39,003 nt of DNA from Pseudogracilibacillus sp. (GTDB lineage: Bacteria > Bacillota > Bacilli > Bacillales > Amphibacillaceae), in the NCBI GenBank assembly GCA_026169505.1, contig JAPFCO010000133.1, positions 1 through 39,003 of the forward strand, written 5' to 3'. Position 1 is the first letter of the stretch. Every line of letters begins with the position of its first letter. The position numbers and the translations under genes were made by a program. Positions 1 to 39,003 of this stretch are shown here, piece by piece. The notes beneath the pieces were generated by a model that searched no databases, was not told the origin of the DNA, and worked only from the letters and a program-made list of their open reading frames with translations.

Positions 1-879
1 ACTGATTCAGAAGCAGATCAATCTCGTGAGATTACTCATGCCATGGGAACAACGACGATTGAAGGGACACCAAAGAAGGTTGTTACATTATATCAAGGGG
101 CAACTGATGCGGCGATTTCTCTTGGGATAAAACCTGTAGGAGTAGTTGAGTCATGGGCAGAGCAACCAATATATGATTATCTGGAAGGAGACCTTGAAGG
201 TGTTCAAATTGTAGGTCAGGAAACACAGCCTAATTTAGAGGAGATAGCAAAGTTAAAACCCGATTTAATTGTTGCTGCCGAAGTCCGACACGAAGAAATT
301 TATGAACAATTATCTGAAATTGCTCCTACTGTTGTAAATGAAAATGTCCATTTATATAAAGAAAGTGTAGAACTTATTGGTGATGCAACTAATCAGGAGG
401 ACAAGGCGGATGAAATTATAACTAGTTGGGAAGATAGAGTGGACGATTTTAAAGAGAAAATGACAAGCAAATTGGGAGAAGAGTGGCCGTTTAGTGCAAC
501 TGTATTAAACTTCAGAGCTGATCACGCTCGGGTCTATGTTACCGGTTTTGCGGGCTCCATTTTACATGAACTTGGCTTTACAATACCGGAAGAGCAAGAA
601 GGGATTGATGAGCCTGTTCTTAAGTTAACAGATAAAGAAGGTATTCCTACGATGAATGCTGATGTGTTTTATGTCTTTTTATCTGATCCTGGAGATAATG
701 AAGGGGTAGAGCAAACATATGAAGAGTGGCAAAATCACCCTCTATGGGAAAACCTTGATGCAGTTCAAGAAGATCAAGTATATATCGTAGATGAAGTCAC
801 TTGGAATTTAGGTGGTGGTATTCTTTCAGCAAATTTACTCTTAGATGATTTGTATGAGAGGTTTGAATTAGAAAAGTAA
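1..879 (+). CDS. Iron-siderophore ABC transporter substrate-binding protein (FecB/SirA-like), 5'-truncated by the window edge
   Basis: Reading frame is open back to base 1 (TDSEADQSREITHAMGTTTIEGTPKKVVTLYQGATDAAISLGIKPVGV...); typical periplasmic-binding-protein-2 siderophore receptor pattern; followed by two FecCD permeases and an ATPase. Confidence 0.9.
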   Translation, partial: TDSEADQSREITHAMGTTTIEGTPKKVVTLYQGATDAAISLGIKPVGVVESWAEQPIYDYLEGDLEGVQIVGQETQPNLEEIAKLKPDLIVAAEVRHEEIYEQLSEIAPTVVNENVHLYKESVELIGDATNQEDKADEIITSWEDRVDDFKEKMTSKLGEEWPFSATVLNFRADHARVYVTGFAGSILHELGFTIPEEQEGIDEPVLKLTDKEGIPTMNADVFYVFLSDPGDNEGVEQTYEEWQNHPLWENLDAVQEDQVYIVDEVTWNLGGGILSANLLLDDLYERFELEK

Positions 880-942
880 CTATAACTGTATGGGAGTGGA
901 AGACTGATTCCTCACCCCCTATTTTATATAGATGGTTGATTG

Positions 943-1048
943 AATCAATTTCATCATTTCAAAAACAACTATGTCTCTATAGTATGTAGTTAAGACCGTT
1001 ACAACGAAACCACATACGTGGAGATAAATCTGTATGATGAAATTGATT
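943..1048. repeat. 15-bp perfect inverted repeat (943-957 / 1034-1048) bounding a 106-bp intergenic segment
   Basis: AATCAATTTCATCAT at 943-957 and its exact reverse complement ATGATGAAATTGATT at 1034-1048, between the substrate-binding protein and first permease genes. Confidence 0.8.
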
Positions 1049-1076
1049 AGATCGGGTAAAGAAAGGAAAGGAAGTA

Positions 1077-2093
1077 ATGAGTTATCTACTGTCTAATACA
1101 TTTGTTAAAATAACAGGCTTGTTTATAGCATGTATCATATTTTTCTTGTCGTTCATTTTAAGTCTGTCTCTTGGACAGACTTCCATACCTTTTCATATCA
1201 CATATGAAGCTTTCTTTCACTTTAATGAGTCTGTTACAGAGCATGTAATTATAACTACTTCCCGCCTAGCTAGGGCGATCATTGCTGCAGTAATCGGTGC
1301 TAGTTTATCTGTAGCAGGGGCATTAATGCAAGCACTGACAAGAAATCCACTTGCAGCACCAGATATTTTTGGTGTAAATGCTGGCGCTATCTTCTTCATC
1401 GTATTTTCTGCAACATTTTTTTCCATTCATTCCTTAATCGATTATATGTGGATTGGCTTTTTTGGAGCAGGGATTGCAGGTGTGCTTGTTTATTTACTTG
1501 GATCAGTAGGAAAGGATGGTTTATCTCCAGTAAAGATTGTATTAGCTGGTGCGGCAATATCGGCACTTTTTATGTCTTTTACCCAAGGAATATTAGTAAT
1601 TGATGAGCAAGGTATGCAAAGTGTCTTGTTTTGGCTAGCGGGATCTGTTGCCGGTAGAAATATAGATATGCTTTTGCCAATCCTGCCTTATATGGGTGTG
1701 GCTGGCATTGTAGCGTTGTTGTTAGGAAAGCCAATTAACATTTTAATATCGGGCGAAGATATTGCTAAAGGGTTAGGACAGAGGGTCTTGCTGGTGAAAA
1801 TGATGATTGGAATCATCGTTATCGTATTAGCAGGAGGATCAGTAGCGATCGCGGGTTCCATAGGTTTCTTAGGTCTCATTGTTCCTCATATAGTTCGTGG
1901 TTTGGTTGGTCATGATTATCGGTGGGTGCTCCCATTTAGTGCGTTATGTGGGGCAATATTATTATTGTTAGCGGACGTATTAGCCAGATTTATTATTATG
2001 CCCCAGGAAATGCCGATTGGCGTAATGACTGCTATTTTAGGAACGCCATTTTTTATATACATTGCTCGTAGGGGGTTAAGTAAAGATGGATAA
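1077..2093 (+). CDS. FecCD-family iron-siderophore ABC permease (SirB-like)
   Basis: 338 aa polytopic protein; motifs RLARAIIAAVIGASLSVAGALMQALTRNPLAAPDIFGVNAGA and GSIGFLGLIVPHIVR typical of FecCD/BtuC permeases. Confidence 0.95.
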   Translation: MSYLLSNTFVKITGLFIACIIFFLSFILSLSLGQTSIPFHITYEAFFHFNESVTEHVIITTSRLARAIIAAVIGASLSVAGALMQALTRNPLAAPDIFGVNAGAIFFIVFSATFFSIHSLIDYMWIGFFGAGIAGVLVYLLGSVGKDGLSPVKIVLAGAAISALFMSFTQGILVIDEQGMQSVLFWLAGSVAGRNIDMLLPILPYMGVAGIVALLLGKPINILISGEDIAKGLGQRVLLVKMMIGIIVIVLAGGSVAIAGSIGFLGLIVPHIVRGLVGHDYRWVLPFSALCGAILLLLADVLARFIIMPQEMPIGVMTAILGTPFFIYIARRGLSKDG

Positions 2094-3120
2094 ATTTATT
2101 TCGATAAGGAATAAGTCAGATACCATTTCATTTTCACTCTCTAAAAAAACATGTATGATTGCGGCGATTCTTTTTTGTTTATCACTATTTACGTTTATTT
2201 TACACCTAGCAGTTGGTGTTGATTTTATCCATCCATCGGTGATAATTACATATTTAATGGGTGTTCCTACACCAGAGTATGAATTTGTACTTTATACATT
2301 ACGAATGCCAAGGGCAGTGCTTGCTTTTTTAGTTGGGGCAGCTCTTGCTGTTTCGGGATTGATTTTGCAAGGTGTTGTAAGGAATCCACTTGCATCTCCG
2401 GATATTATAGGTATCACTGGTGGTGCATCGGTAGGGGCAGTAACATTTATTGTTTTTTTCTCTGGAAGTCTAAGTATGAAATTATTACCTTTAGCAGCAT
2501 TGTTAGGTGCTGGAGTGATCTCTATCCTAATATATATTCTTTCATGGAAAAAGGGAGTTATTCCGATTCGCTTCATATTGATTGGTATTGGAATATCAGC
2601 TGCAATGAAAGCATTAATAACAATGATGATTGTTCTAAATGATACAGTGTTAGTCTCTAAGGCGTATTTATGGTTAACAGGCAGTTTATATGCTGCAACA
2701 TGGGAAGAAGTTTTTACTATTTTACCTTGGGTAATCATCCTTATTCCCGTCACCATGTTATTTTCTAGAACTGTTAATGTAAATGAGCTTGGGGATGATA
2801 TAGCGTTAGGACTTGGAGTTAGGGTCCAATTATATCGAATGGTGTTAATTTTTATTAGTGTTGCATTAGCAGGAGTAGCAGTGGCCACTGCAGGAGGGAT
2901 TAGCTTTGTCGGATTAATAGCTCCACATATTGCAAGGATGATAGCCGGACGTTCGTTTGCGGGTTTAATACTAATTTCAGCAATGATTGGAGGCATCATC
3001 GTTATAATGGCTGATATTGTTGCTCGAATAGCATTTCAACCACTTGATATCCCTGCTGGAGTTTTTACTGCAGGAATTGGTGCTCCATTTTTTATTTATT
3101 TACTATATAAAAATGTTTAA
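2086..3120 (+). CDS. FecCD-family iron-siderophore ABC permease (SirC-like)
   Basis: 344 aa; [43 protein letters not shown] and [16 protein letters not shown]; overlaps the upstream permease. Confidence 0.95.
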
Positions 3121-3145
3121 ATACTATGATGAAGGAGTGATTATC

Positions 3146-3964
3146 ATGAACGAATTAGAAGCCAATAATTTAACTCTAGGTTATGGCGATGTTATTGTTA
3201 TCGACAACTTAGATGTACATATACCAAAAGGCGGAATTACTGTTTTCGTTGGCGCAAATGGTTGTGGTAAATCAACGTTATTACGCTCATTAGCACGACT
3301 CTTAAAACCAAAATCAGGAAATGTATTATTGGATGGAAAGCTTTTGGAGAAGTTATCAACAAAAGATATAGCAAAACAACTAGCCATTTTACCCCAAGCG
3401 CCACTTGCACCAGAAGGTTTAACTGTATTAGAACTTGTTAAACAAGGCAGGTATCCGCATCAAAACTGGTTACAGCAATGGTCGAAACAGGATGAATCTA
3501 TCGTTAATAAAGCGTTGCAATCGACTGGTATGAAAGAATTTGCTGATCGATCGGTTGAATCTTTGTCAGGAGGCCAAAAACAAAGAGCATGGATTGCAAT
3601 GACATTAGCACAGAAGACAGAGGTAATATTATTGGATGAACCAACAACCTATTTAGATTTGGCACATCAGATTGATGTGTTGGATTTGTTGTTTGATCTC
3701 AATAAACGAGAAGGACGCACTGTCATAATGGTGTTACATGATTTAAATTTAGCGTGTCGCTATGCAGATCATATTATATCTGTATGTAATAAACAAATTT
3801 ATGCACAAGGTAAACCAGAAAATGTGATCACCTCAAAAATGATGAAAGCCGTATTTAATTTGGATTGTGACATTACAGAAGATCCAATATTTGGTACACC
3901 TTTATGTATTCCGCACGGGAAGGGAAGATTTGTTACAGAAAAGCTAAAGAATAAAATAGTTTAA
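3146..3964 (+). CDS. ABC transporter ATP-binding protein (FecE/FhuC-like)
   Basis: Walker [10 protein letters not shown], signature LSGGQKQR, Walker [17 protein letters not shown] at 3146 preceded by AGGAG is preferred over the longer ORF start at 3044, which overlaps the permease gene. Confidence 0.93.
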
Positions 3965-3971
3965 CATGATC

Positions 3972-4016
3972 AAAGATAGATAGAAGGGTTTTGAAACTTT
4001 CTATCTATCTTTTTAT
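3972..4016 (+). terminator. Rho-independent terminator of the importer operon
   Basis: Perfect 14-bp stem AAAGATAGATAGAA (3972-3985) / TTCTATCTATCTTT (3999-4012) followed by T-rich sequence. Confidence 0.85.
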
Positions 4017-4076
4017 ATAAACATCTTCATTATAAATGATAGTTGGGTAGTTTTTCTCATTTATATAAAACATCAT

Positions 4077-4097
4077 TGACAATGAGAATCATTTTCA
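4077..4097 (+). promoter_or_regulatory. Fur box overlapping a candidate promoter -35
   Basis: TGACAATGAGAATCATTTTCA against the 21-bp consensus TGATAATGATAATCATTATCA (18/21). TTGACA at 4076-4081 could be the -35 element. Confidence 0.85.
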
Positions 4098-4120
4098 GTA
4101 GAGTGAACTTGTGGCATAAT

Positions 4121-4135
4121 TGAGAACAATTATCA
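4121..4135 (+). promoter_or_regulatory. Second, weaker Fur-box-like site
   Basis: TGAGAACAATTATCA against 7-1-7 TGATAATNATTATCA (two mismatches). Confidence 0.55.
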
Positions 4136-4160
4136 ATTACAGTTTTTAGGAGCATAAAAA

Positions 4161-4274
4161 ATGGATCATGTTTATGTTGGAGAAAAAGGATCAAACATAG
4201 TGAATAGAATAACTGATGCGTATTCTGATGATCGAACGTCTTATTTGTGTATAGATTCAGTTTTAAGGTACTGA
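4161..4274 (+). CDS. Small ORF (37 aa) at the head of the Fur-regulated operon, unknown function
   Basis: ATG preceded by TAGGAG with 8-nt spacing; MDHVYVGEKGSNIVNRITDAYSDDRTSYLCIDSVLRY*; stops 5 nt before the MFS ORF. Absent from the supplied ORF track because of its length. Confidence 0.5.
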   Translation: MDHVYVGEKGSNIVNRITDAYSDDRTSYLCIDSVLRY

Positions 4275-4279
4275 TATAA

Positions 4280-5713
4280 ATGAATATACTGCGTCTGTTC
4301 CATATGAGAAACGTGAGAAGACATAATGTGTTATTTGCTATTCTAATTGGTGCCTTCTCATTAGTTTTAACAAATAGCGCTTTTAATATTTTATTACCAA
4401 ACATCATTGAAATGTATAATATCTCAACTACATATGGTGGCTGGATAATAATCATTTATTTGTTAGCAATGACAGTTACTATGCCACTGACTGGATCAAT
4501 AGTAGATTTATTAGGAAAAAAGACGACTTATCTGATAGGCATTGGGTTATACGGTCTGTTTTCAATAGTAGGTGGAGTATTATCTCATTCAGTGCATGTG
4601 GTTATGTTTGTTCGGTTTATGCATGGAGTTTCCGCTGGATTAATGATTCCATTATCATTAGTGTTACTTTTTGATATTTACAAGAAAGAGGTTAGAGGGA
4701 AAGTAACGGGTGTTTGGGGGATGTTATTAACTATTGCACCAGCTATTGGACCAACATTTGGTGGCCTCATTATTCAGTATGGAAGTTTGGCACATTTATT
4801 TTGGTTTAATGTTCCTTTTGCTTTTATTTCTTTATTTCTTTGTTTCAAAAAAATTAAGGGAGTTCGGCCTGCAAGAAAAAAACAAATTCGTGTTCAACAT
4901 ATTATACAAATGATGATTGGTATTGGTAGTCTTTGTATTGGGATTCAGTTAGTATCAAATTCCGATATTCCATTATGGTTCACATGTGTAGTTATATTAA
5001 TCGGTTTATATGTTTTAATTTTGTTTATTAAAAAAGATAGCGCGCAAAAAGAACCGCTCATTCGATTTATGTTGTTGAAGAATCGAGTTTACGCACTTTC
5101 AGTTATCATAACAGCAATACAGGCTGCTGCTATATTTGGGGTTATATTTATTTTCCCATTACTATTTCAAGAAATATATGGTTTATCACCAACAATTACA
5201 GGTGCTTTATTTATACCGACAGCTATATTTACAAGTATGTTTGTTTGGATTGGTGGTAATTTTCTAGATACAGGCAAATCAATTCACTTTATATTGTTAG
5301 GTGTAGGGTTAATGATAGGTTCGATTTTAATGTTTGTGTGGGTGCCACAAGAGGTATCGTTAGTATTCATCATCGTGATGATGTCTATAAGAGGTGTCGG
5401 AATCGGTTTATCAAACATGACGGTGATTACGATAGGTCTCAATTCACTTTCCAATGATTATCTTCATGAAGGATCGGCTTTATCTAACACAATAAAACGT
5501 TTGGTATCTTCTATTACTATGATGGCACTAACTGGTTATTACGAGATTCGTTGGCAAATGCTTCAGCGAATGGGGGAGTCGGTTTTAGATTCAAAATGGA
5601 AGGCTTTAAGAGAAGAATGTTTGATATTAAGTGGACTGATGTTGTTAGCTCTACTCTTGGTAGGTCTTTTAATAAAGGAGAGAAATAATGAGGACGTTAA
5701 GAATAGAAAATAA
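4280..5713 (+). CDS. MFS transporter, probable siderophore exporter (SbnD-like)
   Basis: 477 aa, about 14 TM drug-transporter-like MFS with TGSIVDLLGKKTTYLIGIGLYG; first large gene of the siderophore operon. Confidence 0.85.
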   Translation: MNILRLFHMRNVRRHNVLFAILIGAFSLVLTNSAFNILLPNIIEMYNISTTYGGWIIIIYLLAMTVTMPLTGSIVDLLGKKTTYLIGIGLYGLFSIVGGVLSHSVHVVMFVRFMHGVSAGLMIPLSLVLLFDIYKKEVRGKVTGVWGMLLTIAPAIGPTFGGLIIQYGSLAHLFWFNVPFAFISLFLCFKKIKGVRPARKKQIRVQHIIQMMIGIGSLCIGIQLVSNSDIPLWFTCVVILIGLYVLILFIKKDSAQKEPLIRFMLLKNRVYALSVIITAIQAAAIFGVIFIFPLLFQEIYGLSPTITGALFIPTAIFTSMFVWIGGNFLDTGKSIHFILLGVGLMIGSILMFVWVPQEVSLVFIIVMMSIRGVGIGLSNMTVITIGLNSLSNDYLHEGSALSNTIKRLVSSITMMALTGYYEIRWQMLQRMGESVLDSKWKALREECLILSGLMLLALLLVGLLIKERNNEDVKNRK

Positions 5714-7382
5714 AAGTAGAGTAAATCATAAAGAGCAAGCAAATATACATACATGTAAAACATTATTAAATTGCTATATTAGAGAGATTTGCGGGACTGA
5801 CCTTCATTTATTTTCAGTGAATCAACAGACAAAATCATATTCAATTAACTTTCCAATAAGTAAGATAACTATTTCTGGGGTTTTATCCCATTACTCAGAA
5901 ATAGGGGCACATGAATTTGAAAGTTTTTATGTGAATAAAGTTATTGGTCTAAATTATAAGTGTGTAGTTCAACTAATTGTGAAGGAACTGCAACATCACA
6001 ATACTTCAAAGACGGCGAAGTATGGTAAAGATTTTATCCGGAAAGTAGATAATAGTTATTATAAATTATCCTATATTTTAAAAGAATCTGTTCCACCAGA
6101 TACGTGGGATTACTTAGCATCTGAACAATCGGTGTTATACGGTCATCCATTTCACCCATTTCCTAAAAATACTTATGGTTTTACAGTGGAAGAGTTTAAG
6201 AAATATTGCCCTGAATTATGTGTCTCTTTTAAATTATGTTATTTTGCTGTAAGGAAAGAAGTTTTTCAAGAAGAATGGATAGAAAGTGAAAATGTAGTAC
6301 AGTTTCCAAGTTCTGTTCAATTACGTGCAAAAGACGTACTCAAAAATAAGATCAATCAATATGACATATTACCAATGCATCCTTGGCAATATCAATATGT
6401 AAAATCGCTGCAGCCAGTAAAGCAATTTATAGTGAAAGAAATGTTAGTTCCGCTGGGGGATTGTGGACCAGAAGCGTACCCAACATCTTCGGTAAGGACA
6501 GTATTTATTCCAGAGATGAATTGCAATCTGAAATTGTCTTTAAACATACAAATAACCAATTTAATTCGAAATAATAATTATGAACAAATACGTAGAACGT
6601 TAGATGCAACAAACTGTTTATTGCAAAATGATTGCTTTAACGAAGAATTAAATACTAGCATCTCTTATGAGGTAGGAGCAAGTACTTGTGAATTTGGAGA
6701 TGAAGATATAACAAAGCTGTTCACAGTATTATTCCGACCTATCGAATTTGACAGAAGTTGCACATATGTATTATCTAACTTGATTGAATCACCAGTAGGA
6801 GAGGAGAAGTCGCGTTTAAGTACCTATATTGCTAACGATGTGATAGACAATTGGTTTCAACGATATTTAGAAATCTCGCTTGTTCCTCTTGTGCGGATGG
6901 CAGAAGAGAAAGGTATACATTTTGAAGCTCATTTACAGAATTCCTTATTAACTATTAAACACGGGATGCCATATGAATTTATATTGAGGGATTTAGAAGG
7001 AGTGAGCGTAGATATAGAAAAAGTTGAAGAAGGAATTGATATAACCGGTCCCCTTTATTATGAAAGAGAAGAGACATGGGAACGAACATCATACTATTTT
7101 ATAGTGAATCATTTAGGTTCCCTTATTCAGAAGTTAGCAAAAGATTTTGAAAGGAACGAAAGGTATTTTTGGAAAATGGTACATCAAGCACTGGCAAAAG
7201 AATATGACCAAAGCCGAAATGAATTTGCCTTTCATTTATTAACAACCAAGACGTTTAATGCGAAACAAAATTTAATTAGCTGTCTAGTTGGAGAGGGCGA
7301 AACACCATCATTTGTTCCAGTAGTTAATGTTATTCAAAAGATAGGGAGTGAACTATATGCATACGATGATTCAATCATGTAA
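5688..7382 (+). CDS. IucA/IucC-family NIS siderophore synthetase (SbnE-like position)
   Basis: 564 aa; GHPFHPFPKNTYGF, ILPMHPWQYQY, PTSSVRTVFIP, KLSLNIQITNLIR, FEAHLQNSLL; RBS AAAGGAG upstream. Confidence 0.93.
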   Translation: MRTLRIENKSRVNHKEQANIHTCKTLLNCYIREICGTDLHLFSVNQQTKSYSINFPISKITISGVLSHYSEIGAHEFESFYVNKVIGLNYKCVVQLIVKELQHHNTSKTAKYGKDFIRKVDNSYYKLSYILKESVPPDTWDYLASEQSVLYGHPFHPFPKNTYGFTVEEFKKYCPELCVSFKLCYFAVRKEVFQEEWIESENVVQFPSSVQLRAKDVLKNKINQYDILPMHPWQYQYVKSLQPVKQFIVKEMLVPLGDCGPEAYPTSSVRTVFIPEMNCNLKLSLNIQITNLIRNNNYEQIRRTLDATNCLLQNDCFNEELNTSISYEVGASTCEFGDEDITKLFTVLFRPIEFDRSCTYVLSNLIESPVGEEKSRLSTYIANDVIDNWFQRYLEISLVPLVRMAEEKGIHFEAHLQNSLLTIKHGMPYEFILRDLEGVSVDIEKVEEGIDITGPLYYEREETWERTSYYFIVNHLGSLIQKLAKDFERNERYFWKMVHQALAKEYDQSRNEFAFHLLTTKTFNAKQNLISCLVGEGETPSFVPVVNVIQKIGSELYAYDDSIM

Positions 7383-9165
7383 TGAAAGTTCCGTCATATT
7401 TGAAGAAGTAAAAGAAAGAATAATGCGACAGACGTTAGAAGCGTTATTTTACGAAGAAATTATGGAATATGACCAAGAAGGTAATAACTGGTACTTTTAT
7501 GGGACAGGCATAAATGGAAATAATGTCAACTATTCATGTAAAGCAGCTGAGAAATGGTCTTTCAGTAAACCTCAAATCGAAAAAAATTCAATTCAAAGAG
7601 AAGGAGATTCCTGTACAGACATTTATTTATTTCTGGAAGAAGTAATTAAATATAATATAAAAGCTCCAAATACATCTCCATTCACGGAGGAACTGCTCGC
7701 AACCTTAGAGAAGGATAATCAGTCTAAACAATACCAAGTGGAAGAAATTCCGGAAAAGGATATACATTATGAAGCATTAGAAAGTCATATGATAGATGGT
7801 CATCCATACCATCCAAGTTATAAATCAAGAATTGGCTTTTCTATGGCGGATAATTTTGCTTATGGGCCAGAGTTTAATCAAGATATAAACGTGTATTGGA
7901 TTGCTGTTGCTGAGCAATTAGTCGATATAAATATCTCAAAAGATTATGAATCTGCCAAAATTATTGAAGAACATATGACAAAAAAGGATCTAGACCAATT
8001 CAATCATATTCTCAAGGAGAAGGGGTGCGAAGATAAAGAATATCATTTTATGCCTGTTCACCCCTGGCAATTGGAAAATAAGATTCAATCACTATTTATA
8101 GAGCAAATAATGAATAAAGATATCGTTATTTTAGGTGTATTAAATGACCCATATCGTGCACAACAATCTATTCGTACGCTATCACATCGAAAAAATGAAC
8201 AGGCATGCTATATAAAGTTTCCATTAAGTATCATTAATACTTCCACAAGTCGAATTCTAGCTCATCATACAACACAAAATGCACCATTAATAAGTGACTG
8301 GCTATATAAAATATTAAAAAACGATGCTACTTTAGGGGAAGGAAAAGTTCAGATATTAAGAGAAGTGATGGGTCTTTCTTTTCGCTACGATGACTTGCAA
8401 CCTGTTCAATATGATCTTGCATACGGAAGCCTTGGATTAATATTTAGAGAGAATGTATCAAAATATGTATCAAACGAAGAAGAAGCTTGGCCATTGAATG
8501 CTATTTCACATATTCAGAAAAATGGAACACCCTTTCTTCAAACTGCGATTGATCAATATGGAGTGGAGAATTGGAGTCATGCATTATTGGAAGTAGTAAT
8601 TCGCCCAATAATCCATCTATTGTATAGGCATGGCATAGCACTTGAATCACATGCTCAAAATATCATTTTAGTTGTAGAGGATAATTTCCCTAAACGGATA
8701 ATTCTCAAGGATTTACACGATGGTGTTAGGTATCACTCGGCTCAATTGTTAAATCCGGAATTGAAACCAAAATTATATCCGGAACCTGAAAGTCACCGTA
8801 AGTTTAATCGATATTCTTTTCTCGAAGCAGAAAGTGCGGAAGAAGTTAGGGACTATACTTATGATGCGTTCTTCTTCATTTGCCTGTCAGAAATCTGTTT
8901 CACATTAGAATCATTTGGGTTAAAAGAGCAAGACTTTTGGTATCAATGTGTAAAAGTAATAAATCAATATCAAGATGAAAATTCAGAAATAAAGGAGCGT
9001 TTCTCTTTGTTTGATCTCTTTTCAGAAGATGCTTTCTTAGAGGAAATGACAAAAAGACGCATTTTCGGAGATGGTCAATTATATTTTCGTAAATCTAAAA
9101 ACCCCTTACAGCAAGCAAGGAGTGAGTTCGTTGAGGGAAAATACATTAAAAGGAAAAATAGCTAG
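7357..9165 (+). CDS. IucA/IucC-family NIS siderophore synthetase (SbnF-like position)
   Basis: GHPYHPSYKSRIGF, FMPVHPWQLE, QQSIRTL, KFPLSIINTSTSRIL, LESHAQN. ATG at 7357 is preceded by AGGGAG; the ORF track starts at an upstream GTG (7348). Confidence 0.93.
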   Translation: MHTMIQSCNESSVIFEEVKERIMRQTLEALFYEEIMEYDQEGNNWYFYGTGINGNNVNYSCKAAEKWSFSKPQIEKNSIQREGDSCTDIYLFLEEVIKYNIKAPNTSPFTEELLATLEKDNQSKQYQVEEIPEKDIHYEALESHMIDGHPYHPSYKSRIGFSMADNFAYGPEFNQDINVYWIAVAEQLVDINISKDYESAKIIEEHMTKKDLDQFNHILKEKGCEDKEYHFMPVHPWQLENKIQSLFIEQIMNKDIVILGVLNDPYRAQQSIRTLSHRKNEQACYIKFPLSIINTSTSRILAHHTTQNAPLISDWLYKILKNDATLGEGKVQILREVMGLSFRYDDLQPVQYDLAYGSLGLIFRENVSKYVSNEEEAWPLNAISHIQKNGTPFLQTAIDQYGVENWSHALLEVVIRPIIHLLYRHGIALESHAQNIILVVEDNFPKRIILKDLHDGVRYHSAQLLNPELKPKLYPEPESHRKFNRYSFLEAESAEEVRDYTYDAFFFICLSEICFTLESFGLKEQDFWYQCVKVINQYQDENSEIKERFSLFDLFSEDAFLEEMTKRRIFGDGQLYFRKSKNPLQQARSEFVEGKYIKRKNS

Positions 9166-9931
9166 AAAAGAACCTGTATTTGGAATGTTTGTATCTATTC
9201 CTCACCCAATTGTTATTGAGATGATAGGCCATGCTGCATTCGATTTTGTCATTATAGATTACGAACATGCAACAACAAGTATGGAAACAATTGAAAACAT
9301 GATTCGATCAGCAGAATTATTAAATATCACTCCATTAGTTAGGATTTCTACTATTGAAAGAACGGAAATATTAAAAATATTGGATTGTGGTGCACAAGGG
9401 ATTGTAATTCCAAATGTAACATCTAAAGAACAGGTGGAAGAAGTCATTTATCATTCATATTATTATCCAATTGGAATGAGAAGTTTGAACAGTGGACGAC
9501 CAGGAATTTTCGGTAAGCACTCGTTAAAAGAATATATTTTAAAAGCAAACAAAGAATTAATGGTTATCCCGATGATAGAAAGTTTGACAGGTGTGAACGG
9601 AAGTGAATCTATTTTGTCCATACCGCAAGTCAGCTTTGTTTTAGAAGGAGCAGCTGATTTATCCCAATCACTTTCAGTGCCATGGGAAACGGAAAATGTA
9701 AAAGTGCAAGTTCATCTAGAAAAGCTATATACCATTGCAAGAAGTTGTAATGTACCATACGCCATGGTTTCCAGAAATAATCAAGCACATAAAAAGTGGG
9801 CACAAAAAGATGTGAATATTTTTGTGTTAGGAGATGAAAGAGGTACAGCATTTCGAGCATTTCAAGATAAATTGGAATATTACAAAAGTATAACTGGAGG
9901 ATTAAATATAAAATATGATGGAGCAGATTGA
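9131..9931 (+). CDS. HpcH/HpaI aldolase-family protein, SbnG-like citrate synthase
   Basis: GMFVSIPHPIVIEMIGHAAFDFVIIDYEHA, DCGAQGIVIPNV; position matches sbnG. TTG at 9131 has AAGGAG upstream and gives LRENTLKGKIARKEPVFG; the ORF-track start 9071 would overlap the previous gene by 95 nt. Confidence 0.88.
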   Translation: MRENTLKGKIARKEPVFGMFVSIPHPIVIEMIGHAAFDFVIIDYEHATTSMETIENMIRSAELLNITPLVRISTIERTEILKILDCGAQGIVIPNVTSKEQVEEVIYHSYYYPIGMRSLNSGRPGIFGKHSLKEYILKANKELMVIPMIESLTGVNGSESILSIPQVSFVLEGAADLSQSLSVPWETENVKVQVHLEKLYTIARSCNVPYAMVSRNNQAHKKWAQKDVNIFVLGDERGTAFRAFQDKLEYYKSITGGLNIKYDGAD

Positions 9932-11126
9932 AAGATTAATATCAGAACATATAAACAAAGACAATCCAGTTTGTGCATACATTTACGATATAGAAGGAAT
10001 GAAACACCATGTTAAAAAAATGGTCGAGTTAATGCCTAAGCAAACATTTTTATTTTATGCCATTAAAGCAAATCCGGATAAAGAGATAATTAAAGCTCTG
10101 TTACCGTTAGTAAAAGGGTTTGAAGTAGCATCAATTGGAGAGCTATTAAAAGTTAGGGAAGTATCGCAAACTGCACCTGTTTTATTTGGTGGTCCGGGAA
10201 AGAAAGATTATGAACTTAAAGCGGCACTTCAAGAAAATGTGTCATATATTCATATTGAAAGCCTTCTAGAGTTAAGGAGATTAATCATTTTAGCAAAAGA
10301 ATTAAATAAGTATATAAAGGTTTTATTACGAATCAATCTTAAAGCAGTTGAATTACCAATAACCAATATATCAATGGGGGGGCGACCAAGTCAGTTTGGA
10401 TTAGATGAAGACAAGGTAGAAGAGGCGATCACCCTGTTATTTGCAGCTGAAAATACGCATATACAATTTAGCGGATTTCACTTTCATTCTTTATCGAATA
10501 ATTTAGAAGCTGCTTCACATGTGGAGATGATACGTCATTATATACGTCGGGTAAAAGAATGGGAACAACTCTATGCCTTAGATGTTCAACTTATTAATGT
10601 AGGTGGGGGTTTTGGTGTATCTTATGAGGAACAATTCGAGTTTAATTGGCGAGAATTTATTACCTTGCTCACAAAGAGCACAGAGTTCCAAGCGTTAGAA
10701 GATGTTCCAATCTATTTTGAGCCTGGGAGGATTATAGTAGCAGAATTCGGTTATTATGTTACTGAAATAATCGATATAAAAAAGTCATATGATCAATTCT
10801 TTGGGATAGTTAGGGGTGGAACACACCATAATCGATTACCAGCATCTTGGGACCATAATCAGCCATTTACGATTATACCGCAAGAGAATTGGTCATATCC
10901 ATTTAAAAGACCATGCGTGCACCATTCAAAAGTAACGATAGTTGGTGAGTTGTGTACACCAAAAGATCAATTTTATAAAGATGCTTTCATTGAAAAATTA
11001 CGTGTGGGAGATATTATTATGTTTGAAAAATCGGGAGCATATTGTTGGACAATTTCGCATCATGATTTTTTAGGACATCCACATCCCGACTTTCACTATA
11101 TTATGGAAGGAAATAATTATGTATAA
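9915..11126 (+). CDS. PLP-dependent fold-III decarboxylase (SbnH-like)
   Basis: FLFYAIKANPD (PLP lysine region), HFHSLSNN, NVGGGFGVSYEE, EPGRIIVAEFGYYV, GELCTPKDQF, SGAYCWTISHHDFLGH. Confidence 0.9.
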   Translation: MMEQIERLISEHINKDNPVCAYIYDIEGMKHHVKKMVELMPKQTFLFYAIKANPDKEIIKALLPLVKGFEVASIGELLKVREVSQTAPVLFGGPGKKDYELKAALQENVSYIHIESLLELRRLIILAKELNKYIKVLLRINLKAVELPITNISMGGRPSQFGLDEDKVEEAITLLFAAENTHIQFSGFHFHSLSNNLEAASHVEMIRHYIRRVKEWEQLYALDVQLINVGGGFGVSYEEQFEFNWREFITLLTKSTEFQALEDVPIYFEPGRIIVAEFGYYVTEIIDIKKSYDQFFGIVRGGTHHNRLPASWDHNQPFTIIPQENWSYPFKRPCVHHSKVTIVGELCTPKDQFYKDAFIEKLRVGDIIMFEKSGAYCWTISHHDFLGHPHPDFHYIMEGNNYV

Positions 11127-12963
11127 GACAATTATAGAATCGATCGACTTGACGGCAGAAGAAATAATAATGAAAGATTTAATGGATGTATTTATTGCAG
11201 AGCAGTTTTTTTCAATAAATACAGCTACAACTAAAAGGCTTATCGATATGTCAAATGATGTTCAAAGTTTATATCCCCAAAATAAAGAAGCACTTATTTA
11301 TGTAGGCGAATGGTGTTTTATAGTTGAAAAGAGTTATAGACAAGGATATCAATGGATCAGTCGCTCAACGGTATATAGTCAGAATAGCAACAGAGATTGG
11401 GAAATAATTAATTCTCCAATTGCATTAGCTGAGGCTGTATTACAGTGGTCTTTATCTACAAAGGAATATAAACATACTAGTGTAGGAAAATTCATTAATA
11501 GTGTAAAAAAATCTGTATCTCAGTTAGCATACAGTATGAAAGGGATGAATTTTAACTCTCTTACACCTCAAAGCTCATATGATTGGTTCGTGAAAGGAGA
11601 AATGATAGCATCCTTAAGGGATCGTCCATTTCATCCCACAGCTAAAGCTAAGATTGGTTTCACTCCTGAAGAATACCATCATTTTATGGCCGAGTTTAAT
11701 CAACAGACTTATTTTAACTGGATAGCTATCCAGAATGATTATGTTATGAAAAGTTCAACAGCAACATATCAAAATTGTTTCAGTATGTTGACTCCGACTC
11801 AGAGTCAAACTATTGAGGATGAATTATGTTCAAAAGGGATCAAACAAGATCAATACACCATTATACCTGTACATCCTTGGCAACTTGATCATGTTATTTC
11901 ATTGAATTTTACACGGGAAATAAAAAATAAAACAGTCATTGTTTTAGATACTAAGACAGATGGTTTTTTAGCTACATCGTCTCTTCGTTCCTTTTTATCG
12001 AAAAAGGGATCGACAAAGATGTTAAAATTACCAATTAGTGTTACATCACTTGGAGCTATGCGATACTTACCTGTCGTCAAATTATTAAATGGAAATGCTG
12101 GTGAGAAAATGTTTCGACAAGCAATTAATTGTGACGATACACTAAAAGATAAAGTGTTTTTATGTGAGGAAAATAATTGGTGGGGATACATGCCTCCAGA
12201 TATGGGATTGTTTGATGATCATCCTCGACATTTAGCAGCTCAACTCCGATTATATCCTCAGGCCTTAATAAAGAAAGACATGAGAGTCATTCCAATGTCT
12301 TCATTAGGAGTTGTAGTGAATGAAAGTCATTTTATTGACGAGATATTTGGGCAGTCAATGGCAAAAAAAGATGTCATCCAATTTTATTCGGAATTAGTAA
12401 CAAACTTTTATGAGATTACGTTGAGATTATTTAAGGTTGGTATCGTACCGGAAATCCATGGTCAAAACTGTTGCTTAGTGTTAGATAAGAAAAAGATAAC
12501 GGGATTGTTATTTAGGGATCATGATTCGGTGCGTCTCTACCAGCCATATTTAGACAAACATGGAATTGAAGATCCTGGATATTATATCAGACCCGGTTAT
12601 TCAAATAGTCTTTATAATGAGACGGTTGAAAGCCTGATGTTTTATATTCAGTCATTGGGAACGCAAGTGAATTTAGCATCAATCATGGAAGCATTAGCAA
12701 AAGCTTATTCAATACCCGAAAAAACGTTTTGGTCTACCACTAAAAATGTGTTACAAGACACGTTAAAAATGATTGATCTTCCTAAACAAGATAAAAGTAA
12801 ATTACAAGATGAATTGTTTTACAGAAAGGAATGGCCATTGAAGTTAGTTGTGCGACCATTATTAGAAGCTGATGATGTACCAGGTGCGATGCCATCAGGC
12901 AAGGGAATAGGATATAACCCTTTTTATGAATTAGATGATAGAGGCACTTATGTTACTCATTAA
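11119..12963 (+). CDS. IucA/IucC-family NIS siderophore synthetase (SbnC-like)
   Basis: 614 aa; RPFHPTAKAKIGF, IIPVHPWQLDHV, ATSSLRSFLSKKGSTKMLKLPISVTSLGAMRYLP, PEIHGQNCCLVLD. Confidence 0.92.
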   Translation: MYKTIIESIDLTAEEIIMKDLMDVFIAEQFFSINTATTKRLIDMSNDVQSLYPQNKEALIYVGEWCFIVEKSYRQGYQWISRSTVYSQNSNRDWEIINSPIALAEAVLQWSLSTKEYKHTSVGKFINSVKKSVSQLAYSMKGMNFNSLTPQSSYDWFVKGEMIASLRDRPFHPTAKAKIGFTPEEYHHFMAEFNQQTYFNWIAIQNDYVMKSSTATYQNCFSMLTPTQSQTIEDELCSKGIKQDQYTIIPVHPWQLDHVISLNFTREIKNKTVIVLDTKTDGFLATSSLRSFLSKKGSTKMLKLPISVTSLGAMRYLPVVKLLNGNAGEKMFRQAINCDDTLKDKVFLCEENNWWGYMPPDMGLFDDHPRHLAAQLRLYPQALIKKDMRVIPMSSLGVVVNESHFIDEIFGQSMAKKDVIQFYSELVTNFYEITLRLFKVGIVPEIHGQNCCLVLDKKKITGLLFRDHDSVRLYQPYLDKHGIEDPGYYIRPGYSNSLYNETVESLMFYIQSLGTQVNLASIMEALAKAYSIPEKTFWSTTKNVLQDTLKMIDLPKQDKSKLQDELFYRKEWPLKLVVRPLLEADDVPGAMPSGKGIGYNPFYELDDRGTYVTH

Positions 12964-13543
12964 GAATAGAGTGAATTATTATTCTTACAAGGAAATACAA
13001 CAACTTCAAAAAATTAGCACTTCCACAATAGGGCATTTTACTGATTTTGGCTTTCTAACGCATTTAACTTGTAGTATCCCTATAACGAACGTTTTGGGTC
13101 CTGTATTGACAGTGAAATTGTCTAGTGGAGATGGAACTCATTTAAATAATGTATTACATCATGCGCAAAAAGGAGATATTTTAGTTATTGATACGTCAGG
13201 AAATAAAACACATGCTTGTTGGGGAGAGTTTCGATCAAGACGTGCTGAAGAAATTGGTTTAGCGGGAGTTATTATTAGCGGTGCTGTAACAGATTCTTCT
13301 TATTTGAAAAAAAGCAATGTACCAGTATTTTATGAGTCTGTTTCCCCAAGGACAACGAGCTCATTAAATTTAGAGGGTGAGATTAATACACCTGTTTGTG
13401 TAGGTGGCGTAGTTTTTGAATCTGGAGATTATGTTATTGCAGATGAAGATGGCATTTATAAGTTGAATCGATTGAATTATAAAGGGTTAATAGAACTAGC
13501 GCTTAAAAAAGAGCAATACGAAATAGAAAGAAGACAAAGCTAA
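12935..13543 (+). CDS. RraA-fold (HMG aldolase-like/RraA-like superfamily) protein
   Basis: GDGTHLNNVLHHAQKGDILVIDTSGNKTHACWGEFRSRRAEEIGLAGVIISGAVTDSSYL; RraA-like architecture. Overlaps the preceding synthetase gene; ATG 12950 is an alternative start. Confidence 0.8.
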   Translation: MIEALMLLIKNRVNYYSYKEIQQLQKISTSTIGHFTDFGFLTHLTCSIPITNVLGPVLTVKLSSGDGTHLNNVLHHAQKGDILVIDTSGNKTHACWGEFRSRRAEEIGLAGVIISGAVTDSSYLKKSNVPVFYESVSPRTTSSLNLEGEINTPVCVGGVVFESGDYVIADEDGIYKLNRLNYKGLIELALKKEQYEIERRQS

Positions 13544-13599
13544 AGACCCTGTATTTTAACATAGGTGAGAAGTATTTCCATGTCAAGTTTACTAAGGTG

Positions 13600-14361
13600 A
13601 TGAAAATGAATAATACAGTAATGACTGAATTAAAAAAATTCGATATACAGCTTGAATCGGAAACATTACAAGTAACAGATATATTTGATTTATTGGATGA
13701 TGAAAAGTGTGTGGCTTTTTTACAAAAGCAGATGGAAGAAATAAAAGCACCTACATTATCTGTTGCAGCCTCGTTGTTTTCTAAAAGGTATGCTTACTTA
13801 GTTGTGTCATCAACTTTATTTAGTATGGGAAAATATGATTGTGCACTTGTTTTACCTATTCAGGCATGTGGGCTAAACTCAGAACGTAAATTATGTATTA
13901 AGGCAGATATGTGTCACTGGTATCGGGTGGAAAGTATGCCAAGAGAACAATGGTGTGCGCATGTTATTCGATCGCTTTTTTCCAACCACTTGACCCCGCT
14001 ATTCTGTGCGCTACAAAGAAATGCGCGTGTACCGTCTAAAATATTATGGGAAAATGTCGCTGTCCGCATTAACTCTATTTATCGAAAAACATTAGCAAAG
14101 GAAACAAATCTAGTGAAGCGGCAACAATTGTACAATGATTTTTATTTCTTGAAAGAGGCAGAAGGAACATTATTTGGTACCGAAAAGAATCCTATAAAAG
14201 ACTATTTGAAAATAGGAGAGGCGCTCAAGTCGGACCCTTACCGAAAAACATGTTGCTTGTACTTTAGACTAGAGGAGGATTTAGAAGGGATCGGTTATTG
14301 CGCTAATTGTTTAATCAAAAAAAGAAAGTCTAGTAAATCATCGAATAAAAACTGCATCTAG
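13600..14361 (+). CDS. FhuF-like (2Fe-2S) ferric-siderophore reductase-type protein
   Basis: C-terminal KTCCLYFRLEEDLEGIGYCANCLIKK resembles the FhuF CC-x(n)-CxxC cluster motif; AAGGTG upstream; last gene before a strong terminator. Confidence 0.75.
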   Translation: MKMNNTVMTELKKFDIQLESETLQVTDIFDLLDDEKCVAFLQKQMEEIKAPTLSVAASLFSKRYAYLVVSSTLFSMGKYDCALVLPIQACGLNSERKLCIKADMCHWYRVESMPREQWCAHVIRSLFSNHLTPLFCALQRNARVPSKILWENVAVRINSIYRKTLAKETNLVKRQQLYNDFYFLKEAEGTLFGTEKNPIKDYLKIGEALKSDPYRKTCCLYFRLEEDLEGIGYCANCLIKKRKSSKSSNKNCI

Positions 14362-14376
14362 CTTCAAATTTAAATC

Positions 14377-14426
14377 CCCTCCTTTAAGTACCTGTAGGTA
14401 TACTTGAAGGAGGGTTTACTATTTTA
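14377..14426 (+). terminator. Rho-independent terminator of the siderophore operon
   Basis: CCCTCCTTTAAGTA (14377-14390) / TACTTGAAGGAGGG (14401-14414), 13 of 14 pairs canonical plus one wobble, followed by TTTACTATTTT. Confidence 0.8.
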
Positions 14427-14756
14427 TCGAAAGCGTATTACTTAAGTCTCTATCTGAAATACTCATCGTTTACTTACTGACCTTATGCACTAGGGACCTT
14501 TTATTCAATTTGGATAAAATTGCTGAGAGTTCGTTGACAGGTTAATGTCGGAGTACTATTCTTAGTATGATGAATAAAAACTGTCATAAAATGGTGGATA
14601 TGTTTTTTAATTGAATGAATGACATGTTGCCAATTATTTTTATACTTGAAAATTACATACTATTAACCGAATAAATTTAGATGATATTTATATTTTACAT
14701 TAAAATAGACTTACAAAAAGTGAAATTGACACGTTAATATTAGGAGGGGGAAACAG

Positions 14757-15179
14757 ATAACGTCGATTTACCAGTTAAAGGATCAAAAACGAACAGTATT
14801 AAAGGGGATGGCTAATTCAAAGAATGGCATTTCAGACTTAGAAGATAAGATTTCAAAACTAAAAGAAGCTTCTAATCAATTAACAAAGAATATTTCTGAA
14901 TTAGAAACGATAAAAAGCTCTATTGATTCTTTAACCATAGAGTCTGGAAGATGGAACGGTGAAGAGAAAAAATCATTTAAAGAAGCGTATGATGAATATA
15001 AAGAGAAAGTCAAAATATATGTCACTGCAACAGAGGATGCAAAAGAAGCGATTGACGAGGATATAAAAAGGTATGAAGATAACTTAGATACTAAAATCAT
15101 AGGACTAAATAACTTGGAAAGTGCACTGGGTCGATTGGATGTTCAAATTACTCAAGCAGAAAAGGAGTCAGTTCGATGA
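14757..15179 (+). CDS. DUF5082/YwqH-like LXG-associated protein; start codon apparently ATA (first ATG is 14808)
   Basis: Small coiled-coil protein with W-N-G motif (SGRWNGEEKKSFKEAY). In-frame coding-like sequence TSIYQLKDQKRTVLKG extends upstream of ATG 14808 to ATA 14757, 9 nt after AGGAGG. Confidence 0.65.
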   Translation: MTSIYQLKDQKRTVLKGMANSKNGISDLEDKISKLKEASNQLTKNISELETIKSSIDSLTIESGRWNGEEKKSFKEAYDEYKEKVKIYVTATEDAKEAIDEDIKRYEDNLDTKIIGLNNLESALGRLDVQITQAEKESVR

Positions 15180-15478
15180 TAGATAAAATGGGTATAAATA
15201 CGGGTGAATTTCAATTATATATTTCAACTTTAAAATCCTCAGTTTCTGGTATAGAAAGTAGTATGGAAACAAATCGTACGTTTAATCAAACGAATATAGC
15301 TCCATTCACAAAAGACTTGGAACACATCATTAAAGCGATTGAATTAATAAATAAATACCAAACATTACTGCATTCGGACATTGATACGTTGGATCAAACT
15401 GGCAAGAAAATAAAAGAGACTGATGAAAGATTAGCAACAGGACCAAGAATTAATACGACAGGTCCACATCCACTGTGA
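15176..15478 (+). CDS. DUF5344/YwqI-like (TIGR04197-type) T7SS-associated protein
   Basis: 100 aa MIDKMGINTGEFQLYISTLKSSVSGIESSM...LHSDIDTLDQTGKKIKETDERL; AAAGGAG RBS; precedes an LXG gene. Confidence 0.75.
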   Translation: MIDKMGINTGEFQLYISTLKSSVSGIESSMETNRTFNQTNIAPFTKDLEHIIKAIELINKYQTLLHSDIDTLDQTGKKIKETDERLATGPRINTTGPHPL

Positions 15479-15494
15479 ACTAGGAGAGATATAA

Positions 15495-16936
15495 ATGGGG
15501 AAAAAGTACATATATCTGAAGTTATTGAATTCTCTAATGATATGGAAACTGCTACAGTAGATCTAGAGTCAGGATTGAAAAAAGTTGAAAAGAGTATTGA
15601 TCGATTAAATGTAATGAGTTCATTTTCAGGCAAAACTGCTAAAGAAGCAAAAGATTATTTTAACACTCTTCATCAAACAGTTTTAAAGTCATTTGAACAT
15701 TTATTTACTGAACTTGATGAATCTTTAAAAGGACACTTGAATTCATTCCAATCTAGAGTTGACTCTAGTAATTTTGCAATAATTGAGAGTGATTATTTAA
15801 ATGAATTAGAAGAACATGTGAATGAAGATTATGAGCATTTAACAGAACAACAAGAATCGATTAGGGAGACAATCGCAAATGTCTCTGAAATTAGTAGTGC
15901 CAATCATCCATCGACATGGGCAGTCACTAGTGGACACAAATCGGTGGTGGAAATTATATCTAATATAGAAACAAAATTAGAATCCTTTACTAGTCTAAAT
16001 GAACAGGAAGTTTCAGAGGTAGGTGAATTGATACACCATATTGAAACGACGATTCAGGAGGCAGGTGCCGTGCCTGGAGATGGTCGATTTGTTGAATATA
16101 CAAAGAATTCTATATCTGTTAGCTTGCTAGCGTTGAAGGGGCAAAATCATGAAAGACATATAGCAGTGGTGAATGAAGCTGAAAAGGCCAAAGACGCAGC
16201 CATTAAAGATATGGATAACTCATCCCAAGAAATATTAATAAAAGCATTAAAAGATTTGGAGAAAGGTGAAATTGATGAAGCTGGATACTATAACTATTTG
16301 ACTGAACTAAATAAGTTAACAAATGAAGAGGACTTAGAAGAGGAAGTATCCGAGAGTTTTTTCCAATATGTTACAGATAACTTTGGTGGAGTTACGGATG
16401 ATATTGAAAGTAACGCCATTGCTGCATATCTTAAGCAAAGTATTCAAGATACTCGGAACAATAAATTAAGTCGGGCTGAATTAGTTAAAGCGATGAGTGC
16501 ACACAAGGCATCTTCTACATATAATTACTTGAAGAATAGTGGGGATAGACTATTAAACGTAGGAAGGGCAGTGAGTACGACATTATTTGGAGTAACTATA
16601 GTAGCGGGAACTTATTGGGATTATAATCTGACTGATAAAACTTTAGGAGAAGCATTTGCGAAAAATGCTACTGGAGGGGGAGCTGGTTTAGTTGGAGGTG
16701 TAAGTGGTTATGCAGGGATGTATGTTGTAGCGGCATATCTAGGTTCTACAACTCCAGTAGGTTGGGCAATAGGAGGTAGTATAGTTGTAGGTACAGGTTT
16801 TACAACGGGATTTAACTGGATTTACGATAATGACTTTGGAGATATACAAGATAAACTGGATTGGGCAGGACAACAAATAGACAAGGTTGGAGAGACAATA
16901 TATAGTGGTTTTGATTTAATAAATCCATTTAGTTAG
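15495..16936 (+). pseudogene. LXG-domain T7SS toxin with hydrophobic glycine-rich C-terminus (TspA-like); 5' end frameshifted relative to its RBS/ATG
   Basis: LXG-like N-terminus (ISEVIEFSNDMETATVDLESGLKKVEKSIDRLNVMSSFSGKTAKEAKDYFNTLHQTVLKSFEHLF). C-terminus NATGGGAGLVGGVSGYAGMYVVAAYLGSTTPVGWAIGGSIVVGTGFTTGF. The ATG at 15495 with good RBS is one frame off the body ORF (tracked start 15542). Confidence 0.75.
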
Positions 16937-16992
16937 TTATATAGTCTTGTATGGAAGCCAATGTGTGAGAACCTAGGGAGTGTGACAATTTA

Positions 16993-17646
16993 ATGAAATG
17001 TAAAGTGCGAGGAGTATATATGAATCCTTGGTATAGAGTTCTAACTATTGAGGGGAAAAGATATATTTTTGATATGGGTGGCTGGTCTTTCTGGAAAGTG
17101 TTATTCCCATTTGCTTACTGGATTTTCCCAAATACTGTTTATAAAATAAATGATGACGAATTGATAGAAAATATAATCGTACCCGAGGTGAAATCGAAAT
17201 CAACAGGGAGAAATGTTTTATTAGCAAGTGTTATTGGAATTGTTTTAGCTAATTTATTACAGCCATTAGTTAATTATTTTGATATTGAAGGTACTCCGTT
17301 TGTCAATACTATTATAGTTGTGCTTGTGTTTGCCATTATATTAGCCGTGTTTTTTTATATTAATATTAGTAGTAAGAAAAATCTAATGCAAATGATTGAT
17401 CTAAATCAATATGTAAGGCAACGATTGTGGATTCGTCCACAGTCTGCTAAACATTTTAGTTTTATCTTGTTTTCATATTTGTTTTTATTAGCGTTTATTA
17501 TTTTTATTGGGGCAGCACTTATTCATGTAGCAATAAATACAGTGATATTTTTATTTTGGATGATAATATTATCATTTTTATTATTTATTAATCTTGCGGC
17601 TGTTGGGGTTGGAGATACTACTGTGAAGTTTAAAATGGATAAATAG
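16993..17646 (+). CDS. DUF443 / tandem five-TM protein, copy 1 (TsaI-like putative immunity)
   Basis: MKCKVRGVYMNPWYRVLTIEGKRYIFDMGGWSFWKVLFPFAYWIFPNTVYKI followed by hydrophobic helices. Confidence 0.8.
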   Translation: MKCKVRGVYMNPWYRVLTIEGKRYIFDMGGWSFWKVLFPFAYWIFPNTVYKINDDELIENIIVPEVKSKSTGRNVLLASVIGIVLANLLQPLVNYFDIEGTPFVNTIIVVLVFAIILAVFFYINISSKKNLMQMIDLNQYVRQRLWIRPQSAKHFSFILFSYLFLLAFIIFIGAALIHVAINTVIFLFWMIILSFLLFINLAAVGVGDTTVKFKMDK

Positions 17647-17703
17647 GCTGCAGTTGCTGATTCATTTAAACGAACGAGTAAGTATAGGAAGTGTGATCGT
17701 CTA

Positions 17704-18357
17704 ATGGAATGTAAAGTGCAAGGTGTATATAAAAATATTAGATACAGTGTTTTAAGTGTTGGTGAGCAACGATATATTCTCGACATGGGTGGTTGGTCTT
17801 TTTGGAAGCTTTTATTTCCATTTGCTTACTGGATTTTTCCAAATACTGTTTATAAAATTGATGATCATAAATTAGTAGGAAGAATTACCTCCCCTGAAGT
17901 TAAATCAGATTCATCCAGTGGAGATGTTTTATTAGTAAGTGGCATTGGAATTACTTTGCCTAATCTATTATATCCTTTAGTAAAATATTTTGATATAGAA
18001 AGTACCCCGTATATAAATACTATTATTGTTGCTACGGTTTTATTCATTATAGTAGCCGTATTTTTTTATATAGATATAAGAAGTCAAAAAAGCTTGTTGA
18101 GAAAAATTGATCTTCATCAATATGAAAAGAAACAAATGTGTATTCGTCCATGTTCAATTAAACACTTTAGTTTTATTTTATTTAATTATTTTTTTTTCTT
18201 AGGGTTGACTATAGTAGGTTGGATGGCGTTCATTGATTTGTCGAATGGATTCATGCTTTTTTTTGGAGTCTTCTTCTTTTTTATTCTGATAATAATAGAT
18301 TATACAGTTTTTGGAACTAAAGCTAGATTGAAAGATTACAAAAAGCCGATAGAGTGA
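17704..18357 (+). CDS. DUF443 / tandem five-TM protein, copy 2
   Basis: MECKVQGVYKNIRYSVLSVGEQRYILDMGGWSFWKLLFPFAYWIFPNTVYKID; paralogue of copy 1. Confidence 0.8.
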   Translation: MECKVQGVYKNIRYSVLSVGEQRYILDMGGWSFWKLLFPFAYWIFPNTVYKIDDHKLVGRITSPEVKSDSSSGDVLLVSGIGITLPNLLYPLVKYFDIESTPYINTIIVATVLFIIVAVFFYIDIRSQKSLLRKIDLHQYEKKQMCIRPCSIKHFSFILFNYFFFLGLTIVGWMAFIDLSNGFMLFFGVFFFFILIIIDYTVFGTKARLKDYKKPIE

Positions 18358-18379
18358 AAATTGAAAGTATGGTTGGCTA

Positions 18380-18840
18380 ATGGAATGTAAACTACAAGGT
18401 GTGTATAAAAATGTTAGGTATAGAATTATGATTATGGATGAAGAAAGTTATATTCTTGACATGGGACGACCCTTTTGGAAAATGTTTTTCCCTTTCTTTA
18501 CTGGATTCTACCGAACGTAGCTTACAGAGTGAATGATCCTACAATTATGGAAAAAACAAAAATACCAGAAATAAAGCAAGATAAAACAGCATGGGAAGGT
18601 GTAATAACCGGGGCTATCGGTGTGTTTTTAGCCAATCTATTACAGTCTTTAGTAAATTACTTTAACGTTGAAAGCAACCAACTTGTTAACCCTATAATCA
18701 TATTGATTGTTTTTTCACTTGTATTATCAGTATTTTTCTATATAAGCATAAAGAATATTTTCAAAGTAAGGACGAAGACTCACGATGTGTCAATTAGTAC
18801 AGTTTCCGCTAAAAAATCGAATATGTTTGCTGAAATTTAA
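18380..18840 (+). pseudogene. DUF443 copy 3, frameshifted
   Basis: N-terminus MECKLQGVYKNVRYRIMIMDEESYILDMGRPFWKMFFPFF in one frame, continuing as YWILPNVAYRVNDPTIMEKTKIPEIK in another (tracked ORF 18475-18840); loss of one T in CCTTTCTTT(T)ACTGG. Confidence 0.8.
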
Positions 18841-18920
18841 CCGAAAAATACTTAATTGCTGATCGGATATTCCAAAGAGAAGCTTAAATAATTGAGGATC
18901 TGGGAGTGTGAAATTTTCTG

Positions 18921-19499
18921 ATGAATTGTAAAGTGCAAGGAGTGTATATGAATCCTTGGTATAGAGTTCTAACTATTGAGGCGAAAAGATATATATTGGA
19001 TATGGGCGGCTGGTCTTTCTGGAAAACGTTATTCCCATTTGCTTACTGGTTTTCCCAAATACTGTTTATAAAATCGGTGATGACGAATTGATAGAAAAGA
19101 TAATCGTACCCGAAGTAAAATCGAAATCAACGGGTGGAATTGTTTTATTAGCAAGTGTTATTGGAATTGTTTTAGCTAATTTATTACGGCCATTAGTTAA
19201 TTATTTTGATATTGAGGGAACGCCGTTTGTCAATACTATTATAGTTGTGCTTGTGTTTGCGATTATATTAGCTGTGTTTATTTATATTAATGTTAGTAGT
19301 AAGAAAGATCTGTTACAAATGATTGAACTAAAACAATATACAAAGCAACGATTGTGGATTCGTCCACAGTCAGCTAAACATTTTAGTTTTATCTTATTTT
19401 CATATTTGTTTTTATTAGCGTTTATTATTTTTATTATTTATTAATCTTGCGGCTGTTGGGGTTGGAGATACTACTGTGAAGTTCAAAATGGGTAAATAG
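18921..19499 (+). pseudogene. DUF443 copy 4, frameshifted and internally deleted near-duplicate of copy 1
   Basis: One-base loss at TACTGG(a)TTTTCCCAAAT plus a 74-bp deletion relative to copy 1 between ATTTTTATT repeats; tracked ORF 19088-19444 is only a fragment. Confidence 0.85.
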
Positions 19500-19555
19500 G
19501 CTGCGGTTGCTGATTTATTTAAACAACTAGTACGTATAGAAAGTGTGATCGTCTA

Positions 19556-20218
19556 ATGAACTGTAAAGTCCAAGCAGTATATAAAAACCTACGATATAGA
19601 GTTCTAAGTGTTGGCGAGGAACGATATATTCTCGATATGGGTGGTTGGTCTTTTTGGAAGCTTTTATTTCCTTTTGCTTATTGGATTTTTCCAAATACTG
19701 TTTATAAAATAGATGATCATGAATTAGTAGAGCAAATTACCTCTCCTGAAGTAAAATCAGATTCATCCGGTGTGGATATTTTATTAGTAAGTGGTATTGG
19801 GATAACTTTAACGAATCTATTGTATCCTTTAGTAAAGTATTTTGACATTGATAGTGCACCGTTTATAAATTCCATTATTGTAGCAATAATTTTTATAATT
19901 ATATTAGCCATGTTTTTTTATATCAATATCAGAAATCAAAAAAGCTTGTTGAAAAAGGTTGATCTTCATCAATGTGTAAAGAGGCAAGCATGGATTCGAC
20001 CATATTCAATTAAGGACTTTTTTATTACACTGTTCTATTATTTGTTATCTCTCGGACTAACTTTTATAAGTTGGGATATGTTTATTCAATTTGCGAATGG
20101 ATTCATACTTTTTGTAGGAATTTTTTTCTTTATAATATTGATATTAATTAGTTTTATGACATTTAAGGTCGGAGAAACCAAAGTCAACTATTTAAAAAAG
20201 AAGAAGGCAACAGGCTAA
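19556..20218 (+). CDS. DUF443 / tandem five-TM protein, copy 5 (near-duplicate of copy 2)
   Basis: MNCKVQAVYKNLRYRVLSVGEERYILDMGGWSFWKLLFPFAYWIFPNTVYKIDDHELVEQITSPEVKSDSSG. Confidence 0.8.
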   Translation: MNCKVQAVYKNLRYRVLSVGEERYILDMGGWSFWKLLFPFAYWIFPNTVYKIDDHELVEQITSPEVKSDSSGVDILLVSGIGITLTNLLYPLVKYFDIDSAPFINSIIVAIIFIIILAMFFYINIRNQKSLLKKVDLHQCVKRQAWIRPYSIKDFFITLFYYLLSLGLTFISWDMFIQFANGFILFVGIFFFIILILISFMTFKVGETKVNYLKKKKATG

Positions 20219-20272
20219 AGTGTTTTTAATATGAAGTGTTTTTCAAATAAAAAATAGGAATGGAGAATCATC

Positions 20273-20584
20273 ATGTTACCAATTGGATCAATTGTCTATT
20301 TAAAAGAAGGAACGAGTAAATTAATGATTGTAAACAGAGGTCCAATGTTTCCATCAGAAGAAACTGATGGCCAAAATATCATGTTTGATTATACAGCGTG
20401 CATTTATCCTCAAGGGTTAGATCCTAATCAGGTGTTCTATTTTAATGAAGAAAATATAGATAAAGTACTTTTCGAGGGATTTCAGGATGAAGACGAAGAA
20501 CGTTTTCAAGAGGTGTATGATAACTGGATGGAAGAAAATAAAACAATGATTGAACAAGGAATTGTGGCAGGGGCGTTGAAATAA
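20273..20584 (+). CDS. DUF4176-family T7SS-associated small protein
   Basis: MLPIGSIVYLKEGTSKLMIVNRGPMF...DYTACIYPQGLDPNQVFYFNEENIDKVLFEGFQDEDEERF. Confidence 0.8.
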   Translation: MLPIGSIVYLKEGTSKLMIVNRGPMFPSEETDGQNIMFDYTACIYPQGLDPNQVFYFNEENIDKVLFEGFQDEDEERFQEVYDNWMEENKTMIEQGIVAGALK

Positions 20585-20603
20585 TATAAAACTCAATTAC
20601 AAA

Positions 20604-20636
20604 ATGAGCATATGAACAATATATGCTCATTTCGTT
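20604..20636 (+). terminator. Terminator after the DUF4176 gene
   Basis: ATGAGCATAT (20604-20613) / ATATGCTCAT (20621-20630), then TTCGTTTG. Confidence 0.65.
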
Positions 20637-20817
20637 TGCCTATTTACATATAATAATCTCATAAAATGAATGTAAAACTGTTGATGATGCTCAATAGTTT
20701 TTTTGTTTTCACAACTAATCGATGTATCTTATGCTCTTTATTTTGCAGGAGATGAAATATTTACACAATAGTAAGCCTATTTAACGTATAATAAAACCGT
20801 CGGAAGGGAGTTTTTTC

Positions 20818-21273
20818 ATGCGATGGGAATTAGATATAGATAGAAAGCATAAAGAAACAATGGTAACGATAGAAGCACCAGAAATGACCGAGCATATATC
20901 GAAATTAACAACATTTCTGAATCAAATCACGCATACGATATCGGTTAAGAGAGAAGAAGAACAAATTAATTTAAATTTATTCGAAATCATTTATATTGAA
21001 AATGTGGAAAGAATGACTTTTATTTATACAGAAACAGATCTGTATGAGGTGAATCAACCTTTATATGAATTAGAAGAGCATTTAAAGAGTTTTGAATTTA
21101 TTCGAATTAATAAACAAACATTGATTAATCCAAGGCATATAAAGTCTGTAAAGGCATTATTAAACAGTCGCTATGAATTATTAATGACAAGTGAAGAAAA
21201 GTTAATTGTTACTAGACATTATCGTAGAAAGTTCAAAGCGCTATTTACAGAAGGAGGGATATACGATGCGTAA
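20818..21273 (+). CDS. LytTR-family DNA-binding transcriptional regulator
   Basis: C-terminal LytTR pattern YIENVERMTFIYTETDLYEVNQPLYELEEHLKSFEFIRINKQTLINPRHIKSVKALLNSRYELLMTSEEKLIVTRHYRRKFK. Confidence 0.9.
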   Translation: MRWELDIDRKHKETMVTIEAPEMTEHISKLTTFLNQITHTISVKREEEQINLNLFEIIYIENVERMTFIYTETDLYEVNQPLYELEEHLKSFEFIRINKQTLINPRHIKSVKALLNSRYELLMTSEEKLIVTRHYRRKFKALFTEGGIYDA

Positions 21274-21682
21274 TTGGTTTGTATTATTTACGACAACATT
21301 TACGATTACGACATTAGTTCTGGCAGTTGCAATCTCGCTTCTACATTTGGAGGCATTTGACATTCGGCATGTGTTAATGCTTGCAATTATTAGTGCATTA
21401 ATATCATTGTTTATGTTTATGGATCTCCCTAGCAGACTTCAAATACAAAGTTTGTTTTTAACTGTATTACTAGATATAGCATTTATATTCACGATTGTAT
21501 TTGTAACGTCAGTGATCATCGGAATTCATTCCATACATCTAATCAATTTTATAATTACATTATCGTTAGTAATCATCATTTATATAATGATCACGCTCAT
21601 ATACTTATTTATTCTAACGAAGGAAGCAGAAGACATGAATAAAAAAATTATAGAATGGAGGAACAAATATGTTGAGCGTTAA
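21266..21682 (+). CDS. DUF3021-family membrane protein
   Basis: MRNWFVLFTTTFTITTLVLAVAISLL...; four TM helices, adjacent to LytTR; ATG 21266 with GAAGGAGGG RBS (ORF-track start 21206 lies inside the LytTR gene). Confidence 0.8.
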   Translation: MRNWFVLFTTTFTITTLVLAVAISLLHLEAFDIRHVLMLAIISALISLFMFMDLPSRLQIQSLFLTVLLDIAFIFTIVFVTSVIIGIHSIHLINFIITLSLVIIIYIMITLIYLFILTKEAEDMNKKIIEWRNKYVER

Positions 21683-22559
21683 GCATTTAAGTAAACGATT
21701 TGAACATATAGAAGCGGTGAAAGATGTTTCCTTTCATGTTCGTAAAGGTTCGACCTTTGCATTTTTAGGAACGAATGGAGCTGGGAAGTCGACGGTCATT
21801 CATATGATCATCGATTTACTAAAACCGGATGCAGGCAGAATCAAATTTACAGATGGTGTTTTACAAGAAATGACTGGTGTTGTTTTTCAATCCCATCGAT
21901 TAGATGAAGCGTTTACGATAGAAGAAAACTTAATGATGCGTGCTAAACTGTACGGATTAAGTAAAAAGAAAGCAAAAAAGAGCATCGAGGAATTATTAGA
22001 ATTGACTGACCTTGCAGATAAACGCAATCGTCTATATGGACAATGTTCAGGTGGGGAAAAGAGAAAGGCAGATATTGTTCGTGCACTTATTCATCATCCG
22101 CAGATGCTTATTTTGGATGAACCTACAACAGGTTTAGATGCAGGTTCACGTGAAGAGATTTGGTCGATGTTGCAACGGTTACAGTCAGAACAAGGGTTAA
22201 CTATTTTTCTGACCACTCATTACATTGAAGAGGCAGAACATGTCGATTATGTCATCTTAATGCATGAAGGAAAGATTGAAGTAGAAGGTACACCAGCTGA
22301 TTTAAGAAATCGCTATGCTAAAACAAAGCTAACACTACATACTAAAAATAGCGATGAGTTAAAAGAACTTCTACATCATCATCAATATGAGGTGGAAATT
22401 GAAAATAGTAAGGTGTACATACAAATCAATTCAAGTAAAGATGCTATTCCAATTTTACAATTAGTTGAGGAGTTAATAACAGATTTTACGATACGTGAAG
22501 CGAACTTGGAGCATGTGTTTTTGGAAATTACGGAACAAATAAAAAGTAAGGTGAGATAA
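21669..22559 (+). CDS. ABC transporter ATP-binding protein (ABC-2 type exporter)
   Basis: GTNGAGKST, CSGGEKRKADIVRAL, MLILDEPTTGLD. Confidence 0.95.
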   Translation: MLSVKHLSKRFEHIEAVKDVSFHVRKGSTFAFLGTNGAGKSTVIHMIIDLLKPDAGRIKFTDGVLQEMTGVVFQSHRLDEAFTIEENLMMRAKLYGLSKKKAKKSIEELLELTDLADKRNRLYGQCSGGEKRKADIVRALIHHPQMLILDEPTTGLDAGSREEIWSMLQRLQSEQGLTIFLTTHYIEEAEHVDYVILMHEGKIEVEGTPADLRNRYAKTKLTLHTKNSDELKELLHHHQYEVEIENSKVYIQINSSKDAIPILQLVEELITDFTIREANLEHVFLEITEQIKSKVR

Positions 22560-23407
22560 TGAGTACATTAATTAAACGTCATACGATACTGTTTCTAAAG
22601 GATAAAACGAGTGTGTTTTTCTCCCTGTTATCTGTTTTTATCATCATTGCACTTTATTTACTTTTTTTATCCGAAAATATCTCTAGTAACTTACCAGAAT
22701 TTGATGGTCGAGCGTCATTTGTTTTTTTATGGATGTTTGCTGGCATTATTGCTGTAACAACAGCAACGGCTGCACTTGGGGCTTTAGGTAAATTTATTGA
22801 AGATAAGGTCAGTAAGATAAAAGATGACTTTTTAATTACCAAAATCACTCAACAAACATTATCTTATTCTTATATTATTTACACTTTTGTCATCGGGTTG
22901 TTTTTTACCGTGCTGTTATTGTTGTTTGGCTATATTTATACATTCATGACCTTCGATAAAGCGTTCATTATTTCTTTACAACTTATCATAGTCGTGCTTT
23001 TGAGTACGTTAATGCACACATTACTTTTTTATTTGATTACTTCCAGTTTAAAAACAATGAGTGCATTTAGTGGACTCTCGACCATTGTAGGAACATTAAT
23101 TGGCTTTTTGGCAGGGATTTATATTCCAATTGGACTATTACCTGTTTATTTACAAAAGATAATTACACTTTTTCCGACAACCCAAGCGGTAGTTTTGTTG
23201 AAAAACATACTGATGGGAGATGTCCTTCATTCGATGGAAAGTATGTTGCCAAAAGAAGCATATGAGGAGATTGTTGTGATGTTAGGAGTGACGTTACAGT
23301 GGAATGAACAGATGTTATCTCCAACATTCTCATACATTTATTTAATTAGCTTTACGCTTATATTACTAGTAGGCGTGACAGTTAAAAACAGAAAACGTGC
23401 GAAATAA
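22559..23407 (+). CDS. ABC-2 type transporter permease
   Basis: 282 aa polytopic protein translationally coupled to the ATPase; LSTIVGTLIGFLAGIYIPIGLLP. Confidence 0.9.
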   Translation: MSTLIKRHTILFLKDKTSVFFSLLSVFIIIALYLLFLSENISSNLPEFDGRASFVFLWMFAGIIAVTTATAALGALGKFIEDKVSKIKDDFLITKITQQTLSYSYIIYTFVIGLFFTVLLLLFGYIYTFMTFDKAFIISLQLIIVVLLSTLMHTLLFYLITSSLKTMSAFSGLSTIVGTLIGFLAGIYIPIGLLPVYLQKIITLFPTTQAVVLLKNILMGDVLHSMESMLPKEAYEEIVVMLGVTLQWNEQMLSPTFSYIYLISFTLILLVGVTVKNRKRAK

Positions 23408-23553
23408 TGAGGTTTGGAGCCTGATCCTATATCTTACAAATCATATTTATTACTAGCTGAATTTCAGGATTAAAAGATGAGGGCAAAGGGAACACTGTAA
23501 TTGTTAGGGTACAATTTTATGAATTGAAAATAATTTAAAAAGGATGAGATAAC

Positions 23554-24099
23554 ATGAAAAAGGTAGGAATTGTAGTTGGTAGCTTGCGGAAAGAATCTTA
23601 TTCTAAAAAAATTGCAAAAAACGTTGCCCCGTTATTTCCTGATGGCTATGAAACAGCGTTTGTCGAAATTGGTAACCTTCCATTATATAATGAAGAGTAT
23701 GATGGCAATGCTCCAGAGGAATATACGAGATTCCGCAATACAGTAAAGGAATTTGACGCGATTTTATTTGTAACTCCTGAATATAACCGTTCTGTGCCCG
23801 GTGTATTAAAGAATGCATTAGATGTAGGTTCACGGCCATATGGAGAAAGTGTGTGGGATGGCAAACCAGCTGCTATTATTAGCCAATCAATCAGTAATTT
23901 AAGTGGATTTGGGGCAAATCATCATTTGCGACAATCACTCACATTTCTAAATATGCCTGTAGTGCAACAACCAGAAGTCTATCTCGCAAATTCACCTGAG
24001 TTGGTGGACGAAAATGGAAAAATTAATAATGACGAAACCATTCAATTTTTACAATCATTTATTGATACATTTGTTGAGCTGATTAAAAGATATGAATAG
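23554..24099 (+). CDS. NADPH-dependent FMN reductase family protein
   Basis: KKVGIVVGSLRKESYSKKIAK, FVTPEYNRSVPGVLKNALDVGSRPYGESVWDGKPAAIIS. Confidence 0.93.
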   Translation: MKKVGIVVGSLRKESYSKKIAKNVAPLFPDGYETAFVEIGNLPLYNEEYDGNAPEEYTRFRNTVKEFDAILFVTPEYNRSVPGVLKNALDVGSRPYGESVWDGKPAAIISQSISNLSGFGANHHLRQSLTFLNMPVVQQPEVYLANSPELVDENGKINNDETIQFLQSFIDTFVELIKRYE

Positions 24100-24140
24100 T
24101 AAAATTTAGATCGGAATACTTGATATAACTTATTTAATAA

Positions 24141-24190
24141 AAAACAAAGCATTCCTTCTGTCGGGAAACAGTTGGTATGCTTTGTTTTTT
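24141..24190. terminator. Bidirectional terminator between convergent genes
   Basis: AAAACAAAGCAT (24141-24152) / ATGCTTTGTTTT (24177-24188), A-rich 5' side and T-rich 3' side. Confidence 0.85.
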
Positions 24191-25100
24191 AAAATATATA
24201 ACTAATTAATAATCCCGAAGATAATAAGAATCCAAAAAATGTATTAGTTAGAGCGGTTGATTTCATCGCTACTCCCATATATTGCGGATTGGCATCGCCT
24301 TTTAGGAAGCCTTGAATTGCTAGAAATGGTTTTCTCACGGATAAAAATACAATTAATGCCCAAGGACTGATAGATCCTGTTACAACTAGAAAGACAATCC
24401 AAACATACGATATGATAAATGCAATTGCTAGGACAATAATTCCCTTGTGATAACCTAAGAGAATTGCCAATGTTTTCCGTCCACCTTTAATATCTTCTTC
24501 GATATCACGAATGTTATTGGACATGTTAATTGCTCCAACTAGAATCGCAATTGGAATAGAAATGAAGATGCTTTCCATTGTAATCGTATTTGTTTGAATA
24601 AAGAAAGAAATTAATACGAAACCTGCCCCCATTAATAACCCGGCGAACAATTCACCTAAAGGAGTATAGGCGATAGGCATCGGTCCGCCTGTATAAAAGT
24701 AGCCAACAGCCATTCCAAATAGACCTATTACGACTAGCCACCAACTACTATTCAAACAAATATAAACACCAATAATACCAGCTATCACATATAACAAATA
24801 TGCTACAGTTAGTACATTCTTCGGTTTTAAACCATGTCGGACAATACCGCCACCAATACCAGTCGATTCAGCCGTATCTAATCCACGTTTAAAATCATAA
24901 TATTCATTAAATAAGTTCGTCGCAATTTGCAAAGCTAAACACGCAAGCATCATAGCAATAAATAAAAGCCAATCAATATTTGTTTCGTACATTGCAATGA
25001 CTGTACCTAAAATGACTGGAGAAAATGTAGCTGTTAGTGTATGTGGGCGTGTCATTTGCCACATGAGCTTTGCAGGACTTAATTCACTTGTATGTTCCAT
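24189..25100 (-). CDS. menA: 1,4-dihydroxy-2-naphthoate polyprenyltransferase (UbiA family, MenA)
   Basis: MRPHTLTATFSPVILGT-like start, NLFNEYYDFKRGLDTAESTGIGGGIVRHGL and NNIRDIEEDIKGGRKTLAILLG. MEHTSEL start preferred over the longer tracked ORF. Confidence 0.9.
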   Translation of the reverse strand: MEHTSELSPAKLMWQMTRPHTLTATFSPVILGTVIAMYETNIDWLLFIAMMLACLALQIATNLFNEYYDFKRGLDTAESTGIGGGIVRHGLKPKNVLTVAYLLYVIAGIIGVYICLNSSWWLVVIGLFGMAVGYFYTGGPMPIAYTPLGELFAGLLMGAGFVLISFFIQTNTITMESIFISIPIAILVGAINMSNNIRDIEEDIKGGRKTLAILLGYHKGIIVLAIAFIISYVWIVFLVVTGSISPWALIVFLSVRKPFLAIQGFLKGDANPQYMGVAMKSTALTNTFFGFLLSSGLLISYIF

Positions 25101-25319
25101 AAAATAATACAACTCTCCTATTAACATAATAAAATAATACCAAATTAACATTATCACAAAAACGAGCAGAAGTTTACAATAATGTATTCATATAAATCGT
25201 TTGTTTCATTCTAAAAGGGGTTACTACATAGTTTTAATTTGTATTTACCGATCATGACAGGGACCTTGAACAGATTAGCCACCGTTAAATCGGGATTTTA
25301 TCAAGCGATGATATACGAT

Positions 25320-26063
25320 CTATTCAGAATCCTTCACGATTAACTTCGAATATCCATATAGTTTTATCATTTCCGGATAGTCTTGGTACGCCACTCTCCC
25401 TAAATCTGTTAGATCATAAATTCCTTTGTCAACACGCTTAAACCATTTGTAGTAATTATTATAGAGAATTCCATATGTCTGATCAGCTGTATTCAGCTTT
25501 CGTAGGGAGCTTGCTGACATTGGTCCTAAATGATCAAGATAAAATGCGATTTGAATACTTTTTTCCTTATATACAGTCATCGTTGTCACACGATTACTTC
25601 CTCCAATATTATGATTACTTCTTCTACCCTTTGCTTCTTTTATTAACTTATCCCGGCCTTTTTTACCTTGTTGAGCGCTTTTGTTACGATCAAACGGTCC
25701 TGGCTCATGTACAATATGAATGCTTGGTATTTTACCTTCAAAAGAAATTAAAATTAATCCTAATTCTAATCGTCGGACAAGATGCACCAAGTCACGCCAT
25801 TTACGTCTTCGCAAACTCATCTTTGGTCTTTGAATGGCTATATAAACATCTGGTGTATATCTTTGCCGTTTCGCGGCTTGCATAAGCAAAGTAATATTTA
25901 AGTTTAATTTTAGTTCAATAATGATGAGTGAATCGTTAGTAAATGCAACAACGTCACAATCATTCACTTCAGCTTGTACTGTATAACCTTGTGAGTGAAA
26001 GTAATGTTGAATTGGTTCATATAAATCTGTTTCATTAATTTTTTTGTTGCTCATTGCCACCAA
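25320..26063 (-). CDS. DUF2161-family PD-(D/E)XK-like protein
   Basis: LYEPIQHYFHSQGYTVQAEVNDCDVVAFTNDSLIIIELKLNLNITLLMQAAKRQ (D...E-L-K nuclease-like core); DUF2161-like C-terminal region. Confidence 0.8.
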   Translation of the reverse strand: MVAMSNKKINETDLYEPIQHYFHSQGYTVQAEVNDCDVVAFTNDSLIIIELKLNLNITLLMQAAKRQRYTPDVYIAIQRPKMSLRRRKWRDLVHLVRRLELGLILISFEGKIPSIHIVHEPGPFDRNKSAQQGKKGRDKLIKEAKGRRSNHNIGGSNRVTTMTVYKEKSIQIAFYLDHLGPMSASSLRKLNTADQTYGILYNNYYKWFKRVDKGIYDLTDLGRVAYQDYPEMIKLYGYSKLIVKDSE

Positions 26064-26232
26064 CCTACTTTTTATATCTTATGATAATATGTACTCCATC
26101 ATTAATTGTAGTCATTAAATTTAGGTGTGTCCATGAAACGATACTAGTTCAAAGGGGTTTACAAGATCGAAGTGGATTAGTATATTATAGATTAACAACA
26201 AAATATATGTAATAGGGAAAAGGGGATTAAAA

Positions 26233-26742
26233 ATGGATGTAAAATACCCAATTGGCAAATTACATGTACCTGAAGACGTAAAGATGGAAGATATTCAAGA
26301 AAGCTTAAAACAAATCGAAACTTATACGATTCGATTAAGAAAAAGTGTTGACTCATTAAGTGAAGAGGAATTAAGGAGAACATACCGTGAAGGCAGCTGG
26401 ACAGTTCGTCAACTTGTTCATCATATTGCAGATTCACAGTTGAATATGTATCAACGGTTAAAATTAGCTTTAACAGATGAGAACCCAACAGTGCCGAATT
26501 TTGACCAAGACAAGTGGGCTATTCAACCAGACACAGAACTGCCAGTAGAAAGTTCTATTAAAATGTTAGAAGGTATCAATGAGCGTATTGTAGCTTTAGG
26601 GAATAATTTAACGGAAGAGCAATTAGATCGAACTTTTGTTCATCAGATAAACGGTACAATTACAGTTGCAACAAAGGTTCTAAAATTAGCTTGGCATGAA
26701 GAACATCACTTGGAACATATTAAAATCGCATTATCAAAATAG
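26233..26742 (+). CDS. yfiT: YfiT/BstA-like bacillithiol transferase (DinB-like)
   Basis: YPIGKL...LRRTYREGSWTVRQLVHHIADSQLNMYQRLKLALTDENP...FDQDKWA...WHEEHHLEHI; conserved metal-binding histidines. Confidence 0.88.
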   Translation: MDVKYPIGKLHVPEDVKMEDIQESLKQIETYTIRLRKSVDSLSEEELRRTYREGSWTVRQLVHHIADSQLNMYQRLKLALTDENPTVPNFDQDKWAIQPDTELPVESSIKMLEGINERIVALGNNLTEEQLDRTFVHQINGTITVATKVLKLAWHEEHHLEHIKIALSK

Positions 26743-26775
26743 TATGAAGCTTGATAATTTGAAACAGAAACATGA

Positions 26776-26810
26776 TAAACCGACTTCCATGAAGGAAAGT
26801 CGGTTTTTTC
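26776..26810 (+). terminator. Terminator after the YfiT-like gene
   Basis: AAACCGACTTCC-ATGAA-GGAAAGTCGGTTTTTTC hairpin. Confidence 0.75.
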
Positions 26811-26915
26811 AAGATTATTTACTGCAAGTGCTAGTATCGTTGCAAGAGTTAGTCTTGCTAGATCTTCCATTTCCCACCCGTAAAAGCGCCACATTTTAAG
26901 AAATGCAAATTTAAC

Positions 26916-26982
26916 CTAGTAAATTTCAATCAAATAATACTTTAGTCACTTGTTATATTTTTCCCTTTTGATAGATTAAATA
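26916..26982 (+). repeat. Module-upstream repeat R1 (upstream of full-length LXG operon 2)
   Basis: CTAGTAAATTTCAATCAAATAATACTTTAGTCACTTGTTATATTTTTCCCTTTTGATAGATTAAATA; related sequences at 30221-30281 and 31931-31996. Confidence 0.85.
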
Positions 26983-27142
26983 CTACCTAGCATATGATTT
27001 TGGCACTAGGAGAGAAAAACAAATAAGGTGAGGATAAGTAATAATAAAAACTTAAGCATACAGACTAGTAACCAATAGTTAGCACTGTAGACACTACTTC
27101 AATTGATTTATGAGTTTTCATAATAAAGTAGAGGAGATTTCT

Positions 27143-27546
27143 ATGTACCTACGTGAAATTGAAAGTTTGGAATATTCTATATATGAATTACAAAAATCAT
27201 TGTATATGAAGCAAGAAGAAATTGAGCGATTGGAAATGGCGCAAAGTAATTTGATAGAGTTACAAGAAGAGTTTTTCTACAATCAGTCTTTATGCAAATC
27301 CCCTACACTATGTAAAAACACATGGCATGGTAAATTAGCAAAAGATTTTCAGACATTTCAAGAAGATGGAATCTTAGATACTTATCAAAAACTAACAAAG
27401 GAAAAATGAACGAGATTCTTAATCGATTAGCTGAAGAAATTGAAGCAATAGCGCAATCAATTGTAAGTATAGAGGGAACAATAGCAACGAAAGAATTGAG
27501 ACTACAATATGTAAGGGAAATAAGTAGTAAGGAGATATTAAAATAG
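27143..27546 (+). pseudogene. DUF5082/YwqH-like LXG-associated gene split by a frameshift at an A-run
   Basis: ATG 27143 with GAGGAG RBS; first frame ends TYQKLTKEK* at 27409, second frame (27406-27546) continues MNEILNRLAEEIEAIAQSIVSIEGTIATKELRLQYVREISSKEILK as the expected C-terminal coiled coil. Confidence 0.65.
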
Positions 27547-27828
27547 ATGACGAACGAAATACATGTTTCTGAAGCTGAAGTGAAAGAAGCACTGAGTGGG
27601 TTGAAAAATTCTATTCAAGCACTAGAAGATGGGTTTTCCCCCAAAACATTATCTGAAAACGGGCTAGAAATGGCGGAAAAATTCAACGAGATCAATACTT
27701 CAATTGTAAGTTTTCTAGAAGTTTATCATACTTTGCTTATTAATAGTGAAGAAATGACAAGGAATTCAGTTGATGTTATCAAAGAAACAGATGCTAACAT
27801 AGCCTCTGAAATAGAGTTATTAAAGTAA
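27547..27828 (+). CDS. DUF5344/YwqI-like T7SS-associated protein
   Basis: MTNEIHVSEAEVKEALSGLKNSIQALE...LLINSEEMTRNSVDVIKETDANIASEIELL. Confidence 0.8.
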   Translation: MTNEIHVSEAEVKEALSGLKNSIQALEDGFSPKTLSENGLEMAEKFNEINTSIVSFLEVYHTLLINSEEMTRNSVDVIKETDANIASEIELLK

Positions 27829-27865
27829 TCGGTTAACATTTTCAAATGAATGATAGGAGGCTTTC

Positions 27866-29380
27866 ATGAAAACGTTAGATGTACATACTTGGAAGCAAAA
27901 TATAGAACAAACTCAAAAGGATATACAAGTATGTAAGAACCAATTCGAAACGATTCAACATGCTATAGAAAAAGTCATTGCACTTGAAGGAGTTTTTACA
28001 GGAAAAACTGCGAACGCTATTCGTCTGTTTTATTCAACATGTCATCAACCACTTCTTAAACTGGCAGATGAAACATTTCATCGTTATGTAAAAACACTCC
28101 AACAAATGGAGGAAGAAATCTATTCTTTCGAATCGGCAACAGATGGATATGTGCAACAACAATTTTTAGAAGGTGATGTAACGAATGAATTAAATAAATT
28201 AATAAAAGTAGCGGATAATTTAACAGAGAAAGTCAATTTTAAACTATCCGATGTTTCCGATATTGTACATCTGCCCCTATTAAATAGTGATGAATTAACT
28301 GAAAAAATAGAAGAAGCAAAAGAAATGTCAAAACAGACAGTAAAACAACTTGAAGTATTGGATCGTTCACAAGCAGATGCTCTTGTCACTGTAAATGAAG
28401 ATATAAAAACAATGAAACAATCTGTAGAAGATATTGGCAATATACTGCATAATGGAGATATGTCGGTACGAGATATCAATCTTTCCACATTATCCGGCAG
28501 TGAGGCATATGCACAATTAATGTGGAAAGTTAATCCTCTTCCTAATGCGTATTATAAATTTATCAATATTCTTTCTGGAATATCGCCAATTGTACTAATG
28601 TTTAACCCTAAAAAGATGTTACCTACGATAATACATAATCAAGAATCGAAGGATACAGATATCAATGAATTAAAGAAAACAGAACAGTATCAACAATTAG
28701 AAACCCAAAATCAGTTGACTGCTGAGGAAGAAGCAGTCCTATCAAATTGGTTGCTAAATCCTGACAAACCCAAAAACGTTTCTATAGAAGACTTTGAGGC
28801 TTTAACAGTTGATGCGAAAGAACCCCTAATATTTGAACAAGAAAGACAAATGAAAGGCGGTAATTCCGACCTTGCCGGGACACCAGATGGTCTAGCTGGC
28901 CCAACTACTGCACTCTTCACGTTAGCTTATTATGTGTCAATCGACGATGCTGTGGTGTTACTTGATCCGAACTCTTCACCAGATGAAAAGGCAGTGGCAG
29001 GATTATTTTTACTTCCTACACCTGGGAAATTTGCCAAACCATTCTTGAAACATGCGGATGATATGGGTGGGGCAGGAAATGCGGGAAGAAAGGTAAAAAA
29101 AGTAAACGCAGATGAAATTACGTACAGTGATAAATTTAACAATTCAAAATATAAGAACCAGGTAAAAACACGAGGATGGACAAATGAGAGTATTGCTGAT
29201 GTGATAAATAACCCTCATAAGACAGGAAGTTCGGTAAATAAGTATACAGGCAATTCTGTTACCGTCTACTATAAAGATAATGTACATTATGTTGCAATTG
29301 ATAATGGCACGGGAAAAGTGATACAGGTTTCAGACTTAAATAGAAAACATTGGAATTTTGATCCTAACTTTTCAAAATAG
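27866..29380 (+). CDS. LXG-domain T7SS toxin with C-terminal colicin-E5-like tRNase domain
   Basis: LXG N-terminus MKTLDVHTWKQNIEQTQKDI...GKTANAIRLFYSTCHQPLL; C-terminal SKYKNQVKTRGWTNESIADVINNPHKTGSSVNKYTGNSVTVYYKDNVHYVAIDNGTGKVIQVSDLN matches the colicin E5 ribonuclease pattern (RGWT...NP.....VYY..YVV.D..TG.V.QVSD). Confidence 0.85.
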   Translation: MKTLDVHTWKQNIEQTQKDIQVCKNQFETIQHAIEKVIALEGVFTGKTANAIRLFYSTCHQPLLKLADETFHRYVKTLQQMEEEIYSFESATDGYVQQQFLEGDVTNELNKLIKVADNLTEKVNFKLSDVSDIVHLPLLNSDELTEKIEEAKEMSKQTVKQLEVLDRSQADALVTVNEDIKTMKQSVEDIGNILHNGDMSVRDINLSTLSGSEAYAQLMWKVNPLPNAYYKFINILSGISPIVLMFNPKKMLPTIIHNQESKDTDINELKKTEQYQQLETQNQLTAEEEAVLSNWLLNPDKPKNVSIEDFEALTVDAKEPLIFEQERQMKGGNSDLAGTPDGLAGPTTALFTLAYYVSIDDAVVLLDPNSSPDEKAVAGLFLLPTPGKFAKPFLKHADDMGGAGNAGRKVKKVNADEITYSDKFNNSKYKNQVKTRGWTNESIADVINNPHKTGSSVNKYTGNSVTVYYKDNVHYVAIDNGTGKVIQVSDLNRKHWNFDPNFSK

Positions 29381-29391
29381 GAGATGATGAA

Positions 29392-29892
29392 ATGATTATT
29401 AGAAAAAGCGGAAAAATTAACGAAGTTATTTATGAGCATACAACATATCATAGTGGGGAATATCGACTATACCCAACGATAATAGATTTAGAACATCTTA
29501 TTAAAGATGTGAAAGAAGTACAGTCTACAACAGAATATATTAGAATTAACCCATTTTATATAAACGGCCGTGCGGACATGCAAAGAGAATACGATGAATA
29601 TATGTTTTATATGGAATGTAGGGATGATTTTAATGAGGAGACTTTAAAAGAACATATTGCAGAATGTTTAGATGATGAATTGCCATTGTCACATAAAAGG
29701 ACACTAGGTGAAACTCTTTACCCATTGTGTAAGTGGGATGATGTGGAAACTTTTAATTTGGCACTAGAAAACTATTTTAGTTTATTGTATGAAATTTTAC
29801 CTGAATTGTTAGTGTCAGCTAAAAATGAAATGAAATTAGAAGATGAGGATCTAGCATTTGGATATTTTTGTTTTGAGGTTCACAGTGAATAA
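29392..29892 (+). CDS. Putative cognate immunity protein for the E5-like toxin
   Basis: 166 aa acidic protein starting 11 nt after the toxin stop with GGAGATGATGAA RBS; family not recognised, assigned by position. Confidence 0.6.
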   Translation: MIIRKSGKINEVIYEHTTYHSGEYRLYPTIIDLEHLIKDVKEVQSTTEYIRINPFYINGRADMQREYDEYMFYMECRDDFNEETLKEHIAECLDDELPLSHKRTLGETLYPLCKWDDVETFNLALENYFSLLYEILPELLVSAKNEMKLEDEDLAFGYFCFEVHSE

Positions 29893-30036
29893 CATTTACT
29901 TAGTTTAGTCATCATTAAATGTAAAAGATTATACATCAAAGATGATGGCGTATTAGTTAAGCACCTATTAAAATGATCGCATCAAGTAATCCTAATGTTT
30001 GAGGGAAACTAGAATAAGTTAATAACTGTTTAAATG

Positions 30037-30075
30037 AAAGGAGCATATGAAATAGAGATGCTCCTTTTGATCTTG
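30037..30075 (+). terminator. Module terminator T1
   Basis: AAAGGAGCAT (30037-30046) / ATGCTCCTTT (30058-30067) + T-rich. Confidence 0.75.
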
Positions 30076-30220
30076 TCAATTATTGAAGAAGTAGAAGGAT
30101 AAATTAAAAATATATTTTACAAATGTACAGTTACTAACTCAGACATGTCCTTGTTGCTAAAGGGCTACGTTTGCTACAGATATAATCTTATTTTTAAAAT
30201 AACCTTATCAATTCCAACTT

Positions 30221-30281
30221 AATAAATGCAAACATTACTTTTGTCACATGGTACTTTTCCCTTTTTTGATAGATTAAATAT
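30221..30281 (+). repeat. Module-upstream repeat R2
   Basis: AATAAATGCAAACATTACTTTTGTCACATGGTACTTTTCCCTTTTTTGATAGATTAAATA, degenerate copy of R1. Confidence 0.75.
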
Positions 30282-30307
30282 TAATCATCATGTTTTAAAA
30301 AAAATAT

Positions 30308-30521
30308 AACAGTATCAACAATTATAGGCTAAGAGTCAGTTGACCTCTGAGGAAGAGCCACTACCATTTGAACAGGGAAGACACGTAAAAGTTGGTACTT
30401 TATCTGACGGTAGAACTATAATAGTTTGAAAAGGAAGCTGATGGTCGCCCAACTGTTGAAATTCAAGAAGGGAAAACAAAAATCAAGCTTCGGTATAAGA
30501 GCAATAATTGGAGGAGTCAAA
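30308..30521 (+). pseudogene. Degenerate LXG-linker/toxin C-terminus remnant (module B)
   Basis: AACAGTATCAACAATTATAGGCTAAGAGTCAGTTGACCTCTGAGGAAGAGCCACTACCATTTGAACAGGGAAGACA mirrors the 28686-28855 linker with deletions; then an open segment ADGRPTVEIQEGKTKIKLRYKSNNW that looks like a toxin tail. Confidence 0.6.
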
Positions 30522-30897
30522 ATGGAGAGATGGAAAAAGTGGATTCCAATAGATGATTTACCCCAAACGATTTACAATGAGCATATTTTAGATAATAGTG
30601 AAGGAATAACATTATTATTTAGCGATGTAATAGGAAACAAGAATATTGAAGTGTTTTTTGATGGTGGGGTTTTGTCATATAGGAATACGGATGAAGGATC
30701 GTTGTTCAAGACATTATCATTTCTAGAAGAAACATATGGAACAGATTTTTATAGTGAACCATTCTGAATATATGGATTTGTTTAACGAGGAAAGTATAAG
30801 CATTTATGAAAAAGAGATGAAACTTTATGTATTCCTCACTCCAGATGATGTAATAGAGGTTTTATCTACATATCCGCCAAGTATAGAAGTAAAATGA
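30522..30897 (+). pseudogene. Putative immunity gene of module B, frameshifted
   Basis: MERWKKWIPIDDLPQTIYNEHILDNSEGITLLFSD...TYGTDFYS then a frame change at about 30750 to VNHSEYMDLFNEESISIYEKEMKLYVFLTPDDVIEVLSTYPPSIEVK (stop 30895-30897); GGAGG RBS. Confidence 0.65.
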
Positions 30898-31018
30898 ATC
30901 AGAACGACAGTAGATGTTTCAGAGAGTCAATATTTAATAGTTCTAATGGAGTTGTAAAGCTGGAATCAATTTGGGATGGAGATAGATTAATTACGATTAA
31001 AATATTTGGAGGTAAATA

Positions 31019-31531
31019 ATGAACAACAATAAAAAAATTCCTTTATTACAAATAGACAGTGAATCGGAATTAAGAGACAACATTTATCAAAAACGAGGAA
31101 TTCTTTTTGGAAGTGAAATTGAGAATACAAGAAGGTACTATATGACTGAAATGAACTTATATAATGATAATTTGTCCATAGGTATCTTAAATGGAGGGCA
31201 TGGCATAGACCCGCAAATAAAAATAATTGATTCTAGATTAATAATAACTTCAGATCAAATGTTATATATTTTTAGTATGAATCAGAAAACTACTACTAAA
31301 GTTATCGAATGCGATTCATTAATCTTTGATTTAATCGTTCATACAAACGATAAGTCTGTGATAGTAATATGTGAACTAGACATTAAGTGTATAACATATA
31401 AAGGGGATAAGAAGTGGTCTTGGCAAAGTGATGACATCATCATTGATTATGAAATAGATCATGATATCATCAATGTTGTAACCGAAGAAGAACAACAACA
31501 TATTTGTTTAGAAGATGGGATACTTTTTTAG
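31019..31531 (+). CDS. Hypothetical protein, candidate immunity protein (module B)
   Basis: 170 aa intact ORF with GGAGG RBS between module remnants; assigned by context only. Confidence 0.5.
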   Translation: MNNNKKIPLLQIDSESELRDNIYQKRGILFGSEIENTRRYYMTEMNLYNDNLSIGILNGGHGIDPQIKIIDSRLIITSDQMLYIFSMNQKTTTKVIECDSLIFDLIVHTNDKSVIVICELDIKCITYKGDKKWSWQSDDIIIDYEIDHDIINVVTEEEQQHICLEDGILF

Positions 31532-31819
31532 GTTCTTTAAAAGTAACTAGAAAAGGATCGAATGGGTGTACCATTGATACAAAAGTGTTATACATGAAAA
31601 GATCGCCAAAATAAAATTAATCTGGGTGAATGATCGAAAAGATATAAAAGAGATGCTTATTCTGATTTGAAAACAGGAAATTTCTATGGTTTAGATACGG
31701 ACCTATTCCTATATGCCTTTAGACTCAGGAAATTTATCGAGATTTACCACGTGCATATCAAGGTTCAAGATATTGTTTTTAATCTAGAACACTAGATTAA
31801 ATGAATAGCTGTTTTTACG

Positions 31820-31857
31820 AAAGAGGCATATTAAAAATAGATGCTTCTTTTGTTTTT
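31820..31857 (+). terminator. Module terminator T2
   Basis: AAAGAGGCAT (31820-31829) / ATGCTTCTTT (31841-31850) + TTTTG; preceded by AAATGAATAGCTGTTTTTACG, shared with T3. Confidence 0.75.
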
Positions 31858-31930
31858 GGTTCTGCAAATGATCTTAATTTGATATTAACCGTATCAAGTA
31901 TAGGTTTGCGTCCTATGGTATAGCCTTTAT

Positions 31931-31996
31931 CTAGTGAATTCTAATCAAGTAATACTTTAGTCACTTATTATATTTTTACTTTTTGATAGATTAAAA
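31931..31996 (+). repeat. Module-upstream repeat R3
   Basis: CTAGTGAATTCTAATCAAGTAATACTTTAGTCACTTATTATATTTTTACTTTTTGATAGATTAAAA, close copy of R1. Confidence 0.85.
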
Positions 31997-32027
31997 ATTA
32001 AACAGTTATCAACGATTAGCAGCTAAG

Positions 32028-32728
32028 AATCAGTTGACTGCTGAGGAAGAAGCAGCCCTATCAAATTGGTTGCTAAATCCTGACAAACCTAAAAATGTTT
32101 CTATAGATGATAATGAGGCTTTAACAGTTGATGCGAAAGAACCCTTCATATTTGAACAAGCAAGACAAATGAAAGGCGGTAATTCCGACCTTGCCGGGAC
32201 ACCAGATGGTCTAGCTGGACCAACTACTGCACTCTTCACGTTAGCTTATTATGTGACAATTGATGATGCTGTGGTGTTACTTGAGCCGAACTCTTCACCA
32301 GATGAAAAGGCAGTTGCAGGATTATTTTTACTTCCTACACCTGGGAAATTTGCCAAACCATTCTTGAAACATGCGGATGATATGGGTGGGGCAGGAAATG
32401 CGGGAAGAAAGACTGGGAGTATTGTTAAAGTAAATAACAAAATAAGAACAGACTCAGCTACTACTTCTAGAAAAGGTGGTGAAACATTGGTTGGCCATGC
32501 TTTAGAAAAACATGCAGGGAGGCATCCTGATGTTTGGGGACAAGTAAAGGGTGGACCAAGCCAAATAAATAAATCAGCTTTAAGACATTTAGAAGATATA
32601 CTAGATGCCCCAGGAGATTTTACTAAGGTTACAAATCACAAAGGAATTGATTTTTTAGAAAAAAACTGTCTGATGGACGCGGTGTTCGTTTGAATTTAGA
32701 TGGAACTTTTAAAGGGTTTATTGATTAA
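32028..32728 (+). pseudogene. Orphan LXG linker + distinct C-terminal toxin domain (module C), lacking the LXG N-terminus and frameshifted near its end
   Basis: 32028-32411 nearly identical to 28709-29092, then a different tip GGETLVGHALEKHAGRHPDVWGQVKGGPSQINKSALRHLEDILDAPGDFTKVTNHKGIDFLEK. Restoring frame at the A7 run (32659-32665) gives KLSDGRGVRLNLDGTFKGFID* ending 32728. Confidence 0.8.
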
Positions 32729-32746
32729 TTAAAAAGGAGAATCCAA

Positions 32747-33256
32747 GTGGAAAATGTAGAAATAGTTCTGATTGATTTTGATAAAAGTAACTTAGATGAT
32801 TTTGTATATAACGAACTTAAGTTACATTCTAGTAGAATCATTTCGTCACATTTTCATGATGACAAATTGAATAAAGATATAGAGTTTTTTCAATTAAATA
32901 GTTTAGAAAACATCTTATCCCCGATAGGTACTGGAAATACTTATGTAAAGGAATTACATATTGGTATTAATTTGCACAAGGTAATAATCGTGTTTTCATT
33001 CGATGAAAAAACAGGTGATATTGTAATAAATTTTCCAGAAGAAGAATTGTTTACAGGGAGCCAAGTCGAAAGTCGGTTAAAACTCACTAAGTTAGTAAAC
33101 TATCTAGTTGACATTAAAAGAAAATATAATATAGCTATCACTAAAATCGGTTATGAACCTGCATCAGATGAGGATATGTTATTGATTGAGTTAGATAACA
33201 ATAATGATAATTATAATGGAGTGATTGACACTATTATACAATTGCGATGTGAGTAG
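32747..33256 (+). CDS. Putative immunity protein for the module C toxin tip
   Basis: GTG start with AAAGGAG RBS 18 nt after the reconstructed toxin stop; 169 aa acidic protein. Confidence 0.55.
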   Translation: MENVEIVLIDFDKSNLDDFVYNELKLHSSRIISSHFHDDKLNKDIEFFQLNSLENILSPIGTGNTYVKELHIGINLHKVIIVFSFDEKTGDIVINFPEEELFTGSQVESRLKLTKLVNYLVDIKRKYNIAITKIGYEPASDEDMLLIELDNNNDNYNGVIDTIIQLRCE

Positions 33257-33407
33257 AGAGAAAGATTATAAAAAAAATGAAACTACACTAGCATCACTCT
33301 CGGCTGAAACTGAATTAGCGAAACTCACCAACTAGAATTTACCATAATATAAATGGAATTAATCTAAAACTCTATCAAGGATTAGAGTAGGCTTAGGGGG
33401 ATCATTA

Positions 33408-33776
33408 ATGGATAAATTTCATGATAGTAAAGTTTTAAATTATCAAGTCAATTTTGAGTGCCTAATATTAGAAGTTTACGTTGAGAATGAGCAAAATGAA
33501 CAAAGGAAAGTCATATTTGAAGATTTTTTTATGTTTCATTTTGAAGATCAGCTACCGAACAGTATACTTTTAGATATTGTTGAAGATGATATTGATATGT
33601 TCTGTAGAGAGAATAATGATTTGTTGGAAAAAGGAAAAGATTATTATTGGGGAATAGACTATGATAATTTTCAACAATTAAACAATCACCTGAAAGATAA
33701 TAATTATCGATATTTTAAGATACAATCCTCATATGGTTTGAATGGTTGGGTGTTAGCTAAAGAGCTTTCATTATAA
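33408..33776 (+). CDS. Hypothetical protein, candidate additional immunity protein
   Basis: 122 aa acidic ORF inside the module C interval. Confidence 0.5.
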   Translation: MDKFHDSKVLNYQVNFECLILEVYVENEQNEQRKVIFEDFFMFHFEDQLPNSILLDIVEDDIDMFCRENNDLLEKGKDYYWGIDYDNFQQLNNHLKDNNYRYFKIQSSYGLNGWVLAKELSL

Positions 33777-33825
33777 ACTACAACAAATTGTGACCTATCT
33801 TTAAATCTAAATCAACCTTAACGGA

Positions 33826-33920
33826 TAAGAATAAGCTAACCGCTACGGGAGATGCCACTTCAACGCATTGGTTGCTAAACCCTGATGTATCCAACAGTAA
33901 TTCTAAGTATTGACGTAGAT
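33826..33920 (+). pseudogene. Degenerate LXG-linker relic
   Basis: AATAAGCTAACCGCTACGGGAGATGCCACTTCAACGCATTGGTTGCTAAACCCTGATGTATCC parallels AATCAGTTGACTGCTGAGGAAGAAGCAGCCCTATCAAATTGGTTGCTAAATCCTGACAAACCT. Confidence 0.55.
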
Positions 33921-33953
33921 CCAAGACACCAGAATAAATGAATAGCTGTTTTT

Positions 33954-33997
33954 ACGAAAGGAACATGTGTAAAATAAATGTTCCTTTCGTTTTTTTG
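33954..33997 (+). terminator. Module terminator T3
   Basis: ACGAAAGGAACAT (33954-33966) / ATGTTCCTTTCGT (33978-33990) followed by TTTTTTT. Confidence 0.85.
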
Positions 33998-34714
33998 CAT
34001 TGCAAATGGTTGAGTAGGTAGTGCAATTCTTACTATAAAGGTTTGTAAGCAAGTAAGAAATCGTGTTTGTGTAACTGCTAAACTAGATTCAACAGATTTC
34101 TACTTGAAAGAATTGAACACTTTTTTATCAGTAAAATTTGTATCGTGTTCATCATAAGTGCCTTATACAAACATTTTGTCCTAGCGAACTGTAGTGAAAC
34201 AGAAATCGCAAAGATTCAGGTCTAGATAAATACCCAGAATTATATTAGATGGAGCATGTGACACAATGGACTCCGCATAATTTTGCAATTTAAAATATGT
34301 TTATTTTTGGTACAATATGTTGATTTTTCATAGGTAATAATATATTATGAAGAAGTGACATGGATATAAAGAACTATATAAATGGTTAAGTTAGGTGTAG
34401 CATTCGTCAAAGAGGACCAAAATGCCCAGTTACTTACTATCAGAATAGATTATATAAATTATTCAACTAATGATTGTCTGATGACCAGTTGCTTTTTGCC
34501 TATTAAAAGTTCATTGAATGGCAAATTCAGGTGTGCATAGGACAGGTATATAATCTATATAGTGTAGGTCACGGACTTTGAAGTTAGCGGTTCATACTAT
34601 CCTAATAAGCATAAGTATCGTTAGAAATAACATTGATATTATTTCATAGTTGAATTAAATTCATAACGTAGATAATTATTTACATAAACAATTAAAGGAG
34701 AGAACAAAACATCT

Positions 34715-36751
34715 ATGGAACAGACAAAAATGAGTAAGCCAAAAAAAGGGAGATTTAACATTTTTTCTTGGTTTAAGAGCTCATTACAAAAACAAATATT
34801 AATTCCATTTATCATTTTAATTATCGTAACTGGTGGAGTTATTGCATATGTGAGTTATGAATCAAGCATTAACATAACGACAGATGAATTGACGGACAGT
34901 GTAGAAGGCCAAATGGTAAGTATGAACGATACATTTGAAATTTACTTTGCAAATATGCATCATACTTTAGAACGATTCGAAGCGAATGAATTATTTGAAG
35001 ATCCGGTAGAAAATGAAGATAATATCTTACAAATGTTTAAGGAAACCCAAGAGGTAACACCAACGATTGAATTTATTTATACTGGATTGGCAACAGGTGA
35101 AATGATCCTTTATCCAGTTGATGATGATCTTGGTCCAGACTATGTAGTGGAGGAGAGAGTATGGTATCAAGATGCTGTCGAATCTAATGGTGAAATTATT
35201 TGGACGGAACCTTATGAAGATGCGGGCACGAATGAGATAGTTGTAACGGTAGCAAAAGCATATTTTGATGGAGATACTCTCACAGGCGTATTAGCAGCAG
35301 ATGTCCAAGTGAGCACACTTGTTGATATTGTAAATAACATCGAGATTGGTGAAACAGGTTATGCTGTCATATATGATGGCAATGGACAACTTGTCGCTCA
35401 TCCTGATGAAAGTATGGTTGGAGAAGATCAATCTAATCAAGCATATTATCAACAAATGAATAGTGAATCAGAAAGTGGGATTATTGAGTTCGAATCCGAT
35501 GGCGAAGAGACAATTATGGGCTATGCAACTAACCCTTCAACAGGATGGACTATTGGCGGTATTGTTAATAAAGAAGACTTTGCAGAAAAAGCACGTGCGA
35601 TTATTACACCTATTTTAGTTACTTTAGGAATTGTCGTCCTTTTAGCAATTGCCACATCACTTATTACTACACGACGCATTACAAAGTCGATTCGAATGGT
35701 CATGGAACGGATGAAACAAATTGCTAACGGGGATCTTAGTCACGAAGCTCTCGTTGCACAATCAACAGATGAGGTTGGACAACTTGTGCATGCGACGAAT
35801 GATATGAATGACAATATGCGTAACGTTTTACAAGAAATTAATCGAGTGTCTGAAATAGTATCAGGTCAAAGTGAAGAGTTGACTCAGTCGGCAGGGGAAG
35901 TTCGGATGGGCTCGGAACAGGTCGCATCAACAATGCAAGAATTAGCTTCTGGTTCCGAAACACAAGCTAATCATGCAAGCGATTTGTCGATGTCGATGCA
36001 AACTTTCGGCCAGGAAATAACCGTACTAAATGGTAATAGTGAACATCTTCAGGCATCTTCAAATGGTATGATCCATATGACAAAAGAGGGTAGTGAACTC
36101 ATGGATCAGTCAAAAGAACAAATGGCAACTATTGATGACATCGTAAATGATGCCGTCAATAAAGTAAATGGACTGGGCATTCAGACGGAAAAAATATCTC
36201 AATTAGTTGAGGTGATTCAAAATATCGCTGGACAAACAAATTTACTTGCCTTAAATGCGGCAATTGAAGCAGCCCGTGCAGGAGAACATGGACAAGGTTT
36301 TGCGGTTGTCGCCGATGAAGTTCGAAAATTAGCGGAACAAGTATCCTTTTCAGTCACAGATATCACTGGAATTGTTACAAATATCCAAACAGAGTCACAA
36401 ATAGTGACAGGTGCTCTCCAAGCCGGTTATAAAGAAGTTGAATTAGGTACAAAACAAATTGAAACGACTGGAGAAAAGTTTAATGGCATTCATCATGCAT
36501 TGACAGAAATGGTCAACATTGTTCATGTTACGATGGATAATTTGGAAAATATCACATCAAGAAGTGACCAAATGAATACATTTATTGAAGAAATAGCAGC
36601 CGTATCTGAAGAGTCAGCAGCAGGTGTTGAACAAACTTCTGCCTCATCCCAGCAAACTAGTTCTGCTATGGAGGAAGTCTCTGACAGCTCGAAACATCTT
36701 GCCGAACTAGCTGAACAACTGAATGAATTGGTTCTCCGGTTTAAATTATAG
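34715..36751 (+). CDS. Methyl-accepting chemotaxis protein with dCache-like sensor domain
   Basis: N-terminal TM, Cache motifs ([35 protein letters not shown]), HAMP, and signaling tip [34 protein letters not shown]. Confidence 0.97.
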
Positions 36752-36757
36752 GGCCAT

Positions 36758-36990
36758 ATAAATTAACAAAAGTAGCAGAAGACTGAACAGAGAAGGTTAA
36801 TTCTAAATGATCCGATGTTTAGGTAATTGTACATAATGTTGCAATTGATGATGGAATGGGAGAAGTCATATAGGTTTTAGACTTAAATAGTGCTAATTGG
36901 AAATTTGATCAAAACCTTTCAAAATTGGAGATGAGGATCTAGCATTTGGATATTTTTGTTTCGAAGTTCGCAGTGAATGATATTACTTAG
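36758..36990 (+). pseudogene. Doubly deleted relic of the LXG-E5 toxin and its immunity gene
   Basis: Segments parallel 28190-28270, then 29281-29387, then 29841-29905, joined at TGTACAT and AGATGA. Confidence 0.8.
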
Positions 36991-37020
36991 TTGAATCAAT
37001 TTCATATACAACAAGTAACT

Positions 37021-37126
37021 ACACCTCAAGAGGTTGCTGATGCGGCATTATTTTTTTGCATCGCCATGGAGTAGGGCAGTTACAGGGCAAAATTTAATCG
37101 TAGATGGTGGCTTGGTGATGAAGTAA
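37021..37126 (+). pseudogene. 3' fragment of a short-chain dehydrogenase/reductase gene
   Basis: Removing one T from the T-run gives TPQEVADAALFFASPWSRAVTGQNLIVDGGLVMK*, the C-terminal cofactor-fold tail of an SDR. Confidence 0.75.
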
Positions 37127-37317
37127 TTCCAGAAAGGACAAACTAAGAAAGGGTTAGCTAAAGTTGACCCTTTCAAATGCCTTCATCAGTATAGGTTACT
37201 AACATGACCGATTATATGTAAGTGTAGATTAGCTTAAATTGAAAAATTACATGACTACTTAATTCAAAAAATCAACCTACAAAAAAGACCCTCTGCTAGT
37301 GCAGAAAGTCTAGTAAT

Positions 37318-37695
37318 CTAAAAAGAACCAAGTCTATATTTTTCATAGTAATATTCAATGTTTTCCTGCCAATGCTCCATTCTGGCTTGGAATACAGGAT
37401 TTCCTTTGTCATCATGTACAGTTACGGTTTTTCCGTCATCTGTAATCTGATATGTCATGTTAGGATCTACCACAACTTCCTTGTCCTCAGCTGCATCAAT
37501 ATTAGAACTAGCAATACTATTGTTTTGTTTATTCTCTTTGTCCTTACCATCATCAGATTCTGCGGCTTCGACAAAGGTGCGTATTTCATATTTCTCTGTA
37601 TCTGTCAGATCGTTTAATTGTTTATATTGTGTCATAAATGTCAACGCGAGAATAAGTAGTAAAATTGGCGGTATGCCATGAATGAATCTTTTCAC
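37318..37695 (-). CDS. Small membrane-anchored hypothetical protein downstream of ggt
   Basis: 125 aa, N-terminal TM helix then hydrophilic region; starts 20 bp after the GGT stop on the same strand. Confidence 0.65.
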   Translation of the reverse strand: MKRFIHGIPPILLLILALTFMTQYKQLNDLTDTEKYEIRTFVEAAESDDGKDKENKQNNSIASSNIDAAEDKEVVVDPNMTYQITDDGKTVTVHDDKGNPVFQARMEHWQENIEYYYEKYRLGSF

Positions 37696-37715
37696 TTAAC
37701 TTCTTCCTCCTGCTA

Positions 37716-39003
37716 CTATTGTTTGTTTTTAGCGACTCGCCAAATGCCACTTCTGCGAGAATCCGCAGCGCCATAGATTTGATTGGTATCTTCATCAATC
37801 ACAAGTGCTTGGATACCACCATAAAAGTCAACATCGGTTTTTTGATAGATTTCATAGCCGCGAGAGCGTAAGCTAGATTGAATATCTTTATCCAATTCTG
37901 TTTCGGTAAAAATGTCATTACCTTCAATGTAGAATCGTTTTTCTTCGATTGCATCTTCTAACGGTTGCTCAAACAGAAGATGCCTAATTAATACTTCGGT
38001 CATGACCATTGGAATTCTCTTGCCGCCCGGTGAACCAATACCAATGGTTTGATTACCATTTGACAAGATTGTTGGACTTGTAAAGCTTCGTGGAGTTTTT
38101 CCAGGTTCAATACTATTTAATGATTGATCGCTCGTACTGAAATTTTCCATTTGATTATTCATAAAAAATCCACCAACATTGGCTCCTGAGCCAAAAAAGT
38201 TTCCTAATGTATGTGTTGCTGATACCATTGTACCATCTTGATCGATAATGGTAAAATGGGTCGTGTTATCGTGGTCTTCTTCATCCGAGATGGAATCATT
38301 CACTTCATAGTCTTCTGATAGTTGATCCAGTGAAATCGTATCTGCCATTTCATTCGTATACTCCAACGAGGTCAGCTCATCAGTAGATGCAGTTTCTGTA
38401 AAATCTGGATCACCTACATGTTTGATTCGATTATCATAAGATCGTTTCGATATTTCACCAATCAAATGCATATAATCGCGTTGATTATCTTCGGTAGATT
38501 CAATATTGAGAGCCTCCGCCATTTGTAAGGATTGGATTAATGTCACTCCCGCTAAAGGTGGGGGAGCCGAATAAACATCATACCCAGCGAATGAGCCTTT
38601 AGCGGCTTCTGTTGTATTAGACTTATAGCTTGTTAAATCTTCTGGTATTAGCGTTTCCTCAAATTCCAAAATTTGCTCTGCAATAGGACCAGCATAAAAG
38701 GCATCAGAACCATCTTCTTGAATCAAGCGCAATGTATCCGCTAAATCAGGTTGTTTAAGGATTTCATTGACCTCTATGATATGGCCATCAGGAAAGAAGT
38801 TTGGCAGATTTTCTACATCCATTCGATGTGATCCTTTACCAAGCCGGTCAATTAAATGCTTGTCCGCCTGAAATCCTTCCTCTGCATGCTCGATCGCAGG
38901 AGCGATTAATTCCTCCATCTCCATGGAACCTAAATCTTGATTGAGTGTTTCCATTCCATCAACAAATCCTGGTACTGCAAATGTTTCGGGCTCTGCTTCA
39001 GAA
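37716..39003 (-). CDS. Gamma-glutamyltransferase (Ntn-hydrolase), N-terminus beyond the window
   Basis: Frame stays open to the window end (EAEPETFAVPGFVDGMETL...). DNTTHFTIIDQDG contains the autoprocessing Thr region; GSGANVGGFFMNNQMENFS and GIGSPGGKRIP are GGT motifs. Confidence 0.92.
   Translation of the reverse strand, partial: SEAEPETFAVPGFVDGMETLNQDLGSMEMEELIAPAIEHAEEGFQADKHLIDRLGKGSHRMDVENLPNFFPDGHIIEVNEILKQPDLADTLRLIQEDGSDAFYAGPIAEQILEFEETLIPEDLTSYKSNTTEAAKGSFAGYDVYSAPPPLAGVTLIQSLQMAEALNIESTEDNQRDYMHLIGEISKRSYDNRIKHVGDPDFTETASTDELTSLEYTNEMADTISLDQLSEDYEVNDSISDEEDHDNTTHFTIIDQDGTMVSATHTLGNFFGSGANVGGFFMNNQMENFSTSDQSLNSIEPGKTPRSFTSPTILSNGNQTIGIGSPGGKRIPMVMTEVLIRHLLFEQPLEDAIEEKRFYIEGNDIFTETELDKDIQSSLRSRGYEIYQKTDVDFYGGIQALVIDEDTNQIYGAADSRRSGIWRVAKNKQ

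What the first reader, a model, noticed from the sequence alone, without database searches (positions are those of the whole stretch)
15482..15560. TspA-like LXG toxin switched out of frame at a GGGGAAAAA tract immediately after its start codon
TAGGAGAGATATAA-ATG is a normal start at 15495, but that frame is not the toxin frame. Adding one G (or removing one base) in GGGGAAAAA gives MGEKVHISEVIEFSNDMETATV..., a normal LXG N-terminus. The body ORF is otherwise intact for over 460 codons. A homopolymer at codons 2-4 of an intact toxin gene is the layout expected of slipped-strand phase variation, although simple inactivation or sequencing error is possible.
Basis: partly seen in the sequence, partly recalled or inferred. 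Interest (0 to 1): 0.6.

Follow-up and report, generated by a model that had tools for sequence, protein, structure and literature searches.

The report
Silenced bacterial rival-killing toxin operon
A bacterium carries a gene for a toxin aimed at rival bacteria whose start signal is out of step with the rest of the gene; neighbouring genes show similar damage, so this looks like an ordinary, recently broken toxin operon rather than a genetic on/off switch.

Summary
The only well-placed start, AGGAG-N8-ATG (15495), opens a 21-codon frame ending at 15560, whereas the LXG toxin frame is open and intact from 15479 to 16936. All 28 relatives whose start was read start in frame here. The gene is a TspA/TelD-type T7SSb effector: YwqH-like and DUF5344 partners, LXG toxin with a glycine-rich hydrophobic C-terminus, five DUF443 (TsaI-type) immunity paralogues, DUF4176. 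The secretion machinery is intact elsewhere in the genome.

Phase variation is not supported. GGGGAAAAA is expected 0.58 times in this window by chance, no relative has it, the change cannot be placed within the tract, and even an A6 tract reverts at only about 5.5e-7 in a published assay. The operon has a second, independent start lesion: its first partner gene has ATA where relatives have ATG, GTG or TTG. Two of five immunity genes are multi-lesion pseudogenes, and the partner of the contig's other LXG gene is frameshifted. About 88 kb of this genome's coding sequence shows no frameshift outside this contig's toxin and remnant regions, so sequencing error is less likely. Best reading: recent, probably irreversible silencing of the toxin while intact immunity genes are kept.

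The parts
14742..14759 (+). SD AGGAGG (14742-14747) followed after 9 bases by ATA (14757-14759) where relatives of the partner gene have ATG, GTG or TTG: second start lesion of the operon
   Evidence: best relative aligns from residue 1 with ATG at this place; 25 of 26 relatives have a standard start with SD by automatic scan
14757..15179 (+). YwqH-like (PF16888) partner of the LXG toxin; body intact, first in-frame ATG (14808) internal
   Evidence: PF16888 E 7e-20 from 14757
15176..15478 (+). DUF5344 (PF17279) partner, normal ATG start
   Evidence: E 3.5e-5, slightly below the curated cut-off; 41-55% identity to the same gene in relatives
15482..15560 (+). SD and out-of-frame ATG (15495) with 21-codon frame ending in TAG
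15497..15505 (+). GGGGAAAAA run, absent from relatives and expected by chance
15479..16936 (+). Open frame of the TspA-like LXG toxin (LXG domain about 15509-16060; hydrophobic Gly-rich C-terminus about 16550-16820)
16993..17646 (+). DUF443 immunity paralogue 1, intact
   Evidence: PF04276; TIGR01218
17704..18357 (+). DUF443 immunity paralogue 2, intact
18380..18840 (+). DUF443 paralogue 3, broken: split over two frames and shortened
18921..19499 (+). DUF443 paralogue 4, broken: split over three frames with an internal deletion
19556..20218 (+). DUF443 immunity paralogue 5, intact
20273..20584 (+). DUF4176 gene, as at the end of the telD operon
   Evidence: PF13780 E 1e-28

Best explanation
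This is a TspA/TelD-type T7SSb LXG toxin operon that has recently lost normal translation initiation of its toxin gene and of its first partner gene. Ribosomes recruited by the SD at 15482 start at ATG 15495 and stop after 21 codons, so little or no LXG protein is made. The partner gene upstream has ATA in place of its start codon. Shown: both start-region defects, the intact bodies, the decayed immunity copies and the intact secretion machinery. Inferred: that the cell makes no effective toxin while intact DUF443 genes still protect it, and that the state is a fixed loss rather than a switch.
For: Frame offset. In-frame starts in 28 relatives. Independent ATA start lesion in the first partner gene. 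Two multi-lesion DUF443 pseudogenes next to three intact ones. Frameshifted partner of the second LXG gene on the contig. No frameshift in about 88 kb of compared coding sequence outside this contig's toxin and remnant regions. Machinery intact.
Against: The toxin body is intact and as conserved as in functional relatives (3 of 36 strongly conserved positions changed, mid-range), so loss must be recent or some protein is still made. No close strain or reads were available. Both lesions sit at translation starts, which random decay does not predict.
Confidence: 0.68

Rival explanations
1. Assembly or base-calling error: the real genome has an in-frame start and the toxin is normal.
For: The genome is a 509-contig draft with 8.5% estimated contamination; the body shows no decay; a single indel explains the toxin's state.
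Against: No frameshift in about 88 kb of other compared coding sequence; an independent substitution-type start lesion in the same operon; multi-lesion neighbours. The runs involved are short.
Confidence: 0.16
2. Low-level expression by non-standard means: AUA initiation (in-frame ATA at 15491 and 14757), early ribosomal slippage within the first codons, or weak internal initiation, so that the operon is throttled and not dead.
For: Bodies of toxin and partner are intact; both lesions lie at translation starts; an in-frame ATA follows an SD in both genes.
Against: The ATA at 15491 is only 4 bases from its SD and competes with a well-placed ATG; no slippery heptamer in phase and no unusual structure (z = +1.19); no relative uses such starts.
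Confidence: 0.1
3. Slipped-strand phase variation: the GGGGAAAAA run gains or loses bases reversibly and switches the toxin on and off.
For: A purine run lies at codons 2-4; longer homopolymers near gene starts can switch genes (swrA, inlA; PMC2831843).
Against: Runs are only 4 and 5 long; the string is expected by chance; no tract in relatives; A6 to A7 occurs at only about 5.5e-7 and deletion in A2GA4 below 3e-10; the partner start lesion would remain.
Confidence: 0.05

Closest known systems
TspA-TsaI of Staphylococcus aureus (PMC7456083, PMC9484751)
   Same: LXG toxin with a hydrophobic C-terminus followed by a tandem array of DUF443 immunity genes; broken fragments in the array are also known there
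   Different: Here small partner genes precede the toxin, and the toxin and first partner have damaged starts
TelD operon of Streptococcus intermedius GC1825 (PMC9600955)
   Same: Two small helical partners, LXG toxin, DUF443-type immunity, DUF4176 at the end
   Different: Partners here are YwqH-like (DUF5082 type) and DUF5344, not Lap1/DUF3130 and Lap2/DUF3958; several DUF443 copies; start lesions
5' poly(A) frameshift alleles such as inlA of Listeria and swrA of Bacillus subtilis (PMC2831843)
   Same: Frame lost close to the start of an otherwise intact gene
   Different: Those have longer A runs with alleles of both lengths observed; here runs are 4 and 5, with no evidence of variation

Membership tests
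LXG (PF04740) T7SSb effector | N-terminal LXG domain over the Pfam cut-off | tested here: met
   92.7 bits from ATG 15542, 103 bits in the open frame, cut-off 26.5
LXG (PF04740) T7SSb effector | Small helical partner genes upstream | tested here: met
   YwqH-like and DUF5344 genes
LXG (PF04740) T7SSb effector | T7SSb machinery in the genome | tested here: met
   WXG100, EssA, YukD, YukC and EssC found; 1157-aa ORF at the EsaA position without a Pfam match
TspA/TsaI type | Tandem DUF443 immunity genes directly downstream | tested here: met
   Five copies, three intact
TspA/TsaI type | Membrane-depolarising C-terminal domain | not testable with these tools
   Only hydropathy, five C-terminal GxxxG motifs and partial matches to staphylococcal plasmid LXG sequences
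Slipped-strand phase-variable gene | Repeat tract long enough for hypermutation and conserved or variable among relatives | tested here: not met
   G4 and A5 only, chance expectation 0.58, absent from relatives
Slipped-strand phase-variable gene | Tract length differs between cells or strains | not testable with these tools
   No reads and no close strain; best relative about 53% identical
Programmed -1 ribosomal frameshift | In-phase slippery heptamer plus stimulator, conserved in relatives | tested here: not met
   No X_XXY_YYZ heptamer in phase by inspection; fold z = +1.19; relatives are in frame

The most novel reading that the evidence does not exclude
The operon is throttled rather than dead: initiation of both the toxin and its partner has been weakened to AUA initiation or early ribosomal slippage while the coding bodies stay under selection, giving very low toxin output alongside a kept immunity array.
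Probability: 0.09. Interest if true: 0.55.

Novelty: new member of a known kind. Interest (0 to 1): 0.2.

Why it matters
It is a clear case of a polymorphic-toxin operon in which the offensive part is damaged while immunity genes persist, a step expected in the turnover of interbacterial toxin islands. It also shows that a short purine run next to a start codon is not by itself evidence for phase variation: checking the rest of the operon for independent lesions separates decay from switching.

Tried and rejected
Phase variation: tract chance test, start regions of relatives and published reversion rates. Programmed frameshift: no heptamer in phase, no unusual structure. Downstream initiation at ATG 15542: no SD. 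Read-through of the DUF5344 stop, which shares the toxin frame: a chance 1-in-3 relation, not pursued. Close strains: best relative about 53% identical; the first scan of named genomes found nothing, a profile scan found 13 loci, mostly in related genera. No phage match; only partial plasmid matches. The whole genome was not available as a file, so stretches were sampled as a frameshift control; that control tests internal frames well but start codons poorly, because the starts of the reference proteins were guessed. No structure was predicted, as the question is about expression and not fold. Literature searches for LXG with phase variation, or with pseudogene and frameshift, gave nothing relevant.

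Full report
OBSERVATION. The sequence around 15480 reads SD AGGAG (15482-15486), eight bases, ATG (15495), and that frame ends at TAG 15558-15560 after 21 codons. A different frame is open without interruption from 15479 to 16936 and encodes an LXG protein (PF04740, 93-103 bits against a cut-off of 26.5). Its first in-frame ATG is 15542, with no SD in front, and starting there would drop about the first 16 residues of the LXG domain. The string GGGGAAAAA occurs once in the window; shuffles give 0.58 on average and 45 of 100 contain it at least once.

RELATIVES. Searches of about 160 genomes of the same family and of named genomes gave relatives up to 53% identical, in Lentibacillus, Oceanobacillus, Virgibacillus, Gracilibacillus and Pseudogracilibacillus. 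In 28 relatives whose start could be read by motif (27 from other genomes, one paralogue of the same genome), an SD is followed by ATG (sometimes GTG or TTG) and the x-x-K-V/I-acidic motif in frame. None has the G4A5 run. The change therefore happened on the window's own lineage, somewhere in the first four codons or so; its exact position cannot be assigned. The acidic residue of the KVD motif is also changed, to His, in the window. Intact copies exist in relatives.

SURROUNDINGS. The order is YwqH-like partner (PF16888), DUF5344 partner, LXG toxin, five DUF443 genes, DUF4176. This resembles the telD operon of S. intermedius (small partners, LXG, a DUF443-type immunity gene, DUF4176; PMC9600955) and the tspA-tsaI locus of S. 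aureus (PMC7456083; PMC9484751). The toxin C-terminus is moderately hydrophobic with five GxxxG motifs and matches three staphylococcal plasmid sequences, two of them annotated as LXG toxins, so a membrane-depolarising activity like that of TspA is a reasonable inference, not a result. The secretion machine is present elsewhere in the genome: an EsxA-type WXG100 protein, a 1157-aa ORF at the EsaA position, EssA, YukD, YukC and EssC.

A SECOND START LESION. The YwqH-like partner aligns with relatives from their first residue, and at that residue the window has ATA (14757), nine bases after a strong SD (AGGAGG, 14742-14747). The best relative has ATGACGTCA at the same place. Of 26 relatives tested, 25 have ATG, GTG or TTG with an SD there by an automatic scan; the 26th has an in-frame ATG without an SD that the scan recognised. 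The first ATG in the window's frame (14808) is internal, lies directly against its nearest purine run, and cuts off the N-terminus of the domain. This substitution is independent of the toxin's frame problem and would not be undone by slippage at the toxin tract.

OTHER DAMAGE ON THIS CONTIG. DUF443 paralogues 3 and 4 are split over two or three frames and shortened. The YwqH-like partner of the contig's second LXG gene (LXG with a colicin-E5 domain, 27866-29380) runs out of frame at about 27405 and its C-terminal part continues in another frame (judged by eye against paralogues, since the 47-residue remainder gave no Pfam match). By contrast, 60 gene regions (51 kb) covered at least 80% in one frame at 40% identity or more, and 109 regions (88 kb) at relaxed limits, drawn from 436 kb of this genome, showed no frameshift except these DUF443 copies and one remnant at 37.0 kb of the window. 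Random sequencing error at the density seen in the toxin clusters therefore looks unlikely, though it cannot be excluded for any single site.

AGE. In a leave-one-out test over the LXG domain, the window departs from 3 of 36 strongly conserved positions, in the middle of the range 0-9 of the relatives. The body has not visibly decayed, so silencing is recent, or the sequence is in error, or some protein is still made.

MECHANISM. Most likely, ribosomes bound at 15482 start at ATG 15495 and terminate after 21 codons, so the LXG protein is not made in useful amounts, and its first partner is under-translated too. Intact DUF443 genes remain, giving protection without attack. Shown: frames, start codons, intact and broken genes. 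Inferred: absence of toxin, protection by DUF443, irreversibility. Published rates for a comparable 5' tract are about 5.5e-7 for A6 to A7 and below about 3e-10 for deletions in a broken A2GA4 run (PMC2831843). Runs of 4 and 5 would be expected at the low end of that range, too rare for a population-level switch (inference).

VERDICT. It is an ordinary, probably recent silencing of a known type of toxin operon. What keeps modest interest is that the lesions of toxin and partner both lie at translation starts while the bodies remain intact, which leaves a small chance of throttled expression.

Noticed in passing
window 14742-14808: YwqH-like partner gene of the toxin has ATA at the expected start codon after a strong SD; relatives have ATG, GTG or TTG.
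   Followed up: yes
window 27110-27546: YwqH-like partner of the second LXG gene is frameshifted at about 27405, at a short A run, and its C-terminal part continues in another frame.
   Followed up: partly
window 18380-19499: Two of five tandem DUF443 immunity paralogues are multi-lesion pseudogenes; copy 4 is a close paralogue of copy 1 with an internal deletion.
   Followed up: yes
window 31995-32690: Orphan cassette: a copy (about 81-84% identical) of the pre-toxin region of the colicin-E5 LXG gene joined to a different C-terminus and followed by possible immunity genes.
   Followed up: partly
window 36829-37130: Remnants of the colicin-E5 LXG C-terminus and of its immunity gene tail, next to a broken short-chain-dehydrogenase-like fragment.
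   Followed up: no
L030 (G065, second LXG copy): A relative's second LXG copy has several frame breaks in its N-terminal part but a long intact body; orphan and broken LXG fragments are common at these loci.
   Followed up: partly
window 43-14361: A siderophore-type locus (three IucA/IucC-type synthetases, PLP decarboxylase, aldolase, MFS exporter, FecCD permease, binding protein, FhuF) lies directly upstream of the toxin operon, and the genes tested have near full-length domain matches.
   Followed up: no
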